NCBI GenBank assembly: GCA_030835135.1 | Contig: JAUQWO010000086.1 | Coordinates: 1-50,172 of the forward strand | From: Bacteroidota bacterium | GTDB taxonomy: Bacteria > Bacteroidota > Ignavibacteria > UBA10030 > UBA6906 | Direction of reading: 5' to 3' | DNA length: 50,172 bases | Part shown: piece after piece, positions 1-50,172 of the stretch | How the letters are laid out: each line of letters opens with the position of its first letter | How positions within the stretch are numbered: position 1 is the first letter of the stretch | The notes under the pieces: generated by a model | Database searches by the model: none | Seen by the model: only the letters and a program-made list of their open reading frames with translations | What the model was told of the DNA's origin: nothing | Translations under genes and position numbers: made by a program

Positions 1-2886
1 GTTCGGGAAGTTCTGGTGCAGAAGTACCTCTCCAGGGATCTCTGATGGAACTCCGTACACCGTTGTGGTCGTCCGGGTGAATCGGGACACCGGACTGTAC
101 AGACCCCACCCCGTTGCGTTGTGCGCACGAACCCGCCAGTAGTATTCCATTCCTTTCACGAGATCCCGCACGACAGACACCGTATCAGTCTGGACCGAAT
201 CGATCGCCTTCATCACGAACGCCGAGTCGATCCCATACTCCAGCCAGTAGCGGTCTGTCATCGACCCAACCGATAGCCAGCGGAACACCACGCTATCCTG
301 ACCGATGGTCGCGTTCATCGCCGGCGCCAACAACGTCACAACTCCGGGCAACGGAAGGCCGACCGAAAACTGCCGAGGCACCGAGAACGCACTGAGTCCC
401 GACGAACCTGCATACGCATTCACGCGCCACCAATACGCGTTCTGGTATTGCAGACCATGCACCGCAACCGAGGTATCCGATGTCGGGTGGTCCTGGTACA
501 GCATGCCGGTTGTGAACGTCGAGTCTTGCCCCAGTTGTAGATGGAACGATGTTGCTCCGGTGGGCCGGGTCCATACAAGTGTCACCGCGGTATCCAGAAC
601 CGAAGATCTGTGTCCGGGAGCAAGCGCCTTCGGGATCTCCGGATCTGCATCGAGCGTCGAGAAGTTCCAGACGGCGGACCACGGACCGGTTCCCACACCA
701 GAACTCGCCTGCACCCGCCAATAGTACACGTGACCGTAGGTTAATCCCGACACCGCTACGAGGGTATCACCGACGTGTGCGCTGTCCACAACCATCTCGC
801 CCGTAAACATCGAATCGGTTTCGACCTGAACCCGATACTCGAGCGCGTCAATCGAAGGGTTCCATCTCAACGCAAGCGAGACAGCCTGAGCTGTCACCCC
901 ATTCGCGGGAGCAACGAGAGCCGGAGCGGGTGGAGGAAGCACCAGGGCCGCTGCGATCTCTTCCATCGGCCGAGACCATATGGACTGACCGTCGGCAGTT
1001 TTGATGTAGCAATTGTGAGAAGTGGCGGCAACCACGCCCGCTGGAGTCGAAGCCAGGTTCCCCGTGACGTCCACCCACTCCAGTCTCACTCTATCGGCAG
1101 CATACACGCGTCCATCAGCAACCGCGAGCAGTATCGATCCCTGTGCAATGAGAGAGGAAACGGTCTTCCCTCCAAGCCCCGCACCGAACCAAGAGGTACC
1201 GGCATCCGTACTCGCCAAAGCGCCGCCCGTGTTCGCCGCCACCGTATCCAAGGCGACACATGCATAGAGACGATCCTCGTCCCGCGAAAAGGATTTGACC
1301 ACCTTGCCTTGAAAACCGGCCGTGATGTCTTCCCAGTTCGCACCGCCGTCAGACGAGCGGAAATAACCAGTGGGCGCCCTGACCAACCAATGCCCACCGA
1401 TAGCTCCTAGAGCATACGCCTTCTCGTTCCACACGTATTGCCAGGAGCGGCCAGTATCCGAAGATGCAATCAAGCCTTCAAAAGGACCATAAGAACTCCC
1501 AACAAGACACTGAGTGAAACCACGATCGATCCGCTCGACCACATCCATGCTGCCAAACATTGCGCGCGAAGTCGATGGATTTATGCGTGACTCCCACGTG
1601 TTCCCATAGTCCTCAGAGATGTAGAGGCCAGCCGATCGGTCTGCATTCCCCCTGCCATGTACAAAGATCACTCTGCCAGCATGCCGGATTTTCAGTATGC
1701 CGCCCATGATCTCTTCCGCGGACGCAATCCACTCCGTCCCCCTGGTCTCTGTAGTATACACCGATCCGAAACCGGCGTAGCTTCCCATGTAGGTATCAGT
1801 AGTGCCGATTGCGAGCACATCGGATGAATCCTGAGACTTCTTCACTATGGCATCCATATCAGTGAGGTTGGACATGAGCGAACGCGTGACATGGTTCCAC
1901 GTCTGCCCGAGGTTCTCACTCCGGAAGATGCCAAGCTGGGTCGCAGCGAATACCGTATCATTCAACACCGCAAGGGAATTTATGCGAAGGCTTCCGAGTC
2001 CAGAGTTCACCTCCGTCCAATCACCACCGCTTGTTGGACACCGCCACACGCCCTGATCAAGCGTCCCGCAGAAGATCCATGATTCGTCCGGTCCCTCTAC
2101 GGCACACGTGCTGAGGATGTCCGTGAAGGGTAATCCCTGTCCCAACGGGTGCCAGCCTTCTCCCTCATCAGTAGATCGGAACACTTTCCCCCCGCTTCCA
2201 GAAACAAAGAGAGTTGTGCCCACCCGATCCAGGGAATTCACGTTGGGCAGTTCAAGTCCGCTGCTCCGGAGTGACCAGCTCTCACCGTTGTTCAGTGAGA
2301 CGTAAACGCCGCCACCGTAGGTTCCTGCAAAGATCTCCTGTCCCGAGGAGTCGGCAAGATCTGCCCCGGCCAGGAGACCAGTCACATTGAGATTGGTCAA
2401 TCCCGAATTTGCCGGGGTCCAGGTAGCTCCGCTGTCTATGCTCTTACGTACTCCGCCTCCAAAGCCGCCTGCAAACAGGATCCTCGACGTCCTGCTCGAA
2501 CTTGCGGCAAATCCGAGGATGTCATCGTTCCCCACAAGCACAGTGTTCTTACGGACCCCAACTCTCGGATCTGCACGATAACACATGATGAGGCCCCCAC
2601 TTCCCCCGATGAGGTCCACCTGGGGAAGGCTCAAGATCTTCAACAGGGCGAGGTTCAAAGGATCTTGTGCGAATCCAAAGCGAGTAGTGAACCGCCTCCA
2701 CCATGTTTCCCCCGCATCGGTCGAAGAACCCCACCTCGTCCCAGAACCCACCGCAGAGATCACTCGATCGTTGATGCTGATCGATTGGAAGTCAGCCCCC
2801 GGTCGCGGAATGCTCTCCCATTGTGACGCGGCCGTCCCAACCCCCCAAAGAAGCGCCGCGAGCGCTACGAATGCAGACTTCCCCAT
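1..2886 (-). CDS. T9SS-exported Asp-box/BNR repeat protein with FnIII domains (3' end cut by window edge)
   Basis: The frame is open from ATG at 2886 to base 1 without a stop, 962 codons, and is cut off inside its C-terminal sorting tail: the last residues read VLLHQNFPN, the start of the QNFPNPFNP motif. It begins with a signal peptide (MGKSAFVALAALLWGVGTAA). Residues about 20-640 hold many repeats of the STDAGETW / SLNNGESW / SEDYGNTW kind, the Asp-box of sialidase/Ycf48/VPS10-type beta propellers. Three FnIII-like units follow (VYYWRVQA, AYWWRVNA, YYWRVRAH mark their ends). GGGGAG lies 7 nt before the ATG. Known for such families: surface or secreted proteins, often adhesive or carbohydrate-associated; no catalytic sialidase residues are evident, so the exact role is unknown. 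Confidence 0.85.
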   Translation of the reverse strand, partial: MGKSAFVALAALLWGVGTAASQWESIPRPGADFQSISINDRVISAVGSGTRWGSSTDAGETWWRRFTTRFGFAQDPLNLALLKILSLPQVDLIGGSGGLIMCYRADPRVGVRKNTVLVGNDDILGFAASSSRTSRILFAGGFGGGVRKSIDSGATWTPANSGLTNLNVTGLLAGADLADSSGQEIFAGTYGGGVYVSLNNGESWSLRSSGLELPNVNSLDRVGTTLFVSGSGGKVFRSTDEGEGWHPLGQGLPFTDILSTCAVEGPDESWIFCGTLDQGVWRCPTSGGDWTEVNSGLGSLRINSLAVLNDTVFAATQLGIFRSENLGQTWNHVTRSLMSNLTDMDAIVKKSQDSSDVLAIGTTDTYMGSYAGFGSVYTTETRGTEWIASAEEIMGGILKIRHAGRVIFVHGRGNADRSAGLYISEDYGNTWESRINPSTSRAMFGSMDVVERIDRGFTQCLVGSSYGPFEGLIASSDTGRSWQYVWNEKAYALGAIGGHWLVRAPTGYFRSSDGGANWEDITAGFQGKVVKSFSRDEDRLYACVALDTVAANTGGALASTDAGTSWFGAGLGGKTVSSLIAQGSILLAVADGRVYAADRVRLEWVDVTGNLASTPAGVVAATSHNCYIKTADGQSIWSRPMEEIAAALVLPPPAPALVAPANGVTAQAVSLALRWNPSIDALEYRVQVETDSMFTGEMVVDSAHVGDTLVAVSGLTYGHVYYWRVQASSGVGTGPWSAVWNFSTLDADPEIPKALAPGHRSSVLDTAVTLVWTRPTGATSFHLQLGQDSTFTTGMLYQDHPTSDTSVAVHGLQYQNAYWWRVNAYAGSSGLSAFSVPRQFSVGLPLPGVVTLLAPAMNATIGQDSVVFRWLSVGSMTDRYWLEYGIDSAFVMKAIDSVQTDTVSVVRDLVKGMEYYWRVRAHNATGWGLYSPVSRFTRTTTTVYGVPSEIPGEVLLHQNFPN

Positions 2887-3560
2887 TGTATTACTCCCCG
2901 AAATATATCAGAAATGTCGTTGACGCAGGGCAGAGAGTGATCCGGGAGAACACTCAACCCGGCAATCGCCTCAACTGAACTCCTCTTCAAGATCTTTCAC
3001 ATGGCGACACGTCCATGCAGCGAACATCCTGCTCACGCACGAATCACAGTTGAAGGAGAACAAGAACGGATTTCAGACAGGTTGGTGGTTCAATCTCAAC
3101 AGGGAACCACATCTCACTTGGATACGGGGAGGGTACACTTCATGCTCATCATCATTGACTTCGCAAGAAAGCAACAAGCCCCTTCTGCATTCTGGCTGAA
3201 GAGGCTCAACTTGGTACGTCTCTCCCCCGAGGACGGCATGAAGCAATGTACGCAACGCCACAAGCAACGTCAAGGGCACAGTGCCTGCGGACTGCCCCGT
3301 GTGGGAGATCCATGTCAAGAACGACCCGGATAGGCCACGCTCGCCAACGCCACTCGGGACCCCCGGACGCACAATACTCATATCGCGGCTCGCCGAGCGA
3401 CATCGAGCAATTGCAGGGCGAACACCCTGGGCTTGAATTATTCCTCACGCCTGCTAACTTACCTACACGACTGCCGCTTCCCCGCGATCAGCGGTCTGGT
3501 GACCAGGAAATCACTGTCCGGAGTGTGCGTACTGCACACCCTCTCATCCACGAGAATCCC
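2887..3560. other. 674-bp divergent intergenic region
   Basis: This stretch separates the minus-strand T9SS gene from the plus-strand galactosidase pair and must hold both promoters. Open frames exist on both strands (for example 3073-3381 minus) but show no signal peptide, motif or ribosome site that I trust. A weak plus-strand promoter candidate is TTGCAG at 3411-3416, 17 bp, TGAATT at 3434-3439, 122 bp before the alpha-galactosidase ATG. No repeat or RNA gene is recognised. Confidence 0.4.
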
Positions 3561-4775
3561 ATGAAAACACGATCCCTGCTCGTTCTTCTCGCATCCGCGG
3601 CCCTCTTCTCGAACGCGCTCATGGCCCAGAAATTCGAGGGGCTCGCCCTCACACCTCCGATGGGATGGAACAGCTGGAACAAATTCGGCTGTAACGTGGA
3701 CGAACACATGATCCGCGGCATTGCCGATGCCATGGCGGGATCCGGCATGAAGGCGGCAGGGTACACCTATCTCGTCATCGACGACTGCTGGCACGGTGGA
3801 CGCGACAGCAACGGGTTTATCTATCCAAACCACGACCGGTTTCCGTCGGGCATGAAGGCGCTCGGAGAGTACATCCACTCGAAGGGGTTGAAGTTCGGTA
3901 TCTACTCCTGCGCCGGGAGCAAGACCTGCGGCGGACATCCGGGGAGCCGTGGACATGAATACCAGGACGCATTGATGTACGCCCAGTGGGGCGTCGACTA
4001 TCTGAAGTACGACTGGTGCAACACCGCCGGATTGAACTCCGTCGGTGCATACACGACCATGCGTGACGCGCTGCATGCGGCAGGAAAGCCGATCGTCTTC
4101 AGCATCTGCGAGTGGGGCGATACACAACCCTGGGGATGGGCGAAGGATATTGGACATCTGTGGCGTACGACGGGCGACATCGCAAACGTTTTCGATGGTT
4201 CCGTTTCGCATGGCACATGGTCGTCGTTGGGCGTGATGACCATCGTTGAAATGCGGAAAGACATCCGGCAGCACTCCGGCCCCGGTCACTGGAACGATCC
4301 AGACATGCTCGAGGTCGGCAATGGCATGACGGTGCATGAGGACCGCGCACATTTTTCGCTCTGGTGCATGATGGCCGCCCCCCTCATCGCGGGCAATGAT
4401 CTGCGCACCATGACGTCCGATACCCGCGCCCTGCTCACGAACACGGACGTGATCGCCATCGATCAGGACTCGCTCGGCATCCAGGGATACCGATATGTGT
4501 CGAACGACAGCATCGAGGTGTGGGTGAAGCCTCTCCGGGGTGCGGATTGGGCCGTATGCTTCCTGAACCGCTCCGTCACGCCGAGACCGGTGAAGTTCGA
4601 CTGGTCGGCGCACATCATCACCGACACCGTCTCGCACCGAACGTTCGACGCACATGCCGGCGAGTACACCGTCCGCGATCTGTGGAAGCGGCAGGATCTC
4701 GGCACAACAGCGACACCCATCACTGCGCGTCTCGCACCCCACGACGTGCTGATGGTACGCCTGACGCGGCAATAG
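3561..4775 (+). CDS. exported GH27 alpha-galactosidase
   Basis: Predicted to hydrolyse terminal alpha-D-galactosides outside the cytoplasm. The open frame extends to 3246, but ATG at 3561 gives a clean signal peptide (MKTRSLLVLLASAALFSNALMAQ) and a 404-aa protein of normal GH27 size. Residues 31-39 read TPPMGWNSW, the family signature. The nucleophile is D151 in YLKYDWC, the acid/base D206 in LWRTTGDI, and the GHWNDPDMLEVG block follows. The C-terminal part carries the usual beta-sandwich (IAIDQDSLGIQG and EVWVKPL blocks). It lies 73 bp upstream of a GH2 enzyme on the same strand, so the two are probably co-transcribed for degrading galactose-containing glycans. Some GH27 members act on N-acetylgalactosamine or arabinopyranose, so the substrate is an inference. 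Confidence 0.93.
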   Translation: MKTRSLLVLLASAALFSNALMAQKFEGLALTPPMGWNSWNKFGCNVDEHMIRGIADAMAGSGMKAAGYTYLVIDDCWHGGRDSNGFIYPNHDRFPSGMKALGEYIHSKGLKFGIYSCAGSKTCGGHPGSRGHEYQDALMYAQWGVDYLKYDWCNTAGLNSVGAYTTMRDALHAAGKPIVFSICEWGDTQPWGWAKDIGHLWRTTGDIANVFDGSVSHGTWSSLGVMTIVEMRKDIRQHSGPGHWNDPDMLEVGNGMTVHEDRAHFSLWCMMAAPLIAGNDLRTMTSDTRALLTNTDVIAIDQDSLGIQGYRYVSNDSIEVWVKPLRGADWAVCFLNRSVTPRPVKFDWSAHIITDTVSHRTFDAHAGEYTVRDLWKRQDLGTTATPITARLAPHDVLMVRLTRQ

Positions 4776-4848
4776 GTACCGCGTTCGCGGATTCTCACAT
4801 CGGCCACGAGCGCTCACCCGGCACCAGATGAAACCCGACGACGAACCT

Positions 4849-7734
4849 ATGAGACTACTTCTCACGTGCGCCATCGTGATCCTCGCGTTCCTTCCAGGGC
4901 AGGAAGGCGCCAACGCCCAACCAACCGCACGTGAGTCCATCGCCATGGACACGGGATGGCGCTTTGCGCTCGGGCATGCATGGGACGTGACGCGCGACTT
5001 CGATCACGGGAGCGGATACTTTTCCTATTTTGCAAAATCAGGCTATGGCGACGGAGCAGCCGCACGATCGTTCGATGACCGGGGGTGGCGCATCCTCGAT
5101 GTGCCTCACGACTGGTGTGTCGAATTGCCGTTCGACGTGCGCGGCGGATACAGTCATGGGTACCGGGCGATCGGGAGAAACTTCCCCCAGCATTCGGTGG
5201 GCTGGTACAGGAAGCATTTCTTCATTCCTGCATCCGACACGGTCCGGCGTATCACCATCGAGTTCGATGGTGTCTTCCGGCATTCCACCGTGTGGGTGAA
5301 CGGATTCTACTGCGGTACGGAACACAGCGGCTATACAAGTTTTGGGTACGATATCACCGAGTATCTTACGTTCGGCGGCGACAATGTCATTGCCGTTCGT
5401 GTCGACGCGACAATGGAAGAAGGCTGGTTCTACGAGGGAGCCGGCATCTATCGCCATGTACGACTGTCGAAAACCTCCCCCCTCCACGTCGGGAGAGACG
5501 GCACGTTCATCACAAGCACGATCGACGGCAGATCATCGCTCGTGACCGCCCGTACCACCATGGTCAACAGTTCGGGCGCACGCGCGGAGTTCACCATCGA
5601 AGGGACCCTTACCGGTCCCCGGGGGACGGTCCTCGCCTCCGCAACATCAACAACGCTGACACTTGGCGCTGGCGGCACACAGGAATTCCGCAGTCACTTC
5701 ACCGTCAGGGATCCGGCACTGTGGTCAGTTGAAACACCACACCTTCATACGCTCCGCACGGTCGTGAGGTCCGGCGGCAGGATCGTTGACGAGTACGACA
5801 CGCCCTTCGGCATCCGTACCGTCCGCTTCGATCCCGACAGTGGATTCTTTCTCAATGGTACGCACGTGGTGATCAAGGGAACGAACATCCACCAGGACCA
5901 TGCGGGCATCGGCGTCGCGGTACCCCGCGCCGTGCACGAGTTCCGTGTCAGGCAATTGAAGAGCATGGGAAGCAATGCCATCCGAACGGCCCATCATCCC
6001 CCTTCAGCAGAATTCCTGGATGTCTGCGACCGGCTTGGCATGCTCGTACTCGATGAGAACCGCCTGATGGGGGTGAACGAAGAGCACCTCTCCTGCCTCG
6101 AACGCTTCATGAAACGCGACAGGAATCATCCGAGCGTGATCCTGTGGTCGCTCGGGAATGAAGAGTGGGCGGTCGAAGGCACCGGCACGGGAGCCCGGAT
6201 AGCGCAGACCATGCGGGCCTTCGCGCAGTCCTTCGACTCGTCGCGCAGCTTTACCGTGGCGGTGAGCGGCGGCTGGGACAACGGCATCGGCCGTGTGATG
6301 CCTGTGATGGGGTACAACTACATCGTCCAGGGCGACATCGATGGACATCATCGTGCGTTTCCCTGGCAGGCGGGCATCGGCACCGAGGAGAGCAACACGG
6401 GGGGCACGCGAGGCGTCTATGTGACGAATGATGCAGCCGCACATATGGCCCCGAGCAATCGTATGCCCGAGAATGTCGGGACAGAGTCCGGATGGAAGTT
6501 CTACATCGCGCGTCCGTTCCTCTCAGGGCTGTTCTACTGGACGGGATTCGATTATCGCGGAGAGATGCATCCTTACGACTGGCCTGCCGTCAGTTCCCAA
6601 TTCGGTTTGCTCGACGCGTGCGGCTTCCCGAAGGACATTGCGTATTATCTGTCGTCATGGTGGGGAGCCGAACCGGTCCTCCACATCGTTCCCGATTGGT
6701 ACGCGAAAGGCCGTGACGGCGTCGAATCCGCGGTGACGGTGTACAGCAATTGTGACCGTGTTGAGCTCTTCCTGGGCGGTCGATCGCTGGGCATGAAAGC
6801 GACGGCGCCCAACGGACATCTCGAATGGCATGTCCCCTTCGGCCCGGGCATCGTATCCGCCCGCGGCTATGCAAACGGCAGCCTTGTCAGAGAGGCGACT
6901 CTCTATCCTCCCAAGCCCGCGACATCTGTCCGGTTGCAGGCAGACCGCCCGACGCTCGACGCCGACGGATCCGACGTGTCTGTGATCACTGTTGCCGCTG
7001 TCGACGCCGATGGTAACGTCGCGCGTGACGACAGCAGCACCGTGACCTTCATGCTCGACGGCCCGGGGACGATCATCGGCGTCGGAAACGGTGACCCGTC
7101 GAGCCATGAGCCCGACAGATATGTCGATGGTATCTCACAGGTGCGCATCAGGGATCTGAGAGAGTGTGGAGTGGCTCACCTCGCCGACAGACCCGAGACG
7201 GCAGCGAATTTCAATGACCGGTCGTGGAAGCCCGCATTCCAGATCCGCCGGATGGATGATTGGCGCCTCTATGTCGATACCCTCCTCGTCATCCGCGGCT
7301 CGTTCGATGTTGCTGATACAGCGGCCGTATCCGAGGCGCATCTCTTCACGAAGAGCATCCTCGAGCGCCAGTCGGTGTTCGTGAACGGTCACCGCATCGC
7401 GTCGGATGTCGTGCGCGATGCGCCGGACCAGGAGTACGCGCTCGACCGCGCACTGCTTCGCCCAGGTATGAACGTGTATGCCGTCACAGGACAGCGGTTC
7501 CGGAAGAAACACCAATGGGATGAACCGAACACCGATCCGGGAATGGTGCAGATCATCACATATGCCCCGCGATGGCAGCGGAAGGTCTTCCACGGGCTTG
7601 CACAAGTACTCGTGCGATCGGCACGGCCGCCGGGTCAACTCGTACTGAGAGCATCTGCACAAGGACTACGGCAGGACTCGATCGTGATCCACTGCCGGCC
7701 ACCCGCCGACCGCGAGTTGGATCGTACGCGGTGA
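4849..7734 (+). CDS. exported GH2 beta-galactosidase-like glycosidase
   Basis: A 961-aa GH2 enzyme likely to cleave beta-galactosides or related sugars in the periplasm or outside the cell. I chose ATG 4849 because it starts directly with a signal peptide (MRLLLTCAIVILAFLPGQ); ATG 4828 would add an acidic MKPDDEP. Order of domains: sugar-binding jelly roll (about 30-215), Ig-like sandwich (215-320), TIM barrel (320-600) with acid/base Glu in LWSLGNEEW (about 438) and probable nucleophile in GIGTEESNTG (about 513), then a DUF4982-like sandwich and a Big-type Ig domain (VGNGDPSSHEPD). About 140 residues (roughly 765-905), resembling another GH2-type jelly roll, sit between that Ig domain's two halves; the strand FHGLAQVLVRS resumes afterwards. 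It follows the GH27 gene closely and probably shares its transcript. Confidence 0.9.
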   Translation: MRLLLTCAIVILAFLPGQEGANAQPTARESIAMDTGWRFALGHAWDVTRDFDHGSGYFSYFAKSGYGDGAAARSFDDRGWRILDVPHDWCVELPFDVRGGYSHGYRAIGRNFPQHSVGWYRKHFFIPASDTVRRITIEFDGVFRHSTVWVNGFYCGTEHSGYTSFGYDITEYLTFGGDNVIAVRVDATMEEGWFYEGAGIYRHVRLSKTSPLHVGRDGTFITSTIDGRSSLVTARTTMVNSSGARAEFTIEGTLTGPRGTVLASATSTTLTLGAGGTQEFRSHFTVRDPALWSVETPHLHTLRTVVRSGGRIVDEYDTPFGIRTVRFDPDSGFFLNGTHVVIKGTNIHQDHAGIGVAVPRAVHEFRVRQLKSMGSNAIRTAHHPPSAEFLDVCDRLGMLVLDENRLMGVNEEHLSCLERFMKRDRNHPSVILWSLGNEEWAVEGTGTGARIAQTMRAFAQSFDSSRSFTVAVSGGWDNGIGRVMPVMGYNYIVQGDIDGHHRAFPWQAGIGTEESNTGGTRGVYVTNDAAAHMAPSNRMPENVGTESGWKFYIARPFLSGLFYWTGFDYRGEMHPYDWPAVSSQFGLLDACGFPKDIAYYLSSWWGAEPVLHIVPDWYAKGRDGVESAVTVYSNCDRVELFLGGRSLGMKATAPNGHLEWHVPFGPGIVSARGYANGSLVREATLYPPKPATSVRLQADRPTLDADGSDVSVITVAAVDADGNVARDDSSTVTFMLDGPGTIIGVGNGDPSSHEPDRYVDGISQVRIRDLRECGVAHLADRPETAANFNDRSWKPAFQIRRMDDWRLYVDTLLVIRGSFDVADTAAVSEAHLFTKSILERQSVFVNGHRIASDVVRDAPDQEYALDRALLRPGMNVYAVTGQRFRKKHQWDEPNTDPGMVQIITYAPRWQRKVFHGLAQVLVRSARPPGQLVLRASAQGLRQDSIVIHCRPPADRELDRTR

Positions 7735-7959
7735 AGCCCCCTGCGTGCAAGGCATGCGCACCGCCAACCCCGCCAAGCGTTGTCGCGATGAGATGCAGCA
7801 GCCCCTCATCGTCGGCGAAGGCGCGGGAATCTAACACCGCACCCGCTGTGTCCCATGTGATCCCCCATGCGCGGAGTACGGCCCCCCTTCGCGGGGTGGA
7901 TCCGGTATGCACCGCGTAGCCTCCGGTCACGCCCCCATCGTCCGAAGAGCACTCCCGCA

Positions 7960-8523
7960 CTACAACAGCACACTCAATCCAAACTGCACCGCATGCACCT
8001 CAGACTCCACCTTGTGTGCATACGCATAGTAGCCGTACACGGATTCCTCCCCTTCCCCGAAGTACGACTGAAACCGGTACTCCACACGCATCGCCACGTC
8101 ATCGTGGAGGAACACCTTCAGGCCGACGCCGACATTCAGGACATTGATCACAAAACTTGTGCGCGTGAACGGGACACCGAACAGGGGGATGGAGTTCGCG
8201 ATCCCATAGCCCACGAGCACGAACGGGACGCCCCGTTTGGAGGAGATGAAGTTGTAGCTCACGTTCCCGTTGAGCACGTATACCGGATTCGCCCGCGAGC
8301 TGAGCATGCAGATGATCTCCGGCTCGAATTCCAGCCCCCCGTACACGAAGTAGCCAACCCGCGGACTCACCAGGAACGCGCCGGAGCCGCTCGATCCGGT
8401 CCCCAGGGTAACATATTGATAGCTCCCGGACAGGCTCATCTCCACGCTCCGCCCCTCGCGGGGTTGTCCCCATGCCGGCAGGACAGCAGCCAGTAGTGCG
8501 ATCACAGACCATATGCTCTTCAT
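7960..8523 (-). CDS. small outer-membrane beta-barrel protein
   Basis: A 187-aa protein starting with a signal peptide (MKSIWSVIALLAAVLPAWGQ). The rest alternates short amphipathic strands with Gly/Ser/Asn turns (SLSGSYQYVTLG, SPRVGYFVYGGLEFEPE, GNVSYNFISSK, MRVEYRFQSYFG, HAVQFGLSVLL) and ends in a hydrophobic/aromatic strand, the pattern of 8-strand OmpA/OmpW-type barrels. The longer open frame to 8604 only adds a low-complexity Gly-Ala-Glu leader encoded by a 12-bp tandem repeat, so ATG 8523 is preferred. It is convergent with the GH2 gene. A porin or structural role cannot be decided from sequence. Confidence 0.8.
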   Translation of the reverse strand: MKSIWSVIALLAAVLPAWGQPREGRSVEMSLSGSYQYVTLGTGSSGSGAFLVSPRVGYFVYGGLEFEPEIICMLSSRANPVYVLNGNVSYNFISSKRGVPFVLVGYGIANSIPLFGVPFTRTSFVINVLNVGVGLKVFLHDDVAMRVEYRFQSYFGEGEESVYGYYAYAHKVESEVHAVQFGLSVLL

Positions 8524-8563
8524 CGGTGCTCCCGTTCTGTGTGGTTGATCATGCAAGGCAAAT

Positions 8564-8592
8564 CCTGCTTCTGCTCCTGCTTCTGCTCCTGC
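8564..8592. repeat. 12-bp tandem repeat, about 2.4 copies
   Basis: The unit CCTGCTTCTGCT occurs at 8564-8575 and 8576-8587, followed by a partial CCTGC. It lies in the gap between the barrel gene and the lipoprotein gene and is probably a slippage-prone simple repeat. Confidence 0.75.
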
Positions 8593-8618
8593 ACCCGCGC
8601 CCATCCGGGTTCTTCATG

Positions 8619-9815
8619 CTACGGGTCCTTGAGCTCCCACAGTCTTCCATCAATGACGAAGAATGGCGGAAAGGATCCGCCGATGTCGTCAGAAGAATAC
8701 CCGGCAATCGTTGCGACGGTAGTGAACCCGGTTGCCATCGATCCCTGCAGGAGGCAAGTGGTGTTCGCATCGAAGTAATTCCGTCCGTACGCGATCCCCC
8801 CGGGAACGAATGCCGTGATCCACGCATCGGCAGCGAACTCCCCGGCGACAGAAACCTCCGCCTGTTCAGAGACCATGAGAACTCTATGCCTCGCGGGGCG
8901 TGCCGCATCGCCGAGCCCGGTCCTGGGTGTCAGGATGATGTGCGGCGCGGAGAAGAAACCCTTGTCGAATCCAGGGTCGTGACCGCTGAACGCTATCCGC
9001 GGGTGCCTGGGATCGGCGACATCCAGGACCACGGGGAGTGTTTCGCTGTTCCCGAGAAGGATCACGGCATTGCCCAGGATACCGATGCGGCGGACGTAGT
9101 GGTCAGCAACTCGCGCGATCTCCGCGCAAACCCCATCGGTATGGTAGGAAAAGACGCGTACCGGCCCCTTGTGTATCCCATCGCCGACAATGAGGAGGGA
9201 GTCCGTCACGGCGAACGGCCAGAGGTTCCCGGTGATCCTCAGTTGAAAGAGACGGCGCGGCGCGCGGGGATCACGCAGCGAGAAGACGTGGATGCCACGG
9301 CTGTTCGTTGCACACCAGAGAGTGTCGCCAATGAGGCGCATCGCCCTGATGGAGACTGCAGAATCGCCGAGGGGCCTTGCCATGACCTCGGTGAGCGACT
9401 GCCCGGTGTACCCATACACGTGGTACGTACCCCCGTAGTCAACCGTGAGCAGCTCGCCCGGGCCGAAACGGGTCACCGTCCCGGCAATGCTGCCGATCTG
9501 ACTCAACCTTCTGGGTGACTCATACAGCGGATAGATGCCGGTATACAGACGGGGCACCACGTTCGGAAGATAGTTGGTCTTTGCAATGGAGGCCCGAAGC
9601 CCTCCGACGTCGCCTGGCAGCGTTACGATCCCGTCGCTGTTCGTCCGCGCCTGAAAGTGGGTCCAGTCGAATCCGACCTGAACAAGTGCACCTTCGACCG
9701 GGCGGGATTGCCGATCGCGCACAACGATCTGGATCTCCTGGGCATCGATCGGATTGGGGAGTTCGGTGCATCCGGACACAAAGGCCAGGGAAATGGCCAT
9801 CGCAATGGATCGCAT
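8619..9815 (-). CDS. lipoprotein with Ig-like domain and LVIVD-type repeats
   Basis: A 398-aa protein with a type II signal peptide and lipobox VSG-C (Cys16 from ATG 9815), so probably membrane-anchored by lipid. After the Cys comes a carboxypeptidase-regulatory-like Ig domain (IVVRDRQSRPVEGALVQVG). Then come repeats of the form GIHVFSLRDPRAPRRLFQL and PVVLDVADPRHPRIAFS, matching the LVIVD repeat of bacterial surface propeller proteins. A GTG at 9824 preceded by AGGAGG at 5-nt spacing is an alternative start adding three residues; the ATG has GAGGTG six bases upstream. The ligand or role is unknown. It is divergent from the acyl-CoA operon. Confidence 0.8.
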   Translation of the reverse strand: MRSIAMAISLAFVSGCTELPNPIDAQEIQIVVRDRQSRPVEGALVQVGFDWTHFQARTNSDGIVTLPGDVGGLRASIAKTNYLPNVVPRLYTGIYPLYESPRRLSQIGSIAGTVTRFGPGELLTVDYGGTYHVYGYTGQSLTEVMARPLGDSAVSIRAMRLIGDTLWCATNSRGIHVFSLRDPRAPRRLFQLRITGNLWPFAVTDSLLIVGDGIHKGPVRVFSYHTDGVCAEIARVADHYVRRIGILGNAVILLGNSETLPVVLDVADPRHPRIAFSGHDPGFDKGFFSAPHIILTPRTGLGDAARPARHRVLMVSEQAEVSVAGEFAADAWITAFVPGGIAYGRNYFDANTTCLLQGSMATGFTTVATIAGYSSDDIGGSFPPFFVIDGRLWELKDP

Positions 9816-10279
9816 GGTTGACACCTCTGCCTCCTGGTATTGATCTCGCGGGATCGAAGCACCGTGTCACACAGCCGCCCGTGAATCGGACATGCTCCAC
9901 CCGTCCTCACCGGCGCAGAAACGGCTGCAATGCGCGGTCAGGTCAGGGAATACAACTGCCGGTGACGCGTGGTGGCAAGTGTCAGAATGAAGATGCCTCA
10001 GCGCAATGGAAGCATGGATTCAACGCTGTAGCAAGATGTTGCGGAAGCCCCCGGGCTATGCGGAAGTTGACGTGTAGAATCTGCCTGAAGATACACACCC
10101 GCCATACCAATGTCAACACGCCCCCGCTCCGCGGCGGCAACCACACCCGCTCCCAACAGCTGCGCCCGGTGGGCGTACCCTGTGCCCGGGAGTTCACCGC
10201 GCGGAGGGCGTCGTTCCTCCTGCCACTTGCACAAGAGCTGCCTTATTCCTTTATTCGGGAATCACCCAGGGCGACCATT
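9816..10279. other. 464-bp divergent intergenic region upstream of the acyl-CoA operon
   Basis: No gene is recognised. A weak plus-strand promoter candidate is TTGACG at 10067-10072, 17 bp, GATACA at 10090-10095; the -10 matches the consensus at only three positions. The in-frame extension of the downstream hydratase frame into this region has no hydratase-like sequence, which is why I do not include it in that gene. Confidence 0.4.
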
Positions 10280-11050
10280 GTGAGCAGCCACTCCGTTTCG
10301 TTCTCGCAGCACATCGCACACATCGAACTCCACAAGCCTCCGGTCAATGCCCTGGACCACGACTTCGTCCTGGAACTTACCGGCACAGCGCGCCGCCTTG
10401 CAGCGCGCAACGATGTCTGGGTCGTCACCATCACCTCATCCCTCCCCACCTTCTGCGCCGGGGCTGATCTGAAAGAACGGGCGGCAATGCATCCCTCCCG
10501 AGTCGGCTCAACCGTGCGTGCGATCCAGCGGATGGTCAAAGCATGGTTCGCTCTCCCGCAGCCGGTGATCGCCGGCATCCGTGGAGCTGCACTGGGCGGC
10601 GGGTTGGAGTTCGCACTTGCGGCCGACCTGATCGCGGTCGCCGAAGATGCGGTCCTCGGCTTTCCCGAAGTGACCCTCGGCATCATCCCCGCCGCCGGCG
10701 GGACACAGCTCCTCTCCTTCCGCACCTCGCAGAGCGTCGCAACCCGCTGGGTCCTGACAGGACGCCGCTTCTCGGGCCGTGAAGCATACCGCGAAGGCAT
10801 CGCAGACTTCGTCTTTCCCGACGACGGCTTCACTGCCTCGTTCGATGAACTCGTCACCTCCATCGCCGGACACGCGCCACTCGCCCTTCGTCAGGCAAAG
10901 AAGGCGCTGCGGGGCGCACACCGTGCCACACTGGACCGGCGCCTCACCTACGAACGCAACTGCTACACACCTCTCATACGAACGGAGGACCGCGCGGAGG
11001 CCTTGCGTGCGTTCCTCGAGAAGCGGTCCCCGAAGTGGAACGGGAGGTAA
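10280..11050 (+). CDS. enoyl-CoA hydratase/isomerase family protein (possible methylglutaconyl-CoA hydratase)
   Basis: A 256-aa crotonase-fold enzyme that would add water to an enoyl-CoA. Counting from GTG 10280, the oxyanion-hole segments are CAGADLKER (59-67) and RGAALGGGLEF (101-111). The two catalytic glutamates typical of hydratases are both present, E110 and E130 (FPEVTLGIIPAAGGTQ). The open frame reaches back to 9515 but that part has no crotonase character; GTG gives the normal family length. It is first of five tightly spaced genes (24 bp to the next). In the Atu/Liu pathways the hydratase acts on 3-methylglutaconyl-CoA or its isohexenyl analogue; that assignment is inferred from the neighbours. 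Confidence 0.88.
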   Translation: MSSHSVSFSQHIAHIELHKPPVNALDHDFVLELTGTARRLAARNDVWVVTITSSLPTFCAGADLKERAAMHPSRVGSTVRAIQRMVKAWFALPQPVIAGIRGAALGGGLEFALAADLIAVAEDAVLGFPEVTLGIIPAAGGTQLLSFRTSQSVATRWVLTGRRFSGREAYREGIADFVFPDDGFTASFDELVTSIAGHAPLALRQAKKALRGAHRATLDRRLTYERNCYTPLIRTEDRAEALRAFLEKRSPKWNGR

Positions 11051-11074
11051 ACCCGAAGAAGAGCGGAGGGTGCG

Positions 11075-12205
11075 ATGGAGGATGGGAGCGTTGATCTTCT
11101 GCGTGAGACGGCACGGGAGTTTGCCCGGGGCACGATCCGGCCTGTCGTGATGCACCATGATGAGGCTCAGACATTTCACAGCGAGATCATCCCGCGGCTT
11201 GCCGAGCTCGGATTCATGGGGGCAATGGTCCCCGAACAATACGGCGGCACGGGACTCTCGCTGTACGAGTTCACCGTCCTTATTGAAGAGATCGCTGCGG
11301 TGGACCCCTCCGTCGGTCTGACGCTCTGCGCCCACAACGGTCTCTGCCTCGGACACATCACGCGCTTCGCATCGGAGGACCAGAAGCGGACATTCCTCCC
11401 GGACCTCTGCTCCGGCCGCACGGTCGGTGGCTGGGGACTCACCGAACCCGGATCGGGCAGCGACGCCTCCGCGATGGCGACAACGGCAACGCGTGACGGG
11501 TCGTGGTGGGTCCTCAATGGCTCCAAGGCGTTCATCACGAACGGCTCGGCCGGTTCGACATTCGTCATCATGGCCGTGACCGGACGAACCGACGGACGCC
11601 CCCGTATCTCTGCGTTCATCGTGGACGGCGATACGCCCGGGTTCACACGCGGCAAAAGTGAGAATAAACTGGGGATGCGATCGAGCGACACCGCGATGCT
11701 CACATTCGAGAATGTGCGGATACCCTTCGACCGCTTGATCGGCGCGGAAGGCGACGGATTCAGCCAGGCGATGGAGGTCCTCGACGGAGGCCGCATCGGG
11801 ATCGCAGCGCTGGCGATAGGCCTCGCCCGTGGCGCATTCGAAGCCTCGGTCCGTTACGTGAAGGAACGGCAGCAGTTCGGCCGGCCTCTCGCCTCGCTCC
11901 AGGCGATCCAATGGAAGATCGCGGACATGGCGACGGGGATCAGCGCCGCGCGTCTCCTCACCCGCAACGCAGCAGAGATCCGCGCACGCGGTGAACACGT
12001 GACTCTGGCTGCATCCCAGGCAAAACTCTTCGCCAGTGAGATCGCCTGCCGTACCGCGGAGGAAGCAGTACAGATCCACGGGGGGTACGGGTTCCTCAAG
12101 GACTTCCCTGTCGAGAAATTCTACCGCGATGCGAAACTTCTGACCATCGGCGAAGGGACCTCGGAGGTCCAACGAATGATCATCGCCAAACATGTCCTGC
12201 GCTGA
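11075..12205 (+). CDS. acyl-CoA dehydrogenase
   Basis: A 376-aa flavoprotein that would oxidise an acyl-CoA to the 2,3-enoyl-CoA and pass electrons to ETF. GCGGAGGG precedes the ATG. Signatures: GWGLTEPGSGSDASAM (119-134), KERQQFGRPLASLQ (263-276), QIHGGYGFLKDFPVEKFYRDAK (333-354, key residues GGYG and RD). The catalytic base appears to be E360 in IGEGTSEVQ, the short/medium-chain position. Classical isovaleryl-CoA dehydrogenase has Ala there and its Glu on another helix, where this protein reads LDGGRIGIA. So a branched-chain substrate is suggested by the operon, but the active site is of SCAD/MCAD type. Confidence 0.93.
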   Translation: MEDGSVDLLRETAREFARGTIRPVVMHHDEAQTFHSEIIPRLAELGFMGAMVPEQYGGTGLSLYEFTVLIEEIAAVDPSVGLTLCAHNGLCLGHITRFASEDQKRTFLPDLCSGRTVGGWGLTEPGSGSDASAMATTATRDGSWWVLNGSKAFITNGSAGSTFVIMAVTGRTDGRPRISAFIVDGDTPGFTRGKSENKLGMRSSDTAMLTFENVRIPFDRLIGAEGDGFSQAMEVLDGGRIGIAALAIGLARGAFEASVRYVKERQQFGRPLASLQAIQWKIADMATGISAARLLTRNAAEIRARGEHVTLAASQAKLFASEIACRTAEEAVQIHGGYGFLKDFPVEKFYRDAKLLTIGEGTSEVQRMIIAKHVLR

Positions 12206-12214
12206 GGAGGGATC

Positions 12215-13870
12215 GTGCCCGTCATAGGTTCACCGGTGGTCAGAGATGGTCTGTACACCCGGAATGAAGAAGCCATGCGCACACTCCTTGCACGGCTCAC
12301 CGCGGAAGCCGCCGGCGTACGTGAAGGCGGCGGGCCCGAGGCCGTAGCGAGGCACCGGGCACGGAAGAAGCTCACCGCGCGCGAACGGACCGTCCGGCTT
12401 GTCGATCCGGGAAGTGCGATCCTCGAGATCGGACTCTTCACCGCGCACGGCATGTACGGGGAATTCGGCGGTGCGCCTTCGGCGGGGACGGTCGTGGTAG
12501 TGGGCACGGTCGAGGGCCGGCAGGTCGTCATCGTTGCCAACGATGCCACGGTGAAAGCCGGGGCGTGGTTCCCGATCACCTGCAAGAAGAACCTGCGCGC
12601 GCAGGAGATCGCAATGGAGAACCGTCTGCCGATCATCTACCTGGTCGATTCCGCCGGCGTGTTCCTTCCCCTGCAATCAGAGCTTTTCCCGGACAAGGAA
12701 CACTTCGGACGCATCTTCCGCAACAACGCCATCATCTCCGCGATGGGGATCCCGCAGATCGCCGCGGTGATGGGCCCCTGCGTTGCCGGGGGCGCGTATT
12801 TGCCGGTCATGTGCGACGAAACCTTCATTGTTGAAGGGCATGGCAGCCTGTTCCTCGCCGGCTCCCACCTGGTGAAGGCAGCCATCGGAGAGGAGATCGG
12901 GAATGAGGCTCTCGGTGGTGCCGCCGTCCATTCGGAGATCAGCGGGGTGACGGACTTCCGCATGAAGAGCGACGAAGAGTGTCTCGCCGCCATCAGACGC
13001 ATGGTCGGGCGATTCGGACAGAAGAGCACGGCGCCGTTCGATCGGATCGCACCGGCACCGCCGGCGTTCTCGCCATCGGAACTCTATGGGATCATCCCTG
13101 CGGACCGGACCAAACCATTCGATACGTACCAGGTCCTCGCGCGGCTGCTGGACCGCAGCGAACTGGACGAGTACAAGGCCGGCTACGGAAAGACTCTGAT
13201 CACCGGGTACGCCCGCATCGCCGGATGGAGTGTTGGCATCGTCGCAAACCAGCGGTCGACCGTGAAAACCGCACGCGGTGAGATGCAGGTGGGCGGCGTG
13301 ATCTACTCCGACAGCGCGGATAAGGCCGCACGGTTCATCATGGACTGCAATCAGAAGCGGATACCGCTCGTCTTTTTCCAGGATGTGACAGGGTTCATGG
13401 TCGGCAGCCGCGCCGAACACGGCGGGATCATCAAGGATGGTGCGAAGATGGTGAATGCCGTCGCGAACTCGGTCGTCCCGAAATTCACGTTCGTCATCGG
13501 GAACAGCTATGGCGCCGGCAACTACGCCATGTGCGGCAAAGCGTACGATCCGCGCCTGATCATGGCATGGCCTACCGCGCAGATCGCGGTGATGGGAGGT
13601 CGACAGGCCAGCGAAACGATCCTTGCGATCAAGCTGGGTGCCGCGGAACGGGCCGGCGTCGCATTGACCGATGAGGTCCGCATGTCCACGCTCCGGGAGA
13701 TCCAGAGCCGTTATGAAGCGGAACTCGATCCCCTGTTCGCTGCCGCACGGCTCTGGGTCGATGATATCATTGACCCTCTTGCAACGCGGGATGTCATTGA
13801 CCGGGGGATCACCCTTGCATCCCATAATCCGGATAGTCCGCTGTTCAATCCCGGCATCATGCAGGTATGA
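12215..13870 (+). CDS. biotin-dependent acyl-CoA carboxylase, carboxyltransferase (beta) subunit
   Basis: A 551-aa carboxyltransferase subunit that moves CO2 from carboxybiotin to an acyl-CoA, closest in pattern to methylcrotonoyl/geranoyl-CoA carboxylase beta chains (AtuC/LiuB/MccB). AGGAGG at 12205-12210 sits just before GTG 12215, and residues YTRNEEAMRTLLARL after that start match the family N terminus, so the GTG start is favoured. Key blocks: GGGPEAVARHRARKKLTARER, VDSAGVFLPLQSELFPDKEH, GPCVAGGAYLPVM, FFQDVTGFMVG, GNSYGAGNYAMCGKAYDPR. It is 9 bp after the dehydrogenase stop. The matching biotin carboxylase/BCCP alpha subunit is not in this operon nor anywhere else in the window. Confidence 0.92.
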   Translation: MPVIGSPVVRDGLYTRNEEAMRTLLARLTAEAAGVREGGGPEAVARHRARKKLTARERTVRLVDPGSAILEIGLFTAHGMYGEFGGAPSAGTVVVVGTVEGRQVVIVANDATVKAGAWFPITCKKNLRAQEIAMENRLPIIYLVDSAGVFLPLQSELFPDKEHFGRIFRNNAIISAMGIPQIAAVMGPCVAGGAYLPVMCDETFIVEGHGSLFLAGSHLVKAAIGEEIGNEALGGAAVHSEISGVTDFRMKSDEECLAAIRRMVGRFGQKSTAPFDRIAPAPPAFSPSELYGIIPADRTKPFDTYQVLARLLDRSELDEYKAGYGKTLITGYARIAGWSVGIVANQRSTVKTARGEMQVGGVIYSDSADKAARFIMDCNQKRIPLVFFQDVTGFMVGSRAEHGGIIKDGAKMVNAVANSVVPKFTFVIGNSYGAGNYAMCGKAYDPRLIMAWPTAQIAVMGGRQASETILAIKLGAAERAGVALTDEVRMSTLREIQSRYEAELDPLFAAARLWVDDIIDPLATRDVIDRGITLASHNPDSPLFNPGIMQV

Positions 13871-13877
13871 GCACCAC

Positions 13878-15257
13878 ATGAAAGAGTCGATTCGCATTGC
13901 CAGCGGCCAGGGGTTCTGGGGGGACCTTCCCACCGCACCGGTGGATCAGGTCCGGAAAGGCCCGATCGATTATCTCGTCATGGATTACCTCGCCGAGGTG
14001 ACCATGTCCATCCTGCGGAAGCAGCAGCTCAAGGACCCCTCCCTCGGGTATGCCCGCGACCTCGTGCCGCTGCTTGAAGAGCTGATGCCGGAGATCGTCT
14101 CCTGTGGCATTCGGGTCATCACCAACGGCGGTGGGGTCAACCCATTGGCCTGCCGTGATGCACTCTTCGCCTCCGCTCGGAAACGTGGCGTGCGCGGTCT
14201 CCGCATCGCCGTCGTCCATGGCGATGATATCCTCGGGCGCATCGATGCACTGGGCGCGGCCGGTGCTGCACTCACGAACATGGAGTCCGGCGCACATCTT
14301 GCTTCCGTGCGGGACCGTCTCATCAGTGCCAACGTCTACTTCGGCGCGGCCCCCATCGTTGAAGCGTTGCGCCAGGGCGCGCAGATCGTGATCACCGGAC
14401 GCACCACCGACACAGGCCTGACGCTTGCGCCGATGATCCACGAATTCGGGTGGAGCATGGCGGATCATGACCTCATGGCTGCCGGCACCGTGGCGGGACA
14501 CATCCTCGAGTGCGGCGCGCAGGCCAGCGGCGGGAATTTCCTTGGCGACTGGCGCTCGGTACCCGATCTCGCGCACGTCGGATTCCCCATCGCCGAAGCG
14601 CAACCGGACGGCACATGCATCATCACAAAACACGAAGGCACGGGTGGACTCGTCAGTGAGGCAACGGTGAAGGAGCAACTCGTGTATGAACTCGGGGATC
14701 CGACAACGTACATCACACCCGACTGCATCACGGACTTCACCTCGATCCAACTGGCAGCGGCAGGTCCTGATCGCGTGCGGATCTCCGGCGTGCGCGGCAG
14801 GCCACCCACGGACTTCTACAAGGTGTCCATGGCCTATCACGATGGCTACACGGCGATCGGTATGCTGACCTATGCATGGCCCGATGCGGCGGAGAAGGCC
14901 CGCGCAGCGGACAAGATCCTCCGCACCCGTCTGGCGGACCTTGGATTGGTCTTCGATGAGATCCGGACAGAGCTCGTCGGGCTGGACTCGTCGTTCGGTC
15001 CCCGTGCAGTGCCCAACGAGGAGCAGAATGAGGTGGCGCTGCGCATCGGGGTCAGGAGCAGGGATCGGGATGCGGTGGAGCGATTCGGACGGGAGATCGC
15101 ACCGCTGGTCCTGACCGGCCCGCCGTCGGTCACTGGATTTGCGGGGGGTCGCCCGCGTGCAACCGACGTGATCGCGTACTGGCCGGCCTTGATACCGAAG
15201 CACCTGGTTACGCCGGTCGTTGATACCCGCTCCATGGAAGAGGAGGCACCACGATGA
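13878..15257 (+). CDS. atuA: AtuA-family protein (DUF1446), N-terminal part only
   Basis: A 459-aa protein of the acyclic terpene utilisation AtuA family, genetically linked in pseudomonads to citronellol/geranyl-CoA catabolism but without a settled biochemical activity. ATG 13878 is 7 bp after the carboxyltransferase stop and begins at the family start (IRIASGQGFWGD). Conserved blocks: DYLVMDYLAEVTMSIL, VITNGGGVNP, GDDILGRI, QIVITGRTTDTGLTLAP, GHILECGAQASGGNF. Pseudomonas AtuA is longer because it carries an extra C-terminal domain; here that domain is a separate gene starting at 15254. The frame open back to 13671 overlaps the previous gene and is not used. Confidence 0.9.
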   Translation: MKESIRIASGQGFWGDLPTAPVDQVRKGPIDYLVMDYLAEVTMSILRKQQLKDPSLGYARDLVPLLEELMPEIVSCGIRVITNGGGVNPLACRDALFASARKRGVRGLRIAVVHGDDILGRIDALGAAGAALTNMESGAHLASVRDRLISANVYFGAAPIVEALRQGAQIVITGRTTDTGLTLAPMIHEFGWSMADHDLMAAGTVAGHILECGAQASGGNFLGDWRSVPDLAHVGFPIAEAQPDGTCIITKHEGTGGLVSEATVKEQLVYELGDPTTYITPDCITDFTSIQLAAAGPDRVRISGVRGRPPTDFYKVSMAYHDGYTAIGMLTYAWPDAAEKARAADKILRTRLADLGLVFDEIRTELVGLDSSFGPRAVPNEEQNEVALRIGVRSRDRDAVERFGREIAPLVLTGPPSVTGFAGGRPRATDVIAYWPALIPKHLVTPVVDTRSMEEEAPR

Positions 15258-15577
15258 AGGTCCGGCTCATACAGTATGCCCACGCCCGTTCGGGCGACAA
15301 GGGGGACACGGCGAACGTCGGCGTGATCGCGCGCAAGCCTGAATACTATCCCCTCCTCCTTCGCGCACTGACCGCGGAACGGGTCGCGGCCCATTTTCAG
15401 GGGATCTGTCTTGGCAAGGTGGAGCGTTTCGAATTACCGAACCTGTGCGCCCTGAATTTCCTGCTCCACGAATCGCTCGGCGGGGGTGGCACCCTGTCAC
15501 TGAAAAACGATGCACAGGGAAAGACCCTCAGCTGCGTCATGCTCAGGATGGAAGTTGATACCGATGAACCCGGGTAG
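15254..15577 (+). CDS. small AtuA-associated protein (AtuA C-terminal-like domain)
   Basis: A 107-aa protein whose ATG overlaps the AtuA stop in an ATGA (15254-15257), implying translational coupling. Its start, VRLIQYAHARSGDKGDTANVGVIAR, and the block ELPNLCALNFLLHESLGGGGTLSL match the C-terminal domain that is fused to AtuA in other bacteria. It probably forms a complex with the upstream AtuA product. No catalytic role is known for this domain. Confidence 0.88.
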   Translation: MKVRLIQYAHARSGDKGDTANVGVIARKPEYYPLLLRALTAERVAAHFQGICLGKVERFELPNLCALNFLLHESLGGGGTLSLKNDAQGKTLSCVMLRMEVDTDEPG

Positions 15578-15742
15578 CATCGGCCCGGCTTCTATAGTAG
15601 TAGTGCGGAGTCCACCGGCCCATGCCATCATAGGATTCAAACTGAACATTGCGGAAACCGGCGGAGGCGGCGCGCAGGGTGTCGCGGTGCGCTATCTGCA
15701 ATGATCGGTCCAGACGGAGTAACCACCGCATCCAGATAGAAT

Positions 15743-15769
15743 AAGAGCCCGGAGGACTTCCGGGCTCTT
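15743..15769. terminator. bidirectional intrinsic terminator
   Basis: Perfect 11-bp stem AAGAGCCCGGA / TCCGGGCTCTT with a 5-nt loop between convergent genes. The plus strand ends CTCTTT and the minus strand continues TTATTCTAT, so it can stop transcription of both the AtuA operon and the serine hydrolase gene. Confidence 0.85.
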
Positions 15770-15781
15770 TCCGTTGCCACA

Positions 15782-17509
15782 CTACCTGCTGGTCCTGTAG
15801 AGCTTGATGTTCCTGTACGTGGCGGTCGCACCACGGAAGTCGACCGCCTCGCCATCCGGGGTAAAGAAGAGCCCGGGCAGGTACTCGGCCAAACGGCAAT
15901 CCTGCCCGCTCCCCTCAAAATGGAGCCACCCGTTACGCACTGAGACGTTATAGAGCCTCTCGCCGACACCGAATCTCTTGCGCACGTAGGAACCGGTGAA
16001 CGATGCCCATTCCTTCTTTTCGGGCCCGCGCGGCGTCCCATCACCTTCACTGAAGAACCAGACGCTGCCATCGTACGGTCTGACGACGGAAATGGGTACC
16101 CCATCGTCCCCGCACACGAAGCGGTACAGATATCTCTTCGAGGTGAATTCATTCCGGGACACCGGCGTCATGGGCTCGAATGCATTCCCCGATGCATAGC
16201 CGAACCGGCCATTGCGGATCAGGAAGATCATGTCATCACTCGTTCCGTTGTAGCGCCCGCACAAACGGGCCGGCGCATACGCCGGATCGACGGTCGCCGC
16301 CGGCATATGCCGCGTCATCCACTCGGCGACATCCCCGGGCTTTCGCCCCGTCTGCAGTTCGATGATCCGCAGGAGGATGTCTTCAACGATCCTCTCATGG
16401 CCATACTCCTGATCGGAAGAATTGGTCAGGATGACGACGCCGTATCCGAGATCGGGCAACCATTTCATATGCGAGAGAAACCCGAACCCGCCGCCGCCAT
16501 GGTCACAACTGCGCACGTCTTCTGTTCCCAGGTGATACCTTCGCACCCAGAGTCCCTGGCCATATCCGCTGACCTGCCCATCGAGCGGCCAGGGGATGGT
16601 CCCCATCTGCGAGATCAGATCGCTTTTCAGAACGACACCCCCACTCACCCGCCCTGCGTCGAGATGCAGCTGCACGAACCGCGCGATGTCCGTGACACTG
16701 GCATAGACCCCCGCGGGTGCGAGCATCGGGATCTCCAGAGGAAGGTCCGGGATGTTCTTGTTGTTCCCTCTCGCTCTGTTGGTGTCACGCTGAATGACCC
16801 GGACATCGTACGTGCTGCGTTTCATCCCGAGCGGGACGAACAGCCTTTCCTGGATGTACTCGGTGAAGGGTATGTGTACGACATTCTCCAGACAACGTGC
16901 TGCAAGCTCGGTCCCGAGGCCGGAATATTCCATCCGTTCCCCCGTTCTGAACCGCATCCACGTCTGCGCGAAGCTCCTGATGTGCGCATCGTACGAGGGT
17001 GAGAAGGCATCGCTGTTATTCCCGAGGGGTGCATCATGGGTCAGACCCGATGTCATGCTGATCAGGTGCCGGAGCGTGATCCCGGTGAACGGGTCGCCAC
17101 CGAATCGGGTCTGCACCGTGAGGTCGGGGATGTATTTTGTGATGGGGACATCAAGATCGAGGAGCCCCTCCTGGACCGCGATCATGATCCCCGTGACGGT
17201 GATGGATTTCGATACGGAGAGTACCCCGAAGATCGTGTTCGTATCCACTGCCGTTGTCCGCGATCTGTCGCGGTAGCCAAAGCCCTCGGCCCAGAGTATC
17301 CCGTCACGGCTCACGAGTGCGACCGCTATGCCGGGAAGATACAACTCCCGGCCGAGCACTGAACTGATCTTCTGCCGGGATTCCTGGATCAGGGTCCGGA
17401 CCTGTTTCCCGTCCAGGGGCTGTGCGGTGGTCAAGTTGGACTGCGAGAATGCGCGGGGAAGGATCGCGAGGACGAGCAAGAGCGGAAGGAGCCTGGATTG
17501 TTGTCTCAT
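15782..17509 (-). CDS. exported serine hydrolase of the beta-lactamase (class C/AmpC-like) family
   Basis: A 575-aa protein. ATG 17509 starts a signal peptide (MRQQSRLLPLLLVLAILPRAFSQ) and has GAGAGGG upstream; the frame extends to 17593 without coding character. The serine-lactamase fold motifs are SVSK (S98 nucleophile, K101), a YSG in place of the usual YxN tyrosine motif (MEYSGLGTE), and HGG (DHGGGGFG). After residue about 400 a C-terminal region (PARLCGRYNGTSDDMIF...) looks like the lipocalin-like domain often following such hydrolases. The family covers D-aminopeptidases, esterases and penicillin-binding relatives, so antibiotic resistance should not be assumed. It follows an MDR oxidoreductase gene by 80 bp on the same strand. 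Confidence 0.88.
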   Translation of the reverse strand: MRQQSRLLPLLLVLAILPRAFSQSNLTTAQPLDGKQVRTLIQESRQKISSVLGRELYLPGIAVALVSRDGILWAEGFGYRDRSRTTAVDTNTIFGVLSVSKSITVTGIMIAVQEGLLDLDVPITKYIPDLTVQTRFGGDPFTGITLRHLISMTSGLTHDAPLGNNSDAFSPSYDAHIRSFAQTWMRFRTGERMEYSGLGTELAARCLENVVHIPFTEYIQERLFVPLGMKRSTYDVRVIQRDTNRARGNNKNIPDLPLEIPMLAPAGVYASVTDIARFVQLHLDAGRVSGGVVLKSDLISQMGTIPWPLDGQVSGYGQGLWVRRYHLGTEDVRSCDHGGGGFGFLSHMKWLPDLGYGVVILTNSSDQEYGHERIVEDILLRIIELQTGRKPGDVAEWMTRHMPAATVDPAYAPARLCGRYNGTSDDMIFLIRNGRFGYASGNAFEPMTPVSRNEFTSKRYLYRFVCGDDGVPISVVRPYDGSVWFFSEGDGTPRGPEKKEWASFTGSYVRKRFGVGERLYNVSVRNGWLHFEGSGQDCRLAEYLPGLFFTPDGEAVDFRGATATYRNIKLYRTSR

Positions 17510-17589
17510 GTGTCCCTCTCGAATGAACGGCGCAGTACGGACGTCACCGGCGATGCGATCGCATTTCCGGTGAGCATTGCACCCTGGTC

Positions 17590-18528
17590 TCATGTGATGG
17601 TGATCGCAACGTTGCCACTCTTGTGTCCCATCTCCACATAGCGATGCGCCTCAACGATCTCGTCAAGACGATAGGACCTGTCGGTCACGGGGGTGATGAC
17701 CCCTGCTTCTATGAGTCCCGTGATCCTGTTCAGGCGCTCGAGACTGATCTCGAGCGGGCCATCGTCGATGGAAATGAACTTCTTTGCCGGCATCGCGCGG
17801 TGCAATGCTTCCCGCACAGCGGACGTTCGCTTCTTCCCCACGGCATCAAGCACGACATCGTACACTTCGAGCCGGGCCACGGCATCGCGGTCGCGATAGT
17901 CGATGATCGTATCGGCTCCCAGCGAACGGACAAGGTCCGCTTTCCCGGCGCTACAGACACCGGTCACGTGTGCACCAAGATGCTTCGCATATTGCACCGC
18001 GGTGGTACCTGAAGTCCCGGCAGCGCCATAGATCAGGACCTTCTGCCCGGGCTGGATGTTCCCGCGGTCAAGATATTGAAGCGCCAGGAGTCCGCCATAA
18101 GCCGCAGCTGTCGCAGCCTCAAAACCGAGATTCGCCGGCATCACCGCCAGTCCGCCCCGTGTGGATACTTCATCCTTCAGGCAGGCATACTCGGCATAGG
18201 CACCCAGCGTGAACCCCGTGAGGCCGTAGACCCGATCCCCGGCATGCAACCGCCTCACCTTTGCTCCTGTCTCCTGCACGACTCCGGCAAGCACCTCACC
18301 GATGATCTCGTTCCTCGGTCGCATGATGCCGATCCCCAACCGGAACGGGATGAGCATGTGCAGTGGCACCGACGAACTCCGGATGAAGATATCGCTGTTC
18401 GTCACGGATGCCGCATGCACTCGGACCAGAACTTCATCGTCACGCGGAACGGGCACCGGCCGCCTCGTCACGACCAGGACCTCCGGAGGACCATAGCGCG
18501 TGCACACCACAGCGTTCATGTCAGGCAT
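17590..18528 (-). CDS. MDR-family NAD(P)-dependent oxidoreductase (quinone-reductase-like)
   Basis: A 312-aa zinc-independent medium-chain dehydrogenase/reductase. The N-terminal catalytic domain has VRVHAASVTNSDIFIR and GDRVYGLTGFTLGAYAEY; the Rossmann domain has YGAAGTSGTTAVQYAKHLGA, the AxxGxxG-type nucleotide site, then GADTIIDYRD and VLDAVGK. No zinc ligands of the alcohol dehydrogenase type are seen. ATG 18528 has GAGGAAA upstream; translation from 18597 would add an unconvincing leader. Likely reduces quinones or enones with NADPH; the substrate is unknown. It probably shares a transcript with the downstream serine hydrolase. Confidence 0.9.
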   Translation of the reverse strand: MPDMNAVVCTRYGPPEVLVVTRRPVPVPRDDEVLVRVHAASVTNSDIFIRSSSVPLHMLIPFRLGIGIMRPRNEIIGEVLAGVVQETGAKVRRLHAGDRVYGLTGFTLGAYAEYACLKDEVSTRGGLAVMPANLGFEAATAAAYGGLLALQYLDRGNIQPGQKVLIYGAAGTSGTTAVQYAKHLGAHVTGVCSAGKADLVRSLGADTIIDYRDRDAVARLEVYDVVLDAVGKKRTSAVREALHRAMPAKKFISIDDGPLEISLERLNRITGLIEAGVITPVTDRSYRLDEIVEAHRYVEMGHKSGNVAITIT

Positions 18529-18922
18529 ATCGTTTCCTCGAACTGCACCTATATTGTATGCGCACGGGAAGGACGCTGGAAACGGTGTCCCCTGCATCCA
18601 CCCGCATCCGGGAGTGGGGGTCCCGGCTACGCGTGTCCCACCGGGCCGACCCGGAACAAGAGCGGAGAGAACTCAGCGCATTGACTGTTCTGCGAAGAAA
18701 GGGTCCAGATCGCGGGGTGTAGAGATGCAAAGACCAGGGTGGCCGGACCGACGCGGTAGACCACGTCAAGGAGAAGCGAAGTGCGGCCTCATGAAGTGTA
18801 CGTCACATCAGCGGGACAGTTGCGCAGGGTGCAGCACCCTGCACGTTTCCCCCCGGATTGTCGGACGGAAGGTCCGGCCTGTCAGCACCGCCTCCCGGGC
18901 AAAAAGGCCCGCCGCGCAGTGG
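18529..18922. other. 394-bp intergenic region between the phosphatase-like and MDR genes
   Basis: No gene recognised. It contains the candidate MDR promoter and a short perfect hairpin GCAGGGT-GCAGC-ACCCTGC at 18824-18842, which lies about 80 bp past the stop of the phosphatase-like gene and could end its transcript, though no T-run follows. Confidence 0.4.
18553..18581 (-). promoter_or_regulatory. candidate promoter of the MDR gene
   Basis: Reading the minus strand, a TACAAT -10 (18553-18558) lies 17 bp after a poor -35 (TTCCAG). Its start point would leave an 18-nt leader including the GAGGAAA ribosome site. The -10 is good, the -35 weak. Confidence 0.3.
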
Positions 18923-19477
18923 TCACTTGAAATCGATGACCATTTCTTTCCCGAGCAGACCTTCTACCGGCAGCTCGCCGAAGTTTACCGCCTTCGCACA
19001 GGCAAGCGCCTGCGCGGTCGGCATGCCCTTGAAACGGATCAGATACGCAGCCAGCATGTGACTCGCGCGCCAGGCGACGGTGCAATGAAGCAGCACCTTT
19101 CCTTCAGCCGCGTGCAGCGCATCGGCAAACTTCTGTACCGCCTCCGGCGTATATGGCGTATCCGCCCCGCCCAGAGGGATATGGACATACCTCATCCCGA
19201 GGGCCTCGACGACCACCTGCTCGTCGAACGGAACGGCAGACCGGTTGCTCATTTCCTGTGACGTCCGGAGATTGATCACTGTGGTCACCCCCTCCCCCTT
19301 CAACCTGGAAAACGAGGCACTGTCCGGCTGTCCGCTGATGTAGAGGTCCCCCGCTACCGCGAGCACCGCCCTGAATCCCGTTGCATCGATCTGCTCCGGC
19401 ATCGGGAATTCTCCCTGGGCCAGGGACAACGCCGGCAGCAGGAGACTGATCAAAACCTTCACCATGTTCTGCGCCAC
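18923..19477 (-). CDS. exported DUF442/beta-lactamase-hydrolase-like phosphatase-fold protein
   Basis: About 184 aa with a signal peptide (VKVLISLLLPALSLAQ). The core follows the DUF442/dual-specificity phosphatase pattern: LYISGQPDSASFSRLKGEG, VTTVINLRTSQE, and the P-loop LLHCTVAWRASHM with C132 and R137. The loop is CX4R as in DUF442, one residue shorter than the CX5R of classical phosphatases. I favour GTG 19477, 8 nt after GGAGG and compatible with a promoter at 19507-19536; ATG 19492 would leave almost no leader, and ATG 19465 has no ribosome site. Being exported, it would act on a periplasmic or extracellular phospho-compound or thioester; the substrate is unknown. Confidence 0.78.
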   Translation of the reverse strand: MAQNMVKVLISLLLPALSLAQGEFPMPEQIDATGFRAVLAVAGDLYISGQPDSASFSRLKGEGVTTVINLRTSQEMSNRSAVPFDEQVVVEALGMRYVHIPLGGADTPYTPEAVQKFADALHAAEGKVLLHCTVAWRASHMLAAYLIRFKGMPTAQALACAKAVNFGELPVEGLLGKEMVIDFK

Positions 19478-19506
19478 TGATCGATCCTCCATGATCTGTG
19501 TGAGTA

Positions 19507-19536
19507 TTCATAATGATGCGAAAATCGGCCGATCAA
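19507..19536 (-). promoter_or_regulatory. candidate promoter with overlapping palindrome
   Basis: On the minus strand: TTGATC, 18 bp, TATGAA, pointing at the phosphatase-like gene. A perfect 10-bp palindrome ATCGGCCGAT (19524-19533) overlaps the -35 and spacer and could be an operator. Confidence 0.35.
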
Positions 19537-19583
19537 CGCAACAGCCGACCCGCCGGCACTCTCCATCCTGACGATCGTGCCTG

Positions 19584-19612
19584 TTGTGCGGCGACCGCCG
19601 TTTTCGTATCAT
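19584..19612 (+). promoter_or_regulatory. candidate promoter of the PLP enzyme gene
   Basis: TTGTGC at 19584-19589, exactly 17 bp, TATCAT at 19607-19612. The predicted start leaves a leader of about 36 nt before ATG 19655. Confidence 0.45.
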
Positions 19613-19654
19613 GCACACGCCTGCACGATCATCCCTTTCAACGGACCGCACCGT

Positions 19655-20776
19655 ATGCCCCCGGCAGAAACACCGTGGTATCGGATCGACGATGTGAACG
19701 ATCTCGACTCACCCGCGCTGGTCGTCTATCCAGACCGCGTACTGCAGAATATCCGCACCGCACAACGCATGACCCGCGATGTGTCACTCCTCCGCCCGCA
19801 CGTGAAGACACACAAATCCGCGGAGGCCACCCGCGTCCTGCTCAACGAAGGCGTCACAAAGTTCAAGTGCGCCACCATTGCCGAGGCAGAGTTGCTCGCG
19901 CAGTGTGGCGCACAGGATATCTTCCTGGCCTATCAACCGGTCGGCCCGAAGATCCGCCGGCTCCGTGATCTCCGGAACGCATACCCCGCCAGCGTCTTCT
20001 CCTGCATGACCGACAGCGAGGAAGCCGCCCGGGCGATCGCACGCGTGTTCGGGGACGATGCCCACCCCATGCGGGTCTTCCTCGACATCAACGTGGGAAT
20101 GAACCGGACGGGCATCCTGCCAGGCGAAGACGCGGCGCACCTGTACCACACGTTGGGAACGATCAGGGGCATCGCCCCTGTCGGGCTGCATGCCTATGAC
20201 GGACACATCAACGACCCGGACCCCGTGCACCGGATGGCACGGTGTGCGGAGGCATTCGCTCCTGTCCGTGCACTCCAGCGGGAACTGATCTCCATCGGCG
20301 TCGGGCCACCGGCGATCGTCGCCGGAGGCTCGCCAACATTCCCCTTCCATGCCACGCAGGATGGCGTCGAATGCAGCCCCGGGACCTTCATCTACTGGGA
20401 CCGATCGTATCTCGAGGGAGTGCCCGACATCCCGTTCATCCCGGCAGCGCTCGTTGTCACACGGATCATCTCACGGCCGACGTCAGATACGCTCTGCCTC
20501 GATCTCGGCCACAAGAGTGTCGCAGCCGAGAAGGATATCCTTCACCGTGTCCATTTTCTGAATGCACCCGATGCCACGGCGCTCTCGCAGAGCGAAGAAC
20601 ATCTGATCGTCCGGGTGAAGGAACCACACGCTCACGCCGTCGGCGACGTGTGGTATGGCATGCCGTACCACATCTGTCCGACGTGTGCGCTGTATGAGCG
20701 CGCGGCAACCGTGCGCGAGCATCGACTCGACTCTGAGTGGCGGATGACTGCACGGGACCGAAGGGTCGGGGTATAG
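19655..20776 (+). CDS. D-threonine aldolase/alanine racemase-fold PLP enzyme
   Basis: A 373-aa protein of the D-TA family (fold-type III PLP enzymes that cleave D-3-hydroxy amino acids or dehydrate D-serine). Typical start LDSPALVVYPDRVLQNI, PLP-lysine segment RPHVKTHKS (residues about 48-56), FLDINVGMNRTGI, GLHAYDGH, AGGSPTFPFH, and the metal-binding C-terminal block YHICPTCALYE with the H-x-C pair. ATG 19655 matches the family start; the frame upstream to 19577 lacks similarity. The in vivo substrate is not determined by sequence. It is divergent from the phosphatase-like gene. Confidence 0.88.
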   Translation: MPPAETPWYRIDDVNDLDSPALVVYPDRVLQNIRTAQRMTRDVSLLRPHVKTHKSAEATRVLLNEGVTKFKCATIAEAELLAQCGAQDIFLAYQPVGPKIRRLRDLRNAYPASVFSCMTDSEEAARAIARVFGDDAHPMRVFLDINVGMNRTGILPGEDAAHLYHTLGTIRGIAPVGLHAYDGHINDPDPVHRMARCAEAFAPVRALQRELISIGVGPPAIVAGGSPTFPFHATQDGVECSPGTFIYWDRSYLEGVPDIPFIPAALVVTRIISRPTSDTLCLDLGHKSVAAEKDILHRVHFLNAPDATALSQSEEHLIVRVKEPHAHAVGDVWYGMPYHICPTCALYERAATVREHRLDSEWRMTARDRRVGV

Positions 20777-20869
20777 CAGGGGGGCCGCTATCGGGATGGG
20801 GAATGCAACGGACACAACGGTAGCCGTTCACCGGTACGTCATGGCGGCGCGAACCGGTGCACGGAATGG

Positions 20870-22696
20870 CTACGCGGTGACCCCCACGGAGACAGGGATC
20901 ACCAGCGCGAGGAGTTCGGCCTCGAGCTCGTTCAACTGAGCGCGAAAATTCGCGCGGAACTCCTCCGAGAATTTGTCGAGACGCGGCGCGAGTGCGTGGT
21001 AGTACGCGATCCCGTCCTGGAGATTCGCACGGAAGACGGTGAGGAACTTCAGATCATTCGCCGTCAGCGTCGCGATGCGGCGTTCGATCTCCTTCTTCAA
21101 GTGGTCCACGTACAGGCGCAGTTCATTCACGAACATGTGCGGTCTGTCGGTAACCGTGATCAACTGAAGCCGACCGTAGATGTGACTCACCATCTCTTCC
21201 AGGCTCACCACCCTCGAGAAATATGCAAGGTTCGGGCCGGGGCACACCGCCACCGGAGCGGCGATCGCGCCCGCGGCCTGGGCCTGACCATCGCCCACGA
21301 TCGTGGTGCAGGCAAGGTCCTCGCACAGACACGCCTTGTCCGTCACCACCCGGACCTGGCGCTCACGTTCCTCCACCGGAAGGTCCATGGCCTGCAACTG
21401 CGCGAGCTTCAGCGACTGGTACTTGCGCGATGCCGTGCAGATCGGGTCGTCGGTGAATTCGGTGTTCGTGACCAGGAATTTCTTCGTGCAGGGACTGCCG
21501 GGGCGTCCGGACTCGACACGCTGCCGGATCTGCGATTCGCTTGTGGTCCCGCGTACATTATTGAATGAGATCCCGAGCGGTGACGCGTCGCTGATGTAGT
21601 AATCCTCTTTCCCGGCGGTCGCAAGCCGCTCACGGGTGCTCTCATCGAGATTCGTTGCTTCCGGCACGAGCAGGAACGGCGAACCCCACCCGGTCCCATC
21701 GAACGCGAAGTACTCGCGCAGGAGGTCATCCTCTTCGGTGGTGCCAATACCACCCTGCACCGTCATGCGCACCGGCCGTGCGTTCTCCGGGGGCGCAAAC
21801 CCCTTCCGCCTCAGCGCGTCGCAATACACGCCGTGCAGCTCTTCGATCAGCTGCTCGCGTTTTTCCTTGAACTCCTCGAGGATCGGACCGAGCAGGACCC
21901 CATCCGTCGCGAACGCGTGCCCGCCGCAGTTCAATCCCGACTCCACGCGGAACTCGGACACCCAGATCCCCTTCTTCGCCAGCATGCGTCCCTGAATGGA
22001 TGCGGAACGATAGTCGCTGACCTTGAGGATGACCGATTTCGCCACCGTGCCGTCTGCCGCGGGGAACAGTTCCGGGCACCGCTCCATGTACGAGAACAAC
22101 CGGGGATTCACGCCGGCCGACAGGACGACAGATGAGCCGATCTCGCTGCGCACGTAGCCGCGGAACGCAGCGACAGCATCCGACGAATCAGGGATCGGCT
22201 CGCCACCGCCTGCCGGGCGCATCACGCGGTCGAGCTTCGTCATGATGTTCACTTCGATATGGCCCGCAACGATCTCTGCCCTGAGCCGGCGCTCCAGATG
22301 CGCGCGAACATCGGGGTCAACGGCTTCGAGGAATCGCCGATAGAGCTGTTTGAGCGGAGACCGGTCAGCGAGCATCTCAAAGTACTTCACGATCTCGCTC
22401 CCCTGTTCGAATGCCGAGGCGCGGAGCCGGGCCACCTGGTCCCGCACGATACCGTTCAGCAGATCGAGATAGGCCGTGATCCTGCGTGCCCGGTGATCAT
22501 CTTCGGTCGCGAGGATAGGCACATAGGGTTTGCCATATAGATTCGCGTAGTGACCGCGCATGCGCTCGATGAGGATGTCATCCACGATCGAGACAACGGA
22601 TGTGATGCCGAAGCGGGCGACGCCGAGGGGAGTACCAATGGAGAACGCCAGTCCCAGGACCGGGATATGAAACGTGTGAACTGCTTTTGTCTGCAG
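20870..22696 (-). CDS. uncharacterised TIM-barrel-like protein, probable CTG start
   Basis: The conventional start is GTG 22585 (571 aa), but the same frame continues upstream with protein-like sequence, FHIPVLGLAFSIGTPLGVARFG, and no ATG, GTG or TTG occurs before the stop. The best start is CTG 22696, preceded by GGAG at 7-nt spacing, giving 608 aa. Blocks include ESGLNCGGHAFATDG, RMTVQGGIGTTEEDDLL, DGTGWGSPFLLVPEATNLDE, KACLCEDLACTTI and PGPNLAYFSRVVSLEEMVSHIYGR. The GGIGT...GSPFL segment resembles the phosphate-binding end of FMN-dependent TIM barrels (nitronate monooxygenase type). Several conserved-looking cysteines could bind metal or be catalytic. No function can be assigned. Confidence 0.75.
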   Translation of the reverse strand: MQTKAVHTFHIPVLGLAFSIGTPLGVARFGITSVVSIVDDILIERMRGHYANLYGKPYVPILATEDDHRARRITAYLDLLNGIVRDQVARLRASAFEQGSEIVKYFEMLADRSPLKQLYRRFLEAVDPDVRAHLERRLRAEIVAGHIEVNIMTKLDRVMRPAGGGEPIPDSSDAVAAFRGYVRSEIGSSVVLSAGVNPRLFSYMERCPELFPAADGTVAKSVILKVSDYRSASIQGRMLAKKGIWVSEFRVESGLNCGGHAFATDGVLLGPILEEFKEKREQLIEELHGVYCDALRRKGFAPPENARPVRMTVQGGIGTTEEDDLLREYFAFDGTGWGSPFLLVPEATNLDESTRERLATAGKEDYYISDASPLGISFNNVRGTTSESQIRQRVESGRPGSPCTKKFLVTNTEFTDDPICTASRKYQSLKLAQLQAMDLPVEERERQVRVVTDKACLCEDLACTTIVGDGQAQAAGAIAAPVAVCPGPNLAYFSRVVSLEEMVSHIYGRLQLITVTDRPHMFVNELRLYVDHLKKEIERRIATLTANDLKFLTVFRANLQDGIAYYHALAPRLDKFSEEFRANFRAQLNELEAELLALVIPVSVGVTA

Positions 22697-22762
22697 GGCC
22701 GTGCTCCAAAAGAGTATGCTGTACAGGTCGCGTCAGGACGTGCCGGACATCCCCCCGTAGAT

Positions 22763-22793
22763 ACAATAGGCCCATTTTCTCGGTCAGAGTCAA
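22763..22793 (-). promoter_or_regulatory. candidate promoter of the TIM-barrel-like gene
   Basis: On the minus strand TTGACT, 19 bp, TATTGT. The spacing is long, but the position would give a 60-nt leader to the CTG start at 22696. Confidence 0.3.
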
Positions 22794-22878
22794 CCTCGCG
22801 CAGGGATTTTCTCGGCATCGGACCGGATCGCGCATTCCCGTCTCCATTCGCAGCATGCTTTCCCGGTCCAACCGCTCT

Positions 22879-22911
22879 CGTGCGGACGCCCCACGACGGG
22901 GCATCCGCACG
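22879..22911 (-). terminator. terminator-like hairpin after the ABM-like gene
   Basis: A 14-bp stem (CGTGCGGATGCCCC against GGGGCGTCCGCACG, one U-G pair in the minus-strand RNA) with a 5-nt loop, 27 bp past the stop at 22938. No U-run follows, so termination is an inference. Confidence 0.5.
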
Positions 22912-22937
22912 ATCCACACCAGGCGGCACAACGGAGC

Positions 22938-23669
22938 CTACTTCGGACTGACCTCCGGAAGGAACTCGATCATCTCTTCGTTGATACGGTCGACGTAGGA
23001 GTCGAGGTCTTCAAGGTAGCGGATGTACGCGCCGGTCCCGGCGACCTCCTCGTAGGCCTCGCGGGAGAGTTTGCCCCATGGTTTCTCCAGGTCCGCCCAG
23101 CCATTCGGAAGCCGGAACGCGACCACGATCTGCGGCTGACCTGAAAAGAAACTCGTCCAGACCCCGATCTTCAGGCCCAGCTTCTGGTAGGCCTGCTTCC
23201 ACAGTGCGAGATGCGACGTCAGCCGCCCGCCCTTCCCCGGCTTGAGATAGAAATGCCGGATCAACGCCTTCTTCAACGGGCCTGCAGCGGAGTCCGTGCT
23301 GTAATCCTTCTGGTACGTAAGGTACGATGACGGAAGGGTTTTCTCGCTCAGGGGAAGTACCGTCCTTTCATAATCCCGCTGATGTTCCTCACTGATATCC
23401 TTCCGTCCTTCCAGCTCCGTCCAGGAGTTCACTCCTTCATTGATCATGTACGCCCCTTCCTCCGGCCCGGAGAGTACCTGAAACACACGCCACTTCCACG
23501 GCCCGGCATGGTACTTCGCGGCATGGTCGAACAGGGCCTTCCTCAATTGGGCGTCTTTTCCCGGCATGGGGATCACCCTGTACGAACTCAGGACATTTCG
23601 CTCAGGGATCTGCGCGCCCGCAGAAGAGATCACGACGAACAACAGGATGATGAGGATGGATCGTTTCAT
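22938..23669 (-). CDS. exported protein resembling dimeric alpha-beta barrel (ABM/NIPSNAP-like) proteins
   Basis: A 243-aa protein with a signal peptide (MKRSILIILLFVVISSAGAQ). Two similar halves can be seen: YRVIPMPGKDAQLRKALFDHAAKY...WKWRVFQVLSGPEEGAYMI and FYLKPGKGGRLTSHLALWKQAYQK...KIGVWTSFFSGQPQIVVAFRLP, the pattern of duplicated ABM/ferredoxin-like folds. AGAGGG lies about 8 nt before the ATG. Function unknown; proteins of this kind are common in Bacteroidota as small exported proteins without assigned activity. Confidence 0.78.
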   Translation of the reverse strand: MKRSILIILLFVVISSAGAQIPERNVLSSYRVIPMPGKDAQLRKALFDHAAKYHAGPWKWRVFQVLSGPEEGAYMINEGVNSWTELEGRKDISEEHQRDYERTVLPLSEKTLPSSYLTYQKDYSTDSAAGPLKKALIRHFYLKPGKGGRLTSHLALWKQAYQKLGLKIGVWTSFFSGQPQIVVAFRLPNGWADLEKPWGKLSREAYEEVAGTGAYIRYLEDLDSYVDRINEEMIEFLPEVSPK

Positions 23670-23824
23670 TATAGCGTCCCTCTGGATGAGTGATGGTGTA
23701 GTGGATTGATGGTGCTGGAAACGTCTTTACACCGAAGCGGGCACACACCGTGTCCCTGGGGGACGCTAGAATTCTCAAAGATCGAAGGAGGAGTATCGGA
23801 CGGTGGGACGTGGGTCGTCCGGAG

Positions 23825-23855
23825 GGGGATCCGTGATCTCGATCATCGGATCCCC
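23825..23855 (-). terminator. strong hairpin downstream of the 1158-aa T9SS gene
   Basis: GGGGATCCG (23825-23833) pairs with CGGATCCCC (23847-23855) and the inner TGATC/GATCA adds five more pairs around a 2-nt loop, with one bulged base. It is 57 bp past the stop at 23912. No U-run follows. Confidence 0.5.
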
Positions 23856-23911
23856 TGTATCAGAAGAACGTCGTCAAACGCAGAAAGTTGGTCAGCGGGG
23901 AACCAATGGCC

Positions 23912-26900
23912 TCATTGCACCAGAAGGAGTTTCCGGATCTGCACGAAATCGCCTGCCCGCATCCGGCAGAAGTAGACACCCGAAGAGAGCCCGTCGGGTT
24001 TGAAGCTCACGCGGTACCTGCCCGGGGTCTTCAGCTCGTTCACGAGCACCCCGACCTGGCGGCCGAGCAGGTCATACACCACGACGTTCACGTGCCGCGC
24101 GGCCGGGACATCATATTCCAGGATGGTCTCCGGGTTGAACGGGTTCGGATAGTTCTGGGCCAGGGCGAATGCCTGCGGCACGAACCCATCCGTTGCCGGA
24201 TCCGTCACGTCCGTTGCGGTCGGTGTGGTGTGGAAATAGTCCACGACGGATGTGAACGCAGGCGGCGCGCTACCGGTTGTCCCGCAGTAAAGCCCGACAC
24301 CCGTCAGGGTCAGCGGATGATGGAATTGAGCTCCGAGTGTCCACGCCCAACCATTGATCGAATGCCATGCCGACCAGATGTTTCCTTCGCGCTGCACACG
24401 CAGGTACAACGGCGCTGCGCCCGCACCACCCGGGACGCTCACATTCGCCCGGATCCGGATCGAATCAATCGAAAATCCGTCCCGGAATGTAGCCGAGAAC
24501 AGCGTCAGTCCCGATGGAGCCGACGCGAAGTCGAATCTGATGAGGTTGGTCGCGTCCTGCTGCATGATCACGCCCTGAAACCGGTATGCGTCCGGTGCCT
24601 CGATGAGCGCCGAGTTCCACTTCACCTGCACAAAAAGATCCGTGTTGTTCGCGGCCTGCATGATCCGTGGCACCCCATAGCCGTTCGTCCACAGATCGTG
24701 GGTCGTCCCGGCGGCGATGCTGATCCGCACGACTGTATCCGGCGTGGAGAACGTCACATCCCCGACCGGATCGGTGATGGTCCACCGGGCATGCAGCGAC
24801 GTTGTGTTAAAATCGTCCGGTACCAGCGTCGAGGCCGCTGCGGCAGGTCCGGTCACGAATGTGGCATCGCCGGTGTTCGCCGTGTTCCCGGCATTGTCCA
24901 CCGCTTCGATGCTGTAATGATAGGTGGTCGAAGGCGTGAGCCCGGTGACCGGAATGCCGTGGGCAATGCGCCGGGTCGAATCTGCCAGCGCGATCTTCCC
25001 ATAGCTCGCCGTGGCCCCATACCTGACGCGCACGCGTGCCGGCTCGTCGGTCGAGCACGTGACGAACGCGGATGTGGCCGCCGTCTCGTTCCCGATGGCA
25101 CCGACCGCCGGAGGGACAAGGTCCTGGGGCACCGTGGTGACCCTGATGTGATCGATCCAGCAGTTCACATGATGGGCAACGATCAGCAACGATCCATGCT
25201 GCGGATCTCCCAGGCCCTCCTGAGCGTTCATCAGCCAGCCCGCGGGCTCCGTCTGCGAAGCTTTCCAGACCTTGAACCTGTAGAACCCGCCCTGACCGGT
25301 GACCGTCGACACCTGCATACGGAACATGTACATCGTGTCCAATTGGAGTGCCGGCGCATCCTTCGCGTCGCGTAGTTGTGCATTGTTGCCGAACATCTCC
25401 CATCGCTGCGTGCTCACGCTCGTCCACGAGAGCATGGCAGACGCCCCGTTGGGCAGATACCCTTCCAATGGCTGTCTGCCCGGATTCGGATCGTTGGTAT
25501 GCCCGGCCCAGCGCATCAACAGGCCGATCCCCGGCCCATTACTGGGCGCGTTGTATGCCACCAGCGTCGTATCCAATCCCGTCACCTTCAGGCGGACCGT
25601 CGCATCATAGTCCATCCAGGTGGTGTCGCCCACTGCCAGCAGACGGTCGTAGCCCCGCTCGACGATCTGCGCGGCTCCGGACGCCACGGCCCAACGGCCA
25701 TCGACGACCTGCACGGAGTCGGAGAGGCTTTTCGCTGACGACATGGCCACCGTGAACGGCAACGGCCATACATTCTTGCTGCTGTCGATCACCGTGATCG
25801 TGTTCGTGGTCTGCTCCCCGAAGATATTCTTCGTCGTGACCACGACCGAGTTGGATCCCGCCTGCAGGGCATTATACGCGAGGTCGATATTGAAATCCCC
25901 GGGCCGTTGCAGCCGGCGTGCGTCGGGACCGAGCGTCAGCACCACCGGGGAGCCACCGTTGAGCCGGTACTTCACCGTGTCGAGCCCGACCGGATCCGTG
26001 ACATTGCCGAGGATGTTCACGTAGCGCTGCGGCGTGCCCACTTTGCCGAACGTCTGCGTGGAGCCGTACCACGAAGTGAAGACCGTCGGAGTTTTCGGAT
26101 AGGTCGTGTCACGCTGGTTCGCCGTCGTGGTCGCACGGCCCGTGCTGTCGGTCGCGATGATCCTGAAATTGTACCGGGTGTTGTTGGTGAGGTTGCGCAA
26201 CATCACGCTGTGTTCCGTACGGAGCGTATCATCCAGGATCGTCGTTCCATACGAGGGAGTCTTTCCGTAATCGAACCGGCTCTTCGCGCGTTCATCGGTC
26301 CGCCACGTCACGCGGATGTCGGTCCCCCCCGCAACGGACATCAGATCGTAGAGAAGCGGCGGCAGGGAATCCACCACGGTTCCTCCATCCTCCGCGGCGA
26401 TCGGCAATGCCGCATCGAAGAAGTAATCCACGAGCGCAGTATGCGCAGGGACGCTGGTGCCGGCGTTGGCAACGAACATGCCGATCTGTGACACGGTCAT
26501 GGGCAGAGAGAAACTCCCGATCGCAGAGAACGAGGTTCCATTCGTCGACGTGAGCATCGTCCAGGTGCTGCCGGTCCGCACGATCCTCATGTACAGCGGC
26601 GCCACGTTATTGGGCGCCACCGAGACGAACGGTATCTGGATGGCGGGGGCGGTCGCGAACCCATCAGTGGTGGATGCAGCGAATGCCTTGGTCGCCGTCC
26701 CGTCACTGCTCAGGTCGAACCGGAGGAGCGTGGTCGCGTTTCCCTGGACAAGGACGCCCTGCACCTGATACGGTTGCGACACCGGTGAATCGAATTTCAC
26801 ATTGAGCGTAAAGTCCGCGTTCGCACACGACTGCAGCACGCGCGGCGCGGTGTTCTTGCCGGAGTACAGGTCATGCGAGATGCCTGCAGGGACGGAGAGC

Positions 26901-27388
26901 GCGATGCGGGCATTCGCCGTCCTGGTCCCCATCAGCATGACCCTGGCATCACCGAGGGGGTCGGTGATCGTCCAGAAGCCGGTGTTCACGTTGCTCGCAT
27001 TGAAATCGTCAGAGCGGAAGGCGAAGACGGTGAACGCATTCGAAGATCCCGTCACCCCGTTCGTGGCCGTGATCGTGGTCGACCCTGTCGACCCGCAGGT
27101 GATGCTATGTGACGTCAGAACACCCGCGACGAATTTCGCGGTCGAGTCGCCGCCCGCCGACAACACACCATTGGATGTGACCTGGACCTTCCCGGTGAAC
27201 GCCGTGAACGTCGTGTTGTTCGCCTGCTGGGCGGTGATCCGGATCCCGAAGGGTACGCCGGCACGCTGCGTGCCGATGGTGCCGCCGCCGGCGATCTCCA
27301 CCTTGAAGTGATGGAGTTGTGCCTGGGCACTGGTGAGTCCAAGCAGCAACAGAGCGAGAGCCGCGATACGGCGGATCCGGGATGTCAT
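23912..27388 (-). CDS. T9SS-exported multidomain protein with duplicated concanavalin-like and FnIII modules
   Basis: 1158 aa. Signal peptide MTSRIRRIAALALLLLGLTSAQAQ, then an Ig-like region to about 125. Module A (about 127-330) begins DDFNASNVNTGFWTITDPLGD; module B (about 860-1065) begins DDFNTTSLHARWTITDPVGD. The two are clear paralogues of the DUF1349/concanavalin-like type. Each is adjacent to an FnIII domain, and these domains are also similar (RFDYGKTPSYGTTILDDTLR; RVRYGATASYGKIALADSTR). A third, lectin-like region lies at about 545-760. The C terminus is a T9SS sorting domain (LAQNYPNPFNPETILEYDVP ... GVYFCRMRAGDFVQIRKLLLVQ). Probably a cell-surface or secreted carbohydrate-binding protein; no catalytic motif seen. 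Confidence 0.9.
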   Translation of the reverse strand: MTSRIRRIAALALLLLGLTSAQAQLHHFKVEIAGGGTIGTQRAGVPFGIRITAQQANNTTFTAFTGKVQVTSNGVLSAGGDSTAKFVAGVLTSHSITCGSTGSTTITATNGVTGSSNAFTVFAFRSDDFNASNVNTGFWTITDPLGDARVMLMGTRTANARIALSVPAGISHDLYSGKNTAPRVLQSCANADFTLNVKFDSPVSQPYQVQGVLVQGNATTLLRFDLSSDGTATKAFAASTTDGFATAPAIQIPFVSVAPNNVAPLYMRIVRTGSTWTMLTSTNGTSFSAIGSFSLPMTVSQIGMFVANAGTSVPAHTALVDYFFDAALPIAAEDGGTVVDSLPPLLYDLMSVAGGTDIRVTWRTDERAKSRFDYGKTPSYGTTILDDTLRTEHSVMLRNLTNNTRYNFRIIATDSTGRATTTANQRDTTYPKTPTVFTSWYGSTQTFGKVGTPQRYVNILGNVTDPVGLDTVKYRLNGGSPVVLTLGPDARRLQRPGDFNIDLAYNALQAGSNSVVVTTKNIFGEQTTNTITVIDSSKNVWPLPFTVAMSSAKSLSDSVQVVDGRWAVASGAAQIVERGYDRLLAVGDTTWMDYDATVRLKVTGLDTTLVAYNAPSNGPGIGLLMRWAGHTNDPNPGRQPLEGYLPNGASAMLSWTSVSTQRWEMFGNNAQLRDAKDAPALQLDTMYMFRMQVSTVTGQGGFYRFKVWKASQTEPAGWLMNAQEGLGDPQHGSLLIVAHHVNCWIDHIRVTTVPQDLVPPAVGAIGNETAATSAFVTCSTDEPARVRVRYGATASYGKIALADSTRRIAHGIPVTGLTPSTTYHYSIEAVDNAGNTANTGDATFVTGPAAAASTLVPDDFNTTSLHARWTITDPVGDVTFSTPDTVVRISIAAGTTHDLWTNGYGVPRIMQAANNTDLFVQVKWNSALIEAPDAYRFQGVIMQQDATNLIRFDFASAPSGLTLFSATFRDGFSIDSIRIRANVSVPGGAGAAPLYLRVQREGNIWSAWHSINGWAWTLGAQFHHPLTLTGVGLYCGTTGSAPPAFTSVVDYFHTTPTATDVTDPATDGFVPQAFALAQNYPNPFNPETILEYDVPAARHVNVVVYDLLGRQVGVLVNELKTPGRYRVSFKPDGLSSGVYFCRMRAGDFVQIRKLLLVQ

Positions 27389-27793
27389 GACACCTCCAAT
27401 ACGAGAGACAACGCGAGTATTCCAGTCGATGAGATCACGTCAGAAGCAGATCCGGTAGCCATGGTTGGAAACGGTGGACGCCAGATCGGGACAGCACGGG
27501 AAGTGGCACGGGGAGTACAGCGGCTCCCCCGCTCCCCGTCCTTGATACACCCCAACGATCGCAATATAAAGGTATACACTCGCGCCGACAATCGGGAAAA
27601 CATCGTAATCGCGTCTAGTAACGCACGAAAAGTGTCACCGATGTGTCTGCATGGCCCGGCGGTCCATGCAGAGAGAGCCCGAGATTCCTATATTTTCCAC
27701 TCCTCCACCCAAAAAGAGCTTTCCCTGGTGCATTCCCGGCTCGATCACCGGACACCAGCCCGGGTCCCGGTGGGCCACAGCGTCCTATCCCTG
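27389..27793. other. 405-bp intergenic region upstream of the 1158-aa T9SS gene
   Basis: Contains the leader and promoter candidate of the T9SS gene (27563-27591) and the 3' flank of otsB. No gene, RNA motif or repeat recognised. Confidence 0.4.
27563..27591 (-). promoter_or_regulatory. candidate promoter of the 1158-aa T9SS gene
   Basis: Minus strand: TTGTCG, exactly 17 bp, TATATT. The predicted start point leaves a leader of about 168 nt before ATG 27388. Confidence 0.45.
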
Positions 27794-28612
27794 CTATGCG
27801 TCATCGCGCGACCGGCAGGCAAGTACCCCTGCGAGGAACACAAGAACATCCGGCACGGTCCGGACCGTGTAGCGCGCCGCGGTACGCCGGGACCTGCCGA
27901 CATGGATCGTGATCCCGCGTCCCCGGAGCGCGAGGAAACCATCCTCATCCGTCCGGTCATCCCCGATGAACACCGGGAGGGCACCCTTGTACTCCCGCGA
28001 CTCCAGCAGCTTCAGTATCGCATGGCCCTTCGACCAGGAGATCGCCGGGCGTGCTTCCAACACCTTCTTGCCATGGGTCAGCCTCAGCGAGCCTGCGTAG
28101 GGCCCCATCACACGTGTCATCATTGCCCGTATCCCCGCAACATGACGTGGGTGCACCTGACGGTAATGGATATCCACGGACCACCGTTTCTGCTCGATGC
28201 GGATCCCCGGAATGGTGCCCAGACGCTCTTCCGCCGCCGCATACACCTTGCGGATGTCCGGTTTCAGATCGTCCAGCGCCGGATGGGTCCACACGGCCTG
28301 ACGCGATACGATGCGGACCCCGTGATCGACGGCAAGGTCGGCACCACATCTCCGGATGCTGCGGGGAACGTGGGAGAGCGAACGCCCGGTGACGATGGCG
28401 ACGCGGATGTCGGGGGAAGCAACAAGCGCACGGAGGAGCCGCACGGTTCTCCCACCCGGGACAGCCGCCTCGCGTGTGGCGGCGATCGGCGTCAGCGTGC
28501 CGTCGTAGTCGAGGAACAGCGCCAGTGTTCGCGCCCCCTGGAGCCGGCGGTGAACGAACGGGTCGACCACATCGTTTCTCATGAAGAGCGGCCGAGGACC
28601 TGCATTAGCCAT
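27794..28612 (-). CDS. otsB: trehalose-6-phosphate phosphatase
   Basis: 272 aa, HAD superfamily, dephosphorylates trehalose 6-phosphate to trehalose. Motif I is FLDYDGTLTP with the nucleophile/acid pair D35 and D37; motif II lies in AIVTGRS; motif IV is GDDRTDEDGF, followed by ITIHVG. ATG 28612 overlaps the end of otsA by 8 bp (ATGGCTAA), so the pair is translationally coupled, and AAGGA precedes it. A longer frame to 28666 and an internal ATG at 28582 are alternatives. Product: cytoplasmic enzyme making the compatible solute trehalose. Confidence 0.93.
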   Translation of the reverse strand: MANAGPRPLFMRNDVVDPFVHRRLQGARTLALFLDYDGTLTPIAATREAAVPGGRTVRLLRALVASPDIRVAIVTGRSLSHVPRSIRRCGADLAVDHGVRIVSRQAVWTHPALDDLKPDIRKVYAAAEERLGTIPGIRIEQKRWSVDIHYRQVHPRHVAGIRAMMTRVMGPYAGSLRLTHGKKVLEARPAISWSKGHAILKLLESREYKGALPVFIGDDRTDEDGFLALRGRGITIHVGRSRRTAARYTVRTVPDVLVFLAGVLACRSRDDA

Positions 28613-30875
28613 GACGGGGTTCCTTCTCTCCTTCGCTGCCAGGCTGAGGCAGCGGAAGGCGCACACGCGCCAGTCCGGTGATCAGATTCGCTGCCCAGCG
28701 ATAGACATTCCGTTCCCGCACGGTCGAACGCATCTCCCGCATCCGGAGCTGCCGCTCCCCTTCCTCCATCGTGAGCGCGCGGGCGATCGCCCCGGCGACC
28801 TCCTCCGTGTCATACGGATTGACGCGGATCGCGTCCTGGAGTTCGTTCACCGCGCCGGCGAATTCGCTCACGATCAGGACTCCACCGTCGTCGCTGCGGG
28901 CACTGACGAACTCCTTCGCAACGAGGTTCATCCCGTCATGCAACGATGTGACCAGACAGACATCCGCGGCCCGGTAGTACCGGTTGATCGTCTCGTGATT
29001 GTGGTGCGCTTTGAGGTAGAGGATCGCCTTCCACCCTCTGACCTGGAAGCGCCAGTTGATCCGTTCCACCGCTGCATCCAGTTCCGCGCCGAGATCATGA
29101 TAGCGCTTGATATGCGTACGGCTCGGTGCGCCCAGCTGCGCGAACGTGAATTTCCCCACGTACTCAGGATGCAGCTCAAAGAAACGCTCCACGGCGAGGA
29201 AACGTTCGAGGATACCCTTCGTATAATCGATCCGGTCGACACCCACACCAAGAAATGCAGCATCGATTCCATGTACGCGAAGCAACGCCTTCCGCTCCGA
29301 TGCCGGATCGCCAGCAGCCGGCATGTCGGGGAAAGCCACGCTGATCGGGAAAGGTCGAACAAGCGTACGGTCGCGGTTCCGCTCGACCGAGAACTGCTCC
29401 CAGTTCGTCTTCGATTCCAGGAAGCGGTCCACCGTCTCGAGAAAATTGTTGCAATGAAACTGAGTATGAAAACCGATGAGGTCCGCACCCAACAAGCCGA
29501 TGAGCATCTCCTCCTTCCACGGACAGATCCCGAACACTTCCGGGTTGGGCCACGGAATGTGCCAGAAGATGGCAACGCGCGCATCGGGCCGTTGCTCTTT
29601 GATGAGCAATGGGAGAAGGGCAAAATGATAATCCTGGATCAGGACGAGAGGCGCCTCTTCGCCCGCGATGTCCCTGAGTACGGCATCCGCGAATTTCCTG
29701 TTGACCAGCTGGTAGTGCTGCCAGTCCTCCTTCCGGAAGAGTGGTCTCGTGTGCGTGATATGACAGAGCGGCCAGATCCCCTCGTTCGAGAATCCGTAGT
29801 AATACCCCTCCTCCTCCTCCTTGGTGAGGAACACGCGGTGCAACGTGTAGGCCGGCTCATCCGGCGGGACGCGCAACGTGCCATCGCTCCCCGTATGTTC
29901 ACGGTCTGCGTTCCCACTCCCATGCGCGATCCACATCCCGCCACACGCACGGAGGATGGGGTCGAGCGCGGTAACGAGCCCTCCGGCAGGCACGATGCAC
30001 TCGGTCACGCTGCCGACCGTCTCGTGCATGAATGGCTCACGGTTGGAGACCACGAAGAGACTCTGCGCCTTGAGTTCGTTCCGTACATGCTCCTTCAGTC
30101 TCTCCGGCGTCCAGAGGGCTTCCGCCGTCATGCGCAGCCGGGCTTCACGCTGGGCTGCCGCCCGGGCCTGGGCCAGGCTGCGCGCGAGCAGCGAGACTTC
30201 CACCCCCAGAGGACCGAGGAGGTCGCCTCGCGGAAGATTCTGATCCGCGGCGGTCCTGCCCGCACGCAACCCGCGTAGCCACTGGGCAGCCTGGGCAATG
30301 GGACCGGTGATGCTCCACCGCACGACAACGATCGTGATGAGGATGATGAGCACGATCTGCACGAGCAGCCGGAAGAAATTCGTGTACCAGATCCCCGTCA
30401 GACGTTCGGCCATGAAAGCGGCGTCATGGGCGAGGAGTACAGTGCCGGTCGCGTGCGTCCCGGTCTGAATGGACCGTGCATAGAGATGCACGCGGCGATC
30501 ACCAAGCATGCTGAATTGTGACACCGCGGTGTCGCGCACGATCGCTTCATACACCAGCGCCGTGACCGCCGGCGAGCCTCCCTGTAGCGATGCGGTGGAG
30601 GATAGCTCCACCCCGCTACTGTCGAACAATGCCAGACCGATCAGGCGCGTCCTGTTGCCGAAACGGTCGATGAGCGAACGCAGACGGTCCGGATCGCCCG
30701 CAAGGACCGCCGAGCGCATCGCTTCCTCAAACCCCTCGGCGAGCACGTTCGCCCGTGTATCAAGTTCCTTCTCCATCAGTTCCCGATCGGTCTCCGCCTG
30801 GAGCCAGGAGAACAGTGCAGCCACCCCCGCCGCTGCGATCAGGAGTGCAATGATCAGGCGCATGGTGATCTTCAT
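28605..30875 (-). CDS. otsA: trehalose-6-phosphate synthase fused to an N-terminal two-TM sensor and HAMP-like region
   Basis: 756 aa, against about 460-500 for an ordinary OtsA. TM1 about 7-25; an extracytoplasmic segment about 26-165; TM2 about 168-187 (LLVQIVLIILITIVVV); a HAMP-like linker about 188-245 ending in an Ala/Arg-rich helix. The GT20 synthase domain runs from FVVSNREP (274) to about 735. GT20 landmarks are IQDYHFALLP, FWHIPWPNPEVF, GFHTQFHCNNF, GVDRIDYTKGI and SLHDGMNLVAKEFV, so the catalytic part looks complete. It would make trehalose 6-phosphate from a nucleotide-glucose donor and glucose 6-phosphate at the inner face of the membrane, perhaps gated by an envelope signal (inference). 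GGAGG lies 7 nt before the ATG; otsB follows with overlap. Confidence 0.92.
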   Translation of the reverse strand: MKITMRLIIALLIAAAGVAALFSWLQAETDRELMEKELDTRANVLAEGFEEAMRSAVLAGDPDRLRSLIDRFGNRTRLIGLALFDSSGVELSSTASLQGGSPAVTALVYEAIVRDTAVSQFSMLGDRRVHLYARSIQTGTHATGTVLLAHDAAFMAERLTGIWYTNFFRLLVQIVLIILITIVVVRWSITGPIAQAAQWLRGLRAGRTAADQNLPRGDLLGPLGVEVSLLARSLAQARAAAQREARLRMTAEALWTPERLKEHVRNELKAQSLFVVSNREPFMHETVGSVTECIVPAGGLVTALDPILRACGGMWIAHGSGNADREHTGSDGTLRVPPDEPAYTLHRVFLTKEEEEGYYYGFSNEGIWPLCHITHTRPLFRKEDWQHYQLVNRKFADAVLRDIAGEEAPLVLIQDYHFALLPLLIKEQRPDARVAIFWHIPWPNPEVFGICPWKEEMLIGLLGADLIGFHTQFHCNNFLETVDRFLESKTNWEQFSVERNRDRTLVRPFPISVAFPDMPAAGDPASERKALLRVHGIDAAFLGVGVDRIDYTKGILERFLAVERFFELHPEYVGKFTFAQLGAPSRTHIKRYHDLGAELDAAVERINWRFQVRGWKAILYLKAHHNHETINRYYRAADVCLVTSLHDGMNLVAKEFVSARSDDGGVLIVSEFAGAVNELQDAIRVNPYDTEEVAGAIARALTMEEGERQLRMREMRSTVRERNVYRWAANLITGLARVRLPLPQPGSEGEKEPRHG

Positions 30876-31049
30876 CGTCAGACCTCCGTTGTCTGTGGAC
30901 GATCGCCGGCCAGCTCATCACGTGGGCCGGCCTGCAACAGCGCGGCACCACGGCATGGGCCGTCGCATGCATGGATCCGGCGATCATCATCAAGGGAACG
31001 GTACGATCGTGCAGCGTTTCAGTCACACGCACGGCACGATCAGGAAAGT

Positions 31050-31421
31050 TCAGGGGTACGATGGGAACCCGGGAGGTCCCCGCGCAGGCGCAGGCGAGGC
31101 CGCCGGCTGGCGCGGGATGATGTTGTCCTCGGGCGAGAGCGCGGCACAGGAATGCGATCGCTCCCCGGAGAAGAATGCATCGACGATCGCCGGATCCGGC
31201 GCCGCCACGGTGACCGGAGAAGGCAGATGCCGTTCCTGGTACATCGACACACGACCGTGCTTCTGCACCGGGACGCGGCCTGGCGCGACGCGCTCTTCCC
31301 GGCCTCCGGCGCCCACGAGAGTGAGCGACTGGAGATGACCGGCAACGCCGACTCCTCCATACACGAGGAGGAGCAAGGCGGCAATGGTCTGTATGATCGT
31401 CCGTTCCAAGAGGGTCACCAT
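31050..31421 (-). CDS. small single-pass membrane protein of unknown function
   Basis: 123 aa from ATG 31421 (TTG 31427 is also in frame). A short basic start and one hydrophobic segment (TIIQTIAALLLLVYGGVGVAG, residues about 8-28) are followed by a polar, proline-rich tail (GPPGFPSYP at the end). The protein-like composition and position, 174 bp upstream of otsA on the same strand, favour a real gene, but no family is recognised. It could be an accessory to the membrane-bound trehalose synthase or unrelated. Confidence 0.5.
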   Translation of the reverse strand: MVTLLERTIIQTIAALLLLVYGGVGVAGHLQSLTLVGAGGREERVAPGRVPVQKHGRVSMYQERHLPSPVTVAAPDPAIVDAFFSGERSHSCAALSPEDNIIPRQPAASPAPARGPPGFPSYP

Positions 31422-31494
31422 TCCCAATCAACGAATCGCATCGTTGAATATCAACCCCGTGCGGCGTCGACCACGCGACCACCTGCGCGCCGGT

Positions 31495-31797
31495 CTACGT
31501 TCGGTCCATCGACACACGTACATGCGGACCGGTCAGGGCCAGCATCCAACGAAGATCGGTCGCAGCCACACGATGCCATGTCGGCCGCAGGACATGCGTC
31601 CTGATGATGCCACCCTCATCGAACACCCGCAGGATGTCACGGTCGCCCGTTCCCGGGTGGCGGACACCGATCGCCCAGCGCGACATCGCGAAATCCTGTG
31701 CCTGCAGAGCGCCCATGCGCGTCACAAGCTCAATGATCCCGGAACATGCCGGGGCGAGAAGGTGCTGACTCTGCAGCCGTTGGAGAGTGGTATCCAT
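31495..31797 (-). pseudogene. truncated AlkZ-like winged-helix DNA-binding protein (N-terminal remnant)
   Basis: 100 codons, beginning MDTTLQRLQSQHLL and containing MGALQAQDFAMSRWAIGVR, DEGGIIRTHVLRPTWH and ATDLRWMLALTGPHVR. These match the first quarter of the winged-helix DNA-binding/DNA-glycosylase AlkZ-like family (PF06224, usually 350-400 aa). The frame ends in TAG at 31495 and no continuation of the family is seen downstream in any frame before the small membrane-protein gene. No ribosome site precedes the ATG. Most simply a deletion remnant. Confidence 0.7.
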
Positions 31798-31842
31798 AGG
31801 GGGGGTGCGATCGCCGGATGAGAGAAGCGAGACAAAACGACA

Positions 31843-31872
31843 CGGGGCCCGGTATACAACGTCCGGGCCCCG
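31843..31872 (-). terminator. intrinsic terminator of the Ig-repeat T9SS gene
   Basis: Perfect 10-bp stem CGGGGCCCGG / CCGGGCCCCG with a 10-nt loop, 18 bp past the stop at 31890. The minus-strand RNA continues GUGUCGUUUUGUC. Confidence 0.7.
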
Positions 31873-31889
31873 GTCATGTTCGTGCGTGG

Positions 31890-34800
31890 TTAGCGGACCA
31901 GCAACAACCTGCGTGTCTCGGTGGTCGTTCCTGCCTGCAGGCGGTAGAAGTACATCCCGCTCGGCAGATGCTCGGCATTGAAGCGGATCTCATGATATCC
32001 CGCCTGCTGTTCGCCGTTCACCAGCACTGCCACTTCGACGCCCAGCATGTTGTACACACGCATCTGCACCGGCGTCTTTGCGGGCAGACTATACCGGATC
32101 GTCGTGGACGGATTGAACGGATTCGGATAATTCTGATCGAGCGTCACCGTGGTCGGCAGCGTCCGGGTCTCCGCAACATTCGTCGCGGAGATGCGGACCT
32201 TCCAGGTTCCGCTGGGGGAGCTCCATCCGCCGGCATTCCCCGCCCGCACCCGCCACCAGTACGATTGGGCGTTGGTCAATCCGGACATGGTCCTGGCGGT
32301 ATCGGTGAGCGACGAGTCGACGATGCGCCCCGTCGTGAACAGAGAATCCGTCGCGATCTCGAACCAGTAGCGCGTCACGCCGGCCGCGCCCCTGGACCAG
32401 ACAAAGTGCTGCGTGGTGGCAGCGTTCGATGTCCCGTTCGGGGGCAGCAGCAGGGTCGGTGCGGACAGGACGACCGGTGTCGTGACCGTGAGCGATGCGC
32501 TGTTGGTCTGCATTGTGCCGACGGGATTCGTGATCACACAGCGGTACTGCGCGCCGTTGTCACCGATCCCCACCGGAGGGGTCACGTACCGCGGACCATC
32601 GGCGCCGGGGATGTTCACGGTATTCTTCTGCCACTGGTAGGTCAGCGGTGGCGTGCCGCTCACGACGGCAGTGAACACCGCGGTATCGCCGACCACGACG
32701 GACGCTTCCGCCGGATGCCCCGTCACTGCGAGCGGAGCCACACTCGTGACCCGCGACAGCGACACGTCGTCGATGGAGAACACGTCGCCGGCCGAGTCAT
32801 ACGGCGCGAGATAGAACATCATGCGCGCATCGGTCGCCACGCCGCTGAAGCCCGTCGCCGTGAACGTCACCGCGTGATCTTTCCACGTCGTGTCGAGGTT
32901 GAAGACCTGGCCCGAGACGCCGTACGACGTGAAGGGCGTGGCGTGCTTCTGGATGCTGACGGACACGTCATGGCCGGATGTGCTGGTAGCGCGGAAGTAC
33001 AGTTTGTACTCCGCTCCGGCTTCGAGCGTCACACCGATCTGATACAACTGCACATTCCCGCCTTCCGTGGCGATCGCGATCCGTGCGGCATGGGGATGCT
33101 GCGGTCCCGCCGCCGCGGTCGTGAAGGTGCCGCTGCCATTGGTGAAGAACGCCCACGACGCCGTCCCCTGCTCAAAGCCTGCGTTCGCAAGGATGGAGAC
33201 GGAGCCTGTGGTGACCCGCAACCTGGCCTCGGCGCTGGTGACGCTGTCGAGGTTGTTCTTCACGACGCACTGGTAGACCGCACCGCTGTCGCCCAGGGTC
33301 GTTGCCGGGGTCTGATAGACGGAGTCGATCGCACCGTTGATCGGCGCGCCGTTCTTCTTCCATTGGAAGGAGATCGGCGGAGCACCCTGCACGCGCACGG
33401 TGAAGATCGCGGGCTGGCCTACTCCGACGAGCTGGTCGATCGGTTGGAATGTGATCGTCGGCGCCGCGGAGCTCAGCACGATCAGCCGTGCGGCAGCGCT
33501 CGGCGTGTCGCCCCCGCCATTGCTGACGATGCAGCGGAACAACGCGCCGCTGTCCGACTTGCTGACGGGCGGCGTCGTGTATGACGTCTCCGTCGCACCG
33601 TCGATGTCCACGCTGTTCTTCTGCCACTTGTAGGTCAGCGGTGCGGTTCCGGATGCCTGCACACTGAAGGTCGCCGTCGCACCCACGATCACCGTCTGGT
33701 CGGTGGGTTCCGTGTCGATCACCGGCGAGGTCGTCCCGCTTCCCACCGTCAAGGTCGCACGATTGCTCGTGGCGGTCCCGTAATCGTTCGTGACCACGCA
33801 CCGGAACGTCGCGCCATTGTCAGCAGGCCCCGTTGCAGGTGTCGTGTAGCTGGAGCCGTTCGCGCCATCGATATCGGTATCATTCTTCTGCCACTGGTAG
33901 TGCAGCGGGGCGGTACCGCTGGCGCTCACGGAGAACGTGGCAGTGGCGCCGACAGCGACACTGCGGTTCGCGGGGTGACTGCTGATGCTCGGTCCGTAGT
34001 TCCCCGCACTGCCGCCATACCGGACGATCAGTCCGGGACCCGGCCACAGGATCTCGATCCCATGGTGGAGGATGTTCGAGGAGAAGAAGGTGATGGTGTT
34101 CGTGCCCGACAGGAGTTCGCCGGTGGGGAATGTCCGGATGTCGAAGGAGTAGGCATGGTTCCCGCCGTAATCGCCGTCGGTCCATCCGTTGAATCGACGG
34201 TAATTGTAATCGCCCGGCTCCCGCGCACCATCGATCCCATTCCACGTACGCATCATCCCGACCACCTCCGTGGCCTGGGAGACATCATCCGATACGCTGT
34301 AATGGAGGTTGACCTCATCGAGATCCCCGCGCGCCCACGCGCGTTCGGGGACGTCCAGAGGCTTGTAGAGGCGCACATAACTCCCCGAGCGCTGGAGCGT
34401 CAGGCCGGTCACTTCGGGTGACACATACCACACGCCATTGCCATTGCGGATGCGGGCGATGAGCTTGATGCTCCCCGGGGCCTGGTCCGGAACATAGCGC
34501 GTATCCCATGTGGTCTGCCAACCGCCGCCGGTCACCGTGCCGACATGGTTCTTGATCGTCGGTTCCGACTCGCCACCAAGCGGCGGGGCGTAGTCGTGAT
34601 GGTATTCCTGCCACACGCCATCGCCGTCGGTGTCATACCCGTCATAGTACGCCAGGAAATCGACCCGGTCGGTCCCTCCACTCACGCTGGCGGAGATCAT
34701 CGGGTTCTCTCCGAACGTCCCGCTCTGGGATGGCGAGGTGATGCTGCCGGTGGAATGTGTCTTGCCACCGTCATAGTACACGCGCAGGATGATGCTGTAC

Positions 34801-35336
34801 CAGCCGAATTGTCCCCAACCGAATCCGTAGGGCGGAGCCTGGCCGCTATTCGTCCCCTGGAATGTGTTCGTGCCGGAATGAAGGTCGGATAACGGCACCG
34901 GGATGGTGAGGTCCAGCTGGGTGATATAATTGTAGCCCTCGTGGCCATCCGGAATGCCGTTGCCGCTGCCGAGTTCCGGGATGTCGATCCAGCCGTTGCC
35001 GTTGAACCGGATCTGCTTCCCTGTCGTCCCGACGTGACCGCCCCAGATGTTGATCACTGCCTCCGCGCGGATAGCGCCGGAGAGGTCATCCACGCCAAGG
35101 TCCAGGGTGGGGTTCGGCAGGAACGGTGCCGCCTGAGGATAGACACCCAGGTCGATGTTCGGGTCGGTGACGCGCCAGTCGTCGCCGCCCATCGTGCGCA
35201 TGAATTCCTTGTACACATCGCCGGGCTGCGGTGACATCAGATACTGTGCTGATGCAACGAGCGGAACCATGGCGATGAACACGAGAAAAAGGAATGCGCG
35301 CTGCACGAATCGGGGTGCAGGGTGCAATGAGGTCAT
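31890..35336 (-). CDS. T9SS-exported protein with Ig-like repeats and a carbohydrate-binding-like module
   Basis: 1148 aa from ATG 35336, with GGAGA upstream (TTG 35348 is also in frame). Signal peptide with FLFLVFIAMVPLVASAQ. Residues about 40-450 form an unassigned region that includes DTDGDGVW. Four Ig domains of one kind follow, each with a variant of GTAPLTYKWQKN...SGALFRCIVSN (YQWQKN, YKWQKN, FQWKKN, YQWQKN). A CBM4/9-like jelly roll (NAGFEQGTASWAFF ... FSIDDVSL) sits between Ig domains 3 and 4. An FnIII domain (SYWWRVRAGNAGGWSSP) and a T9SS sorting tail (QNYPNPFNPSTTIRYSLP ... RLLLVR) end the protein. Likely a surface-attached glycan-binding or adhesive protein. Confidence 0.9.
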   Translation of the reverse strand: MTSLHPAPRFVQRAFLFLVFIAMVPLVASAQYLMSPQPGDVYKEFMRTMGGDDWRVTDPNIDLGVYPQAAPFLPNPTLDLGVDDLSGAIRAEAVINIWGGHVGTTGKQIRFNGNGWIDIPELGSGNGIPDGHEGYNYITQLDLTIPVPLSDLHSGTNTFQGTNSGQAPPYGFGWGQFGWYSIILRVYYDGGKTHSTGSITSPSQSGTFGENPMISASVSGGTDRVDFLAYYDGYDTDGDGVWQEYHHDYAPPLGGESEPTIKNHVGTVTGGGWQTTWDTRYVPDQAPGSIKLIARIRNGNGVWYVSPEVTGLTLQRSGSYVRLYKPLDVPERAWARGDLDEVNLHYSVSDDVSQATEVVGMMRTWNGIDGAREPGDYNYRRFNGWTDGDYGGNHAYSFDIRTFPTGELLSGTNTITFFSSNILHHGIEILWPGPGLIVRYGGSAGNYGPSISSHPANRSVAVGATATFSVSASGTAPLHYQWQKNDTDIDGANGSSYTTPATGPADNGATFRCVVTNDYGTATSNRATLTVGSGTTSPVIDTEPTDQTVIVGATATFSVQASGTAPLTYKWQKNSVDIDGATETSYTTPPVSKSDSGALFRCIVSNGGGDTPSAAARLIVLSSAAPTITFQPIDQLVGVGQPAIFTVRVQGAPPISFQWKKNGAPINGAIDSVYQTPATTLGDSGAVYQCVVKNNLDSVTSAEARLRVTTGSVSILANAGFEQGTASWAFFTNGSGTFTTAAAGPQHPHAARIAIATEGGNVQLYQIGVTLEAGAEYKLYFRATSTSGHDVSVSIQKHATPFTSYGVSGQVFNLDTTWKDHAVTFTATGFSGVATDARMMFYLAPYDSAGDVFSIDDVSLSRVTSVAPLAVTGHPAEASVVVGDTAVFTAVVSGTPPLTYQWQKNTVNIPGADGPRYVTPPVGIGDNGAQYRCVITNPVGTMQTNSASLTVTTPVVLSAPTLLLPPNGTSNAATTQHFVWSRGAAGVTRYWFEIATDSLFTTGRIVDSSLTDTARTMSGLTNAQSYWWRVRAGNAGGWSSPSGTWKVRISATNVAETRTLPTTVTLDQNYPNPFNPSTTIRYSLPAKTPVQMRVYNMLGVEVAVLVNGEQQAGYHEIRFNAEHLPSGMYFYRLQAGTTTETRRLLLVR

Positions 35337-35444
35337 GGATGTCTCCAAGAGATGTACGTGAATGACAGTTAGAGTATGAGATCCTGGGTGCGGCAGTGCG
35401 CCGCCGGGGCGATGGCGCCCCTTACATGCATGCGATCGGTACGT

Positions 35445-35518
35445 GGTAGAAGAAGAGAGCCCCTCCCATCCAGGAGGGGCTCTCTGTCACAGCCCGGTTC
35501 GGGCCCCCAAGAGCGAAT
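35445..35518 (-). ncRNA. candidate small RNA or attenuator leader
   Basis: A promoter-like TTGACA-17-TACCTTTG (35522-35552) is followed about 35-60 nt later by a perfect terminator hairpin (35455-35484) and a UUCUUCU tail. The predicted 70-75 nt transcript would contain a first small hairpin (GCCCG-AAC-CGGGC, 35492-35504) and the terminator stem. It has no open frame of note. Alternatives: an attenuated leader of the downstream Ig-repeat gene, or simply the terminator of the upstream lipoprotein gene beside a chance promoter. Confidence 0.35.
35455..35484 (-). terminator. intrinsic terminator
   Basis: Perfect 12-bp stem GAGAGCCCCTCC / GGAGGGGCTCTC with a 6-nt loop; the minus-strand RNA continues UUCUUCU. 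It would end transcripts from the lipoprotein gene (stop at 35596) and from the candidate promoter at 35522-35552. Confidence 0.85.
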
Positions 35519-35521
35519 GCA

Positions 35522-35552
35522 CAAAGGTACTGAAGATGGGAGTTCTTGTCAA
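35522..35552 (-). promoter_or_regulatory. strong candidate promoter
   Basis: Minus strand: a perfect TTGACA -35 (35547-35552), 17 bp, then TACCTTTG, which also fits the Bacteroidota TAnnTTTG -7 element. It lies upstream of the terminator hairpin rather than directly before a gene. Confidence 0.5.
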
Positions 35553-35595
35553 GCTACCCCCTTCCCCCCTTGCTCCGTTCACTCCGCGGCCACAC

Positions 35596-36405
35596 TCAGA
35601 AATGCATATCCGGTCGGCCGTCGTGGTTGTGGTCCCGCCCACCTGCCATGCGCCCTTTGAGCGATGCCTTGATGGCGTACCGGATCCAATGGCGGTCGGC
35701 CGGATCGTTGGGATCGAGGGTCCTGCCGTTGGCAACCTTGAACCATGAGCCAAGATCGAATTTCAGAACATACGGCGTCACCGACTGCCCTTCCGCCACT
35801 GTAAAGTCGCCCTTGACCTTGAAGTCCTCATCGATGTCGGCCTTGAACAGGAACGGCACCCAGTCACCTCCGGGGTACTTCACGGATCCGGCGACCACAA
35901 CACTGTAGCCGAGAAGGGAATCAGGCAACAGCGGGTTCCGGGTCACATCCGATCTGCGGAGCTTATGGATGTTGAACTTGATCCCGGTGTACTGTCCGGG
36001 CTTGATGGTATCGACCGCGATCTGCACGGGGGTCGTATCGTGCAGCGCCACGAGGAACGGTCCCTTGAAGTGCGTCGTGGAATCCTTCTTCCAGCCATCA
36101 TGGTCTTCACGGTCTGCATCGAACTTGCACTCGACGGAGTCGCGCAGACCCGTGGAGTCCGGCACACCGAGGAAACGGATGTCCTTCAGAACAATGAGGG
36201 CCTGCGTGACCTCCAGCGATTCGACCGCAGCTGCAACGCCCGTGGTTGCGTCCGCTTTGCCAAGCCGTACGGTGCCCTGGTCTGCTCCACCGGACACGGT
36301 GAGCTGCACACTCCCGTTCCCCGACGCGCCGGGACCGGACGATTCCTGAGTACATCCGACGATCATCATCGCCATCACAACTGCCATCATCCGCACGAAT
36401 GCCAT
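35596..36405 (-). CDS. DUF4382-like lipoprotein
   Basis: 269 aa with a lipoprotein signal (MAFVRMMAVVMAMMIVGC, Cys18) and AGGGAGAG before the ATG. Features: VESLEVTQALIVLKDIRFLG, DTTPVQIAVDTIKPGQYTGIKFNIHKL and LKFDLGSWFKV, which fit the beta-sandwich DUF4382 family of Bacteroidota lipoproteins; the match is by eye. The tail ends DHNHDGRPDMHF, resembling an acidic calcium-binding loop. Function unknown. It lies downstream of the vWA operon on the same strand but has its own promoter candidate. Confidence 0.78.
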   Translation of the reverse strand: MAFVRMMAVVMAMMIVGCTQESSGPGASGNGSVQLTVSGGADQGTVRLGKADATTGVAAAVESLEVTQALIVLKDIRFLGVPDSTGLRDSVECKFDADREDHDGWKKDSTTHFKGPFLVALHDTTPVQIAVDTIKPGQYTGIKFNIHKLRRSDVTRNPLLPDSLLGYSVVVAGSVKYPGGDWVPFLFKADIDEDFKVKGDFTVAEGQSVTPYVLKFDLGSWFKVANGRTLDPNDPADRHWIRYAIKASLKGRMAGGRDHNHDGRPDMHF

Positions 36406-36518
36406 GGTCGTCTCTCCCTGGTGAATGAAACTTGACTCTTCCTGTACGGAGAGAACGACACGGATCCTGCTGCGGTTCCCACCATGGCCGTCCGGACCGT
36501 CCTCTCCGTTGTTGGTTC

Positions 36519-36547
36519 ATGATAGGATACCACCGGTCCCGTAACAA
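36519..36547 (-). promoter_or_regulatory. candidate promoter of the DUF4382-like lipoprotein gene
   Basis: Minus strand: TTGTTA, exactly 17 bp, TATCAT, giving a leader of about 107 nt to ATG 36405. Confidence 0.45.
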
Positions 36548-36630
36548 TCGGGCAAATGCTGTATTCGCGCGCTAGAGCGACGCTAGTACCGCTCGCGGTC
36601 CCCGCGTCTCGTCCGCGCGGACTAAACACC

Positions 36631-38712
36631 CTACCGGGCCAGGACCATCAGCTTCGACAAGGTGGTCGGCCCTGCGGTGAGCCGGTACACATAGCTGCCC
36701 GAAGCGACCGCCCTGCCCATGTCGTCCCTGCCATCCCACTCCACGAGGTATTCACCCCGGGTCTTGATCTCCGCGATCAGCGTGCGCACCTTGCGCCCCA
36801 GCATATCATAGACCACCAGCGTGACGAATGCTGGCGCACTCCCGCCAACGGAGTAGCGGATCGTCGTCGAGGGATTGAACGGGTTCGGGAAGTTCTGGGC
36901 GAGCGAGAACCCGACAGCTTGGCCTTCATCGGACGGGATCCCCGTGGAGCCCGAGTTGGTGGGCTCGATCACCAGAAAAGCGGTGTATGGCGTCAGGACG
37001 CTGTACGTGATACTGAGCGCGATCACCTGGTCCACGAGTTCTTTCTGCTCCCCGACCTGTCTGATGAGGTCCAGGACGCTCTCGATCTTGCGTGCTCCCC
37101 AGTACCGCGCCACCGCACGCAAGGCCGAACCGGTGTCGCCGAAGGCAACGGTCTCCTCGTACCCGCGCATCGTGCCGCCGGCGGTCCCCGTCATCCTCAC
37201 CGTCGAGGGTCCGTCGGTCAGATACCTGCCGGTCACGAGCAGCTGGTCGCCCGCAAAGACATCCGGCAGCGGCACGGGGTGCACGTCGAACGCACCGGTG
37301 CCGCCGAAATTGAACGCCAGCGACCGGAGTGCGGGAAGGAAGAGCCTCCGGTACAATTCCTTCATCGTGGCATACAGACTGTCGTCCGCTGCGACCGTGG
37401 TGACGAACCCCCCGTGCTGACGCGCGAGAGTCGTCAGGAGAGGTGTCGCCCCCGGATCGCCCACCGTGACCGGATAGAGATGCGCATGCGATGTGTTCAC
37501 GCGCTGCGCGAGGGCGATGAGAGAATCCGCGTTCGTCTGTCCCCAGCTCGGCGTGCCATCGGTGAGGAACACCACCGCGGCATGGTCACCGTCGGTGTAC
37601 GGCATCGAGAGCGAACGCTGCAGGGCCGCTTCGAAGTTCGTCAACCCCAGCGCCGTGAGCGTCTCGATGAATGCGCGTGCGGAATCCTTTTGCAGAGCCG
37701 TCGCGGGCACCAGCGAGTTCCGGAACTGCACTGCGCCCGTACTGAAGGCCACGATATTGAACCGGTCGTTCTCCGTCATGAAGTCCACGAAGCTCCGCAA
37801 CGCCTCCTTCGCCTGCTCGATGCGCGTGCCTTCCATGCTCGACGAGACATCCACAACGAACGTGATCTCCCGGTTGGTCGTCGAATCGGAATAGAGCGTA
37901 TCCGGCACGGCGCTCCAGAGAATGAACCACGGGGGGGTCGCCGATACCGAATCGCGCCATGTGCGGGCCAGCATGCGCGCGGAGCCCCGATCGAGCGAGA
38001 ACTGGACCTTGAAGTCCCTGGAGAACGAGACGTTCTCAAGTCCGTATTCGATCGTGTACCGCTTGTCCGTGAGTTTGGTCACCACCACAGCGGTCGGAGT
38101 ATGGTCCACGGACGTCGTAGCGCCGGTGATCGGGAACTGCGATTGCATATCGACGACCACGCTCGTCTGCTCGATGGGCGCGGAGGTATAGTCCGTCATG
38201 TCCATCGGGAAGACGTACTGGATGCTCCCCTGCTTGTACGTCAGTGGCTGGGAGTACTGGATCTCGATCCGGCGCGTCCCCTTCGGGTCGAACGGAAAGA
38301 TCCTCAGCTTGAAGAGGTTCGTCCCGAGCTGTTCCAGGATGGCAGGATCGGCGATGCGATTGACGATCTCCTGGTACTTCACGATCGCGTCTTCCCGCTT
38401 CTTCACCACATACGGGACGCGCTGGCCGTTGATCCACAGATAGAGTTCGTGGACCTGGGCACCGTCGGGGAGCTTGAACACATAGAATCCCTCCAGACGC
38501 AGGGTGCCGTCGTTCGTGAACTCCTGATCGACATGCGTCACGGCGAGCTGGTCGTAGATCTGCACCGTCGCACGCATCGTTTTGATGCGGAGGTTGTAGA
38601 CCGTGGCGGACGAACTGTTGGGCAGGCGCGCGTACACGCGCCCGATGCTCCAGGCATCCCGGGACGCACAGAGCATGAGCACGGCGAACGCGAACATGAA
38701 GAATCGTTTCAT
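36631..38712 (-). CDS. T9SS-exported VIT/von Willebrand A protein (third gene of the vWA operon)
   Basis: 693 aa. Signal peptide MKRFFMFAFAVLMLCASRDAW; ATG 38712 has GGGGGAAG upstream. Residues about 35-195 form a VIT (inter-alpha-trypsin-like) domain (TMRATVQIYDQLAVTHVDQEF). The vWA domain starts at about 283 with an intact metal site: DVSSS (D288, S290, S292), a Thr in LGLTNFEAAL, and the Asp of FLTDGTPSWG. The C-terminal sorting domain reads QNFPNPFNPSTTIRYS and ends in a typical Ig-like tail. vWA domains usually bind protein or polysaccharide partners through a divalent cation. It begins 16 bp after the preceding vWA gene, so it is in the same transcript. Confidence 0.9.
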   Translation of the reverse strand: MKRFFMFAFAVLMLCASRDAWSIGRVYARLPNSSSATVYNLRIKTMRATVQIYDQLAVTHVDQEFTNDGTLRLEGFYVFKLPDGAQVHELYLWINGQRVPYVVKKREDAIVKYQEIVNRIADPAILEQLGTNLFKLRIFPFDPKGTRRIEIQYSQPLTYKQGSIQYVFPMDMTDYTSAPIEQTSVVVDMQSQFPITGATTSVDHTPTAVVVTKLTDKRYTIEYGLENVSFSRDFKVQFSLDRGSARMLARTWRDSVSATPPWFILWSAVPDTLYSDSTTNREITFVVDVSSSMEGTRIEQAKEALRSFVDFMTENDRFNIVAFSTGAVQFRNSLVPATALQKDSARAFIETLTALGLTNFEAALQRSLSMPYTDGDHAAVVFLTDGTPSWGQTNADSLIALAQRVNTSHAHLYPVTVGDPGATPLLTTLARQHGGFVTTVAADDSLYATMKELYRRLFLPALRSLAFNFGGTGAFDVHPVPLPDVFAGDQLLVTGRYLTDGPSTVRMTGTAGGTMRGYEETVAFGDTGSALRAVARYWGARKIESVLDLIRQVGEQKELVDQVIALSITYSVLTPYTAFLVIEPTNSGSTGIPSDEGQAVGFSLAQNFPNPFNPSTTIRYSVGGSAPAFVTLVVYDMLGRKVRTLIAEIKTRGEYLVEWDGRDDMGRAVASGSYVYRLTAGPTTLSKLMVLAR

Positions 38713-38728
38713 GACTTCCCCCTTCTGG

Positions 38729-41020
38729 TTATCGTACAAGGATCATCGACCGGGTATCGACCACCGCACCCGCCTGCAACCGGCAGATGTACATGCCGGC
38801 CGCGGCATCGGCACCAGAGGATGTTGTGCCGTCCCACGACGCATGGTAGACGCCACGGGCACGCACCTCGCGTGCGATGGTATGCACTTCTCTGCCAAGC
38901 ACATCATAGATGGTAAGAGTAACCTGTACCGGTCCCGCGGCAGCGATCTCGAAGGCGATCACCGTCGATGGGTTGAACGGATTCGGATAGTTCGGCAGCA
39001 GGCGCGTTGCGTGCGGAAGGCCTGCCCCCTCCGCCGTGACGGGATCGGAAAGGATCCGGTCCCCGCTCAGGGTCGTGACCTCGAGCCGGTACCACGCGTG
39101 ACGCGCACCATCGGATTCGTCCTCCAGCACCATCGCACCGCCCGGGTCTGCCGCAAGCGGCGCGTAGGTGCCATCGCATTCCTCCGCACGCAGCACGCGC
39201 ACCGACCGCACATGGGCCGTGTTGCGGATGCTCCAATGGAGCCGGACACCGCCGGCCGTGACCTCTGCGCCGAATGCCGTCACCGCAACCGCGGTCTCGT
39301 CGATGCCCGATACCGGCTGGGACTTGTCCGCCACGTAGGCGGTATACATGCAGCGGATACCATAGGCGAGACTGATCCTGATCAGTTCCTGCTTGAGGGA
39401 GTCCGTCACGCCCGACACCAGGATGCGCCGCTCCATCTGATCCATCTTCTCCTTCGCCCAGAGGCTCTCGACGAAATTCGCATCGGTCGAGTCGGACGGC
39501 ATTTGCAGCATGGCCGAATACGCCACCGGCCCGTCCACCGATTGCCCACCCACCGAAAGGGCCGTGCTCCCGGGATCCTTGTACTTGCCGGTCAGGAAGA
39601 ATCGGGAACCGGCGTACATCGCGCGCAGGTCCCTCGGATACAGTTCGAACGCATTGGTGCCCATCTCCAGTGCCGTCTCTTTCATGATGGGCGAACTGAC
39701 CTGATCGAAGAGCCAGCGGACCTCCGCGAGCACCGGGTCGGTCGGCTTCAGGATGATGGGGAAGCCATAGTTCTGGTACGCCATGATCTCCAACCGCGCC
39801 GTTGCCGGGGCCGTGCTGATCGCCACAGGGAAGATCGGCACCCTGGCGGGATTCGCGAGGACGATGTGGTCCGGGGTGAAGATCGATGACCCTCCCGTGA
39901 AGACCATCAGCACCTGGCATGTGCTGTCCGCGGGGAACGACTGCAGGACGCTCTCGATGCACGTCTGCGCATTGGACATCCCCGACGCCGTCGCCCCGAT
40001 GAGAAACGTCTTCGCGGAATCGCGCGCACCCGCTGTGGCCGGGACCGATGCCGGGCGGAATCGGGTGAGACCGGTATTGAAGAGGATCACGTTGAACCTG
40101 TCCTTCGCCTGAAGCCGGCCGAGGCAATCCAGCACCGCGTCGCGCGCGAGCTGGAACGGCGCGCCTGCGGCCACGGCCGACTTATCCAGGAGGAAGACAA
40201 TGGTCTTCGGCAACGTTGCCGATGAATCGGGGACCGCCCCGGTCTTCAGCATCATCACGAAGTGTCCGCCGCGCGAGGCTGTGCGCGACGCGAAAAGTTC
40301 ATGCCCCAGTGCTGTCGATTGGGCGGTGTAGCTGAACTCCAGGTCCCGCGTCAGATACGTCTTCGATACCATCGCGCTGACGGTGGCGTGGCGCGCATCG
40401 CTCTGCGTAGAGATCCCGCCAGGGATCCCGCTCAGCGAGAATCCCCCGATGCTGTCCGTTGCATTGATATGGAACGTCACCGAGAGTTCATCGAGCGGCG
40501 ATGTCAGGAACGCATCCGTCGCCAGCGGATAGGCGTAGAGGATACGCCCTCCGTCATAGCGGCACAGGGAGATGTACTTCAGCACCACGCGCTGGTTCAT
40601 GCCGGGACTGATGTTCGTCATGAGCACACGGATCGCATTCGGACCGAGATACCCAGTCAGGAGTGCGTCCACGCCGCCCTCTCCCGTGCCGGGATTCGGC
40701 GCCTGCTCCTTCACCCGCAGCGGAGCTTTGTACAGCGTATCGTTCGACCAGAACAGGAATTCCGTGGCGCGGGCACCGGCCGGCAGCGGGAAGGAGTACA
40801 CTGCATCCGTCGGCAGATGCCATTCGTTCACGAAGTCCTGGGTCACCGTCGTGACCGCGATCTGTCCGTGGAACGTCACATCGATCGAGGTCATGCGATG
40901 ACGGAGAAAATCCTTGGGATAACCCTTTGCCTGGGGACGCATGACGCCGTCCGCGTATGCCGCGGCCGCGCCGGCCACAACGGCAATGACAATGACGAGA
41001 ACCAGAGTGCGTGTGCGCAT
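38729..41020 (-). CDS. T9SS-exported VIT/vWA-like protein with degenerate metal site (second gene of the operon)
   Basis: 763 aa from ATG 41020 (AAGGGGG upstream); the frame to 41224 only overlaps the preceding gene. Signal peptide MRTRTLVLVIVIAVVAGAAAAYA. VIT-like domain about 40-200 (TSIDVTFHGQIAVTTVTQDFV). The vWA-like domain begins TIVFLLDKSAV at about 273: the MIDAS DxSxS is changed to DKSAV (D279, S281, V283) and the later Asp is Gly in MVFTGGSS, so normal cation binding is unlikely. An FnIII-like segment and the sorting motif PNYPNPFNPSTVIAFE follow. Ten bp separate it from the upstream gene. Confidence 0.88.
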   Translation of the reverse strand: MRTRTLVLVIVIAVVAGAAAAYADGVMRPQAKGYPKDFLRHRMTSIDVTFHGQIAVTTVTQDFVNEWHLPTDAVYSFPLPAGARATEFLFWSNDTLYKAPLRVKEQAPNPGTGEGGVDALLTGYLGPNAIRVLMTNISPGMNQRVVLKYISLCRYDGGRILYAYPLATDAFLTSPLDELSVTFHINATDSIGGFSLSGIPGGISTQSDARHATVSAMVSKTYLTRDLEFSYTAQSTALGHELFASRTASRGGHFVMMLKTGAVPDSSATLPKTIVFLLDKSAVAAGAPFQLARDAVLDCLGRLQAKDRFNVILFNTGLTRFRPASVPATAGARDSAKTFLIGATASGMSNAQTCIESVLQSFPADSTCQVLMVFTGGSSIFTPDHIVLANPARVPIFPVAISTAPATARLEIMAYQNYGFPIILKPTDPVLAEVRWLFDQVSSPIMKETALEMGTNAFELYPRDLRAMYAGSRFFLTGKYKDPGSTALSVGGQSVDGPVAYSAMLQMPSDSTDANFVESLWAKEKMDQMERRILVSGVTDSLKQELIRISLAYGIRCMYTAYVADKSQPVSGIDETAVAVTAFGAEVTAGGVRLHWSIRNTAHVRSVRVLRAEECDGTYAPLAADPGGAMVLEDESDGARHAWYRLEVTTLSGDRILSDPVTAEGAGLPHATRLLPNYPNPFNPSTVIAFEIAAAGPVQVTLTIYDVLGREVHTIAREVRARGVYHASWDGTTSSGADAAAGMYICRLQAGAVVDTRSMILVR

Positions 41021-41030
41021 GGCCGCCCCC

Positions 41031-43412
41031 TTATCGTACGTGAAGGATCTTGAGAACGGCGGCCCCGAGGCGATCGCCGGACGACGAGGTGAATTGCACA
41101 CGCACGACATACACACCGGAGGCAACGTCATGCCCGCGAACGTCACGCGCGTCCCAGACGACATCGCGCATGCCCTCACCCGGCGGTAGCTGCATCCGTT
41201 GGACCTCGCGGCCGAGACAGTCATAGATCACCACCTCTGCCGCGGTGAGTCCGGGCCCGGAGAACCGGATCGTCGTGCTCGGGTTGAAGGGATTCGGGAA
41301 ATTCATCAACCCGACCGCAACGCCGGCGCCCGGGGGGCCGCCATAGGTGGCCGACGCACTTCCCCCCCTCCCTGCGTAGCGCACGACGATGGTGAGCCCA
41401 TGCTGGGCAGCACCGGTCACCGGAGCGGTGTAGGTCACGACCATCCTGGTGCTGGACTTTGAAAGCCCGATGTCCACGAGGATGTCCAGATACTGCCCTA
41501 GGTAGTCGTAGTATTTCCCACCGGTGGGCAGGGCGATCGGATTGTACCAGTCGGTCTGCCACTCCCGGGCACCGACGGCATAGACCGTGATGTTCTTCTC
41601 GAGCAACCGCGTCAGCACCTGGTCCCGTGTCCTCGGCGTCGCCCAATCCGATGCGTGGTACCGTTCATCGGTGATCCAGACGATCACGTGCCGGGCATTG
41701 GGATCCCAGGGCATCGTGCACGTCGTATCCAGTGCGTCGAGCGAATTCTCAGGGGCATCATCACCGCCGTGGGCATACTGCGCACTGACGTAACTCTTGA
41801 ACGTCCCTGCATCCGTGGTGAACGGATAGATAGTCTCTACCGCATCGAGGAACGTCACGAGTCCGAACCGGTATGCGATGCCGCGCGACGTCATGGAATC
41901 GGCGAACGCGAGAATGCTGTTCTTGACCTTGTCGATCGCTCCTCCCATACTGCCTGTCACATCGAGGACGAACATGATGTCCGTGCTCGTGGCCCCGCCC
42001 GATGTGTCCCGGACGATGGAGGTCGCCGGCACGGAGAACCCCTCGTCGGTGATCATGAGGTTCTTCGGCGCGAGCATGGTGACATATTGCCCGGACGCTT
42101 CCCGCTTGACCGTGACGAAGGCGCGCACCACCGGGAACGCCGCCGTCACGAGCGAGTCGATCGAGACGACAAGTCCGGTATCTGTCACCGGGGTCGCCGG
42201 GATCAGGAACGAGCGCACGACGGAGTCGGCGGCCCCTCCCTGTTCGCGCACGGCCGCGATAATGCGAACAAGGGTCTCCTGATACATCTCTTCCATGATC
42301 GCTGACGTGCCGCTGTACGACGTGGACGTGCCGGGGAAGGTGACACTTCGTGACGTGGTGTCGAAGGTGATCTCCGGCCCCGCCGCGAATGACAGCGTGC
42401 CGGTCTTCGTCGTGCCGGAAAGATTGGTCACCGTCACCGTCGTCCGGACCTTCGCCGGAAACATGACGCCATCGGTGATCTCGCTGTGGTCCGGTATATC
42501 CCAGCGCAGGAACAGGCCGGAGCCGAACTCACTGGGAGCCTGCCGTATTCTGATCGAGCGGGTCAATGCAGCGCCGGGCAGAACGGATGCCGCCCCCCAG
42601 GACGCAAAAAGGTCGAGGTCATAGAGCGTGCGCACCGACGCGACGGGACGCACGGGTCCATCCAGATCGGCCCGGTCCGTCCAGTTCGCGACAAGGACGG
42701 TGTCGGGGGACGCGTCGGGGAATTCGAGGGCCATCGACAAGCCGGACGGGATCGTGCTGCGCTCCCTGATGATGAACGCACCGGTCCCCGGGAAGGTGAT
42801 CACCGTATCATTCAGGATGGGTGCTGCATTGAACGAGAGAACGCCGTCGCCCCTGACACCGAGTCCGGGATCGAACGCAAACCCCGCCCCGAAATGGTGT
42901 GCGACCGCATCCAGGTTCCGGAGTTCCGAGCGGATATCACAGACGGTGCCATTCACGCTGAGTGCGTACGTCAGGGTGAGTTGTGCCACCCCCGGCATCA
43001 CATACGACAGCGCGACACTATCGCCGCCACCAGCAACGCGTTCGCTGTCAGCCGAGAAGAACGCGAGGGGCTTCATCCACGCCCCATCGACGCAGATCAC
43101 GGGATACGATGTCCGCGCGAACGGATGGCCGAAGGTGATACCGCACCGGTCGTCCAGCGCACCTGTGGTCGTCCCACCGGTGGTGCCGATCGTGAAGTAC
43201 CCTCCGCTCATGACCGCGACTTCGCCCACCAGGCGCGTCACTTTGCCGTACCATCCCGAGCTGCCGTACGCCGCTGCGGGTACGGCATCCGCGCCGGAGG
43301 CCGGCATCCGCTCCTGATGGTCGTAGCGCGCCTTGTCCGGACCGCCGGCGATCGCCACGGTGGAAAACAGAGCAACGAGGAATACGAAGAGGAATACCGG
43401 TCGGAGATTCAT
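41031..43412 (-). CDS. T9SS-exported von Willebrand A protein (first gene of the vWA operon)
   Basis: 793 aa from ATG 43412; GGAGG lies 9 nt upstream and a GTG immediately before the ATG is also possible. Signal peptide MNLRPVFLFVFLVALFSTVAIA. Residues about 50-300 form a beta-rich region I cannot assign, 315-470 look like Ig-type sandwiches, and the vWA domain begins at about 477 with an intact metal site (DVTGS: D484, T486, S488; later WITDERYH). The C-terminal sorting domain begins MNFPNPFNPSTTIRFS. No VIT domain is evident, unlike the next two genes. Probably a cell-surface or secreted binding protein that acts with its operon partners. Confidence 0.88.
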   Translation of the reverse strand: MNLRPVFLFVFLVALFSTVAIAGGPDKARYDHQERMPASGADAVPAAAYGSSGWYGKVTRLVGEVAVMSGGYFTIGTTGGTTTGALDDRCGITFGHPFARTSYPVICVDGAWMKPLAFFSADSERVAGGGDSVALSYVMPGVAQLTLTYALSVNGTVCDIRSELRNLDAVAHHFGAGFAFDPGLGVRGDGVLSFNAAPILNDTVITFPGTGAFIIRERSTIPSGLSMALEFPDASPDTVLVANWTDRADLDGPVRPVASVRTLYDLDLFASWGAASVLPGAALTRSIRIRQAPSEFGSGLFLRWDIPDHSEITDGVMFPAKVRTTVTVTNLSGTTKTGTLSFAAGPEITFDTTSRSVTFPGTSTSYSGTSAIMEEMYQETLVRIIAAVREQGGAADSVVRSFLIPATPVTDTGLVVSIDSLVTAAFPVVRAFVTVKREASGQYVTMLAPKNLMITDEGFSVPATSIVRDTSGGATSTDIMFVLDVTGSMGGAIDKVKNSILAFADSMTSRGIAYRFGLVTFLDAVETIYPFTTDAGTFKSYVSAQYAHGGDDAPENSLDALDTTCTMPWDPNARHVIVWITDERYHASDWATPRTRDQVLTRLLEKNITVYAVGAREWQTDWYNPIALPTGGKYYDYLGQYLDILVDIGLSKSSTRMVVTYTAPVTGAAQHGLTIVVRYAGRGGSASATYGGPPGAGVAVGLMNFPNPFNPSTTIRFSGPGLTAAEVVIYDCLGREVQRMQLPPGEGMRDVVWDARDVRGHDVASGVYVVRVQFTSSSGDRLGAAVLKILHVR

Positions 43413-43537
43413 CACGCCTCACCTCCATGATGTGGCAATGGGGGGGACAGGCGTGCAGCAACGAAGCGCAGTAGGAGAAAGGAGGAAATGTGAAGAGATG
43501 TCCCCTGCCAGACTCGCCCCCCCGATGCGAAACAGGA

Positions 43538-43565
43538 ACAGTAGAACACAGCGTACTATTGTAAA
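43538..43565 (-). promoter_or_regulatory. candidate promoter of the vWA operon
   Basis: Minus strand: TTTACA, 16 bp, TACTGT, with a predicted leader of about 119 nt to ATG 43412. Confidence 0.4.
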
Positions 43566-43672
43566 GATAGGGAGGGAATTCGTGAAACGCAAATGGCCTC
43601 GTGGCAGGTCGGTCCCAGGCCGGTCAGATCCGCGATCGGCACGTCAGGGGGATGCAACTCAGTGACCGGTCG

Positions 43673-44209
43673 TCACCCTTCAGGTGTTGCGCAATCCGGA
43701 CATTTCCTGGCTGCGACCATCGTCTCCGAGATCCGCGCAACGTATTCCTGCACGGTCTCCCATTTCGTGTCCGCGTGTTGAATGCGGCGGCACTCGGGAC
43801 AGACCGACACCAGGCCGCGTAGTTCGGCCACTTCGGTATGCAGGGCAAGCATGCGCTCGGCAACGCGCAGGCGCGCGTTCAACGATTCGAAGTCGAACGG
43901 TTTGGTGATGAAATCATCCGCGCCGGCGTTCATGCCTTCCAGAAAACTCCCCTTCCCCCCCAGCGCGGTCAGAATGATCACGTACGGATACACGGGTCTG
44001 TGGTCGGCGCGGATCATGCGTGTGAGCTCGAGTCCGTCGATGAACGGCATCATCCAGTCCGTGATGACCACAGCGGGGTGCTCGGCGCGATACATCTCCC
44101 ATCCTTCACGCCCGTCGTTCGCCGCGATGACATCGTACTTCATCGATTGCAGTTTCGTCATCAGGACGAGTTTCGAGACTGCATCATCTTCCGCTATGAG
44201 TATCTTCAT
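43673..44209 (-). CDS. orphan response regulator with C-terminal Cys4 (zinc-ribbon-like) tail
   Basis: 178 aa. The CheY-like receiver spans 1-120 with acidic pair E7/D8/D9, phospho-acceptor D51 in VVITDWMMP, T81 and K103 (ITKPFDF), all conserved. After a helix, the tail has C137-P-E-C140 and C170-P-D-C173, a pattern recurring in receiver proteins with a short zinc-ribbon-like output module of unknown activity. ATG 44209 has AAGGAA upstream and a TTGAAG-17-TATATA promoter; the frame to 44260 runs into that promoter. No histidine kinase is in the window. It is divergent from the transporter run and followed by the vWA operon on the same strand. Confidence 0.9.
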   Translation of the reverse strand: MKILIAEDDAVSKLVLMTKLQSMKYDVIAANDGREGWEMYRAEHPAVVITDWMMPFIDGLELTRMIRADHRPVYPYVIILTALGGKGSFLEGMNAGADDFITKPFDFESLNARLRVAERMLALHTEVAELRGLVSVCPECRRIQHADTKWETVQEYVARISETMVAARKCPDCATPEG

Positions 44210-44250
44210 CCGGGAGGATTCCTTGCGCCTTCGACACGAGTTCACCACTG

Positions 44251-44279
44251 TATATATCAAGACCCGTGCCTTTCTTCAA
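44251..44279 (-). promoter_or_regulatory. promoter of the response regulator gene
   Basis: Minus strand: TTGAAG, exactly 17 bp, TATATA, with a predicted start about 35 nt before ATG 44209. This also excludes the longer frame to 44260. Confidence 0.55.
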
Positions 44280-44312
44280 CGGCGTGAATTCTCTCGAATT
44301 TACGCAAATATG

Positions 44313-44324
44313 GGAAGCGCTTCC
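44313..44324. promoter_or_regulatory. 12-bp palindrome, possible operator
   Basis: GGAAGCGCTTCC is a perfect palindrome of the kind recognised by LacI-family regulators (central CG, GAAGCGCTTC core). It lies between the two divergent promoters, closer to the response-regulator promoter. No LacI-type gene is in the window. Confidence 0.35.
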
Positions 44325-44418
44325 GGCAGGGGTGTTCAATAGTGACCATCAGCCCCAAAACGGGGCTGCGGCCGCGGAAATCGCACTGTTTCACAGGTTG
44401 CACCCCCGAAGACTTCCG

Positions 44419-44447
44419 TTGACTTTCTAACGGATGAGCTTTATACT
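44419..44447 (+). promoter_or_regulatory. promoter of the transporter run
   Basis: TTGACT at 44419-44424, exactly 17 bp, TATACT at 44442-44447: five of six consensus bases at each element. The predicted leader to ATG 44691 is unusually long, about 240 nt, with no riboswitch that I can name. Confidence 0.65.
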
Positions 44448-44690
44448 TTCGCATGTGCACGGTGCTTCACGGACCGGCCCGTGATGTGAGGTCTGCTGCC
44501 GTGTGCAGCCTGTCGCCCCATCCGCATCGTCCGAAGGAGCGTCCGCTCCCAGGGACTCCGCTGCAGAAGGCACAGTCCAATATCCGGTTTCATCTGTCGT
44601 ATCATCGAAGAATTCGTAACTCCCGCCCGCGGGGATCTCCCCTCCCCCGGGGCACGTCCACGCTCATCAACACGCCAAGACAAGGACAAC

Positions 44691-46604
44691 ATGAAAGCGG
44701 TCAATCTCTTTGACCTCGTGGTGATCTTCACCTACTTCCTCATCATCATGGGGATCGGTCTGTTCTTCATGAAGGTGAACAAAGGAGGGAAGGAATACTT
44801 CACCGGCGGCAACATGATCCCCTGGTGGATGTCCGGCCTCTCCCTGTACATGGGCAATTTCAGCGCATGGATCTTCACCGGCGCAGCGGGCTTCGCGTAT
44901 TCCGCCGGATTGTTCACGACGCTGTACTTTGCCATTTCCCCCTTCGCGTACATCATCGGCACATCACTCACCGCCCGGCGCTGGCGCCGCACACGGTCCA
45001 TTTCGCCGTTGCAGTACACGTACACCCGGTACAACATCACGACCCAGCAGTTCATGGGATTCGTGATCGCGACGAACTTCATCCTGTCGGCCGGCGTCCA
45101 ACTCGCATCCACCTGCAAACTCTTCGCACCCGTGATCGGCATCGACATGACACTCATCGTCCTCCTCATCGGCACGATCGTCATGATCCATAATTTCCTC
45201 GGCGGCCTCTGGGGCGACATGGCAATGGATGTGGTGCAGGGCGTGATCCTCCTCGGGATCACCTTCATCGTCATGCCCATGAGCCTCGCGCTCGTCGGCG
45301 GACCGTCCAACCTGTTCGCGCAGCTCCCGCCGATCAGTTTCGACCATACCTACAACAACGTCCACTACACCGAGCACTGGCTGCTCTCGATCTTCATGAT
45401 CACCTCCCTCGGGTTCGCCGCCGGCGGACACCAGCGGTTCTACTCCGTGAAGAATGAGACGCACGCGCGGCGCGTCGGGTGGACGGCAGCGGCGCTCTCC
45501 CTCACCGTGCCGCTGGTCTTCGGGATCCCGCCCCTCGTCGCCAAAGTGTACTGGCCCGATCTCGCGCAGGTGGAGTTCTTCAAACCGTTCATCGGCAAGA
45601 ACCCGCAGGACCTCGTGTTCGTTGGCCTGGTCTTCCAACTCCTGCCCCACGGGTTGATCGGCGTGTTCATCGCGGCCATGCTCGCTGCCACCATGACCAC
45701 CCTCAGCACGGTCTATAACATGGTCTCGTCGGTCATTTCGCACGATATCTACAAGGGGATCTTCCGGCCGGACCTCGACGACCGCATGCTGCTCAAGGTG
45801 GGCCGCGGCGTGGCATTCACCCTGGGCCTCATCGTGATGGGCCTCGCGATCGTGTTCGTGAACAGCACGTTCGGCATCTTCAACCTGATGCAGGCCTTCT
45901 TCACCCTATTCAACATTCCGGTCGTGGTTCCCATGGCCTTCGGTCTCATCTTCCGCCGCGTGCCGAAGTGGTCCGCCGCTGCCGCGATCACCTGGGGACT
46001 CGTCGTCGGCGCCACGACCCGGTATCTCCTGGGCTGGGACATCGGGCCGCAGGTGTACCTCGCGCTCGCCATGACGCTCGCGATCTTCGCGACGTCGCAG
46101 TGGACCGGAGCCCTGTACCGGAAGAACAAACTCATCCTCCTGGCGATCTGTGCCGCCGTCATCGCCGGCACCGCGGCGATCTTCACGCATTTCGTCGTCG
46201 GTGAACATCTCTCCTGGCACATGCCGCTGGCACTGGCCGCCTCCGCGGTGCTCGGCATCAGCCTCTACGCCTACGCACGGATGTTCGCGAAGGAATCCGA
46301 CGAGGACCGTCGCGTGGTCGCGGAGTTCTTCAAGAAACTCGATACGCCGATCGATGTGGCAACAGAGGTCTATGGGGCCGGACGGAAGCAGGTCTCCACA
46401 CTCCCGCTGGTCGGCCGGACGATCATGTTCATGGGTATCCTGGTCTCCGCGGCATTCCTGACCGGCCTCAACGGCACCGAGATGATCGCCGTGAGCGTCA
46501 TGGCCGGGATCCTCATCACCTTCGGCGGCGGTATGTGGTTCTTCGGCAAGCGCAGCGAACGCAAGGAAGCGGAAGAGATCGCGGCCCTTGGCGCACAGCA
46601 GTGA
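44691..46604 (+). CDS. SSS-family sodium:solute symporter
   Basis: 637 aa, about 13-15 hydrophobic segments. The start LFDLVVIFTYFLIIMGIGLFF, KEYFTGGNMIPWWMSGLSLYMGNFSAW, and LGFAAGGHQRFYSVKNETHARR fit the sodium:solute symporter fold, which co-imports Na+ with sugars, nucleosides or organic acids; the GLIGVFIAAMLAATMTTLSTVYNM segment carries the conserved Na2-site-like Ser/Thr. The extra C-terminal cytoplasmic and TM segments make it longer than the minimal 500-aa members. Substrate cannot be read from sequence, but two purine/nucleoside carriers follow on the same strand, suggesting a related solute. Confidence 0.9.
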   Translation: MKAVNLFDLVVIFTYFLIIMGIGLFFMKVNKGGKEYFTGGNMIPWWMSGLSLYMGNFSAWIFTGAAGFAYSAGLFTTLYFAISPFAYIIGTSLTARRWRRTRSISPLQYTYTRYNITTQQFMGFVIATNFILSAGVQLASTCKLFAPVIGIDMTLIVLLIGTIVMIHNFLGGLWGDMAMDVVQGVILLGITFIVMPMSLALVGGPSNLFAQLPPISFDHTYNNVHYTEHWLLSIFMITSLGFAAGGHQRFYSVKNETHARRVGWTAAALSLTVPLVFGIPPLVAKVYWPDLAQVEFFKPFIGKNPQDLVFVGLVFQLLPHGLIGVFIAAMLAATMTTLSTVYNMVSSVISHDIYKGIFRPDLDDRMLLKVGRGVAFTLGLIVMGLAIVFVNSTFGIFNLMQAFFTLFNIPVVVPMAFGLIFRRVPKWSAAAAITWGLVVGATTRYLLGWDIGPQVYLALAMTLAIFATSQWTGALYRKNKLILLAICAAVIAGTAAIFTHFVVGEHLSWHMPLALAASAVLGISLYAYARMFAKESDEDRRVVAEFFKKLDTPIDVATEVYGAGRKQVSTLPLVGRTIMFMGILVSAAFLTGLNGTEMIAVSVMAGILITFGGGMWFFGKRSERKEAEEIAALGAQQ

Positions 46605-46612
46605 TCCCCCCG

Positions 46613-46650
46613 CCTGCACCGCCGCCGGCCCCTGCCGGCGGCGGTGCAGG
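46613..46650. terminator. 17-bp perfect GC-rich hairpin
   Basis: CCTGCACCGCCGCCGGC pairs perfectly with GCCGGCGGCGGTGCAGG around a CCCT loop, 9 bp after the symporter stop. There is no immediate T-run (a T-rich stretch comes about 27 nt later), so it may terminate, attenuate, or protect the symporter mRNA 3' end. Confidence 0.55.
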
Positions 46651-46785
46651 CCCTCCGGGGCCTCCGTCCCCGCGTGTTTCTGAAACTTTTTCTGTGTACA
46701 TTGGGCCGTTCGTCCTGCCGTACACCCGCCACTCCCGGCGGTTTGACCCGGCGTCCTCCTTGTTCACTATCTCGCGTGGCCAGAC

Positions 46786-48108
46786 ATGGAATTCGTACCG
46801 ATCTTCCGCGGACTGCTCGGCGTACTGTTCATCACGGTGCTCGCGGTCCTCTTCTCCTCGAACCGCCGCGCGATCAGCTGGAAGCTCGTGGGCATCGGCA
46901 TCGTGATGCAGTTCGGCTTCGCATTCATCGTGCTGAAGACCGAGACGGGCCGCTGGCTCTTCAGCGCCCTGAGCGCACTCTTCGTGCGGTTCTTCGGGTT
47001 CGCCGCCGATGGCGCCGCGTTCGTGTTCGGGAACCTCGCCACGGGGCCCGGTGCCGAGGGGAGCCTCGGGTTCATCTTCGCGTTCCAGGTCCTCCCCACC
47101 ATCATCTTTTTCGCCTCGACCATGGCCGTGATGTACCATTTCGGCGTCATGCATCGCGTGGTGCAGGGGATGGCGTGGGTCATGCTGCGCCTTCTGCGCA
47201 CCAGCGGTGCCGAATCGCTCTGCGTCGCGGCGAACACCTTCATGGGACAGACCGAAGCCCCGCTCGTGATCCGTCCGTTCCTCGCGCGCCTCACCGAGTC
47301 CGAGCTGTCGACCATCATGACCAGCGGCATGGCCCACATCTCCGGCGGCGTGATGGCAGCGTATGTGGCCATCCTCGGCGTTGCCTACGCGGGCGCTACC
47401 GGCGGGGATGCAGCCGCCTCCCAGGTCTTTTTCGCCGGACACCTGCTTGCGGCCTGCATCATGGCCGCGCCCGCAACGATCGTCATCGCCAAGATCATGC
47501 GTCCCGAGACCGGCGACCCCGAGACGATGGGTACGGTGAAGGTGACCATCGAGAAGCAGCACGCCAACGCGATCGATGCAGCGGCGTCAGGGGCCGGCGA
47601 CGGCCTCCGGCTCGCGCTCAACGTCGCCGGCATGCTCATCGCCTTCATTGCCATCGTTGCCCTCCTGAACGCGCTGCTGCAGTGGTTCGGCGGCGTGACC
47701 GCTCTCAACGCATTCACGCAGACACAGTTCGGCCAGCCGCTCTCCCTCGAACTCTTCTTCGGCCTGGTGTTTCAGTTCATCGCCTTCGCCATCGGGGTCC
47801 CCTGGAACGAAGCCATGCAGGTCGGCAGCCTCATGGGCATCAAACTCGTCCTCAATGAATTCGTCGCCTATCTGAAGATGGCGGATGCGATCACGGCACA
47901 CCAGCTCTCTACACGTTCGATCGTCATCGCGACCTACGCACTCTGTGGCTTTGCGAACATTTCCTCCATCGCCATCCAGATCGGCGGCATCGGACCGCTG
48001 GCGGAGAACCGCCGCGGCGATATCGCCCGGCTCGGCATCACGGCCGTGCTCGGCGGCACACTGGCCACCTGGATGACAGCATCGATCGCCGGACTCTTTG
48101 TGAACTGA
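46786..48108 (+). CDS. nupC: NupC-type concentrative nucleoside transporter (CNT family)
   Basis: 440 aa integral membrane protein that imports nucleosides with Na+ or H+. The sequence follows CNT order: an N-terminal three-helix region (FRGLLGVLFITVLAVLFSSNRRAISW), GFIFAFQVLPTIIFFASTMAVMYHFGVM, the motif VAANTFMGQTEAPLVIRPFL with the substrate-binding Gln-Thr-Glu, GMAHISGGVMAAYVAILG, and the C-terminal ALCGFANISSIAIQIGGIGPLAENRR. It starts 181 bp after the symporter and ends 29 bp before the next gene. Confidence 0.93.
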   Translation: MEFVPIFRGLLGVLFITVLAVLFSSNRRAISWKLVGIGIVMQFGFAFIVLKTETGRWLFSALSALFVRFFGFAADGAAFVFGNLATGPGAEGSLGFIFAFQVLPTIIFFASTMAVMYHFGVMHRVVQGMAWVMLRLLRTSGAESLCVAANTFMGQTEAPLVIRPFLARLTESELSTIMTSGMAHISGGVMAAYVAILGVAYAGATGGDAAASQVFFAGHLLAACIMAAPATIVIAKIMRPETGDPETMGTVKVTIEKQHANAIDAAASGAGDGLRLALNVAGMLIAFIAIVALLNALLQWFGGVTALNAFTQTQFGQPLSLELFFGLVFQFIAFAIGVPWNEAMQVGSLMGIKLVLNEFVAYLKMADAITAHQLSTRSIVIATYALCGFANISSIAIQIGGIGPLAENRRGDIARLGITAVLGGTLATWMTASIAGLFVN

Positions 48109-48137
48109 CCTCCGTCGCACTACAGAAAGCACCTCTC

Positions 48138-49727
48138 ATGGAAGCACGTGGTGAGAAGTATAAGTGGTTCGTCCTCGGAGACCTGAACGGCTTCTTCGGG
48201 CTCATCTTCGACAACCTGACGGTCCTCTCGTTCCTCGCGGGGATCCTGATCTTCGCGTTCGGCTTTCCCGCGGATATCGTCTACACGAAGATGTTCCCCG
48301 GGACCGCCCTGGGGGTCCTCTTCGGCGATCTCGTCTACACATGGATGGCGTTCCGTCTTGCGAAGAAGACCGGCAACAGGAACGTGACCGCGATGCCACT
48401 GGGTCTGGACACACCATCGACGATCGGGATCGCGCTCGTCGTTCTCGGCCCGTGCTTCATCGCCATGAAAGCCAACGGCATGGAACCGCATGATGCCGCC
48501 ATGATGACCTGGTACGTGGGCATGGCCACCATGGTCATGATCGGGATCATCAAGGTCATCTTCTCGTTCCTCGGCAGCTGGGTGCAACGGATCGTTCCCC
48601 AGGCCGGGTTGCTCGGCTCACTCGCCGGCATCGGCCTTGCCCTGATCGGACTCATCCCCCTCATCGACATCTTCGGCATGCCGGTCGTCGGTCTGATCGC
48701 GCTCGGACTGGTCCTCTACTCGCTCGTCGCGGAGATCAAGCTCCCCCGGAACATCCCGGGCGTGTTCGCCGCCGTGGTCGTCGGCACGGCGCTATACTAT
48801 ATCCTCGGGCCGCTCGGACTCGTCGGCGGCGGGTCGTTCACCGCACCACCGCTCGAGTTGCACATCGGGTTCCCGATCCCAACACTGGGCTTCATCAACG
48901 GACTCCTCCCGGCGCTGACCTATCTCCCCATCGCGATCCCCTTCGGCATCCTGACGATCGTGGGCGGCATCAACGTCACCGAAAGCGCACGGGTAGCAGG
49001 CGACGATTACAACACGCGCGACATCCTTCTGACGGAAGCGTTCGCGACACTGATCGCCGGACTCTGCGGCGGCGTCGCACAGTCGACCCCGTACATCGGC
49101 CAACCCGCCTATAAGCGGATGGGCTCCCGCGCCGGCTATACGCTGCTGACCGGGATCGTGATCGGGCTGGGCGGTATGCTCGGCGCGGTTTCGTTCGTCG
49201 TGGAATTGATCCCCCGTGCCGTCCTCGCTCCGATCCTCGTGTTCGTGGCGCTCGACATCATGGTGCAATCGTTCCAGGCCTGCCCCCCACGCCATGCTCC
49301 CGCCGTGGCGCTGGCGTTCTTCCCCACGATCGCCCGGCTCCTGGCGATCAAGTTCGGGAACCCGGAGATCGTGCCCGTCGAGAACTTCCTGCGCCTGCTC
49401 TCTGCCCCGGGCAAGGCGCTGCCGGAGATGCTCGTAACCATCGCCCTCGGGAATGGCTTCATCGTAACGGCCATGCTCTGGGGAGGATTCCTCGCCGAAT
49501 TGATCGATAGAAAGATCAGAAGATCCGTGGTCTATCTTGTTATTCTGGCGGGACTTACCTTCTTCGGCATCATCCATTCTGCATCGCCGGACGGAAACAT
49601 GTATCTCCCCTGGCATCTCACGGGCATGGCCCGTCAGATCCCGTATCAGTTCGCGACGGCGTACCTCGTTCTGGGAGGGCTCTTCCTGTTCTTCTCCTTC
49701 AGAAAGGTCGAACCGGCAGAGCAGTAG
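48138..49727 (+). CDS. NCS2/AzgA-like purine permease
   Basis: 529 aa, about 12-14 TM segments. Features of the nucleobase-cation symporter-2 fold, AzgA-like branch: VTAMPLGLDTPSTIGIALV in the conserved half-helix position, GGINVTESARVAGDDYNTRDILLTEAF (related to the NVDDxxN-type block of AzgA proteins), and GGVAQSTPYIGQPAYKRMGSRAGYT. It lies 29 bp after nupC and ends at the terminator at 49751-49798, so the two are very likely one transcript for nucleoside and nucleobase salvage. The exact substrate (adenine, guanine, xanthine) is not determined. Confidence 0.88.
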   Translation: MEARGEKYKWFVLGDLNGFFGLIFDNLTVLSFLAGILIFAFGFPADIVYTKMFPGTALGVLFGDLVYTWMAFRLAKKTGNRNVTAMPLGLDTPSTIGIALVVLGPCFIAMKANGMEPHDAAMMTWYVGMATMVMIGIIKVIFSFLGSWVQRIVPQAGLLGSLAGIGLALIGLIPLIDIFGMPVVGLIALGLVLYSLVAEIKLPRNIPGVFAAVVVGTALYYILGPLGLVGGGSFTAPPLELHIGFPIPTLGFINGLLPALTYLPIAIPFGILTIVGGINVTESARVAGDDYNTRDILLTEAFATLIAGLCGGVAQSTPYIGQPAYKRMGSRAGYTLLTGIVIGLGGMLGAVSFVVELIPRAVLAPILVFVALDIMVQSFQACPPRHAPAVALAFFPTIARLLAIKFGNPEIVPVENFLRLLSAPGKALPEMLVTIALGNGFIVTAMLWGGFLAELIDRKIRRSVVYLVILAGLTFFGIIHSASPDGNMYLPWHLTGMARQIPYQFATAYLVLGGLFLFFSFRKVEPAEQ

Positions 49728-49750
49728 ACAGGGCGATCTGCGTGAACGTA

Positions 49751-49798
49751 AAGAGCCCTCCGGCCAACACCGCATTGCGGTCAGGCCGGGGGGCTTTT
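49751..49798. terminator. bidirectional terminator
   Basis: A 15-pair stem (AAGAGCCCTCCGGCC with GGCCGGGGGGCTTTT, two G-U type pairs) encloses an 18-nt loop that itself has an ACCGC/GCGGT inner stem. It sits between convergent genes, with a T-run on the plus strand. Confidence 0.85.
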
Positions 49799-49817
49799 CA
49801 TTGGAGAGGGGTGCGGC

Positions 49818-50172
49818 TCAGGATCGCCGATCAGAAAGGCGACGCCATATATAGTAGACGGGGACTCCCGCGAGAACGATGCCGACACCCGGCCAGGTGT
49901 AGACCGGCTTCAGAACAAGAAGCGCGATGCATATGCCTGCCGCGGCCAGGATATAGAGGATAGGAAGCACGGGATAACCGAATGCACGGTAGGGGCGCTC
50001 CACATCAGGACGCGAACGGCGGAGCATGAATATCCCTGCAACGGTTAATATATAAAAGACGAGGACCGCGAAGACCACATAGTCGAGGAGGTCCCCATAT
50101 GTGCCGGAGAGACAGAGCATGCTTGCCCAGACCGCCTGGAACCCGAGTGCCACTCCCGGCACGCGCTGCTCA
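49818..50172 (-). CDS. APC-family amino-acid permease, C-terminal part (5' end beyond window)
   Basis: The frame is open through the right edge; 117 residues are visible and end at 49818. The sequence GFQAVWASMLCLSGTYGDLLDYVVFAVLVFYILTVAGIFMLRRSRPDVERPYRAFGYPVLP is typical of the last helices of APC/LAT-type amino-acid transporters, including the RRxxPDxxRPYRAFGYP loop. Two further TM helices and a basic tail (YYIWRRLSDRRS) follow. The substrate is unknown from this part. The ATG-like starts inside the window (50162 is a GTG) are not the true start. Confidence 0.88.
   Translation of the reverse strand, partial: EQRVPGVALGFQAVWASMLCLSGTYGDLLDYVVFAVLVFYILTVAGIFMLRRSRPDVERPYRAFGYPVLPILYILAAAGICIALLVLKPVYTWPGVGIVLAGVPVYYIWRRLSDRRS

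Follow-up and report, generated by a model that had tools for sequence, protein, structure and literature searches.

Proteins that join a VIT domain to a vWA domain are annotated in many bacterial genomes, and the closest described systems come from two sides. In animals, this is the arrangement of the inter-alpha-inhibitor heavy chains. Human heavy chain 1 (HC1) dimerises via its metal site (MIDAS) with Mg or Mn, which a D298A mutant does not, and this MIDAS-dependent self-association has been proposed to cross-link hyaluronan; its binding of vitronectin, fibronectin and TGF-beta LAPs does not depend on the MIDAS (PMC7170535). In bacteria, a VIT-vWA surface protein serves as the target of a marine proteobacterial sortase (family TIGR03788). 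For the group considered here, the literature we searched (VIT with sortase; T9SS with vWA and operon), in which subscription papers were mostly outside our reach, held neither a tested function for VIT-vWA proteins nor a description of the gene set presented below.

The locus lies in a stretch of 50,172 nucleotides (hereafter the window) that constitutes an entire contig of a 4.9 Mb genome. The original prediction had placed three consecutive, closely spaced genes at 36631-43412, and both its coordinates and its gaps proved exact to the base: C, B and A follow one another 5′ to 3′ on the minus strand, with 10 bp between C and B and 16 bp between B and A (Table 1). It had further given each product a signal peptide, a vWA domain and a T9SS tail, and two of the three a VIT domain, all of which is borne out by Pfam, by the NCBIfam tail model TIGR04183 and by the hydrophobic N-termini of A, B and C. 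The VIT domain (PF08487) scores 84.4 bits in A and 50.1 bits in B, accompanied by VWA_3 at 65.7 and 29.5 bits, respectively, the latter narrowly exceeding the cut-off of 27. C matches VWA (50.1) and, above cut-off, Integrin_beta (PF00362, 30.7); the Pfam scan finds no VIT domain in it and leaves its N-terminal ~400 residues without a match. The VIT domains of A and B are the only two in the whole genome. A recent foreign origin of the region was considered and rejected, its GC content of 62-63% being equal to that of the window.

Table 1. The three genes, nearby sequence elements and further features of the window.
Feature	Position	Strand	Details
Gene C	41031..43412	-	ATG 43412, stop 41031; 793 aa; predicted signal peptide, ~400-aa beta-rich N-terminal part, integrin-beta-type vWA (MIDAS: DVTGS; E within DDAPENSLDAL; D within ITDERYH), predicted T9SS type A tail
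Gene B	38729..41020	-	ATG 41020, stop 38729; 763 aa; predicted signal peptide, VIT carrying an NPGTGEGG loop specific to B, MIDAS-degenerate vWA, helical region and, after it, the invariant Cys of IRCxYTAY, predicted T9SS type A tail
Gene A	36631..38712	-	ATG 38712, stop 36631; 693 aa; predicted signal peptide, VIT and a vWA whose MIDAS is intact (DVSSS, T, TDG), predicted T9SS type A tail
Candidate Bacteroidota-type promoter, TTTG-N20-TATCTTTA	43562..43593	-	about 150 bp upstream of C
Receiver-only response regulator	43673..44209	-	same strand, ends 260 bp upstream of C; a neighbour, membership not implied
T9SS-tailed protein	31890-35336	-	four Ig domains and CBM4_9; shortly downstream of the trio, beyond its lipoprotein-like neighbour
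Melibiase-type alpha-galactosidase, then GH2 protein	3246-7734	+	
Enoyl-CoA hydratase-type ORF	9515-11050	+	
AtuA (acyclic terpene utilisation) protein	13671-15257	+	

The T9SS, already named as the export route in the original prediction, is also supported by the genome at large. TIGR04183 (T9SS type A tail) scores a modest 29.6, 28.8 and 27.6 bits for the trio, above its cut-off of 23, with the corresponding Pfam model PF18962 staying below its own cut-off for A, B and C. SprA and PorU are encoded in the same genome, both above cut-off, and SprA is present in 22 of 22 genomes with a C-B pair. Apart from the signal peptide, no transmembrane-like stretch is found in any of the three proteins, and LPxTG is absent from all of them. 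With a signal peptide and a sorting domain above cut-off in each case, A, B and C are thus predicted T9SS type A cargo. Tens of further T9SS tails are encoded elsewhere in this genome, scattered over many contigs.

Comparison across genomes separates a fixed pair from a looser third member. After removal of duplicates, every one of the 33 B loci, which come from Bacteroidota, Ignavibacteriota, KSB1 and Calditrichota, has C as the gene immediately upstream on the same strand, with only the tail of C being visible ahead of B at one of them (L058). The gap between the two genes has a median of 15 bp and is 30 bp or shorter in 25 of the 29 cases in which it could be measured. Used as bait, B retrieved 23 loci from named genomes, mostly Bacteroidota, Ignavibacteriota, KSB1 and Calditrichota, the weakest two or three of which are merely VIT-vWA relatives; of 391 genomes in the class, 18 encode a true B, judged from the gap in scores. 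The same association emerges with C as an independent bait: full-length C (E values around 1e-235 or better, vs 1e-61 or weaker for relatives that share the vWA alone) is encoded in 9 of 395 genomes, and B adjoins it in all nine.

A, on the other hand, adjoins C-B at only 16 of the 33 B loci, in the order A-C-B at ten and C-B-A at six, although at some loci its absence is uncertain since the contigs end too early. C-B is therefore a fixed pair with A as a looser member, and the linkage of three genes expected at the outset holds fully for C and B and by half for A. As A is missing from about half of the loci and its position varies, any complex formed by these proteins would not need it. Close to the genome studied here, VIT domains are rare altogether, with any match in 9 of 60 relatives; among these 60, the trio recurs twice, in one of the two congeners and in a single genome from another family of the order. 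In the other congener (G001), A adjoins a different VIT-vWA gene and there is no strong match to C. At L161, L162, L164, L121, L122 and L050, an A-like VIT-vWA gene stands in tandem with a second VIT-vWA gene from a different clade, without C-B; the MIDAS is intact in both.

One way to account for such a layout is that the three products are independent T9SS adhesins, co-expressed from a common promoter and sharing an export route, each of which acts alone, with B having switched to metal-independent binding. The MIDAS-independent ligands of HC1 provide a precedent for this, and A-like proteins with an intact MIDAS are encoded in many genomes that lack C-B. More generally, genes for T9SS cargo can cluster without their products forming a complex. 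Yet the strict adjacency of C and B across a large phylogenetic distance, and the observation that full-length C was never found without B, speak against independent action; given the tens of T9SS tails on many other contigs, this adjacency exceeds what shared export would demand. We consider it unlikely, albeit not strongly so, that the proteins are independent adhesins.

A second distinction between the three proteins concerns their metal sites. In a joint alignment, all five MIDAS residues are retained in 15 of 15 A and in 22 of 22 other VIT-vWA relatives vs none of 33 B. The vWA domain of B in the window is correspondingly MIDAS-degenerate, reading DKSAV, having lost the T and carrying TGG in place of TDG. 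C retains the D, S/T, S, E, D set in 32 of the 32 copies that cover this part, and has Glu where Thr stands in A. A Glu of this type serves the beta-I MIDAS of integrins. Judged by residues, A would thus possess a functional heavy-chain MIDAS and B would not. The ‘cation-dependent’ surface complex of the original prediction consequently stays possible for A and C, which keep the residues, and fails for B, no copy of which has a complete MIDAS.

Despite this loss, the predicted architecture of B is that of a heavy chain. Its model (pLDDT 83.2, 21 sequences) aligns with human inter-alpha-inhibitor heavy chain 1 (6fpy_B) over 500 residues at a Z score of 27.6, an rmsd of 3.5 and 16% identity, covering model residues 16-544. 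What sets B apart from A is visible at several levels. In a quick tree, B forms a single clade with a support of 100; A intermingles with proteins from genomes without C-B. The NPGTGEGG loop in the VIT domain of B replaces a helical stretch of A and is nearly invariant in sequence, yet it is among the least confident regions of the model, a combination that is common for binding loops and proves nothing. The Cys within IRCxYTAY (YGIRCMYTAY in the B of the window) is found in 33 of 33 B and is the sole Cys in two of them. An interchain disulphide between B and C was also considered; it was rejected because even the most conserved Cys column in C is occupied in only 25 of 30 sequences and its losses are not mirrored in B.

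The likeness of B to HC1 raises the prospect that the proteins are extracellular matrix cross-linkers, i.e., heavy-chain-like chains sitting on the cells' own polysaccharide and stabilising a capsule or biofilm matrix, similar to the HC-hyaluronan of animals. The cross-linking of hyaluronan proposed for self-associating HC1 would fit such a role. However, DPHF, the C-terminal motif for chondroitin sulphate linkage of the heavy chains, is absent from A, B and C, whose C-terminus is a T9SS tail instead, and no polysaccharide gene recurs among the neighbours. A role in matrix cross-linking of this kind thus appears distinctly unlikely.

C differs from A and B in the type of its vWA. Its model (pLDDT 81.6, pTM 0.56) yielded a fold search in which the listed matches were taken up by the vWA domain; the best 17 of the hits for this domain are integrin beta or Pactolus I domains with Z scores of about 20.8-22.4, and other vWA folds score about 2 lower. 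Judging by sequence and model together, the vWA domain of C is of the integrin-beta type rather than of the heavy-chain type. The heavy-chain arrangement suggested at first for two of the proteins stands for A and B, which share the VIT-vWA order, the B model matching a heavy chain over about 500 residues. An RGD in C was examined as well and is taken as chance, the consensus of the alignment at this place being xxGDG. Proteins of ~450-560 aa that are kin to the vWA of C alone are widespread in other families of the class (L135-L155), and at L159 and L160 such relatives adjoin two more same-strand genes encoding 465-490 and 576-604 aa.

Taken together, we slightly favour the view that the trio is one expression unit for a T9SS-exported surface assembly in which C and B would form the core and A an auxiliary component. 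The three genes would be co-transcribed as a single unit. C, with its metal-competent vWA domain of the integrin-beta type, would likely bind, in a cation-dependent manner, an acidic group of either a ligand or a partner subunit. B, which combines the entire heavy-chain fold with a lost metal site, would most likely be a structural or docking partner that does not bind through a MIDAS, as suggested by the loss of the MIDAS alongside the retention of the NPGTGEGG loop and the invariant Cys. A, which resembles a heavy chain and has kept its MIDAS, may join this core at about half of the loci as an optional second chain with a MIDAS. A heteromer would lead one to expect a stable metal-dead partner next to a metal-competent protein, from which we infer that C and B may form such a heteromer; by analogy, the MIDAS-mediated dimerisation of HC1, combined with the split of MIDAS residues between the proteins, points to a surface assembly built on a C-B core. 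Physical association, the division of labour between the subunits and a role in adhesion or matrix cross-linking are, like co-transcription, inferred at this stage.

Regarding expression, TTTG-N20-TATCTTTA has a single match in the window against 0.10 expected; we applied this Bacteroidota-type pattern after the site had been seen, so that the site near C is only a lead. Scanning for promoters and terminators under sigma-70 rules returned nothing useful (3 sites vs 1.5 expected), and a hairpin 3′ of A was no better than shuffled sequences (z -0.39).

At four divergent loci (L061, L065, L066 and L117), C-B-A closes a longer same-strand run. Three of these runs contain a sigma-54 activator with GAF (assigned by Pfam in L065 and L066, and through a homologous fragment in L117) and three a Ser/Thr kinase with PEGA (assigned by Pfam in L065 and L117, and as a homologue in L066), and the long runs also encode a Kelch protein with a T9SS tail and an exported protein of ~275 aa with no Pfam match above cut-off. 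Related genes for the kinase, the Kelch protein and a 290-aa protein are found at L163 together with two VIT-vWA genes and without C-B. None of the four genes (sigma-54 activator, kinase, Kelch, ~275-aa protein) is present in the window.

These runs allow for two further readings. The surface chains might be contact-sensing receptors that report attachment to a regulatory system such as the kinase and sigma-54 activator, given that both precede Kelch-C-B-A in divergent lineages and that the L163 set accompanies other VIT-vWA genes. Such neighbours, however, are confined to four C-B loci, the window offers only the receiver-only regulator, and the trio contains no membrane-spanning protein, making contact sensing extremely improbable. 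Alternatively, C-B could be a bacterial integrin-like heteromeric receptor, with C contributing the integrin-beta-type MIDAS, B a metal-free second face and, where encoded, the T9SS-exported Kelch propeller being placed like the propeller of integrin alpha; this, too, we regard as very unlikely.

With a two-gene core found across several phyla, and the MIDAS kept in C and lost in B, the vague guess of an ‘adhesin’ becomes a testable heteromer, and reading C-B as such predicts which subunit needs Mg or Mn. The pair is, in addition, a bacterial example that bears on how integrin-like and heavy-chain-like vWA proteins came about.

How, then, does the trio relate to known systems? The parallel with the marine sortase target drawn in the original prediction is sound insofar as A (9e-73) and B (2.7e-45) clearly match TIGR03788, likewise a VIT-vWA surface protein, but with 245.7 and 155 bits they remain far under the family cut-off of 551.65, carry a T9SS tail instead of the sortase signal and belong to a predicted operon encoding several proteins. 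Bd0875 of Bdellovibrio is a bacterial surface MIDAS adhesin with a tested part in prey invasion; it is a lipoprotein and a single protein, and the accessible part of its description mentions neither VIT nor T9SS (PMC11003981). Sec23/Sec24 and the archaeal ArnA/ArnB illustrate how unlike proteins heterodimerise around vWA folds, and ArnAB and Sec23/24 chains are among the fold matches of B; unlike the trio, they are cytoplasmic and without VIT domain or export signal, and the likeness lies mostly in the vWA and the flanking sandwich.

The closest comparisons remain those with the heavy chains and the integrins. A (1e-33) and B match ITIH4 in sequence, and the VIT, vWA, hybrid and helical parts of the B model are arranged as in ITIH1 (PDB 6fpy), but A and B end in a T9SS tail where the heavy chain has its chondroitin-linked C-terminus, and B is without a MIDAS and encoded beside an integrin-beta-type vWA protein. 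C resembles the beta-I domain of the integrin beta headpiece in its D-x-S/T-x-S, E, D set, its best fold matches and PF00362; it differs in that it is predicted to be T9SS-secreted, its partner is heavy-chain-like rather than a beta-propeller chain, and no PSI or I-EGF modules (Pfam) and no transmembrane segment are recognised in it. C is hence not classed as an integrin, and the trio comprises fold relatives that are members of neither the heavy-chain nor the integrin beta family.
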